The notes under the pieces: model-generated
What the model saw: only the letters and a program-made list of their open reading frames with translations
Database searches by the model: none
Told to the model about the DNA's origin: nothing
Shown: positions 1-64,000 of the stretch, piece after piece
Numbering within the stretch: the stretch's first letter is position 1
Layout: the number at the start of each line of letters is the position of its first letter
Program-made: the position numbers and the translations under genes
IMG/VR virus record: IMGVR_UViG_3300021406_000010
Coordinates: 62,001-126,000 of that record
Origin: a virus
Length of the DNA stretch: 64,000 bases
Strand: one strand, 5' to 3'

Positions 1-820
1 CCACGACGTGGTAGGTGGCGTTGCGCTCCCGCTCGCTGTAGTCGCGGCCCTTCTCGCGCTCCGGGTCCCGGGTCACGTAGTAGGGGCCGTGGTCGGGGGC
101 GGTCAGGTGCGGGTGCTCCTCCAGCCTGCGGTTACCCGGGTCGCGCTGGCCATCGCGCATCCGGGCCAGGAAGTGCCCCGCCACCGGGGACTCGCCCGTG
201 GGGGTGGCGAACACGTCCTCGCTCTCGGGAACATCGGCGGCTGCCTCGAAGTGGCCGAGCAGGTCATCGCCCGCGCTGGCCTTGCGGAGTTGCCGCTGAT
301 GCGCTTCCATGCGCTCATAGTCCTCACGCGTGAAGTCCCAGTCCGGCCCCCATCCGTGCGGGCTGCCCAGGTAATGCCTGCCCTCCTGGTAATCCCCATG
401 GTCGCCGCTCCACTCCTCGTGCAGCCTGACGACGCGCAACGGATGATCAGTAATCCGCGATCCACCGTGTCGCAGCTGGCCCCGCCTGGTGCCCCCAAGG
501 TTCTCCGGGTCATGCATGTGCGGGCCTGTCGGCTCTACCTCATAGACTCGCGCTCGCCCGGACTCCCCGTACCGGTCAGCTCCTGGCGGCTCGTGGGCAC
601 CGTCAGCGAACCAGCGAGCCTGGCCGGGGTTGACCGACATGTAGAGGGGCTTGCCTGTCACTGACTGCCACTTCGGCAGCCTGCCCACGTGCTCGTAGTT
701 CCGGTGCGCGGCGGCTTCCTCGCCAGTCAGCAGGTCCCCGGGATGCAGTTCGTACCGCGTGCCGTGAAAGAAGGGGCCGCGCTCCTCGTCGAGGAAGCCT
801 GCCCGCCGCTCATCGCCCAT
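1..820 (-). CDS. Arr-like ADP-ribosyltransferase domain protein (3' end off window)
   Basis: The reading frame runs off the left edge of the window, so the C-terminus is missing. Near the N-terminus it shows the layout of rifampin ADP-ribosyltransferases (Arr): FFHGTRYELHPGDLL, then a PLYMSVNPGQA segment, RARVYEVEPTG, and HPLRVV. In the family such proteins transfer ADP-ribose from NAD; the target here is unknown and could be a host protein. It is longer than stand-alone Arr (about 140 residues), so an extra C-terminal region is present. An in-frame ATG at 856 exists, but a dyad operator and a -10-like TATCGT (833-828) lie inside that extension, so I prefer the ATG at 820, seven bases after the -10, which would give a leaderless mRNA. 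It lies downstream of the large terminase. Confidence 0.6.
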   Translation of the reverse strand, partial: MGDERRAGFLDEERGPFFHGTRYELHPGDLLTGEEAAAHRNYEHVGRLPKWQSVTGKPLYMSVNPGQARWFADGAHEPPGADRYGESGRARVYEVEPTGPHMHDPENLGGTRRGQLRHGGSRITDHPLRVVRLHEEWSGDHGDYQEGRHYLGSPHGWGPDWDFTREDYERMEAHQRQLRKASAGDDLLGHFEAAADVPESEDVFATPTGESPVAGHFLARMRDGQRDPGNRRLEEHPHLTAPDHGPYYVTRDPEREKGRDYSERERNATYHVV

Positions 821-827
821 GCCCTCA

Positions 828-850
828 ACGATAGCAAGAAAACCTGCATT
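828..850 (-). promoter_or_regulatory. Dyad operator over leaderless promoter (site 1)
   Basis: ATAGCAAGAAAACCTGCATT at 831-850 matches the 20-bp element repeated through the window. On the minus strand a -10-like TATCGT occupies 833-828, seven bases before the ATG at 820. Confidence 0.6.
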
Positions 851-904
851 AGTCATAGCCGCCTCCCGCAACTTCCGGGCGGGAAGAATAGCGGGAGGCG
901 GGGC

Positions 905-1111
905 CTAGGAGGCGACGGGCATGGCCTGCGCCAGGAACTCCTGGCAGGGGCCGCCCTCGGGGCCCGCCGTGCAGGCGAACGCCCGGCACGCGGTGGTGCC
1001 GTTGGAGTGCAGGGCGTACGGGTGCCGGCACCGGGCACAGGGGCCGGAGCGAGACCGGGAGGCCTGCGGGACCAGGGTCTTCTCCTGGGGGAAGGGAGCC
1101 TCGCGCGTCAT
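905..1111 (-). CDS. Small putative zinc-binding protein
   Basis: A 68-residue protein. I chose the ATG at 1111 because AAGGAGAGACG lies just upstream; an upstream GTG at 1129 would place that site inside the gene. Cysteines occur as CARC, then CRAFAC and a later Cys, spaced like a small zinc-binding fold. It follows the terminase gene in the same operon. Function unknown; many small Cys-rich proteins of this kind occur in the window. Confidence 0.6.
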   Translation of the reverse strand: MTREAPFPQEKTLVPQASRSRSGPCARCRHPYALHSNGTTACRAFACTAGPEGGPCQEFLAQAMPVAS

Positions 1112-1189
1112 CGTCTCTCCTTCCGTCACGTGGCAATCATCCTGTCCAGGATACCGTGATGATCACCAGCGGCTGAAGGGGGCGCGCCG

Positions 1190-3310
1190 TCAGGACCGGT
1201 GCCGCCGCATGGCGGCCGGGGAGCGGCCGAGGCCCGGCGGCATCCGGGACCCGGGGACGGGGCGGGTGCCACGGGACAGGCCGCCCCGGCCGGTCATCCC
1301 GCCGAGGGACGTGGCGTAGGGGTTCTGCGCCTCCGGGTTGAACCGCTGCAGCGCGTCGTAGTCGCCCATCGCCGCGTGCGGGCGCAGGGACCGCAAGTCA
1401 GAGCTGATGTAGGCCTTCATCTGCTCGCCCAGCAGCCGGGCCACGGTAATCGAGCAGGCGTCGGCGATGTCCTTGGTCCGCACCGGGCCGGAGTCCGCGC
1501 ACACCACCTTCGCCTGGCCCTCCGGCTTCTGCACGAACCGGAGCTCGTCCCGCAGCTCCCCGTGCGGGGGGCAGTGCGCCAGGCCCATGTTGAGGCACGC
1601 CTTGAACGTCTCCCAGGTCGCCCAGTTCAGGGCGGCGGTCGCGGTCCGCTCCCACACCATCACGTTCTTCTGGAGATGGGCGCGGCGGACCATCTTCTGC
1701 AGCGCCTGGACCGACGCGGCGGCGTTCCACTGGTCGAAGGACAGCTGGCCCGGCTGGAACGGCAGGACGACGTTGGCCATGATCCAGTCGCGGACCTCGT
1801 CGTAGTCGATCGTGTGGCCCTCGAAGTCGGCCGGGTCCCAGAAGTGCACCAGGTCGATGACCGCGTGGGCCAGCTGCGGCTCGCCCGGCACGGGGAGGCC
1901 CGGCTCGGCGTGCGCCACCACCAGGCCGAACCGGCAGTTCACCGACGACGGGTCACCGTGCGCGGTGTAGGAGACGGACAAGGGGCCGCGCGCCTGCATG
2001 ACCAGCTCGGGCCGTCCCCAGGCGGGGTCGCGGCCCTGCCACGGGGCGAACATGTCGTCGATCCGGGCGGCGTTCAGGTAGGCGTCGAGGGCAGTCTGCC
2101 AATCCGATCGCCTCTCGACGGCGAACGCGTCAGGGTTGGCCTTCTCCTCCCGCGCCATCTCCTCGTCATAGGCCTGGATGGCACCCCGCAGGGACTGCAG
2201 CACCGGCAGGCGCTCCGGGTCATGCTCACCGAGGTCGCCAGTGAAGCCCTCCGGGAACAGCGGCAGCAGGTGCGCCCGCTCCCAGTCCTCGTAGATCGCC
2301 CAGGACTCCAGCTGGACCATCAGCTTGGTCGGGTAGGCGGGCATCACCTCGCCCGGCTCGGGGGCGGGCTCGGACTGCAGGGAAAGGTTCCACAGCTCGT
2401 AGAAGCCGCCGGTCATCTCCCAGGTGGACGAGGGCAGCACGATGAACCCGTCGGTGCCGAACTGGTCGAGCGACGGCCGGGCGGCCTGGTAGATGACCTT
2501 GAACTCCCGCGTCACTCCCGCGTTCTTGACGTGGGCCGCCTCATCAAAGCCGAGGATGCAGCCGGCCGGGCCACGGGGGGCCAGCGGGGTCGACTCGCGG
2601 GGCACGATCCGGAAGGTGGCCGCGTCGCGGGACGAGTCGATGCCTCGCCGGGCCAGCTCGTGCATCCGGACGAAGTCGTACGGGGCGTAGACGGTCAGCG
2701 ACTCGGCCTGCGCCTCGGAGATGTAGGGGGTGAAGCACGGCGCGGTGGTGATCACCGAGTACAGGTCGCCCCACAGGTTCTCCTTCGCCTGCTCGCGCTT
2801 CCCGGCGAAGCAGGCGACGGCCAGCGCCTTCTCCTGGGAGATGCCGTAATGGGCCTGGGGGTTGCCGAGGGACAGGTAGTTCCACAGCACGTACGACATG
2901 CACAGGGCCGAGAAGTACCCCTTGGAGCCGCGCCGGCCGAACGCCAGGATCAGCTCGGGGAACCACCGGTAGCCGCGCTTCTTCAGGTAGGCGATCCGCT
3001 CGTAGAGGTCAGGCTGGATGCCCTTGGTGCGGGCGGAGAACTTCCCGTCGGCGGCGTCCGGGTTGGTGTCGCGGAACCGCTGCTGCCACTCCGCGATCAC
3101 CCGCCGGTCGTAGTCGGTGAACAGGTCATCGCGCAGGAACGCGATCTTGAGGAGGGTCGACTGACGGGGGTACAGGCCCGGCTTGGCCAGCCACTCCTCC
3201 CCCGTCACGAACGTGACCGGGTCCGGCACCGGCGGCCCGTCGTACCACCCCAGCATGTCCAGCGGGCCGACGGCGGTGGTGTCAGGCGCCTGCCAGCGGC
3301 TGATCGCCAC
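1190..3310 (-). CDS. terL: Terminase large subunit
   Basis: 706 residues, the DNA-packaging motor and genome-cutting nuclease of tailed phages. The N-terminal ATPase half has a Walker-A-like GRRGSKG (about residue 125) and a Walker-B-like CILGFDEAAH (about 248). The C-terminal half has acidic segments (AVIDLVHFWDP, YDEVRDWI) consistent with the RNase-H-like nuclease. The C-terminus is a basic Gly/Arg tail. It overlaps the preceding small gene by 29 bases. A TerS-like gene lies about 2.6 kb upstream in the same operon. No portal or capsid gene follows, so packaging and head genes are separated in this genome. Confidence 0.85.
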   Translation of the reverse strand: MAISRWQAPDTTAVGPLDMLGWYDGPPVPDPVTFVTGEEWLAKPGLYPRQSTLLKIAFLRDDLFTDYDRRVIAEWQQRFRDTNPDAADGKFSARTKGIQPDLYERIAYLKKRGYRWFPELILAFGRRGSKGYFSALCMSYVLWNYLSLGNPQAHYGISQEKALAVACFAGKREQAKENLWGDLYSVITTAPCFTPYISEAQAESLTVYAPYDFVRMHELARRGIDSSRDAATFRIVPRESTPLAPRGPAGCILGFDEAAHVKNAGVTREFKVIYQAARPSLDQFGTDGFIVLPSSTWEMTGGFYELWNLSLQSEPAPEPGEVMPAYPTKLMVQLESWAIYEDWERAHLLPLFPEGFTGDLGEHDPERLPVLQSLRGAIQAYDEEMAREEKANPDAFAVERRSDWQTALDAYLNAARIDDMFAPWQGRDPAWGRPELVMQARGPLSVSYTAHGDPSSVNCRFGLVVAHAEPGLPVPGEPQLAHAVIDLVHFWDPADFEGHTIDYDEVRDWIMANVVLPFQPGQLSFDQWNAAASVQALQKMVRRAHLQKNVMVWERTATAALNWATWETFKACLNMGLAHCPPHGELRDELRFVQKPEGQAKVVCADSGPVRTKDIADACSITVARLLGEQMKAYISSDLRSLRPHAAMGDYDALQRFNPEAQNPYATSLGGMTGRGGLSRGTRPVPGSRMPPGLGRSPAAMRRHRS

Positions 3311-3581
3311 CGGATGCCCCCGTCGACTGGGTCACCGTGACGATGCCCCGCCAGTCAGGGCGCCCCGTTAGCTCCCAGGCGATGAACCAGACCATGGCCT
3401 CATATCCGGCATTGTGGGACTCCCAGCCGCGCTTGCCCTCGACCTCGTCCCACAGGTCCTCGGCGTCCATGCCGAGGACGGCGGCGACGGCGGTCACCAC
3501 CGGGGGACACTCCGGCTCCTGCCATGCCTCCTCGGCCGCTCGCAGGGCCGTGCCGTAAGCGTCCCACATGAGGCTGATCAC
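3282..3581 (-). CDS. Hypothetical protein
   Basis: 99 residues. The start is a GTG at 3581 that overlaps the previous gene's TGA (GTGA), after GTGGAGACTGGC as a modest ribosome binding site. The middle is helical (MDAEDLWDEVEGKRG, then AMVWFIAWELTG). I do not recognise a family. It overlaps the large terminase start, so the two are probably translationally coupled. Confidence 0.65.
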   Translation of the reverse strand: MISLMWDAYGTALRAAEEAWQEPECPPVVTAVAAVLGMDAEDLWDEVEGKRGWESHNAGYEAMVWFIAWELTGRPDWRGIVTVTQSTGASGGDQPLAGA

Positions 3582-3889
3582 GCCAGTCTCCACTGATGGC
3601 CCTCGTCGAGGTAGCCATGCCAGCCGTCGTCGGTGGCCGGGTCACCGCCGATCATGGAGCCGATGCTGTTCCTTACCTCCAGCGAGCCGTCGGGGCACTC
3701 CCTGAACAAGTGCGGCGGGGAGCAGACGTGCTGGACGCTGCGCGCCCTGGGCGGGACGCCGGGGTCCCTCGCGTTCGGCTTGAGGAAGAACACCGCCGGG
3801 ATCCCGTTCGTGTAGCCGCCCGTTGGCCCGAAGTAGTCGCCTGGCCGCTCGATCTCCCCCATCGAGGCGACGCGGCGGCCCGTCAGCAT
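3578..3889 (-). CDS. Hypothetical protein
   Basis: 103 residues with an internal alternative ATG at residue 10 (MGEIERPGDYFGPTGG). It contains CSPPHLFREC and ends RLA before a TGA that overlaps the next gene's GTG. No family recognised. It sits in the minus-strand terminase operon. Confidence 0.6.
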   Translation of the reverse strand: MLTGRRVASMGEIERPGDYFGPTGGYTNGIPAVFFLKPNARDPGVPPRARSVQHVCSPPHLFRECPDGSLEVRNSIGSMIGGDPATDDGWHGYLDEGHQWRLA

Positions 3890-4203
3890 CGCGCCTGCTG
3901 GACACCGGCAATGATGCTTGCCATCCTGTGATCATGTCGACGTACGCGGTGGCCTTCTTCCTCGGGGGCCTCCTGGCCGGATACCCCTGCTACCTGTTCG
4001 GGGTGCACCGGGCGCTGCGCCACCTCGGGTCGGCCGAGTACCGCAAGCGCAAGGAAGAGATCGAGGCCGAGCGGGCCAGGACCCGGCTGCACCTGTAGCC
4101 GGGCATGAGAGCCCGGCGGCAGGCCGCACCGCCCGCAGGGCACCAAGCCGTTCTCGTCGTACGCGCCCAGGCCGTTGCGGCTCCAGGGATGCGGGACCAT
4201 CAT
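3883..4203 (-). CDS. Hypothetical protein, antisense to a plus-strand ORF
   Basis: The ATG at 4203 overlaps the stop of the upstream gene (ATGA) and its stop overlaps the next start, so the frame tiles the operon exactly. The first 35 residues look real, with a VPCGRCGLPPGSHA knuckle-like motif and high third-position GC. The rest has weaker codon bias and is antisense to the better-biased ORF at 3934-4098. Either both strands are used or this gene's 3' part has decayed. Confidence 0.4.
   Translation of the reverse strand: MMVPHPWSRNGLGAYDENGLVPCGRCGLPPGSHARLQVQPGPGPLGLDLFLALAVLGRPEVAQRPVHPEQVAGVSGQEAPEEEGHRVRRHDHRMASIIAGVQQARC
3934..4098 (+). CDS. Small single-span membrane protein
   Basis: 54 residues: one hydrophobic segment (YAVAFFLGGLLAGYPCYLFG) followed by a charged helix rich in Glu, Arg and Lys. 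Nearly every codon ends in G or C, the strongest coding bias of any frame here. It lies on the strand opposite to its neighbours and no clear ribosome binding site is visible. It resembles in design the plus-strand protein at 38161. Role unknown. Confidence 0.5.
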   Translation: MSTYAVAFFLGGLLAGYPCYLFGVHRALRHLGSAEYRKRKEEIEAERARTRLHL

Positions 4204-4958
4204 CCTGGACTCACGGGAGGCAACGGCGCGAGGCCGGCCCGGATCTCGGCGGCAGTAGGCTCCTTGACGTCTCCCCGGAAGCTGGTCCGCCGGTCAGTGG
4301 CAGTCCGCTCCACGGTGGGCAGGTACGGGTCCCATCCTGGGCCATGGTTCGGCGAGAAGGGCCGCCACAGCTCCGCCATCTCGACTCCGGTATCGAAGGC
4401 GAAGTCCTCCATGCATTCATGCCGGTCCACATCGGACAAACGGTCGAACAACCACCGCGTCCAGGACTGCTCGTTATAGGTCGCGGCCGGGACGGGGAAG
4501 TAGTGGTTGACCCGCATCTGCTCGTCATGGCGGTAGGAGTTGGGGCCGTGCCGCTGGACGATGAGGGTCAGGCCGCGCGCCTCGCCCTTGTGCCTGCCGG
4601 GCTTGTCGCGCTGGCAGTCATCCTCCAGCCACACCCGCCAGCCGAGGTGCCGCCGGTACCGGAGGCGATCAACCAGGCCCGCCAGTTCATCCGGGTAGGG
4701 GGCGACCTGGCGCATGAGCGGGGGAGGCTCATCATCCTCCAGCCCGAAGGCCTCCCCTATGCCAAGGCGAAGCGCCAGCTCGTAGTTCCTGGCCGGGGTC
4801 CCCGGCTCCGCTTCGCCGTCCAGGGGGAGGCCGGCCTTAACGCAGGCGGCTTCCAGCACGGCCCGCAGCAGGCCCTCCGCCGCCCTCTCGCCGAGGGCGC
4901 CAGTCGCCTCGTCAATGGACGCGCTGTCGCCGGGGTTCTTCCCGAATGCGCCGCTCAT
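4200..4958 (-). CDS. Hypothetical protein
   Basis: 252 residues, ATG preceded by TTAGGAGGGCCGACC, a strong site. The sequence is charged and aromatic (VNHYFPVPAATYNEQSWTRW, then DRHECMEDFAFD). No known domain recognised. It sits mid-operon between a small gene and the packaging genes, and its stop overlaps the next start. Confidence 0.7.
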   Translation of the reverse strand: MSGAFGKNPGDSASIDEATGALGERAAEGLLRAVLEAACVKAGLPLDGEAEPGTPARNYELALRLGIGEAFGLEDDEPPPLMRQVAPYPDELAGLVDRLRYRRHLGWRVWLEDDCQRDKPGRHKGEARGLTLIVQRHGPNSYRHDEQMRVNHYFPVPAATYNEQSWTRWLFDRLSDVDRHECMEDFAFDTGVEMAELWRPFSPNHGPGWDPYLPTVERTATDRRTSFRGDVKEPTAAEIRAGLAPLPPVSPG

Positions 4959-4977
4959 GGTCGGCCCTCCTAAGACT

Positions 4978-5370
4978 TCAGTGCTGGTGCCCGTGCCCTC
5001 GGCTGCCGTCGAGGAAGTTCCGCAGCGTGTCCTTGTCGGTGTGGATCCAGCCTTCCTCGCCGATGCCGAGGACGTCGTGGACCGCCTCGTGGACCCTCTT
5101 GTCGGGGTCGAACGGGGGACCGCCGGGGACCCGGCCGGTGATGGTGACCTCCGGCATCGCGCCGTCCTGCAGCTGGCCGGCCGCCGCGAACCGGTACCAG
5201 TTCACGTCCACCGTGAAGCCGATCGCGGCGAACCGGTCGCGGATCTCGCGCTCGAAGTCCGGGTAGTTGTGCCGCTTGGCGGCAGCGCGCTGGTTCAGCT
5301 CAGCGTGCAGGGCGATGACCTGAACGACTTCCGAATCGAGCAGGTCAAGAACGTTCCCGTCATCCGTCAA
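4978..5370 (-). CDS. Hypothetical protein
   Basis: 130 residues, starting at TTG 5370 after GGAGGACAGC and overlapping the upstream gene by 11 bases. Features include an N-terminal acidic helix and a His-rich end (SRGHGHQH). No family recognised. Confidence 0.65.
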   Translation of the reverse strand: MTDDGNVLDLLDSEVVQVIALHAELNQRAAAKRHNYPDFEREIRDRFAAIGFTVDVNWYRFAAAGQLQDGAMPEVTITGRVPGGPPFDPDKRVHEAVHDVLGIGEEGWIHTDKDTLRNFLDGSRGHGHQH

Positions 5371-5980
5371 GCTGTCCTCCCTGCGGCGCCTCCCCCGCCA
5401 GCACCGCCCGGATCTCCGGGGAGGCGTACACGTCGGCGGTGAACGCCTTCCACTGGGCCGGGGACAGGTGGCGGCGGACGATGGCGAAGAATGACATAAA
5501 GGCTCCCTGCCACGCGGAGGCCTCCACCCCTTCGCCCTTCCGGTCCCGCTCCAGCTGCGCCAGCAGCCGCATCGCGGCCACCATGTCGCGGGGGGCGACG
5601 TCGCCCTCCCCGTGGACGAGCCGCTCGGTACCCCGGGCGATGATCGCGGCGAGGGCGTCCTGCGGGCGGGCCGAGGTGACGGCGGTGTCGTCGCCCCGGG
5701 CGGCAGCCGCCTCCTCGAGCGCGAGGCGGGCCTTGCGGTGCGGCTCGGCGAGGTGCGCGACGTGGGCGCGAAGCGACTCCTCCTCCGGGACGGCGGGGCT
5801 CAGGCCGGCCAGCAGGCGGCGCACCTGGCGCAGCGAGTACCCCTCGGCGAGGGCGGAGTCGATGGAGCGCAGGTGCGGGGACCGGCACGCGGGGCACAGC
5901 GGGTCCCACGGCTTGTCGTGGGCCTGGCCGCCGATGACGACGCGGCGCAGCGGCAGCGGGCCGCTAGTCGTCCCCGTCAC
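5360..5980 (-). CDS. Putative terminase small subunit-like DNA-binding protein
   Basis: 206 residues. An N-terminal CPAC motif is followed by a helix-turn-helix-like stretch (IDSALAEGYSLRQVRRLLAG), and the rest is helical. Position upstream of the large terminase in the same operon, with an N-terminal DNA-binding fold, suits a small terminase that recognises phage DNA. This is an inference from position and fold; a general transcription factor is the alternative. Confidence 0.4.
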   Translation of the reverse strand: MTGTTSGPLPLRRVVIGGQAHDKPWDPLCPACRSPHLRSIDSALAEGYSLRQVRRLLAGLSPAVPEEESLRAHVAHLAEPHRKARLALEEAAAARGDDTAVTSARPQDALAAIIARGTERLVHGEGDVAPRDMVAAMRLLAQLERDRKGEGVEASAWQGAFMSFFAIVRRHLSPAQWKAFTADVYASPEIRAVLAGEAPQGGQLDG

Positions 5981-6281
5981 TGCCGTCGTCGCCGGTGTAG
6001 GTGTCCAGGCCGTCCTGGGCGCGCCTGACCGGGTACCAGCCGTCGCGGGAGTTCAGGTGCGGGTACTGGGAGTTCCACGCCCTGGAGAACTGCCCCCGGC
6101 GGACGGCCGGGTCGGCGGTGCCGGAGGCCGGGTAGACCTCGTGGTTCCACCTATCTTGTTGTTTCCATTCTGTCAGGATGTCCGACTTGGCCGCGCGGGA
6201 CGTCACCCCCGCTAGGGACGCCTTGATGAGCGCGTCCGCCTGCGCCTCAAGCTCCCTGCAGACCCCGAACCGCATCCGCAC
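5964..6281 (-). CDS. Hypothetical protein
   Basis: 105 residues from a GTG at 6281 after AGGCGGGG. A helical N-terminus leads to an aromatic segment (WKQQDRWNHEVYP) and a highly acidic C-terminus. It overlaps both neighbours, as usual in this operon. Function unknown. Confidence 0.6.
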   Translation of the reverse strand: MRMRFGVCRELEAQADALIKASLAGVTSRAAKSDILTEWKQQDRWNHEVYPASGTADPAVRRGQFSRAWNSQYPHLNSRDGWYPVRRAQDGLDTYTGDDGSDGDD

Positions 6282-6597
6282 CAGCCCCGCCTCCCTCCCA
6301 TGCCGCCAGCAGCTGTTCCAGGCCCTCGTCGGCGCATGCCGCGATCAGGGTGCCTGACGGCAGGCCCACGGCGGCGGCGGCGTCAGGCTCGCGCATGTCA
6401 CGGTAGAGGAGCATCTCGATGGCCCTCGCGCGCAGTGGCGGCAGGACGCTCGCCCGGCTGGCGTACATGGCCCGCAGGTCAAGGACGGAGTACTGGGTCC
6501 CGTCCGGGGCGGTGATCATCTCCGTTCCCTCAGACAGGTAGAGGGACTCGATGGCCTGAAGGTGCCGGAACAGCTCCCTCAGGTGCGTGAGGTCAAT
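6247..6597 (-). CDS. Helical protein with probable AUU start
   Basis: The frame has an ATG at 6519, but in-frame codons upstream encode a convincing helix (LTHLRELFRHLQAIESLYL) back to an ATT at 6597, preceded by AGAGGAGGAGGGGCG. No ATG, GTG or TTG is available near that strong site, so initiation at AUU is the best reading, giving 116 residues. The C-terminal half (PDAAAAVGLPSGTLIAACADEG) resembles a sigma-region-4-like helix-turn-helix. Function unknown. Confidence 0.55.
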   Translation of the reverse strand: MDLTHLRELFRHLQAIESLYLSEGTEMITAPDGTQYSVLDLRAMYASRASVLPPLRARAIEMLLYRDMREPDAAAAVGLPSGTLIAACADEGLEQLLAAWEGGGAGADAVRGLQGA

Positions 6598-6710
6598 CGC
6601 CCCTCCTCCTCTCAGAGTGCCGGCAGGAAGGCCCGGGGACTAAAGCTCCCTGGCGCGATCATAAGCCATGGAAGGGAGAAGAGGGCATCCCTGGAGGGCC
6701 CGCGCGCAGG
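6598..6710 (-). promoter_or_regulatory. Leader with candidate promoter
   Basis: This gap upstream of the AUU-start gene holds a minus-strand TATGAT (6663-6658) as a possible -10 and the AGGAGG ribosome binding site near 6602-6610. No clear -35 is visible. Confidence 0.35.
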
Positions 6711-7409
6711 TCAGGGGGTGCCGATGCCCTCCAGGAACCGCTGCATGCCCTTCATCGACCAGACCACGGCGTCGGCCCGCTTCGAGAGGGAGGCGCGGAA
6801 CACGGCGAAGTAGCGTTCCTCGATCGCGTAGCTCACGCCGTACTGGGTGCGGTCCTCAATCGTCGGCCTCCCGGCCGCCTCATGGCCGGGCATCACCCGG
6901 AACCCCCGGGAGAACCGCTCCTCCCATTCCGCCTTGGCGAACATGGAGTCCGCCCAGATGGAGGCGGCGGCCAGCTCCCACTCGTACATGCGGGTGAACA
7001 TGACGCCAAGCAGGTTCCTGCGGTCCCGGTCCGACAGCCTTCCCCAGTCCTGGACCGGGACGCCGAGCTCGTCCTTCTCCCACATCGGGGAGCCGTCCTC
7101 GTAGCACCTCACCTCGCCGGTCTCCGGGTCCGACAGCGGGACCTGGACGTGCCGGTTGACCCGCTCCAGGACGGCGAACGCCACCGCGAACCGGTCCCGG
7201 ATCATCCCCGCCGCCAGGGCCTCCAGCTCTGCCAGGGCCTGGCGCTCCGCCTGCGGCCAGTCGCGGCGGATCCGGGCCAGCCCGGTCCCCTTGAAGGTGC
7301 GCGCCCGGTCGGGGGCCGTCTCGATCTCCATCGGCTTCTCGTCGCCGGGTTCCAGCGGCCGGTCCATGTCCCGCAGTGCCCGCTCGGCCTGCTCATGCAC
7401 GTCGCTCAC
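6711..7409 (-). CDS. Conserved actinophage-type protein of unknown function
   Basis: 232 residues from GTG 7409, which overlaps the previous TGA (GTGA), after GGGGGAGC. Motifs FKGTGLARIRRDWP, WEKDELG, and a long helical segment ending in EERYFAVFRASLSKRADA match a pattern I associate with conserved hypothetical proteins of actinobacteriophages. No enzymatic motif seen. It follows the resolvase and lies upstream of the packaging genes. Confidence 0.65.
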   Translation of the reverse strand: MSDVHEQAERALRDMDRPLEPGDEKPMEIETAPDRARTFKGTGLARIRRDWPQAERQALAELEALAAGMIRDRFAVAFAVLERVNRHVQVPLSDPETGEVRCYEDGSPMWEKDELGVPVQDWGRLSDRDRRNLLGVMFTRMYEWELAAASIWADSMFAKAEWEERFSRGFRVMPGHEAAGRPTIEDRTQYGVSYAIEERYFAVFRASLSKRADAVVWSMKGMQRFLEGIGTP

Positions 7410-7585
7410 CGCTGCTCCCCCAGTAGCCCCCTGCTGGAAGCGCGGGCGATCCGCGCCTCGTGGACCATCGCGTCCCCGGCGGGCACCAGCGGCCCCGCCA
7501 GCTCGTCGCACTCCCCCTGGCTGCCGCACCAGCACTGCCCGCAGTCGGCCAGCAGCACCCGCCGCGCCAGCTCGGCACCCGTCAT
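7406..7585 (-). CDS. Small Cys-rich protein
   Basis: 59 residues from ATG 7585. DCGQCWCGSQGEC gives four cysteines in 11 residues, suggesting metal binding. It overlaps both neighbours by a few bases, consistent with coupled translation. Confidence 0.6.
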   Translation of the reverse strand: MTGAELARRVLLADCGQCWCGSQGECDELAGPLVPAGDAMVHEARIARASSRGLLGEQR

Positions 7586-8190
7586 GGCGCCGCCTGGGCC
7601 TTCAGGTCCCAAAGCCACGTCACTCCAGTAGCGATCGAATCGCGGATGTGCTCGTTGTAGCCCCGCCCCGCCGCCTCCGGCACCAGCTCGATGACGGCCG
7701 CGCGGATCCTCTTCTTCCGCTCGTCGCTGCGCACCCGGGCGTCGCCCAGCATGACCGCCGACACGCGGGTGGCGGACACGTCATGGCAGTTGCCAGGGTC
7801 CATGGACCACACCATGAAGCCGGCCATCAGGCTGGACTCGACACGGTACCCGCCGCCCACCGACGGGGCCTCCAGGACCACGTCGGCCGGCCTGACCCGG
7901 TCAGTGACGGCGCTGATGGCGTCGCGCAGCTGCGTGGCCTTGTCCCAGGTGCCCCGGTAGCCGGTCAGGGCGGTGCGCGGTCGGATGGTGCCCTTCTCGT
8001 AGATGACCACGCCGTCCCCGCCCGCCGCCATCAGCGCCCACGCGCAGTTCGTGAGGGTCGCGTCCCAGGCGAGGACCGGGCGGCCCGGCTCCAGGTCCCG
8101 TGCTGTCGGCGGCCTCCACGGCGGGGGCGCGGGCTGCTCCTTCAGCCTGGCCCGCAGCCGCGTGCGGGACTGCTCCACGACGGCGCTCAA
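7582..8190 (-). CDS. RuvC-like Holliday junction resolvase
   Basis: 202 residues from TTG 8190, overlapping the previous gene's TGA. The RNase-H-like pattern is present: VLAWDATLTNCAWAL (first Asp), DVVLEAPS (Glu), and a C-terminal helix with DERKKRIRAAV and HIRDSIATG carrying late acidic residues. Family members cleave four-way junctions, which for a phage means debranching replicated DNA before packaging. It lies directly after a RecB-type exonuclease and upstream of the terminase genes, which fits. Catalytic residues were assigned by eye. Confidence 0.6.
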   Translation of the reverse strand: MSAVVEQSRTRLRARLKEQPAPPPWRPPTARDLEPGRPVLAWDATLTNCAWALMAAGGDGVVIYEKGTIRPRTALTGYRGTWDKATQLRDAISAVTDRVRPADVVLEAPSVGGGYRVESSLMAGFMVWSMDPGNCHDVSATRVSAVMLGDARVRSDERKKRIRAAVIELVPEAAGRGYNEHIRDSIATGVTWLWDLKAQAAP

Positions 8191-8963
8191 GCGATGATCT
8201 CCACTCCGCGCTCGTAGTGCGACAGCACGGCCCGGTACTTCGCGGCCACGCCCTCGGCGAACTCCTCGTCGTAGCCGAAGTGAAACTCCCGGGTGTCCCA
8301 CGGCATGCCCATCGTCAGGAAGAACACGATGTACTTCCGCAGGCCGGACAGCCTCATGCACTCCTGCATCTGCGCCCAGTACCTCGGCCACCGCTCCCGG
8401 AACTGGGCGGAGTCCATGTCCCGGATGGCCGGCCGGTCCCTCGTCGCCTTGAAGCCGAAGACGTAGATCGACTTGAAGTCAAAGCCCAGCGGCCCCTCGC
8501 CGCCCAGGTCGAGGATGGCGTCCAGGTGGCAGCGCGACCGGGTCTCATGGTCAGCGAACCCGTGCTCCGTGCAGTACTTCTCCGGGTCGGGCCGGGCGCG
8601 CAGCATCCTGCGTGGCCGGCCGCAATTGGGGCAGCAGGTGGCGGGCAGCGGGACCGAAGCCCCCATCCAGTCGAGGAACGACTCGATGATCGCGTGCCCG
8701 AGGGAGCCGAACATGACGCTCATCATCGACTGGTAGTCCATGTCCTCCGGCCCGGCCTGCCCGGTGAGCCACAGCCACAGCTCGCGGTCGGTGGCCAGGG
8801 GATGCTGGGAGGCGTGGAACCAGCCGTCCGGCTCGCGCCGCACCGGCCGGGACACCATCAGGTTCAGCGTGGCGGGAGCCTCCCGGAGGATCCAGGAATA
8901 GAACAATGGTTTAATCAGGCATCCTTCGGCAGCCATATCGCCAATCCCAGTGATAATTGGCAT
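8187..8963 (-). CDS. PD-(D/E)XK exonuclease, Cas4/RecB-like
   Basis: 258 residues. GHAIIESFLDWMG gives the N-terminal nuclease His. The core is RCHLDAILDLGG then GFDFKS, the D...DxK signature of RecB/Cas4 nucleases. A CCPNCG plus YCTEHG pair suggests a bound metal. Such enzymes process DNA ends for recombination, in line with RecA and RuvC-like genes nearby. The first 15 residues, MPIITGIGDMAAEGC, nearly repeat the start of the HNH gene just upstream, and the first 25 codons are less GC-rich than the rest; see findings. Its ATG directly abuts the HNH stop (TAGATG). Confidence 0.7.
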   Translation of the reverse strand: MPIITGIGDMAAEGCLIKPLFYSWILREAPATLNLMVSRPVRREPDGWFHASQHPLATDRELWLWLTGQAGPEDMDYQSMMSVMFGSLGHAIIESFLDWMGASVPLPATCCPNCGRPRRMLRARPDPEKYCTEHGFADHETRSRCHLDAILDLGGEGPLGFDFKSIYVFGFKATRDRPAIRDMDSAQFRERWPRYWAQMQECMRLSGLRKYIVFFLTMGMPWDTREFHFGYDEEFAEGVAAKYRAVLSHYERGVEIIA

Positions 8964-9521
8964 CTACGTCACCAACCCCCGGTGAGTCGCATAATAGCTA
9001 CGATTATAATCCCGCTGACAGATGATGCACCGCCTGCCTTTTCCGTTGGATCTGCTATGCGTACTTTCGTCAGTAAACTCATGTCCATTATCGCAGTGAG
9101 TGCGATTGGCTAGCGGGTGATGTCCATTGCGTACGTAGTCATTCATGTTCTGCTGGTGGGTGCCGTAGTACAGGTTGGTGCAGTGATTATTGGAAGGAAC
9201 GTCATCCAGGTGGCAGACTTCAGTGTGGTCAGGGGCTGGCCCGATGAACGATGCCGCGACTAGTTGGTGAACATAGAATCGCCTGACCAGCAGCTTCCCG
9301 GAACCGTCCTTGCCTCCTTCATAAAGACTGACCATCGGATGCCCGCTCTTTGGGTGTACTGGCGTTTTGAGTAGGCCACCACGAGACCCCTGACGCTTCG
9401 CACTTTGCATTCTGCCGCACGAAGAAATTGCGTAAAATCCGTAACCTTCAATGGAAGACCACTCCTCTGAAGCACAGCAGCCGCTGTTGGCCATGTCCCC
9501 TATCCCGGCGATGACGGGCAT
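8964..9521 (-). CDS. HNH homing endonuclease (NUMOD4-type) inserted at exonuclease start
   Basis: 185 residues. After a borrowed start (MPVIAGIGDMANSGC) it has EEWSSIEGYGFYAISSCGR, typical of the NUMOD4 motif, then the HNH core VCHLDDVPSNNHCTNLYYGT, and a C-terminal zinc-like set (HCDNGHEF, CIICQRDYNR). Family members nick or cut intron-less or gene-less alleles and spread. Codon use is AT-richer than neighbours, a sign of transfer. The ATG at 9521 shares one base with the upstream TGA, the coupling presumably once used by the exonuclease gene. Confidence 0.8.
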   Translation of the reverse strand: MPVIAGIGDMANSGCCASEEWSSIEGYGFYAISSCGRMQSAKRQGSRGGLLKTPVHPKSGHPMVSLYEGGKDGSGKLLVRRFYVHQLVAASFIGPAPDHTEVCHLDDVPSNNHCTNLYYGTHQQNMNDYVRNGHHPLANRTHCDNGHEFTDESTHSRSNGKGRRCIICQRDYNRSYYATHRGLVT

Positions 9522-10045
9522 CAGCGGCCTCCCGCGATGAGCTTGCTGGGGTATCTCTCGATGCGCCCCTGGTAGGGCGGGGTCACGCAGTGCCACTGGG
9601 AGAAGTTCCCGGCCGTCCTGCTCATCCGGATCGCCTGCCAGGTCCCGCTGCGCCTCGACCTCGGATCGCGCTCAGGGTAGGCGGGGAAGCCGAACACGGC
9701 GGTGGCCTCCGCGACGAGCCGGGCGTTGCGGTCCTCGTAGGTGGTGCCAGGCGGCATCTCGATGACGGTGACGCGGCCCGGAAGGCCGTCCAGCGCGGGG
9801 TCCTCCCACCAGGGGTCCACCCGGCTGCGGTCAGCGGGGACGATGACCACGTGCTCCGCCCCGGGGCGGTTCACGTAAAGCCACCGGCCGATGGAGGCGT
9901 CCCCGCCGGTGCAGCCTCCGGTCAGGTAGCGGTCAGCGTGCGGGACATGGACCGTGAGCACGTTGGTAACAACGCCCTCGGCTGCCTCGTCGCTCAGGCT
10001 CCTGGCGGCGGTGAAGGACACCGTGGCCAGGCTGGCGGGAGTCAC
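9521..10045 (-). CDS. SLOG/DprA-like Rossmann-fold protein
   Basis: 174 residues from GTG 10045, overlapping the previous stop as GTGA. The middle reads YLTGGCTGGDASIGRW then HVVIVPADRSRVDPWW, the Gly-rich nucleotide-binding turn and following strand of SLOG proteins (DprA and LOG relatives), which bind nucleotides or DNA. It neighbours RecA, as DprA would, but the true ligand is unknown. Confidence 0.55.
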   Translation of the reverse strand: MTPASLATVSFTAARSLSDEAAEGVVTNVLTVHVPHADRYLTGGCTGGDASIGRWLYVNRPGAEHVVIVPADRSRVDPWWEDPALDGLPGRVTVIEMPPGTTYEDRNARLVAEATAVFGFPAYPERDPRSRRSGTWQAIRMSRTAGNFSQWHCVTPPYQGRIERYPSKLIAGGR

Positions 10046-10887
10046 CCGACCTCGATCGACGGATCGGACGCGCACACCCGGACGACCAGCTTCCCGTCCG
10101 CGTACAGGTCGCCGTCGGGGACCCGCAGGTCGTTGACGACCAGGCGCGGCCGGTTGGACGAATCGGGGGACCGCTCGACGCGCACCGAGCTGACCCCGAA
10201 GAGAAGCTGGTGGCCCTGCTCGTCGTAGGCGATGCCGGACCGGACCAGGCGGTCCGGCACCTGCACTGATTCTGGCACCCGCGCAGAGTGGATAACGCGC
10301 CATGGCAGCCGGGGTATGTACGGCGGAACCTCGGGAGCTCCTTCGCGGGCCTCGGCCAGGGCGGCAAGGGCCTCGGCCAGGGCGTCGGACAGCTTCCTGG
10401 CAGCCTGTTTTGCCGCGTCCGCCCTGGCGTTGGCATTCTCCAGGCGCACCTCAGCCGTGGCGACCTCGGCCCGCATCCGGTCCAGCTCCTCGCGAAGCTC
10501 GGGGAGGGTGCTGAGGGAGGCCTCGACCTCCTCCCACTTGCGCGCCGCCTCCAGGATCTCGGACAGGTCCACGTCCCGGATGGCGACCAGGTCCCAGGCG
10601 ACCTCGGTCAGCTTGCCGTTGGCGTACCACCGCATCGGCAGCGCGATCCGGTCTCCCTGCGCCTGCTCGTTCAGCTTGTCGAGCATCTTCCGGGTGATGG
10701 TGATTGACTCGCCCAGCGTCGACTTCCCGTCCCACCGGAAGGTCCACTGCCCGCCTAGCGGCGTGTGCCCGTCCAGCTGGTCGTCCCACTGGTTGCCGCT
10801 GCTGCCCGTCTTCTGGCCGCCGAGCACCCGGGCGGTGTGCAGCTCGTGCAAGCGCCCCATCTCGGCCGTGGGGGAAGTCCCCGTCAT
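10042..10887 (-). CDS. Putative nuclease/DNA-binding protein with coiled coil
   Basis: 281 residues. The N-terminal 100 residues (GGQKTGSSGNQWDDQ, FRWDGKST, ITITRKMLDKL) resemble small PD-(D/E)XK endonuclease or Hjc-like folds. A coiled coil of about 60 residues (LRLENANARADAAKQ type) follows, then a beta-rich end. Its ATGA overlaps the RecA stop. The nuclease call is tentative. Confidence 0.4.
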   Translation of the reverse strand: MTGTSPTAEMGRLHELHTARVLGGQKTGSSGNQWDDQLDGHTPLGGQWTFRWDGKSTLGESITITRKMLDKLNEQAQGDRIALPMRWYANGKLTEVAWDLVAIRDVDLSEILEAARKWEEVEASLSTLPELREELDRMRAEVATAEVRLENANARADAAKQAARKLSDALAEALAALAEAREGAPEVPPYIPRLPWRVIHSARVPESVQVPDRLVRSGIAYDEQGHQLLFGVSSVRVERSPDSSNRPRLVVNDLRVPDGDLYADGKLVVRVCASDPSIEVG

Positions 10888-11951
10888 GGCGTGCCTTCCT
10901 CGTCTTCGTCCTCGTCCTTCGGGTCCTCGAAGGGGATCGCGGCCCGCACCTCGTCACGCGCCTCCTGGCTAGCCCGCAGCCTGGTCAGCACGGCGGCCTC
11001 GCCATGGAGCCGGTCGCCGCCTGGCATCACGTAGTAGCCGCCGGGCTGCTGGTCTATCGCCTTCAGCCGCACCCCCAGCTTCAGGTGCTCGTGGGCGGAA
11101 TCGATGCCCTGCGGACCATGCTCCTCGGTCGCCTGGCTGTTGATCCAGAACTCGGCCACCCGGGACGAGGCGCCGGTCTTCAGCCGGGAGACCCGCGCCC
11201 GGCTCAGCCGACCGGTTACCTCCTCCTCGCCCCAGTAGGCGCCCTTGCGCTGGCTGCCCTGCGCGAATACCTGCGCCATCTCGATCTTGGCGGTAGTCGC
11301 GTGCTGCATCGCCTTCGGCCCGGCCGACACGTCACCGCTCATCATCGATCCTGGATTGGCGCGGTACTGGTTGACCAGCAGGATGGTGACGCCATTGTCC
11401 CGGGCGAGGGTGGCGAGGTGCTTGGACATCCTGGTGATCACCTGGGCGTTCTTGCCGACCAGGTCCTTCTCCGCGTCCTTGTCCAGGGCCTTCTTGCTCT
11501 CCAGGCCGCCTATCGAGTCGACGATGATCAGCGACGCGAGGCCGCTGGCGCACCACTCCCGGGCCATGTCGCTGGCCGTCTCGGAGTCCGGCGGGAAGGG
11601 ATGGTTCCAGCGGCCCGCCTGGCGTGCCCGCTTCGAGCAGTCCACCCCGATGGCGGTAGCCCAGGCGGGCTTGAAGGTGCCCTCGATGTCCTCGTAGACG
11701 ACCCCCAGGTCCGGGAACATTCGCTGGTAGTTGACGGCGGCTGACAGTACCAGGGAGCTTTTCCCGGCGTCCTTCACGCCGACCAGCTCGTAGATGCGGC
11801 CCCGCCGGAATCCGCCCTCGCGCAGCGCCCAGTCCACGGCGATCGACCCGGAGGGAACTATCTCGGCAGCAGGCCGGACCAGCCCCGCCTGGCGCTCCCC
11901 GTAGGACCTCCCCATCTTCGCGGCGAAGGCCGCAAGCTGGCGGGCGGTCAC
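10884..11951 (-). CDS. recA: RecA-like recombinase
   Basis: 355 residues. Walker A GVKDAGKSS (residues 58-66), Walker B ASLIIVDSIGG (about 139-149), and ILLVNQYRANPGSMM with the loop-2-like region identify a RecA/UvsX-family strand-exchange ATPase. The C-terminus is strongly acidic (DPKDEDEDEEGTP), as in bacterial RecA, where it modulates DNA binding. The Walker A differs from the bacterial GPESSGKTT. It starts with ATGA coupling to the gene downstream and probably acts with the exonuclease and resolvase. Confidence 0.85.
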   Translation of the reverse strand: MTARQLAAFAAKMGRSYGERQAGLVRPAAEIVPSGSIAVDWALREGGFRRGRIYELVGVKDAGKSSLVLSAAVNYQRMFPDLGVVYEDIEGTFKPAWATAIGVDCSKRARQAGRWNHPFPPDSETASDMAREWCASGLASLIIVDSIGGLESKKALDKDAEKDLVGKNAQVITRMSKHLATLARDNGVTILLVNQYRANPGSMMSGDVSAGPKAMQHATTAKIEMAQVFAQGSQRKGAYWGEEEVTGRLSRARVSRLKTGASSRVAEFWINSQATEEHGPQGIDSAHEHLKLGVRLKAIDQQPGGYYVMPGGDRLHGEAAVLTRLRASQEARDEVRAAIPFEDPKDEDEDEEGTP

Positions 11952-12193
11952 GACAGCCGCCTGCGCCGCAGGCCGCGCCGGTAGAGGCGCGCGGACTCAG
12001 CCGTCCAGGATGCGACGACGTACGCGAAGCAGGCGTTGCCGAGCAGGAACTGCGACGGGTTGAAATGGATCGAGGCGTCGCCGTAGATGGCGAAGAGGAA
12101 CTGGAGGAAGAAGGCGAGCCACCGCTGGCCGAGGGGCCTGCACCAGTACCGCGCGAAGGGCAGCGCGTGCGCGGCCGCCTGCCTGAGGATCAT
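11948..12193 (-). CDS. Small membrane protein
   Basis: 81 residues with two hydrophobic stretches (WLAFFLQFLFAIYG and FLLGNACFAYVVASW) and a very basic C-terminus (RGLRRRRLS). The C-terminal positive charge suggests that end faces the cytoplasm. Coupled by ATGA to recA. Function unknown. Confidence 0.6.
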   Translation of the reverse strand: MILRQAAAHALPFARYWCRPLGQRWLAFFLQFLFAIYGDASIHFNPSQFLLGNACFAYVVASWTAESARLYRRGLRRRRLS

Positions 12194-12408
12194 GGCTGGC
12201 CCGCCCGGTGCTTCTTAACCCACGAGCGATGGCGGCCAGTCCAGGCGAAGGCCTCGCTGCGCGCCTCCTCGCCGCTGCCCACCCGCACTCCTATGCGCCA
12301 GGAGGCGATCCACACCCGGAAGAACGGCCACCAGGCGATGTCCTTCGCCTTTGCCCGGTCACGCCGGTAAGAGCGCGCCAGCCTGCGTGGTCCTGGGTAC
12401 CGGCTCAT
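12190..12408 (-). CDS. Small basic protein
   Basis: 72 residues from ATG 12408, rich in Arg and Trp (KDIAWWPFFRVWIASWRIG), possibly membrane-associated. A TTG at 12426 is an alternative start. An operator-like dyad lies immediately upstream. Function unknown. Confidence 0.55.
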   Translation of the reverse strand: MSRYPGPRRLARSYRRDRAKAKDIAWWPFFRVWIASWRIGVRVGSGEEARSEAFAWTGRHRSWVKKHRAGQP

Positions 12409-12422
12409 GTCATCGCCTGCTC

Positions 12423-12445
12423 TCAATAGCTTGAAACATTGTATT
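12423..12445 (-). promoter_or_regulatory. Dyad operator (site 2)
   Basis: ATAGCTTGAAACATTGTATT at 12426-12445 matches the shared element at 15 of 20 positions. A minus-strand TATTGA (12428-12423) is in the usual -10 position. This is one of the weaker matches. Confidence 0.4.
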
Positions 12446-12479
12446 CGACGCGGGCACCCCGCCGCTAGTGAAGGAGGGG

Positions 12480-15400
12480 TCAGTCCCCGATGGGGGTAAT
12501 CCCCGCCAGCCGCCAGCCGGTGCGCACGCCCCGGCCGGGCACCGCGTAGGAGCGCCGCTCCGCGTCGGCGAGGACCAGGGTGCCAGGCCGGATGCGCCGC
12601 AGGTCGCCGGGGACGTCCGGCTCGTCGTCGCGGCGGGGGGAGAAGCAGGCCATGGACAGCGACGACACCTCCGTGTCAATCGCCGCCCACCACATGGTGG
12701 TGCCGGCGCGGGTCAGGGCGGGATGCCACTCGGCGAGGATCCCCGCGATCGGGAAGGTCCCCGCCCGCGCCGCCGAGGCCGCCAGGGCGATCTCCCGCGC
12801 CTGCTGGCGGGTGCCCTCCCCGTGCCGGTCCAGCTGGGCGAACGGCAGGGGCGACATCCAGGTGCCATAGGCCTCCCGGTCCTGCCGGTACAGCTCCGAG
12901 GCCCGGTACTCGGCGGCGGCGGCGGGGTCCGCCGAGGGCGGCGGAGAGTACTGGCGGCAGGCGACCGTGCACCGCTTCGGGGGGCCCTTGACGGCGAGCT
13001 TCAGCGCCCGCTTCCCCGCCGCCATCCGCTCCGCGTTGACGGCCGCGTTGCGCTCTCCCTGGAGCGCCGCCTCGGCCTGCCAGTCGTACGCGCACGGCAG
13101 CCCGCCGGGGCCGCTGGCGGCGGGGTCCTTGTGCTCGCAGCGGGTCGCGGTGCCGTCGCGGGCGCCCTGCAGCAGCAGGGCGATCCCCCGGCGGGAGGGA
13201 ATGATCGCGTCGAGGGCGCCGGCGGAGACCAGGGCGCGCAGGACGTCGGCCCTTGCCCCTGACCGGGACCGGAAGTCATCCCAGGACGAGTACGGCTGCC
13301 CCCTGGTGATCGCCTTGACGGCGGCGTCCCCGACGCCCCTGACCGACTTCAGGCCATAGGTGACGCTCAGCGGCCCGCACGTGAAATCGGCGCCTGAGAA
13401 CCTCACGTCCGGGGGGAGGACTGAGATTCCCCTGCGGCGGGCGTTGACCGCGAACGGGGCCATCCGGTCCATCTCCTTGAGGGTGGACAGGATCGAGGCG
13501 GTCATCTCGACCGGGTAGTGCGTCATCAGCCAGGCAGTCCAGTAGGACAGCACGGAGTAGCACCAGGCGTGGGCCCTCCCGAACGCGTACTTCCCGAACT
13601 CGGCCATGGCCGACCACAGCTCGCGGACCTGGTCCTCGTCGTGCCCCCGCTCCGCGCACCGGCGGATGAACTCTTCCCCTGCCGCCTCGATCTTCTCGGT
13701 CAGCTTCTTCCCCATCATCTTGCGGACGCCGTCGGCCTCCAGGTCGTCATACCCGGCCACGATCTTGCAGGCCATGAGGATGTCCTCCTGGTACGCCATC
13801 AGCCCGTAGGAGCGCTTCAGGTGCTCCTCCAGCAGCGGGTGCGGGTAGGTGACCGGCTCGGCCCCGGAGCGCCGCCGCAGGTAGGCCTCGGCGGCGCCCG
13901 AGTTGCGGGGCCCAGGCCGGATGATGGTGGTCAGGTCCGACAGGTCGCTGATGGAGCCGGGCTTCATCCGCTCGCAGTAGTCGCTGCACAGCGGGGTTTC
14001 CAACTGGAACATCCCGAGCGTCTGGCCGGTCCCGATCTCGTCGTACACCTGCGGGTCCAGGTGCTCTTCCTCCCAGCCGCGCAGGTCCAGCGCGATGCCG
14101 GCGCGCGCCTCGATCAGCTCGACCGCCCTGGCGATCGAGTCGAGGTTGCGCAGCGTCAGCATGTCGACCTTCATGTAGCCGAGGGCCTCCACGGACCGGA
14201 AGTCCCACTGGGTGACCATCAAGCCCTTTCCGCCCTCCTCGCGGCGCATCGGGATCCTCCCCGCCAGCGGGACGCCGGGGGAGATGACCAGCCCGGCGGG
14301 ATGCTGGCCGAACGCGTACACCCGGCCGGACAGGGCCTGGGCGACCTCGAACAGCTGCGGGTACCGACCCGCGTACCGGGCGATCTGCGGGTCGGTGACG
14401 AGCTCGTCCCATGGCAGCCCCAGCCCGGCGGTCCCGGCCTCGGCCTCCTCGATCAGCCCGGAGACTACCTTCATGTCGCCCACGGCCTCGTCGGGCAGGA
14501 TCGCGGCCATGACGGTGGCGAGCTTGGCCAGGCTGCGCTTCATCCCGCCCCGCAGGACGGTCCCTATCCGGACGACGTGCTCCTCGCCGTACTTCCCGAT
14601 GGCGTAGTCCTGCGCCTGCCCGCGCCTGCTGGAGGGCAGGTCCAGGTCGAAGTCGGGCAGCTCCCTGCGGCCCTCGGTGAGGAACCGCTCGAACATCAGG
14701 CCCGCCCTCAGCGGGTCGACGCTGGTGATCCCGGTCAGGTGGCTCATCAGCGACCCGGCCGCCGACCCCCTGCCGGGGCCGACGAGGATGCCCTGCGACC
14801 GGCACCAGGAAACAAGGTCCGCGACGATCAGGTAGCAGCCCGCCAGGCCCTTGCGGGCGACCATGGCGAACTCGCGGTCCTCCCGGTCGCGGTACTCCCG
14901 GGTACCGGGCACCTGGTGCCAGCCGGCCTCGCACAGCTGCCGCAGGGCCCGGGCGTCATCATCGGGGGTGCCGCCGGGGGTGAACACCGGCGGCTCGACG
15001 TGGCCGCCGACCCTCGCGGTGCACCGGTCCGCGATCTCCAGGGTATTGCGGAAGGCCGCGTCCAGCATGTCGCGGTCCAGGTAGCCGAGCAGCTCGCGGG
15101 CGCGGTCCTCGGAAAGCATTCCGCTGAAGTTCCAGTAGTTCTCCTTGGACTTCCCCGCCTGGCAGGCCATCCACAGCCTGTGCAGCCCCTCCTCGGCGGG
15201 CGACGGGTAGTGGGCGTCGGACGCGGCGACAATCGGCAACCGGTACTCCCGGGCGATGTCCTGCAGCATCAGGTTGAGGCGGCGCTGGTCGGGGATCTCG
15301 TTGGGTTGCACCTCCAGCATCAGCCGACCGGGGAACAGGGCGCGGAGCCGGTCCAGGGAGTCCAGGGCCTCGTCCACCCGCCCTTCCAGGAGGTCCTGCG

Positions 15401-15938
15401 ACAGGACGCCGCCCAGGCAGGAGGTGGTGGCGATCAGGTCGCTCCCGTAGCGCTCCAGCAGCTCCCAGTCGACCCGGGGGCGCCCGTAGAAGCCGGTAGC
15501 GAAGGACTCGCTGGAGGCCGCCCACAAGTCGTGCAGGCCCCTGTTGCCCTGCGCGATGAGGATGAGGTGGTCGCCGTTGACCAGCTGCTTCTGGGCCGCC
15601 TTAGCCGCCTGCACCTCGGCCTCAAGGCGGCGGATCTCCGGCGTGACGATGGTGCCGTCGCCATCCGCGAGGGCGGCCAGCCGGGCACGCTGCCCGGCGG
15701 TGTCCGGCGGGCGGGCGAGGCGGTCGGGCCGGAAGTAGGCCTCCATGCCGAGCAGTGGCTTGATCCCCGCCTTGTCGCACTCGGCCTGGTGCTGGACGTG
15801 CACGGCGGCGTTCCCGTGGTCGGTGCACGCGACGGCGGGGATCCCGAGGCTGGCGGCCATCGCGGCGACCTCGGCGGGAGTCTGCTCGCCGTCGAGGACG
15901 GACAAGTCGGTGTGGCAGTGCAGGTCGGCGTACGTCAT
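12480..15938 (-). CDS. dnaE: DNA polymerase III alpha subunit (C-family replicase)
   Basis: 1152 residues, full length for DnaE. The N-terminal PHP domain begins DLHCHTDLSVLDG and has CTDHGNAAVHV. The palm has GPGRGSAAGS and PDFDLDLPSS, the catalytic Asp pair that reads PDIDIDF in bacteria. The helix-hairpin-helix region includes VRGVGDAAVKAI, and the C-terminus is OB-like. I chose ATG 15938 (after GGAAGGCCGCCC) because the PHP motif starts there; the longer frame adds unrelated residues. With its own primase-helicase, SSB-like protein and FEN nuclease the phage probably copies its genome largely independently of the host. No proofreading exonuclease gene was seen. Confidence 0.9.
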   Translation of the reverse strand: MTYADLHCHTDLSVLDGEQTPAEVAAMAASLGIPAVACTDHGNAAVHVQHQAECDKAGIKPLLGMEAYFRPDRLARPPDTAGQRARLAALADGDGTIVTPEIRRLEAEVQAAKAAQKQLVNGDHLILIAQGNRGLHDLWAASSESFATGFYGRPRVDWELLERYGSDLIATTSCLGGVLSQDLLEGRVDEALDSLDRLRALFPGRLMLEVQPNEIPDQRRLNLMLQDIAREYRLPIVAASDAHYPSPAEEGLHRLWMACQAGKSKENYWNFSGMLSEDRARELLGYLDRDMLDAAFRNTLEIADRCTARVGGHVEPPVFTPGGTPDDDARALRQLCEAGWHQVPGTREYRDREDREFAMVARKGLAGCYLIVADLVSWCRSQGILVGPGRGSAAGSLMSHLTGITSVDPLRAGLMFERFLTEGRRELPDFDLDLPSSRRGQAQDYAIGKYGEEHVVRIGTVLRGGMKRSLAKLATVMAAILPDEAVGDMKVVSGLIEEAEAGTAGLGLPWDELVTDPQIARYAGRYPQLFEVAQALSGRVYAFGQHPAGLVISPGVPLAGRIPMRREEGGKGLMVTQWDFRSVEALGYMKVDMLTLRNLDSIARAVELIEARAGIALDLRGWEEEHLDPQVYDEIGTGQTLGMFQLETPLCSDYCERMKPGSISDLSDLTTIIRPGPRNSGAAEAYLRRRSGAEPVTYPHPLLEEHLKRSYGLMAYQEDILMACKIVAGYDDLEADGVRKMMGKKLTEKIEAAGEEFIRRCAERGHDEDQVRELWSAMAEFGKYAFGRAHAWCYSVLSYWTAWLMTHYPVEMTASILSTLKEMDRMAPFAVNARRRGISVLPPDVRFSGADFTCGPLSVTYGLKSVRGVGDAAVKAITRGQPYSSWDDFRSRSGARADVLRALVSAGALDAIIPSRRGIALLLQGARDGTATRCEHKDPAASGPGGLPCAYDWQAEAALQGERNAAVNAERMAAGKRALKLAVKGPPKRCTVACRQYSPPPSADPAAAAEYRASELYRQDREAYGTWMSPLPFAQLDRHGEGTRQQAREIALAASAARAGTFPIAGILAEWHPALTRAGTTMWWAAIDTEVSSLSMACFSPRRDDEPDVPGDLRRIRPGTLVLADAERRSYAVPGRGVRTGWRLAGITPIGD

Positions 15939-15959
15939 GGGCGGCCTTCCGGGGACAGG

Positions 15960-15995
15960 CCGGCCGTGCCACCCCGGGGAAAGTGGCACGGCCGG
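15960..15995 (-). terminator. Perfect 13-bp hairpin between SSB-like and polymerase genes
   Basis: Arms CCGGCCGTGCCAC (15960-15972) and GTGGCACGGCCGG (15983-15995) are perfectly complementary with a 10-base loop. There is no T-run, which is normal for high-GC actinobacterial terminators. Because the polymerase follows on the same strand it may attenuate rather than end transcription. Confidence 0.55.
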
Positions 15996-16006
15996 AGATC
16001 GGGTGG

Positions 16007-17038
16007 CTAGAAGGCGGGCGCCATGTCTTCCTGGTCGTCCTGGGGCGCCTGCGCGGCCTCGCGCTCAGCGAAATCGCGGTCGCCGTCCGCCGCCGGGGCG
16101 CGCTTCTTGACGCGGTCCCGGAACTTCTGGGCCGCCGGGGCGTCCACGGTGGGGGCAGAGGCGGAGGCAGTCTCGCTGGCGGCCTCGCCGTCCTCGTCCT
16201 CGCCGTCCTGGCCCTTGCGTCCGTAGCCGCCCTCGGGCTCCTCGCCCTCGATGAACCAGCGGCGGTAGTGGTCGAGGGTCGAGTGGTCCAGCAGGTATGT
16301 CTCCAGGTCGAAGCCGATCAGCTCCAGGGTGCTAGTGTAGGCCTCCCATGCTTTGGTGCCCGGGGCCAGGTCCGGGGTGGGCCGGAGGGTGGCGACCGTG
16401 TACTCGTTCTCCTTGCGGGTGACCTTGACGTCGGCGTCGGACCAGGTGCCGGTGATGTACGCGGACGCGGCCGGGGCGGCCCAGAACGTCTCGTAGTTCA
16501 TCGCGACGATGACGAGCTGCGGGACCTGGTGGACGTTGCCGTCCTTGTCCTTGTGCTCGGTCATCTTGTCCCGGAGGCCGACGGGCTTGCCGGTGGCGGG
16601 GTCCTTGACCAGCTCGCGGACGGCGGCGATTCCGTACGTGAGGTACCGGGTGCGGCTCATGTCCTTCTTGAACTTCGGGTCGGGCACCCCGGCCCACCTG
16701 TCGTGCAGGTAGCAGACACCGTCGTAGCCGTCCTCCCATCCTTCGAGCGGCATCCCGTCCGGGCCGCCCAGCCGGAACTGGCGGTCCTTGCGGCAGACGC
16801 CCCACATCTTGTCCGGCCACTTGTCGCCCTTGAAGCCCTCGGGCTGGGGCTTGGTCGGCATGTAGGAGTGGACCTCGAACGAGTAAACGTCGGCCTTGTC
16901 GGTGATAAGGCGGAGGTACACGGGGTCGTCCCCGTCCTTGATGATGAGCTGGTCCAGGCGGCCGAATGACCTCTTGCGTGCCCTGGCGATCTCGTCGGCG
17001 ATCTTCTCGGCGGCTTCCGCGCCCCTGCTGAGTGGCAC
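16007..17038 (-). CDS. Putative single-stranded DNA-binding protein (gp32/SSB-like)
   Basis: 343 residues from GTG 17038 after AGAAAGGGG. The N-terminal region (DDPVYLRLITDKADVYSFEVHSY) recalls the entry to the OB-fold of large phage SSBs, and cysteines at GVCRKD and GVCYLHD could bind a metal as in gp32. The last 70 residues are acidic, ending DDQEDMAPAF, close in style to the SSB tip DDDIPF that recruits replication proteins. It lies directly upstream of the polymerase. The call rests on context and the tail; no family match is certain. Confidence 0.5.
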   Translation of the reverse strand: MPLSRGAEAAEKIADEIARARKRSFGRLDQLIIKDGDDPVYLRLITDKADVYSFEVHSYMPTKPQPEGFKGDKWPDKMWGVCRKDRQFRLGGPDGMPLEGWEDGYDGVCYLHDRWAGVPDPKFKKDMSRTRYLTYGIAAVRELVKDPATGKPVGLRDKMTEHKDKDGNVHQVPQLVIVAMNYETFWAAPAASAYITGTWSDADVKVTRKENEYTVATLRPTPDLAPGTKAWEAYTSTLELIGFDLETYLLDHSTLDHYRRWFIEGEEPEGGYGRKGQDGEDEDGEAASETASASAPTVDAPAAQKFRDRVKKRAPAADGDRDFAEREAAQAPQDDQEDMAPAF

Positions 17039-17058
17039 TGAGTGCCCCTTTCTCCCTG

Positions 17059-17964
17059 CTAGGTGACCTTCCGGGCGATGACCGTGCTCACGGCGTATCG
17101 TGCCATCTCGCTGGTCGCGCGCCCTGCTCCTGTCATGAACACAATACAGCCTTCATTGCTATCACGCCACACCCTCGGGCCGTCGCCCGGCCACGCCCCC
17201 ACGGCGAAGCGCATGAAAACCCCACGGGAGGAGAGCTCGGCCGCGATCATGCCCTGCCACCGCGACAGCTCCCCCCTGCCGGGCCAGGAGGAGGCCCCCT
17301 GGGGGTCGCGCATGCTGTACCACCCCCACTCCCACCCCTGCCGGGGCGGCGGCTCCTGCGGCCCCGGCGGGGACGCGGGGACGTGCATGAAGCCCCACTC
17401 CTGAAGCACCTGCTCCTGGGTCACCGTCACCCGGCGCCCCGCCAGCCACGCCCGCGCCCGCAGCGCGGCGGCCCGCAGCGCGGCGGCGCGCTCGATGCCC
17501 TCCCGGTTGTCCCGGTCGAGGAACAGGCCGCCCTCCGGCGTCAGGTCATAGGCCCGGCGGGTGGCCGGGTCGAGCAGCTGCAGCAGCGCGTAGCGCAGCC
17601 CCTCGTCCCTCGCCATCGGGTCGAGGGCCAAGTAGGCGAGGCGCAGCTCCCGGGTGGTGGCCCGGGTGGGCACGCCCAGCCTGCGGTAGTAGCCGCGCAC
17701 GTCGCGGACGGTCCAGGGGACCAGCTCCTGGCAGGACGACGCAAGGAAGACCGGGCCGCCCTCCCTGGCGACGCTCCAGCCGTCATCGGTAATGCGCTCC
17801 CCCGGCTCTGCCGTCCAGGCGGCGGGCTCCGCCATGGCGGACTGGGCCTCGGCGAACTCCCGGGAGGCCGAGGACAGGACCCTGGTGTAGTGCAGGACGC
17901 AGCGGGCGCCGAGGACCTCGTCCAGCCGCAGGTCCCCGCTGTCGCCGGTGAAGGGGCTACTCAC
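17059..17964 (-). CDS. Degenerate J-domain protein lacking HPD
   Basis: 301 residues from GTG 17964. Residues 88-140 (DVRGYYRRLGV, RELRLAYLAL, LLQLLDPATRRAYD) follow helices I to III of DnaJ domains, with the final RRAYD typical. The HPD tripeptide needed to stimulate Hsp70 is absent; LDP stands where it would be and the loop is short. It may therefore be a structural relic or bind without stimulating ATPase. A dyad operator-like sequence lies inside its 3' end. Confidence 0.5.
   Translation of the reverse strand: MSSPFTGDSGDLRLDEVLGARCVLHYTRVLSSASREFAEAQSAMAEPAAWTAEPGERITDDGWSVAREGGPVFLASSCQELVPWTVRDVRGYYRRLGVPTRATTRELRLAYLALDPMARDEGLRYALLQLLDPATRRAYDLTPEGGLFLDRDNREGIERAAALRAAALRARAWLAGRRVTVTQEQVLQEWGFMHVPASPPGPQEPPPRQGWEWGWYSMRDPQGASSWPGRGELSRWQGMIAAELSSRGVFMRFAVGAWPGDGPRVWRDSNEGCIVFMTGAGRATSEMARYAVSTVIARKVT
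17143..17162 (-). promoter_or_regulatory. Intragenic dyad operator (site 3)
   Basis: AATACAGCCTTCATTGCTAT matches the reverse of the shared element at 17 of 20 positions. It lies inside the J-like gene about 105 bases before the SSB-like start, with a minus-strand TATTGT as a possible -10. Confidence 0.5.
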
Positions 17965-18400
17965 CGTCCTCCTGGTCCGGGCCGGGGGCCGCGCGTTCCT
18001 CGCCCGCAGCTTCGCCGACTTCCGGGGGCGGGTCCGGCAGCGGGACGTCCTCGGCATACACGGGCCGCAAGGCGCCGCTGCCCGCCTCGATGCCAGTGAC
18101 GCGGCCCGTCACCGCGCCGGTCTTCCTGATGCTCATGCCGTCCGTCCTCTCGTCGCCTTCCCCTAGCGTGCCACCTTCCGGCGGCCGGGTGGCCGGCTCC
18201 TCCGTCCACTGGCAGCCGCACGCCCGGCACCTGATGCACAGGTGCGGCCCGGCGCCGGGGTCCTCCTCGCAGGGGAACCCCGGCAGGGGCCCGAAGGTGA
18301 GCAGCGGGACCTCCTCATGGAAGGCGACGCTGGCGTCCTCCGCCCCGCAGGCGGGGCAAAGGTGCTGCGGATCGTGCGGGCGCAGGCCGTAGGGGCTCAC
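17957..18400 (-). CDS. Zinc-ribbon-like protein
   Basis: 147 residues from GTG 18400, overlapping the previous stop (GTGA). LCPACGAED and CIRCRACGCQW give paired CxxC knuckles. An internal ATG (MSIRKTGAVTGRV) follows GAGAGGACGGC, so a shorter second product is possible. The C-terminus is acidic and Pro-rich. Function unknown. Confidence 0.6.
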   Translation of the reverse strand: MSPYGLRPHDPQHLCPACGAEDASVAFHEEVPLLTFGPLPGFPCEEDPGAGPHLCIRCRACGCQWTEEPATRPPEGGTLGEGDERTDGMSIRKTGAVTGRVTGIEAGSGALRPVYAEDVPLPDPPPEVGEAAGEERAAPGPDQEDGE

Positions 18401-18750
18401 CCCGGGCCCCGGCCTAGCGCGGCGCTCATCGAGGCGACCGCCTCCGGGTTCAGCGCGCGCCATGGCGCCCACGAGTCGTCGTCCAGCTTGTGCTCCATCC
18501 ACCCCGGGACATCCGGCGTCGGCTCGAACGACGGCTCGCCCGCCGCGCACCGCTCGCACTGGTAGCCCAGGTGCTCAGCGCAGAAGTACAGCCCGCAGCC
18601 GTCCTCGCCGCCGAGCGGCACCTCCCCGGCGCAGACGAAGGCCAGCCCCCGGTCAATCGCCGCGCCGCAGCCGGCACGGTCGCACGTCGCGGGCACCCCG
18701 TACCCGATGTCCCGCTGCCACCTGGCGTCGTACCCTACTGCCCAGCTCAC
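18397..18750 (-). CDS. Small zinc-binding protein
   Basis: 117 residues with TCDRAGCGAAID, FVCAGE, DGCGLYFCAEHL and QCERC, at least eight Cys/His ligands. The pattern is that of small actinophage zinc-binding proteins. It is the first gene of the long early operon, directly after the iteron block. Confidence 0.65.
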   Translation of the reverse strand: MSWAVGYDARWQRDIGYGVPATCDRAGCGAAIDRGLAFVCAGEVPLGGEDGCGLYFCAEHLGYQCERCAAGEPSFEPTPDVPGWMEHKLDDDSWAPWRALNPEAVASMSAALGRGPG

Positions 18751-18770
18751 GGAATGCTCCTTTCGCCCTA

Positions 18771-18912
18771 CAGTGCAGTTCGCTTCCCGTGTCCCCGCAA
18801 TCCGATCTGCACTTGTGCACTATCAGCCTGTCAGCGAGTATTTCCGATAGTAAGTTCTGCACTGGTATCTGCACTTCAGTGCACATCTTCTGCACTCACT
18901 CCCCCGGAAGTG
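18771..18912. repeat. TGCACT iteron block (second candidate origin or control locus)
   Basis: About eight copies of a TGCACT/AGTGCA core, including ATCTGCACTTGTGCACTATC at 18804-18823 and paired inverted copies (CTTCAGTGCACA; GGAAGTGCACTGCC). The last copies run into the end of the primase gene. The block from 18804 aligns for about 70 bases with 47222 onward near the tail-region origin. Iterons bind plasmid or phage initiators; that role here is inferred. Confidence 0.65.
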
Positions 18913-21307
18913 CACTGCCGGAGAACGGCAGGCGCACCTGCAGGCCGGGGAAGCCCGCCCAGCCGTTGCCCCGGTAGTACTCGTGCTCCTTGCGCAGGCT
19001 CGCCGTCAGCCACCTCTGCGCCCGGGGCGGCATGTGCCCCTCGCGCTTGCACCACGCCGCGTACGAGGTCCAGATGTCAGCGCAGCTGCGGCTGACCGCG
19101 TACCTCTCGGGCGGGACGACCTCCAGGCAGTCCTCGGCGAACTGCGCCACGATGTCCTCGTCCTTGCGGTAAGACTCGGCGGCCTCGACTGCCGCCCCGG
19201 GCACCTGCAGGCCCCGCCGCCGCCATTGCACGGCTCCCTCGATGATCCAGGCGAGGATGCCCTCCCCCTCCTCGCGGACCAGACGGCGCTGCAGGTCCCG
19301 GTCGCGGTGCTCCTCGGGGATGACCACCGGCCAGGTGATCAGCCGGACGCGCCGCCAGGTGGCGCCGTCATCAGAGACGCGGGGCAGGTGGTTGGTGGTC
19401 AGGTGTATTTTGCCGACCGGCTTGAACTCGAAGAAGTCGTTGCGCATGAAGCGGGCCGCCACGGCGTCCTCGCCGGTCAGCTGCTTCAGCTTCTGCTCGT
19501 CGAGGCTCTTCCCGGCCTTGGTCTCGCTTGCCCCCAGCCAGCGGCGGCCGACCATCCTGGCCACGTCATTCGGGATCCGGCCGTCAATGGAGGACGCCAT
19601 CAGGGTCTCGACCGGGAGGGTCTGGGAATAGCTGCCCAGCAGGTGGCTGATGACGTTGTGGAAGACGCCCTTGCCGTTCGCGCCGCTGCCATGATGCAGG
19701 AAGAAGACCTGCTCCGAGGTGTCGCCAGTCGCGCAGTAGCCGGCGATCAGCTGCAGGTAGAAGCGGATCGTCGGGTCCGGCTGCACCGTGGCGAGGAACG
19801 CCTCCCACTGCGGCGCCCTCGCCCCCGGCCGGTAGGCGGCCATGCACTGCAGCGTCATCCGGTCCTCGGGATCGTGCGGGCGCCGCTCCCCGGTGGCCAG
19901 GTCCACCACCCCGTCGGTGACGTTCAGGGCCATCGGGTCGGCGTCGAATGTCGCCTGGTCGATCTGCATCAGGGGAAGGCCGCGCGCCAGCTTGTTGGCG
20001 ACGTTAACGGCCTTAGCGGTCTGCTGCTTCTTGACCCATTCCAGGAAGCGGTCGCGGGGCGACGGCAGGACGGTACCGTCGGCGGCCACGTCCGCCTCGT
20101 CGTCGAAGGACATCGCCTCCGTGTCCGCCAGGGTCCGCAGCATCACCTGGGCGGCCCACTCCCCTGCCTCCGGCACGTCGGTGACCCACACGCCGGCCTT
20201 GTAGCGCATCCAGGTGCGCTGGGTGGGGTTCCACCGCAGGGTATCCCCGTAGCGGTCGGCCATCCGGTCAGCCAGCCCGAACTCATTCTGGGGCCGGGCC
20301 GGCCAGTCGGCCTGGGTGGCCTGCCACTGGATGACGCGCGGCTCGGCAAGGCCCTTGCGCCACCCGCTCGTGAACGTCCGGTTGGCCTCCCCCTCGCCGA
20401 GGCCAGCCGCGCGGGCCGCGTCGCACAGCGCGGCCCGCGCCTCCGCCTCCGACAGGATGCCCGCCCCGCCGAGGGTGCCGAGGGAGAAGGCGGCGGCGTT
20501 CAGCGTGTCGTTGCGCTCGCCGGACGGGGCGTCCCGGACCCGGGCGGCCTCGGCCCGCAGCGCGGCCTCCGCGTACCGGCGGGTCGACCCGGCCGCCTCG
20601 GCGGGGAACGCGCCGGCGAGCGCGCTGCCGTTCTGCACCCTGTCGTGGCCCCGCAGCAGGTCTATGAGCCAGCCAGGCGCCTCGGCCGGGTCGATGTCAT
20701 GGGCCGGGCTGAGCTCGTAGGCGCCCTTCGCCGAGACGGATGGCGGCGCGACGATGAAGCCGTTCTCGCCGCGCACGTCCAGGCCCCTGCCGAGGGCCTT
20801 CCCGGCGGAGTTGCGGATGTCGAAGCCAGGGTGGGCGAACAGGTAGTGCACGCCGCCGGAGCCGGTATGGTGCACCCGGGTCTCCGGCAGCGGGCCGTGG
20901 CGGCGCTCGTAGCCGGCCAGCGTGGGATCTCCCCCGTTGTAGGTGTCGACGTCCATCGCGAAGATCCCGGACCGCCGGCCGGTGACGATGCCGATGTTGG
21001 CGTAGGGCCACCACTCCGTGGCGGGCATCATCGCCTCCGGCCGCCACCAGCCGGCGACCTCATCGACGTCGCTGCTGGCGAAGTCAGGCCATGACTGGTG
21101 CACCGGGTGCTTGCCTGGGCTGGCGCACTGCGCCCCGGCATGGCAGGAGCAGTGCCCGTCAGGGCCTATCCAGCGGACCGGCATGACCTGCCAGCCGCGC
21201 CGGGCGTACGACAGGGCGGAGTCCAGCAGCTCCTGACGGCGCTCCTCGTCAGGGGCGTCCAGGACCGGCGGGAGGGCGCCGCCGGGGGGGTCGTCCTGCG
21301 CCGTCAT
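18896..21307 (-). CDS. Primase-polymerase / SF3 helicase
   Basis: 803 residues. The N-terminal half carries the bifunctional prim-pol (AEP) signature: PGKHPVHQSW, then NIGIVTGRRSGIFAMDVDTYNGG (catalytic acids about residue 119) and HHTGSGGVHYLF. The C-terminal half is a D5/P4-type helicase with Walker A HHGSGANGKG (about residue 540) and following DVARMVGRRWLGASET and HLTTNHLPRV motifs. Such proteins prime and unwind at phage and plasmid origins. It abuts the iteron block at its 3' end, supporting an initiator role at that locus. Coupled by ATGA to the gene upstream. Confidence 0.85.
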   Translation of the reverse strand: MTAQDDPPGGALPPVLDAPDEERRQELLDSALSYARRGWQVMPVRWIGPDGHCSCHAGAQCASPGKHPVHQSWPDFASSDVDEVAGWWRPEAMMPATEWWPYANIGIVTGRRSGIFAMDVDTYNGGDPTLAGYERRHGPLPETRVHHTGSGGVHYLFAHPGFDIRNSAGKALGRGLDVRGENGFIVAPPSVSAKGAYELSPAHDIDPAEAPGWLIDLLRGHDRVQNGSALAGAFPAEAAGSTRRYAEAALRAEAARVRDAPSGERNDTLNAAAFSLGTLGGAGILSEAEARAALCDAARAAGLGEGEANRTFTSGWRKGLAEPRVIQWQATQADWPARPQNEFGLADRMADRYGDTLRWNPTQRTWMRYKAGVWVTDVPEAGEWAAQVMLRTLADTEAMSFDDEADVAADGTVLPSPRDRFLEWVKKQQTAKAVNVANKLARGLPLMQIDQATFDADPMALNVTDGVVDLATGERRPHDPEDRMTLQCMAAYRPGARAPQWEAFLATVQPDPTIRFYLQLIAGYCATGDTSEQVFFLHHGSGANGKGVFHNVISHLLGSYSQTLPVETLMASSIDGRIPNDVARMVGRRWLGASETKAGKSLDEQKLKQLTGEDAVAARFMRNDFFEFKPVGKIHLTTNHLPRVSDDGATWRRVRLITWPVVIPEEHRDRDLQRRLVREEGEGILAWIIEGAVQWRRRGLQVPGAAVEAAESYRKDEDIVAQFAEDCLEVVPPERYAVSRSCADIWTSYAAWCKREGHMPPRAQRWLTASLRKEHEYYRGNGWAGFPGLQVRLPFSGSALPGE

Positions 21308-21615
21308 GGCGCGTCATCGCCCCGCGCCTCGGCGAGGAGGGGAAGCGCGAAGAACGAGTCGTGTCCCGGGCCGAACCGGGCCACGGTGACCGGGGCGCCG
21401 CGCCAGTAGCCGCCGTGAGGCCCGAACGCCTGGCGGCACACGGCCATGGCGTCCCCGGGGCCGAAGCGCTCCAGGAACCCGCCCGTCACCTCCCGGGCGC
21501 GGAAGTGCGGCAGGTGGGGACCGCAGCAGCGGGTGATCTCCGCGATCACGTAGTCGTGGAACTCAAGGTGGGCAAGGGTCTGACGGGATGCGAAATCCGG
21601 TGACGTGGTCACCAT
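21304..21615 (-). CDS. Hypothetical protein
   Basis: 103 residues, ATG preceded by GGAAGGTGTCCC. Sequence includes a Cys pair (TRCCGPHLPHF) and an aromatic Gly-rich middle. Coupled by ATGA to the primase-helicase gene. No family recognised. Confidence 0.6.
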   Translation of the reverse strand: MVTTSPDFASRQTLAHLEFHDYVIAEITRCCGPHLPHFRAREVTGGFLERFGPGDAMAVCRQAFGPHGGYWRGAPVTVARFGPGHDSFFALPLLAEARGDDAP

Positions 21616-21665
21616 GGAGGGACACCTTCCGGGGTTTTGAGGATCCGTCGTGAAGGCCGTGCACG

Positions 21666-21684
21666 CTGGCCCCTGAGGGGCCAG
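21666..21684 (-). terminator. 8-bp hairpin
   Basis: CTGGCCCC-TGA-GGGGCCAG is a perfect 8-bp stem with a 3-base loop in the 80-base gap after the FEN gene. No T-run. It could stop or pause transcription before the primase operon. Confidence 0.4.
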
Positions 21685-21695
21685 GCACTACCGGG

Positions 21696-22580
21696 TCACT
21701 GCCAGAGCGCCCCCCTCTCCGCCCGCGCGGCGAGCGACGACAGCTCGTAGCGCCGCAGGAAGCCGGTCAGGCCCCCGGTGACGGCGCCCTCCCACCTGGC
21801 AGCCTCCCAGAAGCCGTCCCCGGAGGGTACCCCTGGCTGGCGCGGCGGGTCGGCCAGCTCCATGATGTCCTTCCATGCCTCCACCGGGGCTTCCGGGTCG
21901 CCCAGCGTGGCCCTGTCCAGCGCGGGCAGCGGCCAGCGGAACCCCGACCCGGCCAGCGCCTGCACGGCGCGGGCCGGGCCGATGCCGCGCACCCCGGGAA
22001 TGCCGTCGGACGCGTCCCCCGCCAGGGCCCGTAGGCACGGCAGCAGGCGGGGGTGCGCGCGCCACCTGCGCTCGACGTCCACGTCCCGGTCCGGCGGGAC
22101 GCCCCGCAGCGTGGCGCGCTCAGTGCGGCCGTCAAGCAGCTGCAGCAGGTCATCGTCGCAGGACCAGATGACGATGCGCTCGCCGGGCAGGCCCCGGGAG
22201 GCAGCCCGCCACAGGGCCGCGATCACGTCATCGGCCTCAAACCCGGGCACCGTCACCTGGGGGATCCCGGCGGCATCGACCAGCTCGCGGGCCTGGGCCT
22301 CCTCCAGGCCGCCATCGCGCGCCCGGGGGCGACGGCCCCGCTTGTACGGCCCCCACAGGGACCGGCGCCAGTCCAGGCCGCCGGGGCCGTCCCACGCGAC
22401 CACGACCCGGCCAGGGCGCGTCTCGCGCACCCGCGCGGCCAGGGTCCCGGCGAGCATCATCAAGGTGGCGGTGGGCGTCCCGTCAGCGGCATGAAGCCCG
22501 CTGCCCCGCGCGGCGCGGCTGCACCTGACGAGCAGCCCGGTCCCGTCCGCCAGCAGGACGGGGCCGTCAGGCGCGGGCAC
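21696..22580 (-). CDS. 5'-3' exonuclease / flap endonuclease (FEN family)
   Basis: 294 residues from GTG 22580, overlapping the previous gene by 14 bases. Motifs in order: VLLADGTGLLVR, VVVAWDGPGGLDWRR, GFEADDVIAALW, VIWSCDDDLLQLL, and the helix-hairpin-helix GDASDGIPGVRGIGPARAV. These are the metal-binding acids and DNA-binding loop of the nuclease domain of DNA polymerase I. It would remove RNA primers or flaps and so complements the Pol III-type polymerase, which lacks this activity. Confidence 0.85.
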   Translation of the reverse strand: MPAPDGPVLLADGTGLLVRCSRAARGSGLHAADGTPTATLMMLAGTLAARVRETRPGRVVVAWDGPGGLDWRRSLWGPYKRGRRPRARDGGLEEAQARELVDAAGIPQVTVPGFEADDVIAALWRAASRGLPGERIVIWSCDDDLLQLLDGRTERATLRGVPPDRDVDVERRWRAHPRLLPCLRALAGDASDGIPGVRGIGPARAVQALAGSGFRWPLPALDRATLGDPEAPVEAWKDIMELADPPRQPGVPSGDGFWEAARWEGAVTGGLTGFLRRYELSSLAARAERGALWQ

Positions 22581-23007
22581 CGCTGGCCTGCCGCGCCGCT
22601 GGCGCGTCCTCGCCGAGGCCGTACAGGATGGTGACGGCCCTGACCACGCCGAGGACCTCCTCCAGCCGCTGGTCCGCCGCCGTCCTGGCATCCGGCCCCG
22701 TGCCGTGGAAGGCGCCGAGGGCATGCAGGCTCCGGGCCATCGGCTCGATGTCGGCAAGCGAGAACAGCCGGGCGGAATCTGCCTTGTCGGGGTCGGAGCG
22801 GAGGAACTCCATCGGGGTGCCGTCAGGGCTGACGAACCAGGTCAGCGGGTGATCAGGATCCGGGGAAAGCTTGCCGCGCAGCCAGGAGGCGCTCTTGCCG
22901 AAGAACGTGCGGGCGGCCTCGTCCACCCGCCACACGGGCGTCTGCTTGCGGTGCCAGTCCCGGCTGGCGATCGCTTCCCTCGTCACGATCGGCTGGCGCA
23001 CTGCCAT
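22567..23007 (-). CDS. Putative winged-helix DNA-binding protein
   Basis: 146 residues. RVDEAARTFFGKSASWLRGKL followed later by FSLADIEPMARSLHALG resembles the MerR/excisionase-type winged helix found in actinophage proteins. It is upstream of the FEN gene and could be a regulator; the dyad regulator of this window is not identified. Confidence 0.4.
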   Translation of the reverse strand: MAVRQPIVTREAIASRDWHRKQTPVWRVDEAARTFFGKSASWLRGKLSPDPDHPLTWFVSPDGTPMEFLRSDPDKADSARLFSLADIEPMARSLHALGAFHGTGPDARTAADQRLEEVLGVVRAVTILYGLGEDAPAARQASGARA

Positions 23008-23087
23008 CTGTCCCTGTCCTCCTCAGTCAGCGGCGCGGCCCCGCCGGTTGCCTCCCGGGGGCCGCGCCGTCTCTCGCCCTCTCAGGC

Positions 23088-23816
23088 TTACTTCTTCGGT
23101 GCGTGCAGCGACGCCGTCGGCGCGCTGCGGGTGGTGATCGCCGCGAGGATCTGAAGTCCCCGCAGCGGGTGGCGCCGGATCCAGTGCGCCATCTTGACGT
23201 GGTCCAGCACCCGGACGGACCGGGTAAGCCCGTTGTACTCGGCCTGGGTGACCTTGCCGTCGGCCAGCAGCCTTAGCAGGACTGCCCCCGCCGGCTCGGC
23301 CTTGCCCTTGACGTACCTCTGCTGCCATGCGTCCTGGTAGCCCTCGACGGGCACCTCGAATGGCTTTTCCGGCTGGGCGGCGAGCAGGTGGCCCTTGCCC
23401 TTGCCGGACTCGATGACGGTGACGGGAAGGCCCGCCTCGCGGGCGAGGTGGTCCTGGTGGACTCGGATCATCTCCTGGACGGCGGTGCGCCGCTTGCCGA
23501 TCTCGTCGTTCACCGCGTCGATGGCGCTGACTTCCTCGGTCAGCGCCTTCACCTCGGCGGCCTCCAGCCGCCTTGCCTCGGTCGGGCTCACCCTCCCGAA
23601 CACCTCGGGCAGGTGGCGCAGCGCCCCGAGCAGGCCCTCGGTCAGCGGGACCTGCTCGACGGGGTCAGGCGCCGGGGGAACCTCGGGGGCCGCCGCCGGG
23701 CGGGCGAGAAGGTCGGCGAGCTTCTCGATGGTCCAGGGCTTGTCTCCCTGGACCATCGACAGGACGCCGGGGGCTACTGCCTGGTCGAGGGCAGTGCTCG
23801 CGGTCGCTTCAGTCAT
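23088..23816 (-). CDS. Hypothetical coiled-coil protein
   Basis: 242 residues from ATG 23816 after GAAGGAAGC. The longer frame would begin inside the promoter, so I reject it. A Pro-rich stretch (APEVPPAPDPVEQVPL) precedes a central coiled coil (LEAAEVKALTEEVSAIDAV). The C-terminus is basic. It has the best promoter-operator pair in the window. Function unknown. Confidence 0.65.
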   Translation of the reverse strand: MTEATASTALDQAVAPGVLSMVQGDKPWTIEKLADLLARPAAAPEVPPAPDPVEQVPLTEGLLGALRHLPEVFGRVSPTEARRLEAAEVKALTEEVSAIDAVNDEIGKRRTAVQEMIRVHQDHLAREAGLPVTVIESGKGKGHLLAAQPEKPFEVPVEGYQDAWQQRYVKGKAEPAGAVLLRLLADGKVTQAEYNGLTRSVRVLDHVKMAHWIRRHPLRGLQILAAITTRSAPTASLHAPKK

Positions 23817-23852
23817 GATGCTTCCTTCGGGTCGGGTGTTGCTGTCGTGCCG

Positions 23853-23882
23853 ATGATAGCAAGAAAACCTGCTATCAGGCAA
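23853..23882 (-). promoter_or_regulatory. Promoter with perfect dyad operator (site 4)
   Basis: Minus-strand -35 TTGCCT (23882-23877), an 18-base spacer and -10 TATCAT (23858-23853). The spacer and -10 hold a dyad with 7-bp arms GATAGCA and TGCTATC (23855-23876, 8-base centre). A bound protein would block polymerase, so this is an operator. Confidence 0.75.
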
Positions 23883-23888
23883 CCAGGG

Positions 23889-24248
23889 CTAGTCGTCCCC
23901 GCCGGGGTCGACGTTCCAGGCCGGCTCGTTGCGACGGGGCTCCTCGTGCCGCCTGATGTCGTCCTCGTGGGAGGCGTAGAACTTGTCGGCCACCTCCTGC
24001 GCCACGGCGGACAGCCCGCCGATGGTGGCCGCGAACTCCTTCAGCTCCTCCGCCGGCGGATCGTTGACGGGTGCCTCCTCGACACGGGCCACGATGCCCG
24101 TGAAGTCCTCCGCGAGCCCCTCGAACAGGGCCGGGAGGCCGGCGAAGAATCCCATGATCGACGCGGCGTTGTCGAACTGGATCCCGCTGAGGACCTCGGA
24201 GACGTGGTCCTTCAGCTCCGTGAGCGCCGGTGATGGTGATGGTGCCAT
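23889..24248 (-). CDS. Helical protein of the conjugation-like module
   Basis: 119 residues from ATG 24248 after AGAGGAGCACGAC. The sequence (ELKDHVSEVLSG, IMGFFAGLPALFEGLAEDF, HEDDIRRHEEPRRNEPAWNV) resembles small helical proteins found beside transfer genes of Streptomyces elements. The frame is open upstream into the basic membrane protein with no stop between, and an operator-promoter at 24368-24390 could instead start translation at GTG 24362 (157 residues). Confidence 0.55.
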   Translation of the reverse strand: MAPSPSPALTELKDHVSEVLSGIQFDNAASIMGFFAGLPALFEGLAEDFTGIVARVEEAPVNDPPAEELKEFAATIGGLSAVAQEVADKFYASHEDDIRRHEEPRRNEPAWNVDPGGDD

Positions 24249-25661
24249 GTCGTGCTCCTCTGATGGTGACGGGGGCGGCGGGCGGTCACCGCCCGGTCCG
24301 TGCCCGGGGTCAGGCCGGGCCCTCCTGGACTCGTAGGTGACCTCCGGCCCGGGGTCATCCACTGGCGATGTTAGCAAGGAAAGCCTCATCCCGCGAACAA
24401 GCCGGAACAGCCGGCGCAGGCGGTGCTTCCACCTGCGGTACAGGCGCCCGACCAGCCGGACCAGCCGGAAGTCCCCGTTCCCGCCGGCCCGCCAGGTCAT
24501 CAGCTCCGGGTCCGGGCGCGGCGGCGAGGGCCGGAACCGGAGCCTCGGGCACGGGATGGCGCCCCGCCGGCGCCACGACCACCGCAGCCCGCGAGCGCCT
24601 CCCCGGGCGGCACCGCGAGCCGCCGTCCAGGGCAGCCTGCGCCACCGCACCCTCGCCGCCCCCCTCCTGGCCCAGTAGAGCGGGGACAGCGGGGGGACCC
24701 ACCCCAGGCCGCGCGGGCGCGGCGGGCGGCCGGGCATGCCACCCCGGCCGCCAGGCGGGCGGAACGCCGCCCCGGAGCGGGAGGCGCCCCGGGACCGGGC
24801 GCCGCCAGCCCGGGGCACGCCGCCTGGGCGGCGCCCGGTCCCGCCGGGATGGCGGCTCCCCCCGCCGGGGATGCCCCGGGACCGCCCGGCCGCCATCCCC
24901 GGGAGGCGGAATGACGACGGGCGGGACCCTCCGGGCATCCTGCCCCGCGCCGGGGCGCCCCAGCCGGGCACCCCGGAGAGGCGCGCCCCGCGAGCGGAAC
25001 CGCGCGAGGGACTCGCCCCGGCGCGGGGACGCGCGCCCCCCGGCCAGGGCAGGTGCATGCCCCACGGGCGCAGGCTTCCCGCGCGAAACGGGTGCGCACT
25101 CCCCGTGCGGAATGAGTGGCCGCCTCCTGCACGGGAGAGCGCCGCGCCCCCTGTGCGGAAGAAACGTGCACCCCCCGCACGGGAAGAGGCCGCACCCCCT
25201 GTGCGCACCCCCCTGTGCGCACCCCCGTGCGCGGCGCTACCCCCCGGGGGTAGCGCGCCCCCCGGGCCGCGCCGGCGCGAGCTGCCCGCACCCCCGGAGA
25301 ACCGCGCCGGCGCGCTCTGGGCGGCCATGCGCAGCCAGGGCACGCGCCGCGCGATGCGGGGCGCGCCGCTCATCAGCGCACGCGCCAGCGAAGCGCCCCC
25401 CTGGCGCACCCCCCGGGGGCCGCGCCGGCGCGGCATGCCGCCGCCTCGCCAGTTCCGGGGGTGCAGCCGGCGCAGTACCGCGCCGGCGCGGCGCAGCCTG
25501 CGCCGCACGTGCCGCAGGACGCGGGGCGACACCGCGACGCCGCCGCCCGCTGCCAGGCCAGCCCCCCAGCCGGCCAGCCGCGCGGTGCCTGCCGCCGCCA
25601 GGATGGCCAGGAAGACCACGATGGCGGCCCTCCTGGCCCGGACGGCGTCCCACTTACCCAC
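24249..25661 (-). CDS. Basic Gly/Arg-rich membrane protein with repeats (read-through to next gene)
   Basis: Starts at GTG 25661 after GGGAGGAGCGG, overlapping the previous TAA. An N-terminal hydrophobic helix (AIVVFLAILAAAGTARLAGW) is followed by strongly basic, low-complexity sequence with repeats of the form RTGGA and SRAGGA. The frame has no stop before the helical gene at 24248, so the product is either a 590-residue fusion or its end is obscured by a sequence error. The repeats come from an iterated 15-base DNA element. Confidence 0.45.
24368..24390 (-). promoter_or_regulatory. Intragenic dyad operator/promoter (site 5)
   Basis: TTAGCAAGGAAAGCCTCATC at 24371-24390 resembles the shared element, with a minus-strand TAACAT (24373-24368) five bases before an in-frame GTG at 24362. 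It suggests separate expression of the downstream helical gene. Confidence 0.45.
25092..25243. repeat. Iterated GCACCCCCTGTGCG array
   Basis: About six or seven imperfect copies of GCACCCCC(T)GTGCG on the plus strand, three of them head to tail at 25192-25240. They lie in the basic membrane-protein gene and encode its RTGGA repeats. The same unit occurs in the opposite orientation at 25956-26175. Confidence 0.6.
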
Positions 25662-26769
25662 GAGCGCCCGCTCCTCCCGGGAGCTGGCCGGCCGGGGCGG
25701 CGATCAGCCCTGGCTGGCGTCCTGCCCTGGCCAGCCGGGGAGTGGCCCGGCGCTCTTCCAGCAGCGTCCGCGCGACGCGGCGCCGGTCCCTCCCCGTCGG
25801 GTCCAGCTCCCGGGACAGCTGGTTGATGGACGGCAGCCTGGATTCGGGCAGCCCGGCCAGGCGCTGCCGGGCCCCCTCAATGACCTCCTCCGCAAGGGCG
25901 GGAGCAGTCATGGACGGCACGGCGTGCAGGGTCGCGGAGCCGCGCACGACCTGGGGGTGCACAGGCGGCGCGCTCTCTTCCTGCACAGGGGGTGCGCCGT
26001 CCCCGTGCACAGGGAGTGCGCTCTCCTTGGCGCGGGGGGTGCGAACGGGGGGTGCGGCCTCCTCCTGCGCGGGGTGCACAGGGGGTGCGCCATCGGGCAG
26101 CGCGGGGGGTGCGGCGCTCGCCTGCACAGGGGGTGCGGGGATCTCGCGCACGGGAGGCGCGCTGTGCACCGTGCGCAGGGCGCGCGCACGGCCGGCGCGG
26201 CGCTCGTCGACCCAGGCGATCGCGCGGGCGGGGCTGCTCTCCCCGACCCAGGCGGCATGGGAGGTAGCGCGCAGCGAGAGCAGCGGGTGCCACATCCAGC
26301 GCGCCGGGCCAAGCCGCACGGCGTGCTCCTCGACCAGGCCGAGCTCCATCAGGCGGTCGCGGCTGACACGCCGGGAGTGGATGCCCCATAGCCAGGGGGA
26401 TAGGGCGCTCATCATGAGCATCCCGACCGCCATCACGGTCGGGCGCCAGTGCACGGCGGCGAAGTGGCTGTAGTTCATTGCGCCTATGACCAGGCCGAAC
26501 GCGTAGCTGGCCAGCCGCAGCCGCATCGAGGAGTCGTTCTTCATCTGCGCCGCGTGGGCGTGAAAGGCCAGGTAGACGGCGATGGACTCCAGGGCCAGGG
26601 CGACGAGGACCTGGCCCCCGACCGGCCAGGGCACGTGCTGGCGCAGGTAGGCGAGCTGCCCGATGAACGCCGTGGCGTTCACCAGCACGACGGGAACGGC
26701 GGCGGTGACGGCCAGCGCGCGGCTGCCAGCGGGCGCGGCCGGGCGATCCGCCAGTCCGGTAGGTGTCAC
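25654..26769 (-). CDS. DUF2637-like membrane protein with repeat tail
   Basis: 371 residues from GTG 26769 after CCGAGGAGGCTCCCC. Three or four membrane spans occupy the first 150 residues (LAVTAAVPVVLVNATAFIG, VLVALALESIAVYLAF, LASYAFGLVIGAMNYSHF, VMAVGMLMMSALSPWLWG), then SRDRLMELGLVEEHAVRLG. This layout matches DUF2637 proteins found beside TraB-like translocases in Streptomyces conjugative elements. The C-terminal third is a repeat of APPV and APPVH units coded by the iterated DNA element. Confidence 0.6.
   Translation of the reverse strand: MTPTGLADRPAAPAGSRALAVTAAVPVVLVNATAFIGQLAYLRQHVPWPVGGQVLVALALESIAVYLAFHAHAAQMKNDSSMRLRLASYAFGLVIGAMNYSHFAAVHWRPTVMAVGMLMMSALSPWLWGIHSRRVSRDRLMELGLVEEHAVRLGPARWMWHPLLSLRATSHAAWVGESSPARAIAWVDERRAGRARALRTVHSAPPVREIPAPPVQASAAPPALPDGAPPVHPAQEEAAPPVRTPRAKESALPVHGDGAPPVQEESAPPVHPQVVRGSATLHAVPSMTAPALAEEVIEGARQRLAGLPESRLPSINQLSRELDPTGRDRRRVARTLLEERRATPRLARAGRQPGLIAAPAGQLPGGAGARG
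25956..26175. repeat. Iterated TGCACAGGGGGTGCG array (inverted relative to 25.1 kb)
   Basis: About eight copies of TGCACAGGGGGTGCG and variants on the plus strand, read on the minus strand as APPVH. Orientation is opposite to the array at 25092-25243 and the reading frame differs, which argues for a DNA-level function or DNA-level spread. Confidence 0.65.
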
Positions 26770-26803
26770 GGGGAGCCTCCTCGGGGGAGCGGTAAGTTGC
26801 CCT

Positions 26804-26826
26804 ACAATACCAAGAAAGCCTGTATT
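26804..26826 (-). promoter_or_regulatory. Dyad operator over promoter (site 6)
   Basis: AATACCAAGAAAGCCTGTATT at 26806-26826 with a minus-strand TATTGT (26809-26804) as -10, driving the DUF2637-like gene. The -35 (TGTACC) is weak. Confidence 0.6.
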
Positions 26827-26861
26827 CGGTACACTGGCCCTGGGGGGCCGTGGGTGACGGC

Positions 26862-26974
26862 AGGGTCACACGTCACACTTTTCGCCCCCTGGCCTGCGGA
26901 AACGTGAAGTGTGACCCTCGCGGGGTGTGATCCTGGCATGGCAAGGATCATTGCCCGCGAGGGTCACACTTCAC
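26862..26974. promoter_or_regulatory. Perfect 21-bp inverted repeat with extra half sites upstream of translocase
   Basis: Arms at 26904-26924 (GTGAAGTGTGACCC...) and 26954-26974 (...GGGTCACACTTCAC) are exact reverse complements around a 29-base centre that itself contains GATCCT and AGGATC. Another GGGTCACAC half site lies near 26867. Candidate operator of a repressor or a cis-acting transfer locus. Confidence 0.7.
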
Positions 26975-26995
26975 GGCCCGCAACTCACACTCCGC

Positions 26996-27015
26996 TGGCA
27001 AGGAAAGCTAACATT
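26996..27015 (+). promoter_or_regulatory. Dyad operator over leaderless promoter (site 7)
   Basis: TGGCAAGGAAAGCTAACATT resembles the shared element. Plus-strand TAACAT (27009-27014) would be the -10, eight bases before a GTG at 27023 and 11 before the ATG at 27026. Confidence 0.5.
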
Positions 27016-27025
27016 GGAACTCGTG

Positions 27026-29086
27026 ATGGATCACATGGATCACAGTGCGCGCGTGCGGGTCGTCACCTCCCGCGCGGACCCGGGCGCGGGACAGCCCGTC
27101 GCGGCAATGACGCCGCCCGGCGCCGCGCCGCCGCACAGGGCGAGGGCATGGGCGCACGCGGCCGAGACCGCCTTCGCCGCCGCGCTGGCCGTCACCGCCG
27201 CCACGGTCATCGCGCCGCGCGCCGGGGCCCCCGGCTGGGCGGTCCCGCTGGTCTCCGAGCTGACCGGTCTCGTCATCGCGGTCATCGCGCGCAGCCAGCG
27301 GCGCAGCGCGCTGGCAGGCTGCTGCGCCGCGATGGGAACGTTCCTCGCCACGTGGGGAGGTCTGGCCGGAGCCGACCCGTGGCGGTCCCCGCTGCTGATC
27401 GCCTGGCTGGCCGGGATGGCGGTCCTGGTGCCCGCCGTCGCCAGCGTCGCCCGCCGCCGGGACCGCGACCCGGAGCCGGCCATCACGCCGCCCACCCCGG
27501 AGGACGAGCACGACGCCGAGATGCGCAAGTTCGAAGCCATGCTCGCCGACCACGGGTGCGAGGTCCGGGTGCTCACCCTGTCCGAGGGACGGGCAGGGCG
27601 GGTGCTGCAGCTGGAGCTGCCCCTGTCGGGGAAGGTGACCCTGGGCCACCTGGAGTCGATCGCCGTCAACATCGGCGTCAGCCTGCGGCTGCGCCACGGG
27701 GCGGTCGAGTTCGCGGCGGGCGCCCACTCCGGCCTGGTGACCATGAGGCTCCGGGAGCGCAACGTCCTCGCCGAGGTCCCCGTGCTGACGCCCGAGCTGC
27801 GGGCCAGGACGGTGAACAGGCCCTTCGCCGTCGGCATCAGGGAGGACGGCCCGCCGCACTGCATCACGGTGCGGGAGCTGAACTGGCTCGTCGTCGGGAC
27901 CCTGGGGGCAGGCAAGTCGACGTTCCTCAACACGGTCATCCTCCAGCTGGCGTCCTGCCCGGACGCGGTCCTGTGGGGCATCGACCTGAAGGGCGGCCGG
28001 ACGATGAGGGCCTGGCTGCAGGCGTGGGCCGAGGGGAAGGCCCCCTTCCCGGCGCTCGACTGGATCGCCACCACCCGGGCGGAGGCGAACCTCATGACCA
28101 TCGCCTTCGAAGCAGTCTGCAACGCCCGGATGAACAGCGGCCGTGGCGGCAGCAAGATAGCCCCGAACCGCAACATGCCGCAGGTCGTGCTGTTCAACGA
28201 GGAGGCATCCTACCTGTACTCGACCGACCGGGGGACCCGCAAGGAGCTGATCATGGAGCTGGGCGAGGAGGAGGGCGCGAAGGCCACGTCGAACACGGAA
28301 TTCATCGCGCGGGCCAAGCGCACCAACCCGGGAACCCGGTCGGAGGCGGCGACCTACTTCTGGGCCACCCAGCGGGGGACCGCGTCGATGGGCGGCAGCG
28401 CCGACCTCAAGGCCCTCACCCGGGGCCGGGTCGCCCTCGGCGTGACCACTGAGGGCGAGCTGCAGCACGTCATCCCGGGAGTGCGGGCCGGCCGCAAGAC
28501 GCTGGTGGCGCTGGGCGCCCCCGGGGTGGGGATGACCGCCGTCGGCACCGACAGCAGCGGCCTGGTGAAGTTCTTCCCCACCGACCACGTCGCTGGACAG
28601 TGCAGCGAGAACGGCAACGACGGCTGCGTCCCCGCCTGTCCCATCTACGCGGCCAGCATCGAGGTCGGCCCGGTCCGCCCCCCGCTGGACGAGGTTACGG
28701 CCGCCGGGGTGGAGGAAGCGCTGGCCGCCGCCGGGCACCCGGGCGCGTACGCCCGCCGCTGGGACCGGGCCGCCGCGATCCTCGGCCCGATGGCCGCCGG
28801 CCGGAGCGAGTCGCCCGGGAGCGCGGACAGGGCGCGCGAGGTGGCCAGCCGGGCCCCGGAGCGGGTGCACCCGGCCAGGATCCGGGCCCGGAACATCCTC
28901 GCCTCCCGGGGGGTGGAAGGCGGGACCACCAAGTACCTGATGGACCGGATCAGGGACGAGGGCATCCCGCTGGTAGAGCGCGAGACCTTCCAGCGGTGGC
29001 TCGCCGCCGATGACGAGGCGGGCATCATCCACCACGCGAGGTTCAACCGGTGGGTGACCGGCCCGGCACCGGAGAAGAAGGACTAG
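27026..29086 (+). CDS. FtsK/SpoIIIE/TraB-like DNA translocase
   Basis: 686 residues. N-terminal membrane segments (ALAVTAATVIAPRAG, VSELTGLVIAVIA, LLIAWLAGMAVLVPAV), Walker A VVGTLGAGKSTFLN (about residue 290-300), Walker B QVVLFNEEASYL (about 387), then TYFWATQRG sensor-like motif. The C-terminal 60 residues look like a winged helix (TTKYLMDRIRDEG, ERETFQRWLAAD). In Streptomyces plasmids TraB moves double-stranded DNA between hyphae. I start at ATG 27026 just after the promoter; an earlier ATG at 26927 would overlap the inverted repeat. It runs opposite to the upstream module genes. Confidence 0.75.
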   Translation: MDHMDHSARVRVVTSRADPGAGQPVAAMTPPGAAPPHRARAWAHAAETAFAAALAVTAATVIAPRAGAPGWAVPLVSELTGLVIAVIARSQRRSALAGCCAAMGTFLATWGGLAGADPWRSPLLIAWLAGMAVLVPAVASVARRRDRDPEPAITPPTPEDEHDAEMRKFEAMLADHGCEVRVLTLSEGRAGRVLQLELPLSGKVTLGHLESIAVNIGVSLRLRHGAVEFAAGAHSGLVTMRLRERNVLAEVPVLTPELRARTVNRPFAVGIREDGPPHCITVRELNWLVVGTLGAGKSTFLNTVILQLASCPDAVLWGIDLKGGRTMRAWLQAWAEGKAPFPALDWIATTRAEANLMTIAFEAVCNARMNSGRGGSKIAPNRNMPQVVLFNEEASYLYSTDRGTRKELIMELGEEEGAKATSNTEFIARAKRTNPGTRSEAATYFWATQRGTASMGGSADLKALTRGRVALGVTTEGELQHVIPGVRAGRKTLVALGAPGVGMTAVGTDSSGLVKFFPTDHVAGQCSENGNDGCVPACPIYAASIEVGPVRPPLDEVTAAGVEEALAAAGHPGAYARRWDRAAAILGPMAAGRSESPGSADRAREVASRAPERVHPARIRARNILASRGVEGGTTKYLMDRIRDEGIPLVERETFQRWLAADDEAGIIHHARFNRWVTGPAPEKKD

Positions 29087-29754
29087 GACGGCGGCGGGAC
29101 CGCCGCCGCGACGGCCCGGTCAACGTCATCCTCGAGGGGGCCGCGCTCTTCCTCCCCCGCCACCAGCTGGCCGGTCAGGTCATGGATGGCGGAAAGCCGC
29201 CGCAGGGTGTCGGCGTGCCGGCCCGCGATGGCCTCCAGGCGGCGCCCGGCGACCTCGCTGACCGCCGTGGCGCGGGCGGTCGCCTCGTCGGTCACCCTCT
29301 TCGCCTCCTCGCGGGCGCCGGCGAGCACCACGTCCGCCTGCTGCCGCGCCCCGGCCGTAAGGGAGTCCGCCTCCCGGGCGGCCTCCGTGACCGACTGGCG
29401 GCCCCGGGCGGTGGCGTCCGCGAGGATCTTCTCCGCGTCGGCGAGCGCGGCTGCCCGGTTGCCCTCGATCTCGGCCGCCGCTGTCCGCAGCACGTCCTCG
29501 ATCAGCTGCTGGCCCTGAGGGCTCTCCGCTCCCCGCAGGAGGGCTCCCCCCGCCTCCCTGACGGCCCTGGCGGCCCGCTCCTCGGCGGCCCGGACCCTTT
29601 CCAGCAGTGCCAGGATGACGCGGTCCACCTGGCCGGGATGATAGCCGTCGGGAACCCGGTCGAAGCGGCGCGGGTCGGGGGCGAGCGCGCCCGGCGGGGG
29701 AGCCGCCGGCTGGGGGCCTGTCCGGCCTTGCCTGGGAGCGGGGGGAGTGGCCAA
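29083..29754 (-). CDS. DivIVA-like coiled-coil protein
   Basis: 223 residues from TTG 29754 after CAGGAGGACCCG. After a Pro-rich N-terminus, FDRVPDGYHPGQVDRVILALLERV resembles the DivIVA N-terminal GYxxxxVD motif, followed by about 120 residues of Ala/Glu-rich coiled coil. DivIVA marks hyphal tips in actinomycetes. Its stop overlaps the translocase stop convergently within CTAG. A role in placing the translocase is speculative. Confidence 0.5.
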   Translation of the reverse strand: MATPPAPRQGRTGPQPAAPPPGALAPDPRRFDRVPDGYHPGQVDRVILALLERVRAAEERAARAVREAGGALLRGAESPQGQQLIEDVLRTAAAEIEGNRAAALADAEKILADATARGRQSVTEAAREADSLTAGARQQADVVLAGAREEAKRVTDEATARATAVSEVAGRRLEAIAGRHADTLRRLSAIHDLTGQLVAGEEERGPLEDDVDRAVAAAVPPPS

Positions 29755-29956
29755 CGGGTCCTCCTGATAACGGCCCGCTGTACGTCCCGGGCTCTATCGC
29801 CGGGACCGTCACCAGCGGCCCCGGGACGACGGGGCCGCGAGGGGCGGGGGTGCTGCACTGCACCCTACCGGGGAACACCAGGATCCGCTGGGCTTGCGTG
29901 AAGCAGGCAAGGACGGGACTGGCGGCGAGGGCCGCCGACGCCAGCTGGACGGCCAT
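29180..29956 (-). CDS. Doubtful ORF with plausible N-terminus
   Basis: An ATG at 29956 overlaps the upstream TGA (TGATG) and the first 67 residues have good codon bias (MAVQLASAALAASPVLACF), but the frame then runs for 570 bases out of phase through the coiled-coil gene, where its composition looks like a shadow. A short real gene whose stop was lost, or a frame change into the coiled-coil gene, are possible. Confidence 0.25.
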   Translation of the reverse strand: MAVQLASAALAASPVLACFTQAQRILVFPGRVQCSTPAPRGPVVPGPLVTVPAIEPGTYSGPLSGGPVGHSPRSQARPDRPPAGGSPAGRARPRPAPLRPGSRRLSSRPGGPRHPGTAGKGPGRRGAGRQGRQGGGGSPPAGSGEPSGPAADRGRAADSGGRDRGQPGSRARRRGEDPRGRHRPGPPVGHGGRPGGGLPYGRGAAAGGRGARRRPRGGEEGDRRGDRPRHGGQRGRRAPPGGHRGPARRHPAAAFRHP

Positions 29957-30213
29957 CAGGACGTCATCAGGCTCCCCGTCGCGACCTGCGCGGCGGTCAG
30001 CGTGTACGTCAGGTCGGCGAGGCCGTAGTCAGTGCTGCCTGACGGGACGTTCGCCAGTCCCCGGGCCACCTGGCACTGAGCGTGGCTCCCGAGCAGGTCG
30101 AACCCGGCCATGGTGACGGTGAGGGGGCCGATCACGACGGTGGAGCCGTTGGCGGTCAGGGTGGAGGAGGACGCGTTGCCGGCGTAGCTGAGGTTAGTCG
30201 GGGACTCGGCCAT
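29956..30213 (-). CDS. Small Ser/Thr-rich protein, possibly virion-associated
   Basis: 85 residues, ATG after ACGGAAGGAGCCTGA. The composition (SSSTLTANGSTVVIGPLTVT, DLTYTLTAAQVATGS) is beta-rich and low in charge, like small phage surface proteins. No family recognised. Confidence 0.5.
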   Translation of the reverse strand: MAESPTNLSYAGNASSSTLTANGSTVVIGPLTVTMAGFDLLGSHAQCQVARGLANVPSGSTDYGLADLTYTLTAAQVATGSLMTS

Positions 30214-30227
30214 TCAGGCTCCTTCCG

Positions 30228-30488
30228 TCACGCCTTCCGGGGCAGGCCGTAGCGCTCCCTCACCGCCTGGTACTCCGGGGTGCCGATATACCAGGCGACC
30301 ACCTCACTGGCCACGTCTCCCTCGTCGCGCCCGGTCAGGAGGATGTAGGCCTGCTTCAGCCCGTCGTACCTGCCCACAGCCTGAGCGCTCCTGTCGGGGT
30401 CGGATCCGTATGGCTCGGCGTCCATAGCCGCGTAGGCGGCCTTCAGCTCCCGCATCAGTGCCACGGCTGCGCTCTTCCTCGTCCTCAT
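30228..30488 (-). CDS. Small helical protein, leaderless transcript
   Basis: 86 residues with a basic N-terminus (MRTRKSAAVALMRELKAAY) and acidic middle. The ATG lies six bases after a -10 within an operator, so its mRNA should be leaderless. Function unknown. Confidence 0.6.
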   Translation of the reverse strand: MRTRKSAAVALMRELKAAYAAMDAEPYGSDPDRSAQAVGRYDGLKQAYILLTGRDEGDVASEVVAWYIGTPEYQAVRERYGLPRKA

Positions 30489-30494
30489 GGCAGC

Positions 30495-30517
30495 ACGATA
30501 TCAAGAAAGCCTGTATT
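30495..30517 (-). promoter_or_regulatory. Dyad operator over leaderless promoter (site 8)
   Basis: ATATCAAGAAAGCCTGTATT at 30498-30517; minus-strand -10 TATCGT (30500-30495); start codon at 30488. Confidence 0.65.
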
Positions 30518-30529
30518 GAGATAGCCTGG

Positions 30530-31354
30530 TCAAGAGACGGGGTCCGCGATCGGGACCGCGACCACGTCGTGCGAGCCGCAGGTGCGGCACTGGAAGACCG
30601 CTCCGCTGCCGTGGTTCCCCTGCCGGAGCTGCAGGTTCGACAGGCTGTTGTCGTGCTTCTTCCTGTTGTCCTTGTGGTGAACCGTTTCGTAGTCAGTAAG
30701 CGGGCGGCCAAGGGCCTTGGCCATCACCAGGCGGTGCTGCATCACGTAGCCGTTGACGCCCGGCGGGCACAGCAGGGCTTCCTCCGGCGAGGGCATGACC
30801 ATGGTGTATCCCTCGACGATCCTGATCCCTCCCTTCCAGTTGTGGTGGTCCTCCCTGGCCCTGTACCGGTTTGACCTGGTGTCCACCCCGGCTCGCCGCA
30901 GGGTCCCCCTGATCGTGATCGGGTTACCGCCGTGCTTCCTGGCTAGTTCGGCTAGGGAGGTCCCGGCCTTGAACTCCTCTGCCAAGACAGCAGTCTGCTC
31001 CTCGGTAAAGCGGTGGTGCTTGCCTCCCAGGCGGGGCGTGATCCCGGCCTCGCGCAGCACCAGGGAGACGGTGGTGTCCCTGGCGTGGACCAGGGCGGCG
31101 GTGTTCTTGACGCTAGTGCCCTCGTGCCAGAGCCGGATGATCTCGGCCCGGTTCTCCGGGGTGTCGTGCCAGTTGTACTCGGCACTGGGACGGCCCCGGC
31201 GTTCGATTCCCAGGCGCTTGAGGGCTGCGATGACCGGCACGGGAGAGGTCCCGTAAATGTCGGCGACCTGCTGAAGCGTCTTGCCGGCCTGATAGTGGCA
31301 GGCAATCTCGGCGTCCTGCTCGGGTGTGAAGAGTGGTTTTTTCCCTCTTGGCAT
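30530..31354 (-). CDS. HNH endonuclease with three helix-turn-helix units
   Basis: 274 residues. Three N-terminal HTH repeats (KTLQQVADIYGTSPVPVIAAL; HEGTSVKNTAALVHARDTTVS; GTSLAELARKHGGNPITI) precede an HNH core: MQHRLVMAKALGRPL, YETVHHKDNRKKHDNSLSNLQL. The C-terminus adds CRTCGSHDV. Freestanding HNH genes are mobile. A minus-strand CTGACA, 18 bases and TATAGT lie just before the ATG, giving its own leaderless promoter. It separates two virion-like small genes, as expected for an insertion. Confidence 0.8.
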   Translation of the reverse strand: MPRGKKPLFTPEQDAEIACHYQAGKTLQQVADIYGTSPVPVIAALKRLGIERRGRPSAEYNWHDTPENRAEIIRLWHEGTSVKNTAALVHARDTTVSLVLREAGITPRLGGKHHRFTEEQTAVLAEEFKAGTSLAELARKHGGNPITIRGTLRRAGVDTRSNRYRAREDHHNWKGGIRIVEGYTMVMPSPEEALLCPPGVNGYVMQHRLVMAKALGRPLTDYETVHHKDNRKKHDNSLSNLQLRQGNHGSGAVFQCRTCGSHDVVAVPIADPVS

Positions 31355-31485
31355 GCCTTAACTATATTAAGACGACACTATCGCTGTCAGGGAGAATCGC
31401 CTCGAACTTACAGCTTTAACTGCCCCTGACGGATCGCCCGAACTAGGACAATCACATCCGAAGCGTATGTAGTCGACTATACTCT

Positions 31486-31878
31486 TTAGGCTGCGAGCGT
31501 GAGCGACCCGCTGGCGATCGTGAAGGTGTCGCCGGAGTTCGTCGTTTTGGCCGCCGTCAGCGGCCCCCACCACAGCCGTACCGGGGTTCCCGAGGCATCC
31601 CACAGCTCGATCCCGTTGATGGTGGTGGCGGGCATGTTGGTGACCGTCACCGCGACGTTGGAGGCCTTGGAGCCAGCCGAGGCCGCCGCGAACGTGACGG
31701 TCGGGGCGCCCGTCCCGGCGGTGTAGCCGCCGGAGGTGGCCAGCTCGGTGCCGTTGGCGGTGTTGGTGCCGTTGGCGGTCATCAGGCGGCAGGTGAGCGG
31801 CGTCACCGGCGGGGTGAACGAGCCGCCGCAGCTGGCGTCCAGCAGCCTGTTGGAGAAGGTCTGGTCAAGGCTAGACAC
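31486..31878 (-). CDS. Virion structural / tail-fibre-like small protein
   Basis: 130 residues. SLDQTFSNRLLDASCGGSF, LTCRLMTANGTNTANGTELA, INGIELWDASGTPVRLWWG and SGDTFTIASGSLTLA form a beta-rich pattern common in actinophage minor structural proteins. The exact place in the virion is not known. It overlaps the preceding small gene by eight bases. Confidence 0.6.
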   Translation of the reverse strand: MSSLDQTFSNRLLDASCGGSFTPPVTPLTCRLMTANGTNTANGTELATSGGYTAGTGAPTVTFAAASAGSKASNVAVTVTNMPATTINGIELWDASGTPVRLWWGPLTAAKTTNSGDTFTIASGSLTLAA

Positions 31879-32068
31879 CGGACTGTGCTCCCGTCATCGC
31901 GTCGCAGGTCCCGTCGGGGCACCCGGCCGCCGCGCAGCAGGCGAAGTGGCGGCCGACCGTCACCAGCCCGTCGTCGCCGGGCACCACCACCTGGTGGTGC
32001 GGCTGGTCGTCCACCTGGTGGCAGCCGTCGCACTCGCGCAGCTCCCGGGGCGGCTCCGGGGCGGTCAT
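31871..32068 (-). CDS. Small zinc-binding protein
   Basis: 65 residues from ATG 32068 (ATGA overlap with the endolysin frame) after GGAAGGAGCGTGAGGG. ECDGCHQ, QPHHQ and HFACCAAAGCPDGTC supply Cys/His ligands. Function unknown. Confidence 0.6.
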   Translation of the reverse strand: MTAPEPPRELRECDGCHQVDDQPHHQVVVPGDDGLVTVGRHFACCAAAGCPDGTCDAMTGAQSGV

Positions 32069-33360
32069 AGGTCCCTCACGCTCCTTCCGGGGCCGGCGTG
32101 GCAATCACCGTGCGCACCGAGAAGAGAATGGCGCATGAGCATCAAGCTCCTGCGCCGCCGAAAGCGCAGATGGCTGTGTCCCTTCTGCGGTTCCCCGTTC
32201 TTTGTCATCACTGCGGGGCTAATACGCAAGAGAAACCATCTGCCTGGACTCACGAGCATCGACGGGCTGCTTACCTGCGCGGAATGCGGCCTCGGCGTCG
32301 GATACGAGGATTTGGTGCGGCTAGAGCGCACCGGGAGATTAGCGAGCCCAGGTAACCACGTGCACCAGCAGGCCGAGGCGGCGCAGCCCTGCTTGGAGTC
32401 CAGCCGCCGCAGCTCCACGACCGTGACCTGGCCCCACGGGACGAGGGGGACGACCGGGACGGAGACGCCCGTCCGCAGCGCGACGGTCACGGTCCGCACG
32501 GCCTTGCCGGAGCGGTAGAAGGTCACCTGCACCGCCGCCCCGTCATCCCCCGCCAGGGACAGCAGGCACCCACGGGGCGCCGCCAGGACCGGGACGGCTA
32601 CCGGGCCGCCGCCAGGCGGCAGCTGGACGAGGGCCTCCATCTCCGGCGCGGCGGGCAAAACCGGGGGAACAGGGACAGGAGGAGGCGCGGGGGCGGGGAC
32701 CGGGGCCTTCGGGGGCGCGGGAAGCGCGATGCCGGCCAGCTGGGCCGCCGACCCGTGGAACGCCGAGCAGTCGACCGGGCCGGAGATCCCGGCGATAGAC
32801 GCCGAGGGGGTGAACTGCAGCAGCGCCGGCGACCGGCCACCGTACGGCGCCCACCAGGAGGCCGGGACCCTGCCGTAGAGGGCTGCCGGGTCGCCCGAGC
32901 CGCTGACGTACTCGCTGGCCCACAGCCAGTCGGCAAACGTCAGGTCCATCCCCGCCGTGTACCAGTGCGGGGCGTAGGCGCCGATGCGGTGGCCCGGGTA
33001 GCAGTGCCGCAGCCGGGCGGCGGCGTCGACCGCCTGCTGCCGGGTGGGCGGCCCGTCGGGGGCGCGCTCGTAGTCGATGACGACCCCCCAGCCCGCCAGG
33101 TCGCCGGCCACGTCCGCGAAGTGCTGCGCCTGGTCCGCGCCCGCCCCGGAGGCATCCAGGAACAGGTAGGCGAGCGGGATGAACCCGTGGCGGGCGGCGG
33201 CGGCCATCGACGTCCGGGCGGCTGCCCACCTGGGGTTGACGTAGCCGGTGCCCTCGGTGACCTTCTCGGCCCCGCCGCCGCAGGTCGCGGCCACCCGCCC
33301 CCAGTCGGGGGCGCCCTGCCAGGAGGAGCAGTCGACAAGGTACGTAATGGATCCGGTCAC
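32065..33360 (-). CDS. GH25 endolysin (lysozyme), C-terminus uncertain
   Basis: 431 residues as an open frame. The N-terminal 210 residues are a GH25 muramidase: YLVDCSSWQGAPDWGRVA, then WGVVIDYERA with the catalytic DxE, and LLQFTPSASIAGISGPVDCSAF. A Pro-rich linker leads to a beta domain (VQVTFYRSGKAVRTVTVALR). Beyond about 32385 the composition changes (SRTKSSYPTPRPHSAQ, HSHLRFRRRRSL) and is antisense to a plus-strand zinc-ribbon ORF, so the true end is probably near there. It would cut host peptidoglycan at lysis; no holin was recognised. Confidence 0.75.
   Translation of the reverse strand: MTGSITYLVDCSSWQGAPDWGRVAATCGGGAEKVTEGTGYVNPRWAAARTSMAAAARHGFIPLAYLFLDASGAGADQAQHFADVAGDLAGWGVVIDYERAPDGPPTRQQAVDAAARLRHCYPGHRIGAYAPHWYTAGMDLTFADWLWASEYVSGSGDPAALYGRVPASWWAPYGGRSPALLQFTPSASIAGISGPVDCSAFHGSAAQLAGIALPAPPKAPVPAPAPPPVPVPPVLPAAPEMEALVQLPPGGGPVAVPVLAAPRGCLLSLAGDDGAAVQVTFYRSGKAVRTVTVALRTGVSVPVVPLVPWGQVTVVELRRLDSKQGCAASACWCTWLPGLANLPVRSSRTKSSYPTPRPHSAQVSSPSMLVSPGRWFLLRISPAVMTKNGEPQKGHSHLRFRRRRSLMLMRHSLLGAHGDCHAGPGRSVRDL
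32135..32518 (+). CDS. Zinc-ribbon protein antisense to endolysin 3' end
   Basis: Starts MSIKLLRRRKRRWLCPFCGS, with a second knuckle LLTCAECGLGVGYEDLVRLE, a convincing two-knuckle zinc ribbon with a basic N-terminus. Its first 75 codons are AT-richer than neighbours. After about 32360 it reads antisense through the endolysin and looks non-coding. Probably a horizontally acquired or truncated insert. Confidence 0.5.
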   Translation: MSIKLLRRRKRRWLCPFCGSPFFVITAGLIRKRNHLPGLTSIDGLLTCAECGLGVGYEDLVRLERTGRLASPGNHVHQQAEAAQPCLESSRRSSTTVTWPHGTRGTTGTETPVRSATVTVRTALPER

Positions 33361-33378
33361 GTACCTTCCGTGGAAAGA

Positions 33379-33714
33379 TCAGGAATGCGCCTCCGCGTCG
33401 GCCTGGGCGTACAGCTCCCGGACGGCCGCGTCGTACGCGGCCTGCGGGGAGGACGGGTCGAACGCGTCGCGGGCGATGACCAGGGCCCAGTCGTCGGCCG
33501 TGCCGGGGACCCGGACCCCGACCATGAGGAAGAACCCGACGGAGGCACTCCCCGGGCCACGGGGCATCGCCGCCGAGGGGAGGGCGTCCCACAGGACGGC
33601 GTCCCGGACCGCCTGCAGGACTGGCAGCGCCCGGACGGCCGCCTCCATCCGCCCCGTCACGACGTCAGAGATCCTCGGCATCGGCCTGCCATCCCCTTCC
33701 TGAGTGACCGCCAT
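33379..33714 (-). CDS. Hypothetical protein
   Basis: 111 residues from ATG 33714 after CAGGAGAAG. A central beta segment (ASVGFFLMVGVRVPG, DWALVIARDAF) and a helical, acidic end. Directly upstream of the endolysin. Not recognised. Confidence 0.6.
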   Translation of the reverse strand: MAVTQEGDGRPMPRISDVVTGRMEAAVRALPVLQAVRDAVLWDALPSAAMPRGPGSASVGFFLMVGVRVPGTADDWALVIARDAFDPSSPQAAYDAAVRELYAQADAEAHS

Positions 33715-33995
33715 CTTCTCCTGGCCCGGTACCACGGCCACGCCGCGCACCGCATCCAGAGGTGCCTCGCCCTCGCGCCGAGGGGGTACCTGCCATGCCC
33801 GATGTGCAGGTGCGGGGGAGCCGTCCTGCCCGCCTTCCAGTCCGGGCCCCACGTGCACGCGTAGGGCTGCAGGGAGTCAATGCCCCGCTGACGGAGCCAG
33901 ATGCGGGCTATCGCGGCCCAGGCACGCGGCCTGGTCCGGTACTTTCGCTTCCCGCAGTGCTGGGCGCGCCACTGCCGGAACCCGTTCCGGCTCAC
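33657..33995 (-). CDS. Small basic Trp/His-rich protein
   Basis: 112 residues from GTG 33995. KRKYRTRPRAWAAIARIWL followed by YACTWGPDWKAGRTAPPHLHIGH is a pattern I associate with small actinophage proteins. The C-terminus overlaps the next gene by 58 bases and is Arg/Trp-rich, so the real stop may matter less than the N-terminal 70 residues. Confidence 0.55.
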   Translation of the reverse strand: MSRNGFRQWRAQHCGKRKYRTRPRAWAAIARIWLRQRGIDSLQPYACTWGPDWKAGRTAPPHLHIGHGRYPLGARARHLWMRCAAWPWYRARRRWRSLRKGMAGRCRGSLTS

Positions 33996-33998
33996 CGC

Positions 33999-35543
33999 CT
34001 ACCCCGTCACCCCCGTGCGGGCGTACATCTCGCGCCTGTCGGCCGCCGTGACGTAGCCGCCGCCCGCCCCGGCGTCGCCGAGCATGAAGTCCATGTCGGC
34101 GTTGCGGGCCAGCACCGTGCGGACCGAGGAGTCCGCCTCCAGGGTGCCCTCCAGCACGTAGGTGATGAACGTCAGCGGCTTGGCCCTTCCCAGCCGGTTG
34201 CCGCGCCCGGACCGCTGCACGCGGATCGCGTGGGTGCGCCCGATGTCGTACTCGTCGACCACGTCCACCTCCGGGACGTTGATGCCGTCGGCGGCGGCAT
34301 CGCTGGCCAGCAGGACGGCCGGGCCGGAGGCGGACCGGAAGGAGGCCAGCTGCCGGTCCCGCTCCGCGCTGGTCATGCCGCCGTGGCAGGCGAACGGCTC
34401 GAAGGCGGCCAGCCTGCGCTGCAGGACGGGCAGCACCGTCTGGCCGTAGAAGGTGAAGGCCATCAGCTTGCCGCCCCAGCCGGTCACCTCGGCGGCCAGC
34501 TCCTCCAGCTCGGCCGCCTTCGCCGAGGAGCACTTCTCCAGCTCCGCGCCCATCTCCTCCGCCACCATGACGGCGAGCGGGGAGGATCCCGCCCGCGCCG
34601 CCTCCAGCACCGCCAGCGGGTCCCCGGCCAGCTGGCGCAGCAGCACGCTCAGCCCCGGGACCTCCTCGCCGGGCTGCTCGCGCAGGGCGGCCAGGGCGTG
34701 GTAGGCACGGGCCTGGTCGGGCCTCATCCGGATGCGGCGGAACCGCTCGGTCAGCTCGGGGAACTGGTCCCGGACGTCCGGGTCGGAGCGGCGCTTGCGC
34801 AGCACCCACGGGGCTGTCCGCTCTCGCAGCCACTCCCGGCCGTTCGCGGTGTAGCGCGGCCGTCCGTACATCGGGTCGCGGGACCGGATGACGTTCTCCT
34901 CAAAGTCCTTCACGGCCGACATGCCGGGGACGACGACCCGCATGACGGAGAAGAAGTTCTCCAGGTCGGTGTCCATCGGGGTGGCGGACAGCCCGATCAC
35001 CCGGGTCCCCGGGTGCTCCTTGCGGAACTGGGCGATCATCCAGTAGTGGGCCTTGTACAGCCGGGAGGTGCGCCGCCCGAGCTTGGCGACCTCATCGTAG
35101 ACGACCATGACGCGCCTGCCGCGCAGCGCGGCCATCAGCGGCCCGGGGGCCAGCGCCCGCGCCCGGCTTCCCTGCGGGGGGAAGACGGCGATGTCGTTGC
35201 GGCACGTCTCGTAGGTGACGATGATGGCGGCCGGCAGGGAGCCGAGGTTCCGCTGGCGCTTCGCCCCGTCGTAGACCAGGGCGGGGATGCGGGTGTGGCG
35301 GCTGAAGTCCCGGTGCCACTCGCCCAGCTTGTTGGGCTTGCAGACGACCAGGACGTGGTCGATGAGGCGGTCCTCCATGGCGATCCCGGCATCGGCCAGG
35401 GCCATCATCGACTTGCCCAGCCCGGTGTCGGCGACCATGAGGGCGGACCCCAGGGCGAACGCCTGGCCGGCCATGTCCATCTGCCACTCGATGTAGGTCG
35501 GCGGACGGAACAACTCCCCGTCAGCCCAGGGGGTATCGTCCAC
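33999..35543 (-). CDS. SF2 (SNF2-like) helicase/ATPase
   Basis: 514 residues. Motif I VADTGLGKSM (about residue 37-46), motif Ia HVLVVCKPNKLGEWHRDF, motif II VMVVYDEVAKLGR, motif III IGLSATPM, and C-terminal motifs LLASDAAADGINV and QRSGRGNRLGR. This is the SNF2/DEAD-like double-stranded DNA translocase set, smaller than chromatin remodellers and common in phages. It likely acts in recombination or replication restart. The second residue of the DExx box is the usual acidic pair. Confidence 0.8.
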   Translation of the reverse strand: MDDTPWADGELFRPPTYIEWQMDMAGQAFALGSALMVADTGLGKSMMALADAGIAMEDRLIDHVLVVCKPNKLGEWHRDFSRHTRIPALVYDGAKRQRNLGSLPAAIIVTYETCRNDIAVFPPQGSRARALAPGPLMAALRGRRVMVVYDEVAKLGRRTSRLYKAHYWMIAQFRKEHPGTRVIGLSATPMDTDLENFFSVMRVVVPGMSAVKDFEENVIRSRDPMYGRPRYTANGREWLRERTAPWVLRKRRSDPDVRDQFPELTERFRRIRMRPDQARAYHALAALREQPGEEVPGLSVLLRQLAGDPLAVLEAARAGSSPLAVMVAEEMGAELEKCSSAKAAELEELAAEVTGWGGKLMAFTFYGQTVLPVLQRRLAAFEPFACHGGMTSAERDRQLASFRSASGPAVLLASDAAADGINVPEVDVVDEYDIGRTHAIRVQRSGRGNRLGRAKPLTFITYVLEGTLEADSSVRTVLARNADMDFMLGDAGAGGGYVTAADRREMYARTGVTG

Positions 35544-35546
35544 GGC

Positions 35547-35744
35547 CTACCCTTCCCGCTTGCGCAGCCAGCGTTCTGCCTCATCGCTCGCGGTGAGGAT
35601 GTGCGCCGCCAGCTTGCGTGCGGCAGCCACGGGCATGGCCTGGCCGCAAACCACGACGAGGCCCCGGCTCGTCCCGGCGCTCGCGAAGCCGCCGTAGGCG
35701 TCCTGGACGCGGCCTGCTTCCGTCGTCCCCGTATCCTGGCCCAT
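35547..35744 (-). CDS. Small helical protein, leaderless
   Basis: 65 residues from ATG 35744, seven bases after a -10-like TATTCT. VVVCGQAMPVAAARKLAAHIL and a basic C-terminus are helical. It is the first gene of the unit that includes the SNF2-like helicase. Confidence 0.55.
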   Translation of the reverse strand: MGQDTGTTEAGRVQDAYGGFASAGTSRGLVVVCGQAMPVAAARKLAAHILTASDEAERWLRKREG

Positions 35745-35751
35745 GCCCCCT

Positions 35752-35773
35752 AGAATACAGGAGTTCTTAGCAA
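35752..35773 (-). promoter_or_regulatory. Dyad operator over promoter (site 9)
   Basis: AATACAGGAGTTCTTAGCAA (35754-35773) is a weaker copy; minus-strand -10 TATTCT (35757-35752). It is paired with site 10, which faces the other way. Confidence 0.5.
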
Positions 35774-35787
35774 GGCAGCATCGGCAG

Positions 35788-35816
35788 TTGATTACAGCTT
35801 TCCTTGCCATTATGAT
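35788..35816 (+). promoter_or_regulatory. Strong promoter with operator in spacer (site 10)
   Basis: Plus-strand -35 TTGATT (35788-35793), 17-base spacer and -10 TATGAT (35811-35816). The spacer contains ATTACAGCTTTCCTTGCCAT (35791-35810), a copy of the shared dyad. A GTG follows six bases after the -10. Confidence 0.75.
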
Positions 35817-35822
35817 GGGGCC

Positions 35823-35873
35823 GTGAGACTCCGGCGGAGCCGGGGGACCGGGACAGCGCAGGAGGACCAGTGA
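35823..35873 (+). CDS. Possible 16-residue leader peptide
   Basis: GTG 35823, six bases after the -10, opens a 16-codon frame (MRLRRSRGTGTAQEDQ) whose TGA overlaps the GTG of the DinG-like gene (GTGA). It is Arg-rich. It may serve only to couple translation, or the region may be untranslated. Confidence 0.35.
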   Translation: MRLRRSRGTGTAQEDQ

Positions 35874-37909
35874 GCACGCCAGCGACCGACCAGGCAGCGA
35901 TCCCCACGACGTTCGCGGAGGCGCAGGAGGTGCTCGCCAGGGCGCTTCCCGGCTACACCCGCCGCGCCCACCAGATGGCCATGGCCGAGCGGGTCGAGGC
36001 CGCCATCCTGGGCAAGGTCCACGGGCTGTTCCAGGCAGGATGCGGAACGGGCAAGTCATTCGCCCTGCTGATTCCGGTAATCCTCGGCGGGAACCGGACG
36101 ATCGTGGCCACGGCGACGAAAATGCTGCAGAGCCAGTACCGAGGAGACCTCTTGTTCCTCCAGGAGCGCCTCGGGGTCCCGTTTGAGTGGGCGATCCTGA
36201 AGGGCCGTGGCTCGTACCCGTGCCTGGCCAAGGCGCAGGACATCACCTCCCCCACCCCCGGCCAGAAGCAGGTCCTCATCCGGCTGGACGAGCTCGCCGC
36301 GCCTGGCGCGGTCGCGGCCGGAGAGGTGGCCGACAAGGAGGACTTCCCGAGGCTGACCGACCCCGAGTGGCGGGACTTCTCCATGAGCGCCTCGGAGTGC
36401 CCTGGCAAGAGGGACTGCCCGTTCGGGGACGTATGCATCGCCGAGCGCGCCAAGGCCAAGGCAGCACAGTCGAAGATCGTCGTCACCAACACCGCGTACC
36501 TCATCCAGGACCTGCTGATCCGCGACGTGACCGAGGGCGACGTCGCGCTGCTGGGCGAGATCGGGCAGATAGTGGTCGACGAGGCGCACACGCTGGAGGA
36601 TGTCGCCACCGGCGCGCTTGAGGACTCCCTGAGCGAGCGGGGGTTCGACGTCCTGGGCCGCGACATCGGGGGGTACCTGCAGCGCGAGGGCGGCAGCGAG
36701 GACGACGGGATCGCGGTCGGGCACGCGGCGCGGCTGCTGTGGATGCGGCTGGGGTCCATGCACGCGGACTGGGCGGCCAAGAGCCGGGCCAGCCGCGACC
36801 CGATGCCGCTGACTACCCGGGACATGACGTCCCCCGAGGGGCTGGGCGAGCGGATCATCGCCCTCGGGCAGGCGATCGACGCGGCCAGGACGGAGGTGCG
36901 GCGCCGCCGTCCCGACGAGGGGGACAAGCGGGCCGTGGCGGCCCGCTACCGGCTGCTGAACCGCGCCGGCCACCTGCTGGCCCGGCTGGAGGCCCTGCAC
37001 GACGACCCGGCCGACATGACCATCCGGTGGGCCGAGGAGGAGGAAACCGAGTGGAAGGGGCAGAAGCGCAAGAGGATCGTGCTGCGGTCGGCCCCGGTCT
37101 CGGTAGAGCCGTTCCTGCGGCGCGCCCTGTGGGACGTGGCGCCCGTCATCCTGTCCAGCGCCACCCTCGCCCCCGGCGGGGACTTCACCGCCCTGCGGGA
37201 GTCCCTGGGGCTGGCGCCGGACGAGGTGATCACCCACGACGCCGGGACCCCGTTCGACTACCCGCGCCAGGCGATGCTGTTCGTCCCGCCGAAGGGGATG
37301 CCGGAGCCGGTGCGGGACAAGGTCCCCGCCTGGCGGGGGTACGCCCAGGCGACCACCCGGCACCTGGTGGAGGCCTCCGGCGGCGGGGCGCTGCTGCTGT
37401 TCACCAGCCGGGCCGCGATGAACGAGGCCTGGGACGCGCTCGCCCCCGGCTTCGAGGAGCAGGGCCTGACGGTGCTGCGGCAGGGCGACCAGCCCGCCCC
37501 GCAGCTGGTGAAGGTGATGAAGGAGGACGGCAACGGGGTGCTGTTCGCGCTGCGGACCTTCTTCGAGGGCGTCGACATCCAGGGCACCGCGCTGCGCCTG
37601 GTGATCGTCGACAAGCTGCCGTTCGTGCCGCCGTCCGACCTGGTCCACAAGGCCAGGTGCGAGGCGATCGAGCGCAAGCACCACGACCAGTGGGCGTCCT
37701 GGGACAGGCGCATCATCCCCGGCATGGAGCTGGTCCTGATGCAGGCGCTGGGCCGGCTGATCCGGCACGCGGACGACCGGGGGCTGATGGCGGTCCTGGA
37801 CCCCCGCCTGTCGAGCAAGGGGTACGGCGACAAGATCCTGAAGGCAATGCCGCCCGCCCGCCGGACCACCGACGTCCACGAGGCGGCCCGCTTCCTGCGG
37901 TCGCTCTAG
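35870..37909 (+). CDS. DinG/XPD-family helicase with iron-sulfur cluster motif
   Basis: 679 residues from GTG 35870 after GCAGGAGGACCA. Motif I FQAGCGTGKSF (55-64), cluster cysteines at YPCLAKAQ (about 118) and ECPGKRDCPFGDVC (about 174-188), motif II VVDEAHTLEDV (about 235), ILSSATL, and C-terminal EGVDIQG and MQALGRLIRH. DinG and XPD unwind 5'-3' and resolve R-loops or recombination intermediates. Transcribed divergently from the SNF2-like helicase unit under the operator-promoter pair. Confidence 0.85.
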   Translation: MSTPATDQAAIPTTFAEAQEVLARALPGYTRRAHQMAMAERVEAAILGKVHGLFQAGCGTGKSFALLIPVILGGNRTIVATATKMLQSQYRGDLLFLQERLGVPFEWAILKGRGSYPCLAKAQDITSPTPGQKQVLIRLDELAAPGAVAAGEVADKEDFPRLTDPEWRDFSMSASECPGKRDCPFGDVCIAERAKAKAAQSKIVVTNTAYLIQDLLIRDVTEGDVALLGEIGQIVVDEAHTLEDVATGALEDSLSERGFDVLGRDIGGYLQREGGSEDDGIAVGHAARLLWMRLGSMHADWAAKSRASRDPMPLTTRDMTSPEGLGERIIALGQAIDAARTEVRRRRPDEGDKRAVAARYRLLNRAGHLLARLEALHDDPADMTIRWAEEEETEWKGQKRKRIVLRSAPVSVEPFLRRALWDVAPVILSSATLAPGGDFTALRESLGLAPDEVITHDAGTPFDYPRQAMLFVPPKGMPEPVRDKVPAWRGYAQATTRHLVEASGGGALLLFTSRAAMNEAWDALAPGFEEQGLTVLRQGDQPAPQLVKVMKEDGNGVLFALRTFFEGVDIQGTALRLVIVDKLPFVPPSDLVHKARCEAIERKHHDQWASWDRRIIPGMELVLMQALGRLIRHADDRGLMAVLDPRLSSKGYGDKILKAMPPARRTTDVHEAARFLRSL

Positions 37910-37927
37910 CCAGCGAGGAGAACCATC

Positions 37928-38164
37928 ATGTCGCACAATGAGGTCCTGGTAGCCGATCTGTACGTCCAGTGCTCGTACCCGATGCGCCCGGACGCCATCA
38001 CCGCATCCGATAACTGCCGGGGTCCCGCAAGCACCGCCGTGCAGGACGCCGGGGGCAACTCGTGGTGGCGCTGCCCCGTTCATGAGGGCCGGCTTGCGGA
38101 CGGAACGCCCGGCAAGGTCGTTGCCAGCGTGCCGAGGCATTCTGCCCCGCTGCCGCCGTCATGA
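37928..38164 (+). CDS. Small putative zinc-binding protein
   Basis: 78 residues, ATG after GCGAGGAGAACC, 19 bases after the helicase stop. VQCSYPM, DNCRGP and WWRCPVHEG provide spaced Cys/His. Coupled by ATGA to the next gene. Confidence 0.6.
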   Translation: MSHNEVLVADLYVQCSYPMRPDAITASDNCRGPASTAVQDAGGNSWWRCPVHEGRLADGTPGKVVASVPRHSAPLPPS

Positions 38165-38373
38165 GCACCGCCGCCCTGGCAATCGCCTTTGCCGCGCTAT
38201 GGGTAACCGCCGCCGCCGTCATCTGGAACCGGGCATGCACCAGCTTCCGGCGGGCCGCCAGGCTGTACACGGCATGCCGGTTCGCGGAGGGGAAAGCCGA
38301 GATGAGGCGCGGCCGGGCGCTGCGCCGCCGGGCTGACAGGATGGTGCTCAGGCTCATGCCGCCTCGCAGCTAG
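38161..38373 (+). CDS. Small single-span membrane protein
   Basis: 70 residues: hydrophobic helix (ALAIAFAALWVTAAAVIW) then an Arg-rich cytoplasmic-type tail (MRRGRALRRRADRM). Last gene of the plus-strand helicase operon before a strong hairpin. Function unknown. Confidence 0.6.
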   Translation: MSTAALAIAFAALWVTAAAVIWNRACTSFRRAARLYTACRFAEGKAEMRRGRALRRRADRMVLRLMPPRS

Positions 38374-38383
38374 CAGGGACGAT

Positions 38384-38418
38384 CAAGGCCCGCCACGGTA
38401 CGGTCGCGGCGGGCCTTG
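38384..38418. terminator. Bidirectional terminator
   Basis: CAAGGCCCGCC (38384-38394) and GGCGGGCCTTG (38408-38418) form a perfect 11-bp stem with a 13-base loop. It lies between the convergent helicase operon and the tail operon, so it may serve both. Confidence 0.7.
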
Positions 38419-38496
38419 GTGCTTCCGGTCGAGCAGTGACAACGGGTCCTCGCCTTCGAGGTTACCAGCGGGTCACCCGGCCAGCAATCATCATTG

Positions 38497-40098
38497 CTAG
38501 GCAACCACCTGCTGCACTACCTTCCCTATCAGCCCGGCCGACCCGGCCGACCCGGTGCCGTGCCCGGAACCCCCGGCCCCCTGGGCCACGGTGACGGTTC
38601 CCGCCCCGGTCACCGGGGACGCGGTGCAAATGATGACGCAGCCGCCACCCCCTCCGCCGCCGCCCCCGACGTTGCCGGTGATGGGGGAGGCCCCGTTGCC
38701 GCCCTGGGAGGAGATCACCCCGGCGTTGACGAGCGACCTGGCCGCGATGACGAGGACGCCGCCGCCGGACCCGCCCCCGCCCCCGGCGTTGGTGCCGTCC
38801 CCGGACCCGGACCCGCCGCCGGCCCCGCCGGCGAGCAGCGCCAGCTGGCCATTCCACAGCGCCGCCCCGGCCAGGGCCGCCGACGGGATCGTCCACGGGG
38901 CAGTGCCCGGCGTGGCGGAGACGATGCCGCCCGCGCCGCCCGCGCCCTTGGCGGGGCTGGCGCCGCCCGCGCCGCCGGCGCCCGCCGAGATGGACGACAT
39001 GGCGGGAGCCGCCGCCCCGGCGTTCACCGTCCCGGTCGCCCCGGCTCCCGCCAGGTACATCAGGGACCCGGCCAGCGCCCCGGGTGATGCTCCGGACCCG
39101 TTAGCGCCAGAATTCGTGATGGTGCCGTTGTTGATGACCGGCCCGTTCACCTGCAGCGGAAGGCCCGCCGTGTCGAGGGTGACGCCGGAGTTGACGGTGA
39201 GGGAGGACGGCGGGGCGGACAGGAACGCCGCCGTCATCGTGTACACGGCCCCCGCCAGGGTGGTGCCCGCGCACGGGGTGGTCCCGTCGAAGGTGACGGC
39301 CCCGCCAGAGCCGTTGCCGAAGATCCCGTAGAACGCGATGGCACCGGGGGCGGTGAGGGCGCCCGGGATGACGACCGTCGACCCGGCGGTGCCGAGGACC
39401 ACCTGGTTAGGGACGATCGAGGTGGCGCCCTGGCCGATGGCGACCGACCCGGTGGCCGAGGCGCTGGCGCCCTGGCCGAGGGCGACGCTGCCGGTTCCGC
39501 CGGAGGTGGCCCCGGTCCCGATGGCGATGGCGCTGGTCCCGGGCGCGCTGGCGGCGGCTCCCAGGGCGACGGACTGGTTCCCGGCCGCCGAGGACCGCTG
39601 GCCCGCCGCCGTGGCGGAGGCCCCGGCCGCGCTGGCGGCCTGGCCGAGGGCGGTCGCAGCGGTGACGGGGGCGGAGGCTCCCTGGCCAACGGCGAGGGAG
39701 GCTCCCCCGGCGGCCGATGAGGAGTCGCCGAGGGCCACCGCCTGGCTCCCGGCCGCGCTGGAGCCGCTGCCCACGGCGGTCGACTGGGCGCCCGCGCCGG
39801 TGAACGTAAGGCTGACGGTGGTGAGGGCGGAGACTTGCACGTCGATGTCGGGGAACAGCATCGGGGACTGGCCGGGAGGGGCGGCGGAGACGTCGACCCG
39901 CTGCGGGGAGTCCATGTAGAAGGAGACGTTCCCGTCGGGGGTGATCCACGGGTTGGGCAGCAGCGAGGAGCTGGTCCCGTCGGCGTAGATGGGGAGGGTT
40001 ACCGGAGAGGTGGTGCCGCTGGCGTAGACGGTGATCGCGGACCCGGGCAGCAGATCGCCGGCGGTGTCGGTGAGCGGTGCCCTGAAGTGCGCTCGGAT
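38497..40098 (-). CDS. Tail fibre/adhesin with YadA-head-like and Gly-rich repeats (probable AUC start)
   Basis: 533 residues if started at ATC 40098, which follows GGGAGGATCCC. The in-frame N-terminus (IRAHFRAPLTDTAGDLLPG, ITVYASGTTSPVTLPIYADG) is typical of tail fibre N-termini; the first ATG is only at MDSPQRVDV (39915). The middle repeats a 14-residue pattern (QAVALGDSSSAAGG, QSVALGAAASAPGT), like the head repeats of trimeric adhesins, then a Gly-rich distal region. Expected at the baseplate for receptor binding. Confidence 0.65.
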   Translation of the reverse strand: MRAHFRAPLTDTAGDLLPGSAITVYASGTTSPVTLPIYADGTSSSLLPNPWITPDGNVSFYMDSPQRVDVSAAPPGQSPMLFPDIDVQVSALTTVSLTFTGAGAQSTAVGSGSSAAGSQAVALGDSSSAAGGASLAVGQGASAPVTAATALGQAASAAGASATAAGQRSSAAGNQSVALGAAASAPGTSAIAIGTGATSGGTGSVALGQGASASATGSVAIGQGATSIVPNQVVLGTAGSTVVIPGALTAPGAIAFYGIFGNGSGGAVTFDGTTPCAGTTLAGAVYTMTAAFLSAPPSSLTVNSGVTLDTAGLPLQVNGPVINNGTITNSGANGSGASPGALAGSLMYLAGAGATGTVNAGAAAPAMSSISAGAGGAGGASPAKGAGGAGGIVSATPGTAPWTIPSAALAGAALWNGQLALLAGGAGGGSGSGDGTNAGGGGGSGGGVLVIAARSLVNAGVISSQGGNGASPITGNVGGGGGGGGGCVIICTASPVTGAGTVTVAQGAGGSGHGTGSAGSAGLIGKVVQQVVA

Positions 40099-40148
40099 GG
40101 GATCCTCCCGGAGTCGGGGTCACTCCTTCCGGGCGGGCACCAGGGCGG

Positions 40149-40382
40149 CTACCGCTCCTCGCAGGGCAGCAGCCGGTAACTCGCCCGTAGCGATCTCTCC
40201 CCGATGCCCCTGGCGGGGTGCGCCCAGTGACCGCTGTAGGACCCTATGGTGGCGGCGACCACATCGTAGTAAACGCGACCGTCGTCAACGGACGTGACGC
40301 GGATCCTCCGCCCCCTTACCTGCCGAGCCTTGCCAATCCACACCTGGCCTGCCTCGGCCTCCGGCTGCGCACTATCCGTCAT
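40149..40382 (-). CDS. Hypothetical protein
   Basis: 77 residues from ATG 40382 (ATGA with the previous gene). RRIRVTSVDDGRVYYDVVAA suggests a small SH3-like beta barrel. Function unknown. Confidence 0.6.
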   Translation of the reverse strand: MTDSAQPEAEAGQVWIGKARQVRGRRIRVTSVDDGRVYYDVVAATIGSYSGHWAHPARGIGERSLRASYRLLPCEER

Positions 40383-40570
40383 AGCTCCCCCCGTCGTGCC
40401 ATCGCGCGGAGGGCGGTGATGCTGGTCATCTGGAAGCCGCCGCTGGTGTCCACGCCCAGCTCCCCCTCCACCTCATCGCGGAATGCCGAGATGTCCCGGT
40501 CAGCCGGGACGGGCAGCACGAACGCGTTGCCGTCCCGGTCGATGATCACGATGGCCTCACGGATGCTCAT
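40379..40570 (-). CDS. Hypothetical protein
   Basis: 63 residues from ATG 40570 (ATGA overlap). REAIVIIDRDGNAFVLPVP then a helical acidic segment. Middle gene of a three-gene leaderless unit. Unknown. Confidence 0.6.
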   Translation of the reverse strand: MSIREAIVIIDRDGNAFVLPVPADRDISAFRDEVEGELGVDTSGGFQMTSITALRAMARRGEL

Positions 40571-40764
40571 GCGCCCTCCTCGCCTACGATCTCCACGGTG
40601 GTGTCGTTCATGTACTCGTTGACCGCCTCTTGCCACGCGACATCCAGGTACTTCTCGCAGGCCTTGGGATCGTCCGGGATGTGGTCATCGGGAACCTCGA
40701 TGTAGTGCGTGCCCTGCACGCCGATGTTGTGGCTGCTCCCGTAGGTGATCTTCAGGTATGGCAT
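40567..40764 (-). CDS. Hypothetical protein, leaderless
   Basis: 65 residues, acidic (YIEVPDDHIPDDPKACEKY). Its ATG lies six bases after a -10 inside an operator, so it heads an early-type unit of three small genes placed inside the tail region. Unknown function. Confidence 0.65.
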   Translation of the reverse strand: MPYLKITYGSSHNIGVQGTHYIEVPDDHIPDDPKACEKYLDVAWQEAVNEYMNDTTVEIVGEEGA

Positions 40765-40770
40765 GGTCCT

Positions 40771-40793
40771 ACTATAGCAAGGAAAGCTGTATT
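40771..40793 (-). promoter_or_regulatory. Dyad operator over leaderless promoter (site 11)
   Basis: ATAGCAAGGAAAGCTGTATT (40774-40793); minus-strand -10 TATAGT (40776-40771), six bases before the ATG at 40764. It also abuts the stop of the giant tail gene. Confidence 0.7.
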
Positions 40794-43700
40794 AGAGAAC
40801 GGCGGCGAGAGCCTGGTAGGCGGCCAGCATCGCGGGCGGCGCGGTGGTAACCGAGTAGCCGCCGGTGCCCAGCCAGTACGCGTCGGAGCCGGGCTTGCCC
40901 GCTGCCCGGCGGGAGGCGAAGAACGAGGCCAGGTAGGCGGTGAAGGCCTCCCCCTGCGCGGCGGTGAAGGCGGCCAGGTTGACGCCGGTGCCCGCCAGGC
41001 CCAGCGGCTTGCCGTGAGCGTCGGCGAACGCGGCGGACGCGGCCAGGGTGGCTGCCCCGCTGCCGGGCGGCGGCCCCGTGCAGAAGAACGTCGGGGCGAT
41101 GACGTCGACCAGGTCATCGCCCGGGTACCAGGCCTGCAGCCACCCGGAGTCGACCGAGGCGGCGGAGACCGTCACGACGTGCCGGTAGCCGTTCTGGCGG
41201 ATGACGGCCGCGTAGCCGGGCAGCATGGCCAGCCAGTCGGCGGGATTGATGAACGCCGAGTCGGCCCCCGCCCAGATGCTCACCGACGCCTGCAGGCCAC
41301 CTGCCTGGCAGGAGGCGAGGAAGGCCCCCAGCCGGGCGGGGGTGGTGGTGGCATCGGGGCGGAAGTCGAGGAGCACCCGGCGCACCCCCGCGTCCCCCGC
41401 CGCCAGGGAGGACGCCAGGGACGCCGGGATGACGTTGCCCAGGGCGATCCGGCGGGCGGGCAGCGGCAGCCCCGTGGCGGCCAGCAGGGCGGCCACGGAC
41501 GGGTCAGAGGCGGGCACCGGGCCGAGGTCCGCGCCCAGCCCCCAGGCGGGCACCGGGATGACCAGGGCGGCGGCGGCGAGGGAGGCCGGGGCGGCGAGGG
41601 CAGCCGCCGCCGGGCGGACGGTGCCGGTGAGGACCTGGTAGTCGGCGCCGTACCCGTCGGCGTAGGGGTCGGCGTAGACGTCGCCCGCGCCGCCGGGGGC
41701 GTAGGTGTCGGTGAAGATGTCAGTGAAGATGTCGGTGAACGCCTGCGGCTCCTGTCCCTGGGCGGCGGGCGGCTCCCACGCCAGGGCGCTGCCGAGGACG
41801 GCGTCCGGCGGCGGCTGCGGCGGCCCGGGGAAGTCACTGGCCGGGGAGGACACCCCCAGCGCCTGCCGGGTGGCGAAGAACCAGTCGCTGGGCAGCGGCC
41901 CGGACGGCGCCTGCCAGCGGGGGTCCCTGTCCACCGTGCCGTAGCGGTCGAGCGGGGCGAGGTTCGGGCCGTGGCCAACCCCCGCCGCCCTGGCGGGGAC
42001 GCCGTGCGGCCAGGTGGCGTACCAGGGGCGGATGGCCAGCGAGGAGATGAACGTGCCCGGCTGCCAGGCGGTGGCCCGCCACATGAGCTGGGCGCCCTGC
42101 CCGGGGGCGGCCGGGGGGAAGGACAGCACGCCGTGCGGGTCGTTGCGGACGTCGTAGGCGGGGCACCAGGTGGCGCCGCCGTCGTTGGAGAACTCCCACA
42201 GCACGGAGTCCTGGAAGATGCTGATGTTATCGACGGACCACGCGTCGCCCGTCGACTCCTTCTGGATGAGCTGCACGGTGAGGGTCGTCCCCAGCGGGGC
42301 GGTGCTGGTGTCCGCCTGCGCCCAGGTGACGGCCCCGATGGCCGCCCACGCGGGGTAGGCGGAGGCCACCTGCGCCCAGTCAAGGGACGAGACGATCCCC
42401 TGGCCCATGGTGAAGCCGGCGAGCCACTCGGTGACCGATCCCCCGGCCACCGCCTGCTCCGCCTCGGCGATGACCATCCCGGTGGCGCCGTCCAGCAGCT
42501 GCAGGAACAGCGGGGCCGACAGCGCCGCCGGGGAGAACACGCGGGCGGCGGCATAGGCGCGGGCCGACCCGGTGGCCGTCACCGGCGGCCCGGTCCAGGC
42601 GATGCCGCCCATCGCGGTGGACGCGGGCGCCAGCCCGATGTCCAGCCACGCGGGAACCGCCGCCATCGCGCCCGCCCAGGTGCCCCACAGCGGCTGCAGC
42701 GCCCCCCAGGTCACTGGCTGGGCCGAGGCGCCCGGGGCTGGGGAGGCGCCGCGCGTCACCTGGGCCATGGCCCCCAGCTGCGCCTGCTGCGGCGACAGCG
42801 ACAGCGGCAGCGCGTCGCCGACGGCCAGCCAGCCGCCGAAGGACGGGCCGGAGAAGTCCGCGTCCGGAAGCAGCTGCGCCGGGCCCGACTGGACGGTGGC
42901 GAACTGCACCCCGGTGACCGCGTGCGCGGACGGCAGCACGAGGCTCCGCACCTGGGCGCCGCCCGGCGGGACATTGCCGGACAGCACCAGGCCGGTGCCC
43001 GGCTGGAGCGCCCATCCGCCCGGGGTAATGGTGGCCGGGTCGGCGGTCCCCGGGTCGGAGAACGTCTCAACGTACTGCTCCGTGTCGGCGGTCGCGGTGT
43101 AGGAGACCCTGAACAGGGCGACCGCCGACAGGGCGACGAAGTAGGCGACCCGGCTGATCACGGCGTAATCGGCCTCCTGGCAGGCCGTCGGGCCGGCTAG
43201 CTGGGCGGGCGCGGCGGCGGCGGGCGGCTGCCAGGGCTGCATGTTGTACAGGCTGCCGCCGCGCAGCGCGAGCGCCGAGGCGGCGGCCAGGTCCGGCGCG
43301 TAGAGCGCCTCGGTCGGCAGGACGGTCCCGGCTGGCGGGAAGCGCGGCGCCGCCGGGGTGTCGGGGAAGAACGTCGCCGCCGAGATGGCGGCGCTGGCCT
43401 GCAGCCCGGCGTCGGGCGCCGACCCCGCCGGGGGACCGCCGTCCGGGGGCAGGGGCGGCAGCCGGGCGGTGGCCGTGACGGGCCTCAGGTACTCGTAAGG
43501 CTCCGGCTGCAGGCCGGTGAACTCCAGCTTCCAAGCGGCGGCGAGCACCGGCTCCAGCTGGACGTACCCCCGCGCCAGCGTGAAGCTGCCCCGGACCGGG
43601 ACCCACGCGCAAGCCTCGTAGGCGCCGCCGAGGCCGCCGGCGAACCCCCACGGGCTGACCGGGGGGAGGATGAGGGGCGGGGCGAAGCGCAGCACCGCGT

Positions 43701-43872
43701 TCGCGGTGGTGGCCTGGCTGCCCGCCAGCGGGGGCGTGACGTAGGCCCCCGGCCCGGCGGCGAACTCCGCCAAGTCGGCCGGAATCCCGCCGGACAGGCC
43801 GAGGGCCTCCTGCTTGACGACGAACGCGGTGAGGGTGTAATTGCCCGCCAGGACCTGGATGCCGCCGGAGGC
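40792..43872 (-). CDS. Giant tail/baseplate protein, C-terminal part with glycosidase-like domain
   Basis: This frame continues the protein begun at 45218 after a one-base shift near 43872-43880. About 1026 residues: beta-rich repeats and lectin-like stretches (WYLDIGLAPAS, VWDGG type), a linker with FTDIFTDTYAPGG, then a final TIM-barrel-like domain (VRRVLLDFRPDATTT, LQASVSIWAGAD, VVTVSAASVDSGWLQAWYPGDDLVDVIAPTFF) recalling GH26-type or related glycosidases. Likely surface binding and sugar cleavage. The frame is open further upstream, but that reading looks non-coding. Confidence 0.6.
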   Translation of the reverse strand, partial: ASGGIQVLAGNYTLTAFVVKQEALGLSGGIPADLAEFAAGPGAYVTPPLAGSQATTANAVLRFAPPLILPPVSPWGFAGGLGGAYEACAWVPVRGSFTLARGYVQLEPVLAAAWKLEFTGLQPEPYEYLRPVTATARLPPLPPDGGPPAGSAPDAGLQASAAISAATFFPDTPAAPRFPPAGTVLPTEALYAPDLAAASALALRGGSLYNMQPWQPPAAAAPAQLAGPTACQEADYAVISRVAYFVALSAVALFRVSYTATADTEQYVETFSDPGTADPATITPGGWALQPGTGLVLSGNVPPGGAQVRSLVLPSAHAVTGVQFATVQSGPAQLLPDADFSGPSFGGWLAVGDALPLSLSPQQAQLGAMAQVTRGASPAPGASAQPVTWGALQPLWGTWAGAMAAVPAWLDIGLAPASTAMGGIAWTGPPVTATGSARAYAAARVFSPAALSAPLFLQLLDGATGMVIAEAEQAVAGGSVTEWLAGFTMGQGIVSSLDWAQVASAYPAWAAIGAVTWAQADTSTAPLGTTLTVQLIQKESTGDAWSVDNISIFQDSVLWEFSNDGGATWCPAYDVRNDPHGVLSFPPAAPGQGAQLMWRATAWQPGTFISSLAIRPWYATWPHGVPARAAGVGHGPNLAPLDRYGTVDRDPRWQAPSGPLPSDWFFATRQALGVSSPASDFPGPPQPPPDAVLGSALAWEPPAAQGQEPQAFTDIFTDIFTDTYAPGGAGDVYADPYADGYGADYQVLTGTVRPAAAALAAPASLAAAALVIPVPAWGLGADLGPVPASDPSVAALLAATGLPLPARRIALGNVIPASLASSLAAGDAGVRRVLLDFRPDATTTPARLGAFLASCQAGGLQASVSIWAGADSAFINPADWLAMLPGYAAVIRQNGYRHVVTVSAASVDSGWLQAWYPGDDLVDVIAPTFFCTGPPPGSGAATLAASAAFADAHGKPLGLAGTGVNLAAFTAAQGEAFTAYLASFFASRRAAGKPGSDAYWLGTGGYSVTTAPPAMLAAYQALAAVL

Positions 43873-45218
43873 TGCAGCAGGCCGCCGAAGCAGAAGGCCG
43901 GGCCGCCCTGCAGGGGCAGCGCCAGCGGGGCCTGGAACATGGCACCCGCCGGAGCCCAGCAGAACAGCCGCAGGCCGTCCTGCCCGAACGCGAAGGCCAG
44001 CCGGTCCCCGGGCGCGAAGCTGAACGACCAGGTGCCGGCCGTCCCGCCGCCGGGCAGGGTGACGGCCCAGGTGCCCGCCGAGAAGGTGAGCGTCAGCACG
44101 CTGGTGTCGAGGATGACGTAGGTTCCCTGGTCGGTGCTGGCGAAGGAGGGCATCAGCTCGATCCCGGCCCACCACGGGGAGGAGGCGATGGTGCCGGACG
44201 CCTGGCCGGGCACGGTGAGCCAGCCGGGCTGGGCGGGGAAGGAGATCCCCGCCGCGACGGCCGACGGCGGGACGGTCCCCCCGGTCGTGATCAGCCCCGG
44301 GGGCACCGGGTCGTCGAGGGCCGCGAAGGAGGCTCCCGGCGGCGGCGGGGAAGGCGACCAGTAGATGCTCATCCGCACCCCGCTGGTCACCGGGTCGATG
44401 AAGATCCGGTCGGTGACCTGCGGGTTCCCGTTCGCGTCGCGGGAGTCCAGGTACAGCTGGACGACGCAGGACGAGGCGGGCTGCGGGGCGCACCGCCACG
44501 GCAGGCCGCCCAGCAGGCCGACGGCGCGGTTCTCGCGCAGCTGCACGGTGACGGGGCTGCCGTTCAGGTCGGCGGTGGTGGTGAACGGCTGGCGGAGGGT
44601 GGGGACCGACGGGCTGCGGGGCATCGGCGGCACGTCCGAGGACGACAGGACGCGGGTGCCGACGTCGAGGTTCATCGCCCCCAGCGGGTAGGGGACGGGA
44701 TGCCCGGACGGGCCGAGGGGGACCTGCTGCCACGGGGCGGGCGCGGCCCGGGTGAGGCGCAACAGCAGCCGGGACGTAACGACGGGCTGGACCTGCTCGT
44801 CGTGGTGAGCCCAGTGGCCGGCCCCGTAGTGGTAGGGGTTCAGCCCGGCGTCCAGGGCGACGGGGCTGTCCACCATGGCGGGCACCGACCCGCTGGTGGC
44901 GACGGACAGCGGGGCGCCGGAGGATCCGGCGAGCGGCTGCCACAGCGACCCGTCCCACCAGAAGAACGCGGCCACGTGCGGGAAGCGGGGCAGGTCGACG
45001 GCGACGTAGTTGACGATGCGGTCCTGGCCGAGGGAGACGGCGAGCTCCTCGACGGTGGGATCGCCTGCCAGCCGGGGCTGGGAGGACCAGAACCGCTGGC
45101 TGGCCGGCGGGGAGGACGCGGCGGCGGGCTGCGCCTGCGCGACGGGGATCCCGTCGGCGTAGACCGGGGCCACCGAGGGGATGGCGAAGGACCCGGGAAC
45201 GCGCAGCGGGGTGGTCAT
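43485..45218 (-). CDS. Giant tail/baseplate protein, N-terminal part
   Basis: Starts MTTPLRVPGSFAIPSVAPVY at ATG 45218 (ATGA overlap with the gene upstream). About 448 residues read sensibly up to CFGGLLQP (about 43872); the remaining 130 residues to the stop at 43485 are Ser/Arg-rich and look out of frame. The continuing sense lies in the -1 frame (ASGGIQVLAGNYTLTAF). A single protein of about 1475 residues is likely, split by a programmed shift, a mutation or a sequence error. Confidence 0.6.
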   Translation of the reverse strand: MTTPLRVPGSFAIPSVAPVYADGIPVAQAQPAAASSPPASQRFWSSQPRLAGDPTVEELAVSLGQDRIVNYVAVDLPRFPHVAAFFWWDGSLWQPLAGSSGAPLSVATSGSVPAMVDSPVALDAGLNPYHYGAGHWAHHDEQVQPVVTSRLLLRLTRAAPAPWQQVPLGPSGHPVPYPLGAMNLDVGTRVLSSSDVPPMPRSPSVPTLRQPFTTTADLNGSPVTVQLRENRAVGLLGGLPWRCAPQPASSCVVQLYLDSRDANGNPQVTDRIFIDPVTSGVRMSIYWSPSPPPPGASFAALDDPVPPGLITTGGTVPPSAVAAGISFPAQPGWLTVPGQASGTIASSPWWAGIELMPSFASTDQGTYVILDTSVLTLTFSAGTWAVTLPGGGTAGTWSFSFAPGDRLAFAFGQDGLRLFCWAPAGAMFQAPLALPLQGGPAFCFGGLLQPPAASRSWRAITPSPRSSSSRRPSACPAGFRPTWRSSPPGRGPTSRPRWRAARPPPRTRCCASPRPSSSPRSARGGSPAASAAPTRLARGSRSGAASRWRGGTSSWSRCSPPLGSWSSPACSRSLTST

Positions 45219-46594
45219 GACGACCTCATCACCGGCACCCGGGGACCGGACCAGGGGGCCGCCTTCACCGCGACGGAGGACGCCGCGCGGGCGGCGGCGG
45301 CCCTCGCGACCGGGATGACCGCCTCCTGCGGGAGGTACTGCACCGTCCCGCCGGCCTGGGGGCGGAACGTGACCGACTGGAAGTCCTGGCCGTCGGTCAC
45401 GGTCACGTCATTGGGGTCGGCGCCGGTCACCGCGCGGGCGGTGACCGCCGTGACGTCGGGCGCGTAGCTGCACTCGAACCCCGAGGAGCGGGACAGCGGC
45501 GGGGACGGCGTGACGTAGGACCCAGGCGGGAGCGAGGATCCGGACGGTCCCTGGTAGGACCCGGCAATGGCACTGTAAGCGCTACTCGAAGCCGGCGGGG
45601 TGACGACGGTGACGACCTCCCAGTACTGGCTGGGCGACCAGGCCGACCGGGCGGGGACCGGGACCAGCACCCCGGTCGGGCCGGGGATGACGGAGACGAT
45701 GCAGGAGGCGGGCTTCAGCACCTCGGCGACCGCCAGGATGGCGTAGTAGTCGGCGGACTGCCGGGCGAGGCCCTCGGTGGTGGGCGGGTACTGGGCGGAC
45801 GGCACGATGACGACCTCGCCGGGGGCGTTGCCGGCGAGCAGCCCGGTGTAGGCGGGGATGCCCTCCACCGATTGCCAGGGAGTCCCGGCCGGGAACGCGG
45901 ACCACAGCGGGTACTGGGCGGCGACCTGCGCCCAGGACAGGCCGCCCGGTGGCGGCCCGGGGGCGCCGCCGGTCAGCCGCCACATCTCGTAGACCTGGCA
46001 CTCCGAGCTGGTGACGGCCTCCGCGATGGCCCTGATGCCGGGCACGGTCCCGCCGAGGGTGATCGCCCGCGCCAGGGCGATGACGCGCTCCCGGTACAGG
46101 GCGTCGGCGGCCTCCACCGCGTCCCACCCGTCGGGGCTGGCCAGGTCGGAGTACGGGTTGACGGCAGCCCCGGTGGCCGGGTTGACCGGGATGGCCCCCG
46201 CCGGCCCGCGCTGGGCGCCGAACAGCGCCCCGTAGAAGGAGTCCAGGTCGTAGAACCGGGTGCTGGTGATGGCCTGCTGCAGGCGGGCCACCAGCTGCCG
46301 CTTGCGGAGCTGGCCGGCGCCCCCGGCCCCCAGCAGCGCCTGCATCAGGAGCGTCAGCAGCGAGCCGGGCGAGGTGTCGTAGACACTGGACGGGAAGTTG
46401 ACCAGCTGGGGCGGCACCTGCAGGTCGGGAGACAGCAGGCCGGTCGCGGTGGCGGTGCCCGGCGGGAGCGGCTGGGCCTGCGGCGCCTGCAGCGACAGCA
46501 CCGACGGCCGGGCGACGTTCGGCCAGGAGAACAGGTCGGTCCCCTCGTTGACGATGATGCTCGTCAGCGAGGGGTCAGTCAGCACTTGCGGCAC
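45215..46594 (-). CDS. Tail protein I-like baseplate protein
   Basis: 459 residues. QRKRQLVARLQQAITSTRFYDLDSF-type helices and LYRERVIALARAITLGGTVPGIRAIAEAVT fit the family of baseplate proteins that follow gpJ in contractile tails (phage P2 gpI type). The C-terminus (VTVTDGQDFQSVTFRP) is beta-rich. It is separated from gpJ by the 760-base candidate origin. Confidence 0.55.
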   Translation of the reverse strand: MPQVLTDPSLTSIIVNEGTDLFSWPNVARPSVLSLQAPQAQPLPPGTATATGLLSPDLQVPPQLVNFPSSVYDTSPGSLLTLLMQALLGAGGAGQLRKRQLVARLQQAITSTRFYDLDSFYGALFGAQRGPAGAIPVNPATGAAVNPYSDLASPDGWDAVEAADALYRERVIALARAITLGGTVPGIRAIAEAVTSSECQVYEMWRLTGGAPGPPPGGLSWAQVAAQYPLWSAFPAGTPWQSVEGIPAYTGLLAGNAPGEVVIVPSAQYPPTTEGLARQSADYYAILAVAEVLKPASCIVSVIPGPTGVLVPVPARSAWSPSQYWEVVTVVTPPASSSAYSAIAGSYQGPSGSSLPPGSYVTPSPPLSRSSGFECSYAPDVTAVTARAVTGADPNDVTVTDGQDFQSVTFRPQAGGTVQYLPQEAVIPVARAAAARAASSVAVKAAPWSGPRVPVMRSS

Positions 46595-46903
46595 GGCGTC
46601 CTCCCTTGCTTCCGCGCCCGGGAGAAGGCTGCCCAGTTGGCAGCGCAGCCTACGGCACCGAAGGTTACCGGCTAGTAGGAGAAGGGCCAGTGCAGCGAGT
46701 GCACGGGACCTGGCGTTAAGGCTCCCATTGAAAGCTAAAGAACGTAAAACATAACTACTACTACTATTTTTTAATTATTTAGTATTTGTATTTACGTATT
46801 TAAGTCTTAGGAGGAGCTACGCGGGGGTCGTCCCCTCCCCCCTTTGGATGGCTACGCGGGTCGGCCCCCTCCCCCTCTGCCCACTGGAGGGCTACGCGGT
46901 CGT

Positions 46904-46980
46904 CAGTGCACATCGAACGGGGCCAGTGCACATCGCCTCTTTTTCGATTCATGCTATTGGCCAGGTGCAGTGCACATCGC
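46904..46980. repeat. CAGTGCACATCG iterons (three exact copies)
   Basis: Copies at 46904-46915, 46924-46935 and 46969-46980, each carrying palindromic GTGCAC. Related AGTGCA variants follow at 46990 and 47033-47052. Confidence 0.75.
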
Positions 46981-47017
46981 CAGTTTCGCCAGTGCAGATA
47001 GCGTTTTTCGATTCATG
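46940..47017. repeat. TTTTTCGATTCATG direct repeat
   Basis: Exact 14-base copies at 46940-46953 and 47004-47017, interleaved with the iterons. Confidence 0.7.
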
Positions 47018-47221
47018 TACCTGAGCTGGTATTAGTGCACAAGTGCAGTTCGATTGGCCGTTTTGGGTTCCCTCACGCGAGGCCCCGGATGGTAGTGACT
47101 AATACGCTACTTACCGTGGTCAAGTCTCATGCTGGGTATGGCAAGCACGTTGCTAGCTATTGCAAGCAATTTGAGTCTCCCCCGGGGCGATGCGTTCGCC
47201 AGGCGCCAAAATGGCGATTTT

Positions 47222-47350
47222 ATCTGCACTTGTGCACTATCCGCACTTCAGCAGAACTTTTCGAGCGTCAGTTCTGCACTTTCATCTGCACTGGAAGTGC
47301 ACTGGCCCTTTCCCGATGTGCACTGGCAAGCGCATGCCGTGGTCGTGCAG
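47222..47350. repeat. TGCACT iteron block related to 18.8 kb
   Basis: ATCTGCACTTGTGCACTATC at 47222-47241 is identical to 18804-18823 and the similarity extends about 70 bases. Further TGCACT copies run to the baseplate J stop codon. Confidence 0.7.
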
Positions 47351-47355
47351 TGACC

Positions 47356-49176
47356 CTAAGCGAATGCGCCGAGAGTGTTGATGGCCTTCGTGACCAGGAC
47401 GACACCGCCGAGGACGGGCAGCGCTGCGGCGGCCATGGTCACGGGAAGCGGGTTCCCGGCGGAGTCGACGTACGAGGCGATCGTCACGCCCCCCAGGACC
47501 TGCTGGATCCCGACGTCGTAGTTGTTCGCTGCGGCGCCCGTGAAGCCGGGGTAGTCGGCCCCGGTGAGGAACCGGCAGGCGGTGATGCCGGGGGTGCCCT
47601 CCACTGCCTGCAGGACGCTGGACGGGTACACGACCGCCCCGAACCCGATGGCCCCGAGCCAGGAGGACAGCGCCTGGGTGACGGCCGCCTGGGCGGTCGC
47701 GGGAGTGGCTCCCGGGTCGTAGACGACCGCCAGGCTGAACTGCAGCTGCAGCTGGATGGCCTGGTGGGCCTGCACGTCGGTGCCCGCCAGCCGCCAGTTC
47801 TCCAGCTGCTTCTGGATGGCGGCGGGGACGTCGTTGTAGGTGTAGCCGTCGCTGATCGTCAGGGGGGTCCCGCCGGGGGGCTGCATCCCGGCGGCCCACT
47901 CCAGGCCGAAGTCGGAGTAGGGGGACCAGCCGAAGGCCCCCGTCCGGTGGGCCACCTGGTAGGCATAGCTGACGCCGCCCGCGACGCTGCCCAGCGGCTG
48001 CGCCAGGGTGGCCTGCCCGTAGGTGACCCCGTTGACGACCATCACCGGCGGGACGGTGAGGACCGGGCCCCATGGCAGGGCGATGAAGGCGTTCCCGGGG
48101 GCGGGGGAGCTGCCGTCCGGCCGGGTGAAGGACCCGGCGTACCAGGGGGAGGAGCCGGAGGCGGAGAAGACGGTGGCGGCCGAGAACCTCAGCGACGCGG
48201 CGGCGGCCATGGGGCGCTGCCCGGAGCACCAGACGTCGACCCGGCTGTAGATCCCCTGCGCCGGGGAGTTGCGGGAGTAGGCGTCCATGTACAGGAAGCT
48301 GACGTCGATCAGCTGCCCCTGCGGGAAGTAGGAGGCGTCCACCACCTGCACCGAGGGCGGGCTCGCGGCGGAGTTCCAGGTGTACTGCAGGCCCGGGGCG
48401 GCCACGTCCCCGTTGTCGATGTCGCGGCCCACCACCTGGCCCGCCGGGTAGGTGAACTGGGCGTCCGGGATGGTGGTGGCGGCCTGGCCGCCGGACACCT
48501 GCAGCTGCTCCCGGTACCTGGTGGCGCCGTCGATGACGTTGGCGGCGGTGCACTCCGGGTCGGCGAGGGCGATCCCGAGGAACATCTGGCTGGTGCCGGC
48601 CATCGACCGGAACGCGGTGGCGCTCCAGCGGGCCTGCAGCTGGGCGTCGGCCTCCTGGCTCGCGCCGCCGGACAGCGCGTTCAGGTTGGTGACCCCCGAG
48701 ACCTCGGAAACCGGGGTGAGCAGCTGGGTGAGGGACCCGGCCGCCGCGTTCCCGGCGGGGCCTGCGATCACCGCCTGGACCGGGAGGGTGACTGACAGCG
48801 CCCCCGGGTTGAGGATCCCGGCGGTGACCGTCTGGATCACCACGGTGCCGTCGGCGGTGGCCACCTGGGTGGCGACCGGGATGGTGACGACGTCGGTCGC
48901 GGTGCCGCGCGTGAAGGTGACGGTGCCGTAGGAGCGGGCGGCCGGGTACCGGGACAGGCCGAACAGCTGGACGAAGGCGTCGAGGTCCGCGCCCGCCTTC
49001 GAGGTGACGTCGTAGCTGTAAGCGAGCATTTGCTGGTCTATGGTGGCTGATGACACCGACGCGGCCACCACGTCGATGATCTTGCGGACCACGCTGCCCA
49101 GGGAGGTGTCCAGGTCGGGCACGCTGGCGGCGAGCACCGCGATCATCTGGGACGCGACGTCAGCCTGGCTGGCCAC
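47356..49176 (-). CDS. Baseplate J protein
   Basis: 606 residues. The N-terminal MIAVLAASVPDLDTSLGSVVRK, DAFVQLFGLSRYPAARSYGTVTF, IPVATQVATADGTVVI and VSEVSGVTNLNALSGGASQEAD are classic baseplate J/gp47 wedge motifs. The C-terminal half is beta-rich with VNGVTYGQATL. Wedge proteins link the tail hub to fibres. Directly follows the gp25-like gene, the usual order in contractile tails. Confidence 0.85.
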   Translation of the reverse strand: MASQADVASQMIAVLAASVPDLDTSLGSVVRKIIDVVAASVSSATIDQQMLAYSYDVTSKAGADLDAFVQLFGLSRYPAARSYGTVTFTRGTATDVVTIPVATQVATADGTVVIQTVTAGILNPGALSVTLPVQAVIAGPAGNAAAGSLTQLLTPVSEVSGVTNLNALSGGASQEADAQLQARWSATAFRSMAGTSQMFLGIALADPECTAANVIDGATRYREQLQVSGGQAATTIPDAQFTYPAGQVVGRDIDNGDVAAPGLQYTWNSAASPPSVQVVDASYFPQGQLIDVSFLYMDAYSRNSPAQGIYSRVDVWCSGQRPMAAAASLRFSAATVFSASGSSPWYAGSFTRPDGSSPAPGNAFIALPWGPVLTVPPVMVVNGVTYGQATLAQPLGSVAGGVSYAYQVAHRTGAFGWSPYSDFGLEWAAGMQPPGGTPLTISDGYTYNDVPAAIQKQLENWRLAGTDVQAHQAIQLQLQFSLAVVYDPGATPATAQAAVTQALSSWLGAIGFGAVVYPSSVLQAVEGTPGITACRFLTGADYPGFTGAAANNYDVGIQQVLGGVTIASYVDSAGNPLPVTMAAAALPVLGGVVLVTKAINTLGAFA

Positions 49177-49193
49177 CTGGCGTCACCCGCCCG

Positions 49194-49628
49194 TCACGGG
49201 GAGACCGTCCGGACGGCCGACAGGCGCTGGCCGCCCTGGGTGGTGAGGGAGACGGCCACCGCGATCGCGTCCGGCCGGGAGCCGGGCGCGGCGGTGACCG
49301 AGTCGACGGAGGCGATGACGTCGTCGGCGGCCAGCTGGCTGCGAGTGCCCGCCATCGCGGTGGCGGTGATCACCTGCTGCTGGGCCGCCATCAGCTGCGC
49401 CAGCACCCGGGACGCCTCGGCGGTGACCATCGCCCCGGTCCCGGCCAGCTGGGGGGAGCCGAGCATCCCGGTGAGGGCGGATCCCCACTGCGGGTGGAAC
49501 GGGTCGCTGCCGTACGGCTCGGACAGCGCCGTGGCCACCCGCTGGCGGAGGTAGTCGGTGCCGGTGACGGTGGCCAGGTCGCCGCCGGACACGAGCAGGT
49601 CGCCCCCCACGATGGCGAGGTCCCTCAC
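49194..49628 (-). CDS. gp25-like baseplate wedge protein
   Basis: 144 residues. LRQRVATALSEPYGSDPFHPQWGSALTG is the gp25/GPW signature, followed by helical and beta segments. Position between small structural proteins and baseplate J supports it. Confidence 0.8.
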   Translation of the reverse strand: MRDLAIVGGDLLVSGGDLATVTGTDYLRQRVATALSEPYGSDPFHPQWGSALTGMLGSPQLAGTGAMVTAEASRVLAQLMAAQQQVITATAMAGTRSQLAADDVIASVDSVTAAPGSRPDAIAVAVSLTTQGGQRLSAVRTVSP

Positions 49629-49659
49629 GAGGGCATCACCTCCCAGGCCTTCCGTGCCC

Positions 49660-49974
49660 CTATGACGGCAGCGGGCCGATCACCTGCGCCTGGCTGCCGG
49701 CATAGACGTAGCCGGAAGCCGGCTGCGGGTAGCTTCCCGGCGGCAGGCCAGTGGTATGGATGAGGTACTCCGCGTTGCCGTCCGCCACCGCTGACAAGAC
49801 GGTCGGCGCCTCGGCCTCAGTCCAGCCGGAAGCCGCCGCCAGCTCCGCAGCGGACAGGCCGCTCGTCCACTCGTACAGCTTATTGATGGTCACGAGGGCG
49901 TTGCGATGCGCCAGCAGCGCCTGCTGGATGAGGGTCATCACCTGCGCCTGCGACAGGCCGGTGTTGATCGCCAA
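49660..49974 (-). CDS. Small tail-associated protein
   Basis: 104 residues with an N-terminal helical part (QAQVMTLIQQALLAHRNALV) and Gly/Pro/Tyr-rich end. Located between gp25-like and adhesin genes. Unknown role, presumably structural. Confidence 0.55.
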   Translation of the reverse strand: MAINTGLSQAQVMTLIQQALLAHRNALVTINKLYEWTSGLSAAELAAASGWTEAEAPTVLSAVADGNAEYLIHTTGLPPGSYPQPASGYVYAGSQAQVIGPLPS

Positions 49975-49982
49975 GGGTCCTC

Positions 49983-52900
49983 CTAGAAGTCGAGCGGATA
50001 GGTGCCGAAGATGCGGACGGTGTCTCCTGCCGTCGCGTCGTAGACGTGCACGACCCCGGTGCTGAGCATCTCGCAGACCAGCGGGATGCCGAGGAACGGC
50101 GACCCGGCGTTCTGCACGCAGCCTAGCGGCTGGTTGGAGGCCGGCCAGTAGGCGGCCGGCAGCGCCACGGTTATGTTCGAGTTATTCGCGACTCCGGAGG
50201 GGACGTTGAGGATTCCGGAGACCATGACCGTGTTGTCGGACCTGTACTTGTACTTGAAGGTCCCCGTCCAGCTGTTCGCGAGGGAGAACGAGTGGGGCAC
50301 CTCGGGCACCGCCGGGATGACGCCCGGCTGGAAGGCGGTGACCGGCCCGGTGTACCCGGCCGCGTAGGCGTTGCCGCCCGGGTCGGTGCCCGCCTGCGGC
50401 GACAGGGCGCACTCCAGGACTGAGCTGGACACGTAGGTGATCTTCACCTGGCCGTCGGCGCCGGATCCTCCGATTGGCTGGGAGCTGGACCCGGAAGTGC
50501 CGGTCACCGTGACGGAGGCCGAGCTCGCTCCCCCGGCGAAGTACCCGTACTGGGTGAGGTCCGGCTCGGAGGTGGACGGGCCGGTCATCAGCGACTTGGC
50601 CGCGCCGGACTTCAGGGCCGCCCCCAGGCCGGGCGGGTTGATGACCTTGGTCGCGCCCTCGGTGATGCCCGCCTGGTACTGGCCGTGCTTGTCGCCTGAG
50701 CCGAGCGAGGAAATGGTCCCGGGGAACGACGTCCGGTTCGACCACCCGAAGGTGATCGTCATGCCGCTGCCGTACCAGGAGTGCTGGTTGGTGATCTTCA
50801 CCGACGCGGACGTGATGGTCACCCCGGACAGGTCCGACTGGACCGATGAGGGCAGCAGCCAGAACCCGAACTGGTTGCCGGCCGGAGCGCCGCTCGACGC
50901 CCCCTGGTAGACGGAGCCGCCGGCGTTCCGCTGGGCCCCGCCGATGTCGGTGCCGTAGTACGACGCTGAGCTGCTGGCGTTGTAGGTCCTGCTGAACGGC
51001 GAGGTAGTAGTGGACTGCCCGGAGCCGCCGCCGCCGCCGCCAGGGCCGCTGCCGCTGGCCCCGCTTGCCGCGCTGCCGCCGCTCGCCCCGCCTGCGCCGC
51101 CGCCGCCCGCGCCCGCAGCCCCGCCAGGGCCGTTGTAGACGCCGTTGCCGCCCGCCCCGGAGGGGCCCCCGGAGCCGCCGCCGGAGCCGCCGTCCGCGTG
51201 GCCGCCGGTAACTCCCATGCCGCTGCCGCCGTCGTGGTGGATGGTGTTGGCCGACCCGGTGCCCCCGGCCCCGCCCGTCCCCTGGGCGGGTGAGGCGTCT
51301 CCCCCGTTGGCGTAGACCCCGGTCCCGTCGAAGAAGGTGTCGCCGCCGCCCTGCCCGTCGGAGTTGCCGGTGTACGCGCCGTTGCCGCCGTTGCCGACGG
51401 TGTAGCTGTAGGTGGTGGCCCCGGTCGGGTCGAGGGGGTAGCTCGGCTCGCAGGCGTACTCGCCGGCTCCCCCGCCGTCCTGGCCGGTAGTGCCGTTTCC
51501 GTGGTTGGCCCCGGCGGCGGCGCCCCAGCACTCGATTTTCCCGGACGGGATGCCGGGCGGGGGCGTGAAGGAGTAGGTTCCGGCGGCGGGCTGGGTGATG
51601 GTCGTGGTGGTGGTCGTGTAGGCGTAGAGCACGCCGCCGACGGTGTCGAAGGTGATGTCGGTCTCCGTCATCGTCCCGCCGGAGATGGCGGTCGCGGCGA
51701 TGGTGGAGGCGGAGATGGACCCGTCCTGGAAGCTTCCGCTGGCGATGGAGCAGGAGTTGACGTTCAGCCCGGAGATGCCGCCCTGCGCGACGAAGAGGCC
51801 GGCGGGGTAGGGGTTCCCCTGGCCGTCGGCGCCGGCCGCAGCCGACCACGACCCGATGAGGTTCCCCAGTGCCGGGGTGCCGGAGTAGACGAGGATCTCG
51901 CCGGAGGTGCCGAAGGCGATGAACTGGCCGCCCTCGATGGTGGTGCCGTCGACCACGCCCGCCAGGACGATGCCCGCCGCGATCTGCTCGGCGGTGATGG
52001 TCCCGGCGGCGATCTGCGCGGCCGTGATGGTTCCCGCCGCGATCTGCGCGGCCGTGATGGTATTGGCGGCGATGAGCGCGGCGGTCACCGACCCGGCCGC
52101 GATGGACTGGGTGCCGAACTGGAACGGCACCCAGTTGGAGCCGTTCCAGGTGGTCAGGGCGAAGCCCTGGTTGCCGTTGAACCACAGGTCGCCGGCGGCC
52201 GGGGACGAGGGCTGGGAGAACCCGACGCTGGTGGTGACGCCGCCGATGTCGGAGGCGGTGAAGTCGACCTGCCCGGGGGTGATGCCCGCGTTGGCGGCCA
52301 GCTGCAGGGCGGTGAGGCTGCCCGCCGCGATGGCCCGGGAGCCGAACTGCAGGAGCCGCCACCCGCCCCCGTCCCATACCGACACCGAGTTGCCCTGGGC
52401 CGGGTTGATCCAGATGTCGCCCAGGACCGGGGCCGGCGGCTGCGACGTCCCGGTGATCACGGAGGTGCCCCCGAGGTCGGAAGCGGTGACGGACAGCTGG
52501 CCGGCGGTGATCCCGGCGGCCGGGGCGAGCTGCGCGCCGGTGATGGTGCCGGGTGCTATCTTGGCCGCCGTGACGGCCCGGTCGGCGATGGCGTTAGTGC
52601 CGACCTGCAGCGGCACCCACCGGGACCCGGACCAGCTTGTGAGGGCGTTGCCCTGCGCGGCGTTCACCCACAGGTCCCCGGGCGCCGGGGCTGCGGGCGC
52701 GGCGGCGGAGGCCGTCACGGCGGGCGCGGCGGCGGCGGGGAGGTCTGCCGGGGAGGCAGCGGCGAACGCGGCGAACGTCCACGTGCCCAGGTCCTGGGTG
52801 ATGATCCACATCTCGCCCGGGGCCGGGGGCGGCGCCTTGCTGCGCTGCATCAGCATCGTCACGGCGACCTGGGTGCCCTGCCGGTCGACGGTGATGGCGG

Positions 52901-52997
52901 TGGCCCCGTCGGCGGATATCGACCGGACGGTGACCAGCTTGGCGGACAGGCCGACGCTGTGGGTGGCCGGGTTGAGCGGCTGGCGGGGAGCGGCCAT
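49983..52997 (-). CDS. Tail adhesin with repeat shaft and Gly-rich domain
   Basis: 1004 residues from ATG 52997 (TGATG overlap). The N-terminal third has three modules of GDLWVNAAQGNAL then SWSGSRWVPLQ. A shaft of repeated ITAAQIAAGT units follows. The middle has glycine-rich runs (GGGAGEYACEPSYPLD, GGSGGGSGGPSGAGGNG), like polyglycine-helix adhesins of some phages, and the C-terminus is a beta-sandwich (WTGTFKYKYRSDNTVMVSG). Likely a receptor-binding fibre; the parallel with S16-type adhesins is inference. Confidence 0.65.
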   Translation of the reverse strand: MAAPRQPLNPATHSVGLSAKLVTVRSISADGATAITVDRQGTQVAVTMLMQRSKAPPPAPGEMWIITQDLGTWTFAAFAAASPADLPAAAAPAVTASAAAPAAPAPGDLWVNAAQGNALTSWSGSRWVPLQVGTNAIADRAVTAAKIAPGTITGAQLAPAAGITAGQLSVTASDLGGTSVITGTSQPPAPVLGDIWINPAQGNSVSVWDGGGWRLLQFGSRAIAAGSLTALQLAANAGITPGQVDFTASDIGGVTTSVGFSQPSSPAAGDLWFNGNQGFALTTWNGSNWVPFQFGTQSIAAGSVTAALIAANTITAAQIAAGTITAAQIAAGTITAEQIAAGIVLAGVVDGTTIEGGQFIAFGTSGEILVYSGTPALGNLIGSWSAAAGADGQGNPYPAGLFVAQGGISGLNVNSCSIASGSFQDGSISASTIAATAISGGTMTETDITFDTVGGVLYAYTTTTTTITQPAAGTYSFTPPPGIPSGKIECWGAAAGANHGNGTTGQDGGGAGEYACEPSYPLDPTGATTYSYTVGNGGNGAYTGNSDGQGGGDTFFDGTGVYANGGDASPAQGTGGAGGTGSANTIHHDGGSGMGVTGGHADGGSGGGSGGPSGAGGNGVYNGPGGAAGAGGGGAGGASGGSAASGASGSGPGGGGGGSGQSTTTSPFSRTYNASSSASYYGTDIGGAQRNAGGSVYQGASSGAPAGNQFGFWLLPSSVQSDLSGVTITSASVKITNQHSWYGSGMTITFGWSNRTSFPGTISSLGSGDKHGQYQAGITEGATKVINPPGLGAALKSGAAKSLMTGPSTSEPDLTQYGYFAGGASSASVTVTGTSGSSSQPIGGSGADGQVKITYVSSSVLECALSPQAGTDPGGNAYAAGYTGPVTAFQPGVIPAVPEVPHSFSLANSWTGTFKYKYRSDNTVMVSGILNVPSGVANNSNITVALPAAYWPASNQPLGCVQNAGSPFLGIPLVCEMLSTGVVHVYDATAGDTVRIFGTYPLDF

Positions 52998-55612
52998 CAG
53001 GGGCCGGCCGTCCCTGTCCCGGGCAGCGGCAGGTTGGTGCCCGCCGTGAGGCCCCCCGCTACCGGCAGGCCGATGAGCTGGCCGCCGGAGTTGTTGCCGC
53101 TGCCGGGCAGCCGGGCGGGGGCGGCGATGTTCACCTGGGTGGTGAAGGACCCGCCGGGGCCGGTCTGCCAGGTGTGGGTGACGGTGGTGACGTAGGCCTG
53201 GAAGCCGTAGGCGGGGACCTGCAGCAGCATGCCGGGCCACAGCTCCGGCATGAAGGTGAGGGCGACGTCGGAGTTGTACTGGTAGGCCCAGCTCCTCATG
53301 AACAGGAACAGGGCGGAGAAGAACTCGCCCGACGGGCCGATGACCCCCGGCATCTCCTCCAGGTCTGGGCGGGCGCCGAACCGGCCGTAGACGTAGCTGA
53401 TGAACTTCTGCGCCTGGGCGGCGGTCGGCTCCAGGCCGAACAGGGCGTACATGATGGCGGGGATGTCGATGGTCGCGATGCCGGTGGTGGACAGGGCGTA
53501 GATGACGTCGAGGGGCAGCGTCTGGCCGGTGGCGGACAGGGTGATCCCGGACGCGGTGCCGCTGCCCAGGTCGACCTGCTGGGCGGGCGGCGCGACCACG
53601 TACTGGTGGGTGACCAGGTTGGTGTCGTCCCACGTGACGCTGAAGTCGATCAGCTCGATCGGCTCGACCTGCATGATGGCGGCGGTGCCCCAGATCCCGT
53701 AGTAGTCGGGGAACCACGCGATCAGGTCCCCGTTGGGGGCCGAGCAGTAGCTCCGCATGCAGGACCCGAGCAGGTTGCGGATGTAGGGCAGCAGCGGCTG
53801 GTCGTTGAGCAGGACGCGCGGCCCGGTGAACACGGCGGAAATGGCGGCCGACTCGGAGTCGAACGTCGGGAACCAGGGACTGGGGCCGAACAGCTTGTCG
53901 AACTGGTCGTTCGGGTTGTACCACGGCTGGGTGGAGGACGGGGATACTTGCAGCGCCTGCCCGCTGGCGGTCGCGGAGACCGCGCCGCCGGAGGTGAGGG
54001 CGCCGCCCGTCGGCACTGACTTGAACGCGGCGACGGTGCCGTTGTAGGCCGAGTAGTCGAACCCCGGGGCCAGCCCGGCGCACGTCCAGTAGGAGGCGGC
54101 GTTCCCGACGACCCCGGCGAATGTCCCGGTGTGGTGGGCGCCGACCGTGCTGCTGCCGGTCCCGGTGCTGATCTCGACGTGGCTGGACGCGCCGGGGCCG
54201 CCGAGGAACATCAGCGCGCCGGGGATGTTCATCCCCGCCTGGGCGGACACGATCTGCCCTGACGACTGGCACCAGGCGCTCTGCTCGGCGGCTGTGCGAG
54301 GGCACCCGCCGAGGCTGCCGAGGGCGTGGAAGACGCACCACTGGACGAACGAGGAGCAGTCGAGCTGGGTGGGGACCGCCACGTTGGGGGCGGAGTCGCC
54401 GCCCAGCTGGTAGGGGATGTGCGGGTCGGACTGGACCAGCCCGAGGGCGGTGCCGAGCAGCTGGGTGCAGCTGGCCTTGCCCGCCTTGGCGTTGGAGGCG
54501 AGCGGGGCGAAGCCGGGGGAGTTGCCGAGCGAGCTGGCTCCCTGGGCATTGGACAGGACGCCGACGATCTGGGTGGCCATGTTCAGCCACTGGTCGTAGT
54601 ACGCCTGCCCCTGGGCGGCGGTGTTGAACGCCACCTGGACCATGTTCGCGACCACGCCGGGGTCGATCGACGCCCGGTTGCCGATCTTCAGCTCCACCGA
54701 GAAGAACTTCTGCGTGGCGTAGGTGACGTTGGTGACCTGCGCCACCGTCCCCCACCCGGCGGCCGGCCGCTGCTGGAACAGGCCGTAGGCCCCGTCAATG
54801 TTGGGGGTCGGGATGTTGGTGAGGGTCGACTCCCCCATGGCGGTCTCGATGCCGATGACCGCGTCCCGGGTGGTGCCGCCCATCTGCAGCGCCGTGTTGT
54901 AGATCAGCACCGCGAGGGAGGCCTGGGTGGCGTCGAGGCTGAACCCGGCGTACGTCCCGGCCTTCAGCGCCCCCGACGGGACGGTCCCGCCGCCGCCCCC
55001 GGGCAGCGAGCCGCCAACCGACCCGCCAACCGTCCCGGCCGCCCCGAGGGTGGCGTAGAACTGCTGGGCGAGGGCGTCGGCCGCCGCCGTGTCCGCCTTG
55101 ACCGCCTGGGCGATCTTGTACGCCCACGCGGTCCAGCCCTGCGGGATCCCGGCGATGTGGACCTTCTCGGCCGGCCAGCCGGTGACGTTCTGCAGGATGG
55201 CCAGCACCGCCGCCGTGACGCCCCCGTCGTCGGGGTTCTTGGCGCTCGCCATCGCCTGGGCGACCATGTTCTGCGAGGCGGCGAGGCCGGGGTCCCAGAA
55301 CCAGTACTGCAGCCTCTTCAGCGAGCACGACGCGGTCAGCTGCACCGACGTGGGCCAGGCGGTGACCAGCGGGACCGAGTTCAGGTAGCCGGTGAAGACC
55401 CTGAGCCAGGTGATCCGCTTCATCATGACGATGATCCGGTCGTTGGGAACGAATATCCCGGTGTACTTCCGGAACGGGTTCTGCAGGGTGAAGGCGAAGG
55501 TCGACACCCCGTCGGAGCGGCGCACCATGGTCCCCTGGGTGACGTCGTCGCTGATGTCGATGATCCCGTTGGCCTGGGTGAGGATGTAGATCTTGCAGGC
55601 TGGCGAATACAT
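52997..55612 (-). CDS. Baseplate hub with transglycosylase-like and NlpC/P60-like domains
   Basis: 871 residues from ATG 55612 (TGATG with the tiny gene before it). Residues 1-150 are hub-like (VSTFAFTLQNPFRKYTGIF, YLNSVPLVTAWPTSVQL). Residues 235-350 resemble lytic transglycosylases of actinophages (AVIGIETAMGESTLTNI, AYGLFQQRPAAGWGT). Residues 370-510 fit NlpC/P60 peptidases, with LDCSSFVQWCV (Cys about 419) and SSHVEIST (His about 478). Together they would open the cell wall at DNA entry, cutting both glycan and peptide. The C-terminus returns to hub-type sequence. Confidence 0.75.
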   Translation of the reverse strand: MYSPACKIYILTQANGIIDISDDVTQGTMVRRSDGVSTFAFTLQNPFRKYTGIFVPNDRIIVMMKRITWLRVFTGYLNSVPLVTAWPTSVQLTASCSLKRLQYWFWDPGLAASQNMVAQAMASAKNPDDGGVTAAVLAILQNVTGWPAEKVHIAGIPQGWTAWAYKIAQAVKADTAAADALAQQFYATLGAAGTVGGSVGGSLPGGGGGTVPSGALKAGTYAGFSLDATQASLAVLIYNTALQMGGTTRDAVIGIETAMGESTLTNIPTPNIDGAYGLFQQRPAAGWGTVAQVTNVTYATQKFFSVELKIGNRASIDPGVVANMVQVAFNTAAQGQAYYDQWLNMATQIVGVLSNAQGASSLGNSPGFAPLASNAKAGKASCTQLLGTALGLVQSDPHIPYQLGGDSAPNVAVPTQLDCSSFVQWCVFHALGSLGGCPRTAAEQSAWCQSSGQIVSAQAGMNIPGALMFLGGPGASSHVEISTGTGSSTVGAHHTGTFAGVVGNAASYWTCAGLAPGFDYSAYNGTVAAFKSVPTGGALTSGGAVSATASGQALQVSPSSTQPWYNPNDQFDKLFGPSPWFPTFDSESAAISAVFTGPRVLLNDQPLLPYIRNLLGSCMRSYCSAPNGDLIAWFPDYYGIWGTAAIMQVEPIELIDFSVTWDDTNLVTHQYVVAPPAQQVDLGSGTASGITLSATGQTLPLDVIYALSTTGIATIDIPAIMYALFGLEPTAAQAQKFISYVYGRFGARPDLEEMPGVIGPSGEFFSALFLFMRSWAYQYNSDVALTFMPELWPGMLLQVPAYGFQAYVTTVTHTWQTGPGGSFTTQVNIAAPARLPGSGNNSGGQLIGLPVAGGLTAGTNLPLPGTGTAGP

Positions 55613-55710
55613 CAGGACCGCCACGGGCCGTCCCCTCCGCCGTGCCGCCTGATCCACACGACGATCAGCATCGCCGCCAGCACCCCCAGGACCAGCAGGA
55701 GCGCGCTCAC
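55612..55710 (-). CDS. 32-residue membrane peptide
   Basis: GTG 55710 overlaps the previous TGA (GTGA), and the stop overlaps the hub start (TGATG). The sequence MSALLLVLGVLAAMLIVVW then RRHGGG is one membrane span with a basic tail. Tight coupling at both ends argues it is real despite its size. Confidence 0.55.
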   Translation of the reverse strand: MSALLLVLGVLAAMLIVVWIRRHGGGDGPWRS

Positions 55711-56339
55711 GGGCCGGTCCCGGTCAGGTTCGGGGGCGGTCCCTGCCCGGGGGCGTAGGGGATCGTGACGGGCGACGACGGCGCCACGGTGCCGTAGTTG
55801 AACGGCACCTGGGTCCCGGACAGCTGGTCGCCGAACGGGTAGAAGTACTGGATCGCCGGGTCGGACGCGAACGCGCTCCACTTGTTGACGACGGAGCTGG
55901 CGGCCACCACGGCGGGCTGGTGGGGCGACAGCCCGGCCTCGAAGATGAACTGCGGGGTGAACATCATCATCCCGGTGTGCGCTCCCCACTCGTAGCCGAC
56001 GAGGGGGATGCCGTGCTCGGTGAAGCCCCGCGACGGCACGGTGACCACCATCAGCGGGAAAGACGTCCAGGTGATGTTGGGGTCCAGCACCAGCTGGGCG
56101 AAGGACGCCATCCAGGCGTTGAAGTCGAGCCGCTCGTCCCAGTCCTTCAGCAGCACCTGGACGGAGAACTGCTGGCGGGCGCTCTTGTGCGGGTAGTAGG
56201 CCCGGGTGGTGCGGCCCTGGTCCTCGGCGGAGATCATCTGCACGCCGTGGGACAGGTCCCCGGCGCGCACCTGGTAGGCGTGGGTGACGCCCTGGGCGTC
56301 GGGGTAGCTGAACGTGGCGTTCAGGCCCTGCCGCGTCAT
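55707..56339 (-). CDS. Tail/baseplate protein
   Basis: 210 residues. FNAWMASFAQLVLDPNITWTSFPLMVVTVPSRGF and GYEWGAHTGMMMFTPQFIFEAG form a beta-rich pattern seen in small baseplate proteins upstream of hub genes. Coupled by TGATG to the gene before it. Exact role unknown. Confidence 0.6.
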   Translation of the reverse strand: MTRQGLNATFSYPDAQGVTHAYQVRAGDLSHGVQMISAEDQGRTTRAYYPHKSARQQFSVQVLLKDWDERLDFNAWMASFAQLVLDPNITWTSFPLMVVTVPSRGFTEHGIPLVGYEWGAHTGMMMFTPQFIFEAGLSPHQPAVVAASSVVNKWSAFASDPAIQYFYPFGDQLSGTQVPFNYGTVAPSSPVTIPYAPGQGPPPNLTGTGP

Positions 56340-56569
56340 CAGCGGGGCCGTGCGTCGATGCCGGCGGAGTCCATGACGACGGGCCCGGCGGCGGCCGGGG
56401 CGTAGACGGGCACGGCGAGGGACTCGTACTCGGCGGCGGTCATGTCGGGGACCAGCCGGTACTGGGTCATCCCGAACCCCATCATGGGGACCATGACGGC
56501 CTCCCCCGCCGGGAGCGGCATGGATATCGGGACGTCGGACGCCCAGGCGGGGCGGTCGGCAACGGGCAC
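56339..56569 (-). CDS. Small tail-associated protein
   Basis: 76 residues: a Pro/Met-rich N-terminus (DVPISMPLPAGEAVMVPMMG) and YRLVPDMTAAEYESLAVPVY. Possibly a LysM-adjacent or connector piece; no motif is certain. Confidence 0.5.
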   Translation of the reverse strand: MPVADRPAWASDVPISMPLPAGEAVMVPMMGFGMTQYRLVPDMTAAEYESLAVPVYAPAAAGPVVMDSAGIDARPR

Positions 56570-56605
56570 GGGGACCTCCTCCCTACTTCCGGGGAGGAGC
56601 CTCGC

Positions 56606-57213
56606 CTAGGGCCCGCCGAGCGTTCCTGTTGCCTGGCCGTTGAATTTTGTGAACTTCCAGCCGATTCCGTCGGATATGCGGGCCATGAAGGCGCTCACCG
56701 CGTCGTAGGCCTGCTGGGAGAAGGCCCCGTTGGTGGTGCCCGCCTTCACCAGCGACGGGCTGCCGTCCTGCACGATGAACAGGGTCAGGACGTACTGGTG
56801 GGAGAACTTGCCGTAGCGCATGATCACGCTGGCGTCCCCGTCGGGGTCGGCGAGGCCCTTGACGTAGACCAGGAAGTTCCAGTTGCGGGGCGGATAGGAG
56901 AAGACCGCCGGCGGGTGCATCTGGGCGTTCGCGGTGGCGTCGGCCGACTGGGCCTCCATGATGGCGGTGATGCCGCCGAGGAAGGCCTCGGCCTGCTGCC
57001 AGCTCTCCCCCGTCACGGCGTCGGAGTGGTCCTGGCCGAAGGACCCGCGCACCGTCAGGTCCGACAGCCGCGAGCCGGTCACCTGGATGACGCGCCCGCC
57101 GATGGTCTCCGTGACGGAGGTAAGAGGACCTCGTAGCTCCAATCGATCGCGTCAGGATCGATTCGGAAGGCTATCGAGGGGCCGCCCGGATATCCGAGCG
57201 TGGCAGTTCCCAT
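56606..57213 (-). CDS. Tail/baseplate protein with a one-base frame break
   Basis: ATG 57213 follows GGAGGTGGTGCC and encodes MGTATLGYPGGPSIAFRIDP then DAIDWSYEV. The sense then moves to the -1 frame near 57121-57130 (LTSVTETIGGRVIQVTGSRL), which runs to 56606 (178 residues from a TTG at 57142). The joined protein has about 200 residues and fits a baseplate or tail-tip protein carrying GGRVIQ and SWQQAEAFLGGI. Mutation, programmed shift or sequence error are all possible. Confidence 0.6.
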
Positions 57214-57318
57214 AAGGCACCACCTCCCTTCAGTGCCCTGGCCCTGGCGAGCGATCCCCTGGCAAGGGCAAGTTGCTTCAGCGTCTCGGGCGTTTCGTCG
57301 TCCCTCCTTCCGGGCCGG

Positions 57319-59217
57319 CTACCGGCTCGCCTGGTGCACGTAGGGGTTGGCGGGCACCTGCGAGGTGGCAGCCGCCTGGTCGTTGTTCGCGGGCAGCACC
57401 TTCAGGAGCTGCCGCGCCTCGGGGGTCAGCGCGATGGTGAGCGCCTGGGAGAAGGGGCCGGCCGCCTGCGGCTGGGCCGGCCCCAGGGGGACCGGGGCCG
57501 GCTTCGGGACGGGGACCCTGGCCGGCGGCGTGACAGGCGGCGTGACGGGCTTCGGCGAGGTTCCGACGGGGATGCCGCCGAGTACGTTGCCCTGGGACCC
57601 CGGCGACGGGGACTGCCCGACGGGGATGCCGCCGAGCACGGTCGGCACGACGGCGGGAGGCGCGCCCCCCGTGCCGCCCGTCGTCGTGCCGCTGGTGCCG
57701 AGGGTGGCCTCGTTCACCCCTACCGTCTGCGAGACGATCCACTGGAACGCCTGGGCGGAAGTCATCTGGACGCCGGTGAGGGCGGAGATCTCCTGCGCCC
57801 ACAGGTTCTCGTTGATGTTGCCGCTAACCTGGTTGGCGTTCAGGAACGCGGTGGCGACGCTGTCGCGGAGGCCGGGGTTCCTCGCCACGGCGGCGGCGCC
57901 GCCTGCCTGCGCGATCAGCTGCTGCAGGGACTGCGTCATCTGGGGGGTCATCAGCCCGCCCAGGGTCAGGAACTGCATGTTCTGGCCGGCCAGCTGCTGG
58001 GCGTACAGTTGCGGGTTGTTGCGCGCCGTGTACTGCAGCTGGGCGGGGGACTGGCCGGTCATGCCCGCCAGCAGGTACTGGCGCTGCTGCGACAGCTCCC
58101 CGGAGAAGTTCACCCCGGCGAACTCCTTGCCCAGCAAGCCCTGCATGTTGGCGATCCCGCCAGCCAGGGCGGTGGCGCCGTTGCCGGCCCCCATGCCGAG
58201 CGCCTGGGAGAAGTACGCGTTGAACTGCTGGCGGGCCGTCTCGGCCGAGGTGCCCGCGTTGCCGGCGTCCTGCGACAGCTGCTCCATGGTGCGCGACAGC
58301 TGCTGCAGGTTGACGTTGGCGTCCTGGGTGGCGGACTGCAGGACGGACAGCGAGTCGTTCACGTCCATGCCCATGGAGTTGTAGTTGTGGTAGACGAAGT
58401 TGAGGGCGCTCTGCCGGTTCTGCGGCTGCTGGCCCTCCCCGATGGCCCCCTGGTTGAACCCCATCGCGGTCACCCCGGCGAACGACTGCGCCGCCGCGCC
58501 CTGCGGCATCAGGCCCGTCATGCTCAGCTGGTAGACCGCCTGGTGCAGCCGCTCGGTCTGGGCGTTCCAGTTGCCGCCGCCCTCGACCTCCTGGTACGGC
58601 CGGGCCGCCTCGCGCTGGGTGAGGTAGGGGTTGCCGTTGGCGAACCAGTTGTACAGGTCGGTGACCAGGCCCACGCCGGGGATCTGCTGCAGCAGGCCGG
58701 CCGGGGTGCCGCCCGAGGCTGCCACCCGTGCCCCGACCTGCTGGCCGAAGGTGAGGGCCGCCGCGCCGCCACCGGGGGCTCCGCCTCCTCCTCCGCCGCC
58801 GCCGCCGCCGCCTCCACCGCCTCCTCCTCCTCCGGGCGGCCCGTAGAGGGTCCCGCCCCCGGCCTGGCTGTAGAGCCACGAGCCCAGCTGCTGGGCGCCG
58901 TAGGCCTGCAGGTTCTGCAGGGAGGAGGCGGCCCCCATGGGCGACAGCTGGGTGGCGCCCGCCGTGGCCACGGCCGACCCGCCGCGCTGCAGCTGGGCGA
59001 TCACGTCCGGGTCCATGTTCGTCGTGGGCGGCACCTGGCTCGCCTGGTAACGGCGCGATGCGCTGCTGGTCCGGGTCAGCGCGCTGGTCTGCGCGCTGAT
59101 GACCTGCTCCAGGGACTGCAGCTGGCGGACCACCACCTGCAGCCCCTGGGTCATCTGGGCGGCGGCCGATGCCGCGCCCACCGTCGACTGCGGCTGGCCT
59201 GGCCAGGGGATGGTCAC
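57319..59217 (-). CDS. Tape measure-like protein
   Basis: 632 residues from GTG 59217. Gln/Ala-rich helices (LQVVVRQLQSLEQVISAQTS; MEQLSQDAGNAGTSAETARQ), a run of about 18 glycines near residue 130, and Pro-rich C-terminal repeats. It directly follows the tail assembly chaperones, the invariant place for the tape measure. At 632 residues it implies a tail of roughly 95 nm under the usual 1.5 angstrom per residue rule, if it is entirely helical. Confidence 0.65.
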   Translation of the reverse strand: MTIPWPGQPQSTVGAASAAAQMTQGLQVVVRQLQSLEQVISAQTSALTRTSSASRRYQASQVPPTTNMDPDVIAQLQRGGSAVATAGATQLSPMGAASSLQNLQAYGAQQLGSWLYSQAGGGTLYGPPGGGGGGGGGGGGGGGGGGAPGGGAAALTFGQQVGARVAASGGTPAGLLQQIPGVGLVTDLYNWFANGNPYLTQREAARPYQEVEGGGNWNAQTERLHQAVYQLSMTGLMPQGAAAQSFAGVTAMGFNQGAIGEGQQPQNRQSALNFVYHNYNSMGMDVNDSLSVLQSATQDANVNLQQLSRTMEQLSQDAGNAGTSAETARQQFNAYFSQALGMGAGNGATALAGGIANMQGLLGKEFAGVNFSGELSQQRQYLLAGMTGQSPAQLQYTARNNPQLYAQQLAGQNMQFLTLGGLMTPQMTQSLQQLIAQAGGAAAVARNPGLRDSVATAFLNANQVSGNINENLWAQEISALTGVQMTSAQAFQWIVSQTVGVNEATLGTSGTTTGGTGGAPPAVVPTVLGGIPVGQSPSPGSQGNVLGGIPVGTSPKPVTPPVTPPARVPVPKPAPVPLGPAQPQAAGPFSQALTIALTPEARQLLKVLPANNDQAAATSQVPANPYVHQASR

Positions 59218-59229
59218 GGGACCACGTCC

Positions 59230-60128
59230 TCACGTCCACTCGGGATGGGGCTCCGGGGCCGGCGGCGGCGGCCGGGACGGCTCGCGGATCGTCACCCGGC
59301 TGCTGGCGGCCACCAGTGACTCGAGCGCGGCCATGTCGGAGGCGAACGAGGCGGGGGTGGCCCTCTCCAGCCGCAGGGCGCTCCCGGCGGGCGGCGTCCC
59401 GTCCCCGGGGGCGGGAGCTTCCTCGAAGTGACCGGGCCACGCTTCCAGGGCGCTGACCAGGCCGGAGGCGACCGCTGCGGACAGGATGAGGTCCTGGCGG
59501 TCCTGCAGGCGGCGCCCCTCGTCGAGCCAGTGCAGGACCTCGGTGGCGGCCAGGCAGGCGCGGGGGAGGTGCCGTCCCGACAGCTGCCCGCGCCTTTCCG
59601 CCAGCCGCAGCTGCTGCTCTACCCAGGGATCGCAGTGCCCGCCGGGGCTGGTGCTTTTCCCAGGGCCTCGATCACCTCCCGCTGGCGGACCTCCAGTGCC
59701 AGGTAGGCGGTGAAGATCGCGTCAATCGTCGGCGGGAACCACCGGCGGGCGTAGTTGTACCGCTCGTAGGCCCACTTGCGCTCCTGCCCGGGGTGCTCGC
59801 CGAGCGGCACCGGCATCGGCTGCCCGTCGATGGCGGTGACGCACATCCCGGCCATCGCCGTGGCGTAGGACTTGGCGCCGCCCAGGCCGCCCTCGTGGTC
59901 GCGGACCAGCGACGCGACGAGCAGCTCCTCGTCGGTGGTGAGGGTCTTCAGCTCGATCCGGTGGCCGCACCAGTCGAACCACGCGGTCAGGTACCCGAGC
60001 CGCAGCAGGCCGGTCAGGTCGTCGCGCCACGAGCCGGTGTCCGGCTCGTCGAGGTGCAGGTCGAGGACATCCTCCGGCGGCGGGACGGCAGACGCCGCCG
60101 GGGATTCCTCGTCGGGGAACGCGGTCAC
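59230..60128 (-). CDS. Tail assembly chaperone, -1 frameshift product (GT type)
   Basis: After residue 158 of the upstream frame the ribosome would slip -1 on GGGAAAA and read 141 further codons to TGA at 59232-59230, giving 299 residues. The second frame (WVEQQLRLAERRGQLSG, VLHWLDEGRRLQDRQDL) has strong coding bias but no ATG, GTG or TTG of its own before meaning begins. This is the same arrangement as lambda G/GT and its relatives. Confidence 0.8.
59619..60128 (-). CDS. Tail assembly chaperone (G type)
   Basis: 169 residues from GTG 60128 (GTGA overlap). LDLHLDEPDTGSWRDDL, TTDEELLVASLVRDHEGG and a helical C-terminus are consistent with this variable family. It precedes the tape measure, which it would coat during tail assembly. 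Most product should end here; a fraction shifts frame. Confidence 0.75.
   Translation of the reverse strand: MTAFPDEESPAASAVPPPEDVLDLHLDEPDTGSWRDDLTGLLRLGYLTAWFDWCGHRIELKTLTTDEELLVASLVRDHEGGLGGAKSYATAMAGMCVTAIDGQPMPVPLGEHPGQERKWAYERYNYARRWFPPTIDAIFTAYLALEVRQREVIEALGKAPAPAGTAIPG
59655..59661 (-). promoter_or_regulatory. Slippery heptamer GGGAAAA
   Basis: On the minus strand G-GGA-AAA (59661-59655) fits X-XXY-YYZ exactly in the zero frame of the chaperone gene, 12 codons (including the stop) before its end. Confidence 0.8.
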
Positions 60129-60304
60129 GCCGGGCTGCCTCCCCAGCGCAGCTGCATGGCCTGGCTGCGCATCCGGAGGTTCGGGTCCTCCTGCTCGAGG
60201 GAGACGCTGGCGGAGGTCGCGCCGGGCACGGTGACCGTCACCTCCGCCGAGCCGGTGGCAGTGCCGTCCGGCCCGGTGACGGTGGCGGTGATGGTGACGA
60301 TCAC
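60125..60304 (-). CDS. Small Ig-like protein
   Basis: 59 residues from GTG 60304 (GTGA). VTITATVTGPDGTATGSAEV is an Ig-like strand pattern. It pairs with the next gene; both may decorate the tail tube or be halves of one domain. Confidence 0.55.
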   Translation of the reverse strand: MIVTITATVTGPDGTATGSAEVTVTVPGATSASVSLEQEDPNLRMRSQAMQLRWGGSPA

Positions 60305-60612
60305 GCCGGCAGCGCGGGGATGACGCCGGTGAAGACGGCGGTGCCCGCGACGTTGGACTGCTGGGTGTAGGCGGTGCTGACCGAGTCGGACACCGCGACG
60401 GTGAGCGGGAGGGCGGGAGCCGCGCCGGCGGTGTAGGTGGCGCTGCCGGTGGACGCGGTGCCGTCGAGGGCGGTGACGCTCGCGGTGACGGTGACGGTGA
60501 CGCCCGGGTTGGCGGGGTCGAGGTACTCGACGGTGACGGTGATCGGGTCGCCGACGGCGTAGGCGGCCTTGTCGGTGGCGACGGTGACGGCGGGCGGCAC
60601 GGGGGTGGTCAA
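60301..60612 (-). CDS. Ig-like virion protein
   Basis: 103 residues from TTG 60612 after CGTGGAGGAACC. VTVATDKAAYAVGDPITVTVEYLD and VTASVTALDGTASTGSATYT are Ig-like/Big repeats common on phage surfaces. Lies between tube and chaperones. Confidence 0.65.
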   Translation of the reverse strand: MTTPVPPAVTVATDKAAYAVGDPITVTVEYLDPANPGVTVTVTASVTALDGTASTGSATYTAGAAPALPLTVAVSDSVSTAYTQQSNVAGTAVFTGVIPALPA

Positions 60613-60679
60613 GGTTCCTCCACGGGCGGGGCGGGCAAGGGGTCTCACTTCTTCCGGGGGGCATCGCTATGCTCGCTGC

Positions 60680-60970
60680 ATGACCGTTCGCGCGCCCTTC
60701 ACCCCGGCCCAGGTCGCCAGCCTCAACGGCTACCAGGCGTCCGCTTCCTTCCACGGGTTCACCTGCGGGGATGATGCCTGTCCCGGCGCCGATGGCGAGC
60801 GTGTCGCCCTGCGCGCGCAGGAGGACGGCTGGCACTGCCCCGCGTGCCCGTACACGCAGGACTGGGCGCATGACTTCATGGCCGACGGGTCGTGGCAGCG
60901 GCTCTCCGGCGTTACCGTCACCGTCGGCGGCGTGCGGGTGAGGGGCGAGATCGGGGAGATCACGGGCTAG
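60680..60970 (+). CDS. Small zinc-binding protein inserted in tail operon, leaderless
   Basis: 96 residues on the strand opposite to the tail genes. FTCGDDACPGADG and WHCPACPYTQDWAHDFM give zinc ligands. TATGCT lies six bases before the ATG, so its mRNA is probably leaderless. A hairpin lies downstream. An independently expressed accessory gene (a moron) is the natural reading. Confidence 0.65.
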   Translation: MTVRAPFTPAQVASLNGYQASASFHGFTCGDDACPGADGERVALRAQEDGWHCPACPYTQDWAHDFMADGSWQRLSGVTVTVGGVRVRGEIGEITG

Positions 60971-61365
60971 GCTGGGCGCAGGATTCCCGCAGGGGGACGC
61001 TCAGGAGATGGGATGGCCGGCGCAGCACGGAGCCGGCGGGCGCCAGCGGCCCGGAAGGCTGGCCCCTGTCCCCCATCGCAACAGCGAGGCCCGCGCCCTA
61101 TGTCAAGGGGCACGGGCCTCGCGCGTCCGCTAGGATGGCCGCCATGCTGCGGTGAGTACCGGGTGACGCCGGGAGGGGCCAGCAGACAGCGCGGGAGCCG
61201 CCGCAGGAGCCCTGGTACCGGGGAGACGCCGCGAGCACAGCGCGCCGGGCTATGCCCGCCCGCCACCACCGTATGCCGGCCTCCGGCCGGCCTGGGGGCC
61301 GTCTGCCTCCGGACGAGACTGGCGGTCGCCCGGACTATCCCCCTCGCCAGGACATCCTTGCCGGA
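60971..61365. other. Gene-free gap with hairpin
   Basis: I see no convincing gene in this stretch between two convergent genes. It contains the hairpin at 61084-61122 and otherwise featureless GC-rich sequence. Confidence 0.5.
61084..61122. terminator. Hairpin terminator between convergent genes
   Basis: GCGAGGCCCG (61084-61093) pairs with CGGGCCTCGC (61113-61122) with further inner pairing. It would end the plus-strand zinc gene and possibly part of the tube transcript. Confidence 0.6.
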
Positions 61366-61897
61366 TTATGTCGGATTGAACTGGTTCGAGTTCAAGGGCA
61401 CGTAGTGGGTATACGCGAACGTGATTCCTTTTGTTACAGCCAGTGCGCCTACGGTGACTGTCTCCCCGTCGTTGATGTCCACTACCGTGACGTTCTGGTA
61501 GACCTTGCCGCGCCAGGACCCGGGAGTGCCCTCCGTGCCGGGCGGCTTGATCACCATCGAGGCCGTCACGTAGTTCGGGTCCTTCTGCAGCGCCAGGAAG
61601 ATGTCGACCATGTTCCAGGTCCCGGCCAGGCCGGCCAGCTGCCACCAGACGGGCTGGTTCCACAGCTCGCGGATGGTCACCATGACGGTGCCGCCGGAGA
61701 TCACCCTGGACGTGGCGATCTCCACCGGGAAGCTGGAGCCGATCGGCTGGATGAATTGATAAGGCTGGCCGGCATCCGAGAAGGCCCTCTGGCCTGAGTC
61801 CTCGCATTAACCAGCCTTCACAGAAGGCAATTGGTGCTTTGTTATATGACAACACAGTGTAGCCTGAACCGACTACCCTGGCCTTCGTGGCGGCGAT
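61366..61897 (-). CDS. Tail tube protein (probable AUC start, one-base frame break)
   Basis: AAAGGAGGTG lies just before ATC 61897, and a GTG at 61906 falls inside that site, so AUC is the likely start (IAATKARVVGSGYTVLSYN). After AFCEGW near 61805 the sense moves by +1 to EDSGQRAFSDAGQPYQFIQP and then IGSSFPVEIATSRVISGGTV to the stop at 61366. About 175 residues, the size of contractile tail tubes, and adjacent to the sheath apart from an HNH insertion. The second part could alone start at GTG 61725. Confidence 0.6.
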
Positions 61898-61935
61898 GGT
61901 GACCACCTCCTTTCGGCGAGTCTCGCGACATACTA

Positions 61936-61960
61936 ACTATCGCAAGATAGTATTGGCTTA
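61936..61960 (+). promoter_or_regulatory. Promoter with ACTATC-GCAA-GATAGT dyad
   Basis: Plus-strand GCGACA, 17 bases and TAGTAT lie seven bases before the HNH ATG. A 6-bp inverted repeat (61936-61951) overlaps the -10 and its arms resemble the GATAG arms of the shared operators. Confidence 0.5.
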
Positions 61961-62824
61961 ATGAACATCATCGAGTACGAGCAGATCCTTCGTTCCGGAG
62001 ACATCGGCAGGCTCCCTGAACTGGACCGGTGGTACTGGTCCAAGGTCACTGTCATTGACGACGAGGATTCCTGCTGGGAGTACCGCGAGGCCACCCGCAA
62101 GCGCCCTCGCGGTAACTACGGGGCAGTGAGCATGGTCAACCCGAAGACGGGCCGCCGTGGCACGGTCAATGCCCAGCGGGTTGCCTTCTGGCTCGTCCAT
62201 GGCCACATGCCGGAGGTCGGCCGCCATGAGTGCGATAACCCGCCCTGCTGCCGACCGAAGCACATCCTCAACGGCAGCACTGCCGACAACAACCGGGACA
62301 AGGTCCTTCGCGGACGAGCGCTCGGGATCGGCGGGCAGAATGCCCTGAACCCCGACCTTGTCCGACAAGCGAGGACCATGTACCGCTCTGGCGTGGGAGT
62401 GCCGGAGATCGCGCGCCGCCTGGGCAAGAAGCTGGACGCTCTCCAGCTTGCGGTGAACGGGGTCACATGGGGATGGCTCATGGACCCGCCGCCGGTTGCG
62501 CCACATGAGCGGCGCAAGTCCGGGGGTAAACTCACCCAGCCGCAGGTCGACGAGATCAGGAGACTTCGAGCCGAAGGCAAGGGCATCGCCGAGCTGGGGA
62601 AGAGGTTCGGAGTCCACCACTCGAACATCTCCATCATCTGCCGGGACCTGCCCAGGGTCCGAGCCGTCCGGAAGGATGCCCGGTTCACCGATGAGCAGGT
62701 TCGCGAGATCCGGCGCCTTGGAGCAGAAGGCGAGAAGAGGGCGGTGATCGGAAGGCAGTTCGGCATCACCGAAGATGCCGTCCGCAAGATCGTCTCGCGC
62801 TACTCCTACTCCCATGTCGCCTAG
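61961..62824 (+). CDS. HNH endonuclease with C-terminal helix-turn-helix units
   Basis: 287 residues. HNH core: FWLVHGHMPEVGRHECDNPPC then CRPKHILNGSTADNNRDK, preceded by DSCWEYREATRKR, the HNH_3 type. Two or three C-terminal HTH units (GVPEIARRLGKKLDALQLAV; GIAELGKRFGVHHSNISII; RAVIGRQFGITEDAVRKIV). AT-richer than its neighbours and on the opposite strand between sheath and tube, so a recent mobile insertion with its own leaderless promoter. Confidence 0.85.
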   Translation: MNIIEYEQILRSGDIGRLPELDRWYWSKVTVIDDEDSCWEYREATRKRPRGNYGAVSMVNPKTGRRGTVNAQRVAFWLVHGHMPEVGRHECDNPPCCRPKHILNGSTADNNRDKVLRGRALGIGGQNALNPDLVRQARTMYRSGVGVPEIARRLGKKLDALQLAVNGVTWGWLMDPPPVAPHERRKSGGKLTQPQVDEIRRLRAEGKGIAELGKRFGVHHSNISIICRDLPRVRAVRKDARFTDEQVREIRRLGAEGEKRAVIGRQFGITEDAVRKIVSRYSYSHVA

Positions 62825-64000
62825 GCCCCCGTCGCCGAGGCGTTCTGCTGCGACTGCACCGCCACCAGGCCGCTGGACAGGTTCACCGACATCTGCACCG
62901 TAATAAAGTTCAGCGGGATGGCCGGGGCGTAGGAGAACGTCACCGCGATGATGGTCGGGCTGCCCGTCGGGTACGTCTGCTGGATCACCGACAGGCTGGA
63001 GTAGGCCTGGATCACCGAGGCGCCGATCGCCGCCTCGAGCACCCCGATGACCGCCTCCTGCACGGTGCTGACCGTGGTCGCGGTGATCGGGGAGCCGATC
63101 AGGCCGCTGCCCATCAGGCCCTGGCTGACCGCCAGCAGCAGCGAGTCCGACTGCCGCACCAGGGAGATCTCCTGGAAGTTCTGCGCGGACATGTCAGTCG
63201 TGAGGCCCTGGCGGCACGCCAGCACGCCGCTGAAGTTCAGCCCGCAGACCGACACCCCGGACGCCGCCAGCGAGTTCATGAAGGCCGGGGTCATCCTGGC
63301 GACGTCAGCCGGGGACAGCCCGGAGGTGCCCTTGATGACCTGGCCGGTCAGGCCGGTGCTGACCGGCAGCGACGACAGGACCGCCCCGAGCGCGACGGCG
63401 AGGTAGCAGCCCGACGCCTGCACGACCTGCGTGGTGACGCCGTTGTACAGCTGGACGACCTCCGGATAGGCGAGCACGGTGCGGCGGCTGCCGATCGAGG
63501 CCGCCAGCGTCGGGACGGGGATGTCGGCCTCGCCGTAGTTGCGGGGCAGCCCGATGATGGCCATCCGGGGGAAGCCGTCGTTGTAGGCGCTCCACATGGC
63601 GGCGTCGGTCTCCTGCGCCAGGGTCTGCAGGAGCGCCGCGACGGTGGTCGGGGACGAGGTGAGGTCGTCGGCGAAGACCGGCACCACGATGGTCGCCGCC
63701 ACCTGGCTGGCCACCTTGGCGTACGCGGAGGCGTACTGCTGCAGGAAGGTTCCGTCGCCCGGGTTGAGGGCCACGCACAGCAGGGTGGTGGCGCCGTTGG
63801 CGAACGCCACCTGGGCGGCGAGCGACAGCGGGTTCGCCACCTGGGACGCGTTGGGAGCGGCGGGCACCGCCGACAGGAACGGCTGCCCGTAGGCGTTGAT
63901 GACCGACTGCGGGTCGGTGAACGACTGCGGCCGGAAGTAGGTGCCGTCGGCGTAGGAGTAGGTGATGAAGACCTGCTGGCCGTTCGCGATCGCGGTGCTG
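62821..64000 (-). CDS. Tail sheath protein (5' end off window)
   Basis: At least 392 residues, open to the right edge. TTLLCVALNPGDGTFLQQYASAYAKV, VVPVFADDLTSSPTTVAALL, FPRMAIIGLPRNYG, SIGSRRTVLAYPEVV and VNKGTSGLSPADV-type segments match contractile sheath core and C-terminal domains (VQEAVIGVLEAAIG, IQQTYPTGSPTIIAV). Its presence shows the virion is a myovirus. Its stop overlaps the end of the HNH gene by four bases. Confidence 0.85.
   Translation of the reverse strand, partial: STAIANGQQVFITYSYADGTYFRPQSFTDPQSVINAYGQPFLSAVPAAPNASQVANPLSLAAQVAFANGATTLLCVALNPGDGTFLQQYASAYAKVASQVAATIVVPVFADDLTSSPTTVAALLQTLAQETDAAMWSAYNDGFPRMAIIGLPRNYGEADIPVPTLAASIGSRRTVLAYPEVVQLYNGVTTQVVQASGCYLAVALGAVLSSLPVSTGLTGQVIKGTSGLSPADVARMTPAFMNSLAASGVSVCGLNFSGVLACRQGLTTDMSAQNFQEISLVRQSDSLLLAVSQGLMGSGLIGSPITATTVSTVQEAVIGVLEAAIGASVIQAYSSLSVIQQTYPTGSPTIIAVTFSYAPAIPLNFITVQMSVNLSSGLVAVQSQQNASATGA

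Follow-up and report, generated by a model that had tools for sequence, protein, structure and literature searches.

This work reports that four adjacent genes at bases 23889-29754 of the analysed window form a real gene set, a unit that exceeds what chance would bring together, in the genome of a large phage of actinobacteria. The window is the whole 64-kb stretch of DNA studied here, namely bases 62001-126000 of a source record of 166,488 bases. Judging from homology and gene anatomy, we hold with moderate confidence that the set is a module for DNA transfer like those of some actinomycete plasmids and of plasmid-phages such as pZL12, residing in a virulent myophage whose DNA it would spread through the mycelium. 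Conjugation-like transfer in a virus has already been described for a Streptomyces plasmid-phage; what the present data suggest to be new is an intact, phage-regulated module of transfer type, with a polar-protein partner, in a large virulent myophage.

The phage and its gene module

PHROGs matches in the record to a portal, a major head protein, a protease, a tail sheath and a baseplate, together with a capsid protein 56-58% identical to those of Myrna, Phabba, HyRo, Rhodococcus phage E3 and Gordonia phage Stormageddon (58% to Myrna and Phabba for the major capsid protein), assign the window by sequence comparison to a Bxz1/Myrna-type (cluster C-like) 166-kb myophage, in agreement with the contractile tail of the original prediction. 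As in the Bxz1/Myrna-type (cluster C) myophages, the capsid, portal, sheath, baseplate and DNA polymerase are of the same type, and IMG/VR holds at least 80 capsid relatives. Neither a tyrosine integrase (PF00589) nor a large serine recombinase (PF07508), as an AICE would have, is present in the record, and a ParA-type partition gene (PF13614), as in a P1-like phage-plasmid, was not found in this record, which may be incomplete; because of these absences the phage looks virulent. The hybrid, plasmid-like life style once envisaged thus has the module itself as its sole support. The hosts are probably filamentous soil actinobacteria.

From left to right, the module comprises an Arg/Gly-rich frame (23889-25661, minus strand), a DUF2637-like gene (25654-26769, minus strand), an intergenic region, a divergent translocase gene (27014-29086, plus strand) and a DivIVA-like gene convergent with the latter (29083-29754, minus strand), and it sits between two conserved core genes, one of them at 23088-23816. 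When 33 longer records of capsid relatives were searched separately with the translocase, the DUF2637-like and the DivIVA-like proteins, all three genes turned up in the same four relatives, and the remaining 29 had none of them, except for two short and weak partial translocase matches, one of which falls inside a carrier; since many of the 33 records are fragments, the absence is firm for the long ones only. Gene order and orientation are identical in all carriers, with identities of 40-47% over nearly the full length for the translocase, 46-54% for the DUF2637-like and 35-43% for the DivIVA-like protein, and the five orthologous translocases, at 39-46% identity, are all open, with Walker A and winged helix intact. 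One further contig (L184) covers the module's left part and breaks off at the translocase gene, and in a 166-kb relative (G013) the flanking genes are the same but the space between them is filled by other genes, without the module. As the carriers are among the closest relatives by capsid (94-95%) and G013 stands at 90%, the module may mark a lineage. The isolated cluster C members of the phage collection gave no translocase match. Adjoining the module, at window 30530-31354, is an HTH and HNH endonuclease gene that is missing at the same spot in the four module-bearing relatives; it is probably a mobile insertion of the homing type.

A promoter-like motif, AGGCTTTCTTGGTATTGT, lies at 26804-26821 (minus strand) upstream of the DUF2637-like gene, at the same spot in all five phages, and recurs at 23853-23870 (minus strand) upstream of the core gene that borders the module. 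These sites had been regarded as operators of the module's own; they belong instead to a motif, roughly AtacAGGCTTTCTTGCTATCAT, of which the 166-kb record has about 17 copies, where chance would give 0-1 per 64 kb. With this phage-wide motif ahead of the DUF2637-like gene in each of the five phages, the module seems to be integrated into the phage expression programme. Iteron origins had been invoked as well: an origin of this type inside the module was rejected, as no iterons occur there, and the part that stands is an iteron-like, AT-richer (45%) intergenic region at window 46586-47355, in which copies of CAGTGCACATCG point both ways and long inverted repeats occur; it is a candidate for an origin of replication or a control region of this phage.

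Architecture of the encoded proteins

The translocase gene is an open frame with an uncertain start, for which TTG 27014 has the best SD spacing and ATG 27026 and GTG 27053 are alternatives. Its product matches the PHROG 'FtsK/SpoIIIE-like' at 3.8e-26 and Pfam FtsK_SpoIIIE (P-loop) at 3.5e-5, with 23.8 bits against a cut-off of 24, and it carries the Walker A motif GTLGAGKS and a variant Walker B, with EE where DE is expected. The AlphaFold model (13 sequences, mean pLDDT 81) consists of four N-terminal helices, a RecA-like motor and a C-terminal winged helix (helices 616-631, 635-644 and 652-664, strands 668-670 and 676-678); the four N-terminal helices are hydrophobic and predicted to be transmembrane. 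In Foldseek comparison with the PDB, the model matched FtsK motor domains (E 3.9e-14) and the conjugation coupling protein TcpA (2e-12). The predicted structure, four transmembrane segments followed by an FtsK motor and a winged helix, is in keeping with the translocase originally proposed, and the combination of motor and C-terminal winged helix is a canonical TraB/clt feature.

The Arg/Gly-rich, membrane-anchored protein of 590 aa is encoded by a single open frame. Its residues 1-471 contain 20% Arg and an N-terminal hydrophobic segment and have a net charge of +83, and its last 119 aa form a conserved helical domain (23889-24248, minus strand). The composition-based gene finder did not call this frame; we take it as real because its counterpart is similarly open in the five relatives examined (590-689 aa from stop to stop), and as it overlaps the stop of the DUF2637-like gene, translational coupling is probable. 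The 119-aa domain may also be made alone from ATG 24248, which has the strong SD GAGGAGCACGACATG upstream. Its model is a long helical hairpin (mean pLDDT 89.6), and the fold gives no function because Foldseek against the PDB returned nothing below E 0.6; a WXG100-like hairpin was considered and found no support. An ARAGORN call of a tRNA-Arg inside the frame, at window 24745-24833, is regarded as a false positive of a low-complexity GC-rich stretch. The architecture of the whole protein recurs in Keanu gp93, ZL12 gp72, P1312 gp64 and a 563-aa protein of pSQ10.

The DUF2637-like protein has a hydrophobic N-terminal half, as seen from hydropathy, and a C-terminal end that, judged by eye, is HTH-like. 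Its membership is distant: the window copy itself has no match to Pfam DUF2637, one of the five phage orthologues matches at 1.4e-5, tblastn retrieves plasmid proteins at 1e-7 to 2e-7, one of them annotated DUF2637, and hhalign pairs the protein with Keanu gp91 at 97%.

The fourth gene encodes a coiled-coil protein like DivIVA and FilP, the latter described in PMC2680258. Pfam DivIVA (PF05103) matches five of five orthologues, at best with 6e-9, and the window copy scores 27.4 bits, just below the cut-off of 28; a sequence search of the PDB returned generic helical proteins only. Among host proteins it is matched best by frames of 352-363 aa in Actinomadura, Acrocarpospora and Nonomuraea, which fits a Streptosporangiales-type host and polar targeting but does not show them. 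Streptomyces humicola gives weaker matches, one of them a 325-aa frame that has a coiled-coil frame of 1261 aa nearby, a layout that we take to resemble filP-scy. No copy of the DivIVA-like protein was detectable in any other phage or plasmid of the searched collections; the one plasmid match, NZ_LT559118 of Nonomuraea gerenzanensis ("plasmid I"), is 11.85 Mb long and evidently a chromosome. Upstream of the translocase pair in L194, a viral contig seemingly derived from an isolate genome, an 813-aa coiled-coil protein is encoded at 1157-3598; missed by the DivIVA-like profile, it is a possible analogue of this partner. The FtsK-like translocase, the basic membrane protein and the DivIVA-like coiled coil that had been named at the outset are thus all present by open frames, Pfam and PHROG matches and composition, and the DUF2637-like protein is present as a remote relative.

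A repeat array beside the translocase gene

The intergenic region between the DUF2637-like and translocase genes holds an array of RTCACA/TGTGAY hexamers (26857-27045), a feature that goes beyond the original description and that is a candidate clt-like, cis-acting transfer site. Hexamers stand at 26865, 26872, 26910, 26926, 26963, 27029 and 27038, with the core TGGCCTGCGGAAAC at 26890. Seven of the nine GTCACA/GATCACA copies of the 64-kb window lie between 26865 and 27044, within about 180 bases, and control Markov sequences of order 1-3 with the window composition never had more than three copies per 250 bases. All relatives of the module-bearing set have the array. The hexamer pattern was taken from five relatives and then sought in other loci, including 55 bacterial ones that are termed AICE-like here, as they were fetched from chromosomes by Tra similarity. 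At least five copies per 250 bases occur in four of the 19 other module loci (Keanu, P1312, L189 and L195), and at most three in the 55 AICE-like and six other loci; by a hand calculation, uncorrected for the pattern variants tried, this difference has P ~0.002. The position of the array varies, being just after the translocase gene in P1312 and L189, before the Arg-rich gene in Keanu and 5.8 kb off in L195.

Other hexamers take a similar place elsewhere. Directly behind the FtsK-like gene of pSQ10 (L011:9516-9700) lie all nine CGTTAC/GTAACG copies of a 10-kb stretch, together with a TGGCCTGCGGTTACG core, which look like an undescribed transfer site; L196 has ten GTCACG directly behind its translocase gene, and L186 has AACTGT hexamers. 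The core TGRCCTGC, often followed by GGTAA, is found inside the arrays of the window, L181, L182, L184, L186, L196, pSQ10 and P1312. GTMACR, a motif fitted post hoc, has a density of six or more per 250 bases in eight module loci, whereas no AICE-like locus exceeds four. An unbiased hexamer scan run under strict conditions picked up the array in the majority of these module loci, though not in all. Several module loci, those of ZL12 and NBC_01259 included, are without such an array. The main alternative is that the array is an operator, and the hexamers point both ways, which those of a purely directional signal would not do.

Relatives among phages, plasmid-phages and plasmids

A single translocase query of viral contigs found nothing, whereas a query with the translocase alignment found relatives. 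In profile comparison, the translocase matched those of NBC_01259 (E 5e-37), Keanu gp94 (8e-30), P1312 gp63 (3e-27), pSQ10 (2e-27) and ZL12 gp71 (hhalign 99.4%, E 6e-22), and more weakly TraB of pJV1 (3e-12) and pIJ101 (1e-9). The 119-aa C-terminal domain of the Arg/Gly-rich protein is likewise homologous to the translocase-adjacent partners Keanu gp93, P1312 gp64, the 563-aa protein of pSQ10 and ZL12 gp72 (hhalign 94%, E 1e-7, for the last; weaker, 77%, for the NBC_01259 partner). It is encoded in viral contigs L189, L191-L194 and L196, and in L190 at some distance, and was never found in the 55 bacterial loci fetched with the same translocase alignment. By contrast with these two proteins, the DUF2637-like protein has no homology detectable by profile comparison to ZL12 gp73 or to the NBC_01259 membrane protein. 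On the NBC_01259 plasmid a terminase adjoins the translocase.

In a maximum-likelihood tree, the phage, plasmid-phage and plasmid translocases, among them those of pZL12, pSQ10, Keanu and P1312, stand apart from 25 bacterial (AICE-like) Tra proteins and two TraB. The support of this split is moderate (89/61), and the TraB and ZL12 branches are long; the Keanu-P1312 and pSQ10-L196 groups inside the tree are firm. As the translocase belongs to a separate phage/plasmid-phage group and not to TraB/AICE, its nearest relatives are phage-borne, and they are not devoid of a link to transfer, since pZL12 is one of them. By these comparisons the module is related to plasmid-phage and plasmid transfer loci of actinomycetes and not to the TraB/AICE type, so that the idea of a conjugative-plasmid-type set holds for the former and fails for the latter.

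For pZL12, a Streptomyces plasmid-phage, a 2010 report describes conjugal transfer, and from the map we infer that its transfer genes are gp71-gp73. As in the window, its phage-borne FtsK-like translocase comes after a Gly/basic-rich protein that shares the C-terminal domain, and a membrane protein is encoded as well; unlike the window phage, pZL12 is a circular plasmid of an unrelated phage type with plasmid maintenance, and its locus has a gp73 without detectable relationship to the DUF2637-like protein, co-directional rather than divergent genes, no adjoining DivIVA-like gene that could be seen and no GTCACA array. The Streptomyces phage Keanu (Hiyaavirus) shares with the window a row of DUF2637-like protein, Arg/Gly-rich protein with the same C-terminal domain and translocase (gp91-gp94) and a GTCACA/ATCACA array, but at ~25% identity, with co-directional genes, no DivIVA-like gene found and the array placed ahead of the Arg-rich gene. 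Nocardiopsis plasmid pSQ10 combines an Arg/Gly-rich C-terminal-domain protein, a translocase and a hexamer array, but is typed with a MOBF relaxase and has a different hexamer and no DivIVA-like gene that was found. The TraB/clt systems of pIJ101, pJV1, pSVH1 and AICEs likewise pair a single FtsK-type dsDNA translocase, having a DNA-binding C-terminus, with a repeat cis site adjoining tra; the window translocase, unlike canonical TraB/AICE, lies outside their part of the tree, has no integrase found with it, and differs in its partners, which in pIJ101 are spd genes. A further observation among the loci concerns L004, where 8810-18558 encode two phage proteins of very large size, 1967 and 1289 aa, and parts of one of them resemble NUDIX, ParB-N and RNA ligase; both are read as polyvalent proteins that may be injected.

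Discussion

From the gene set, its co-inheritance and homology, the predicted architecture, the phage-type promoter motif and the specific repeat array, we infer a transfer process of the following form. A phage promoter class would turn on the divergent module genes, the translocase would assemble as a hexameric membrane pump of the FtsK type, and two membrane proteins would assist it, the DUF2637-like one and the strongly basic, Arg/Gly-rich one. The winged helix of the translocase, or the DUF2637-like protein, would recognise the GTCACA-type array on phage DNA, and the DivIVA/FilP-like protein would position the pump at hyphal tips or septa, so that double-stranded phage DNA could be driven into a neighbouring compartment or hypha before lysis.

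Several findings speak against such transfer: isolated cluster C phages do without the translocase, with no integrase or ParA found, the phage lacks a plasmid state that would make slow spreading worthwhile, the ZL12 and NBC_01259 membrane proteins show no detectable relationship to the DUF2637-like protein, and several module loci are arrayless. Instead, the translocase might act inside the infected hypha, moving or anchoring DNA of the phage or the host that never enters another cell, for example by pulling phage genomes to a membrane site or clearing closing septa as FtsK/SpoIIIE do. The fold is equally that of FtsK, the DivIVA/FilP-like protein could work at septa or tips of the same hypha, and the phage is one without lysogeny genes; yet the translocase group contains that of pZL12, an element with conjugal transfer, the Arg-rich and membrane partners are retained as in plasmids, and the array is clt-like, private to the module and adjacent to the translocase gene, which together make purely intracellular handling rather unlikely. 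The clt-like array on the phage's own DNA, kept beside the gene in several lineages, also points to phage DNA as the substrate, and it weighs against a role in host takeover or exclusion, in which the membrane and DivIVA/FilP-like proteins would disturb polar growth or a second DNA element and the translocase would act on host or rival DNA; that PHROGs places phage FtsK-like proteins under moron/host takeover, that the module is accessory and that the DivIVA-like protein resembles host polar proteins leave this reading improbable nonetheless. Least probable of all, we think, is that the module came from a plasmid-phage as a passenger and persists with no function in its present carrier: a cassette-like distribution and the variant Walker B of the window copy would fit, but five orthologue sets are open, Walker A and the winged helix are intact and the phage promoter motif is at the same place.

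Returning to a DNA-transfer module, we tentatively extend the proposal, as a possibility about which we remain somewhat doubtful, to a virulent phage with two routes of spread, one by virions and the other as naked dsDNA by way of a polar FtsK-type pump acting on a clt-like site, with the array and its TGRCCTGC core being the transfer site of the whole actinophage/plasmid-phage/plasmid class. The array could help to define the transfer site of this translocase class, for which none is described in the literature reached, and, as it is a short DNA site acting with a small protein set, its role is directly testable. If the proposal is true, lysis need not be the sole route by which large virulent myophages spread in mycelia, and such transfer could explain phages outrunning septation.
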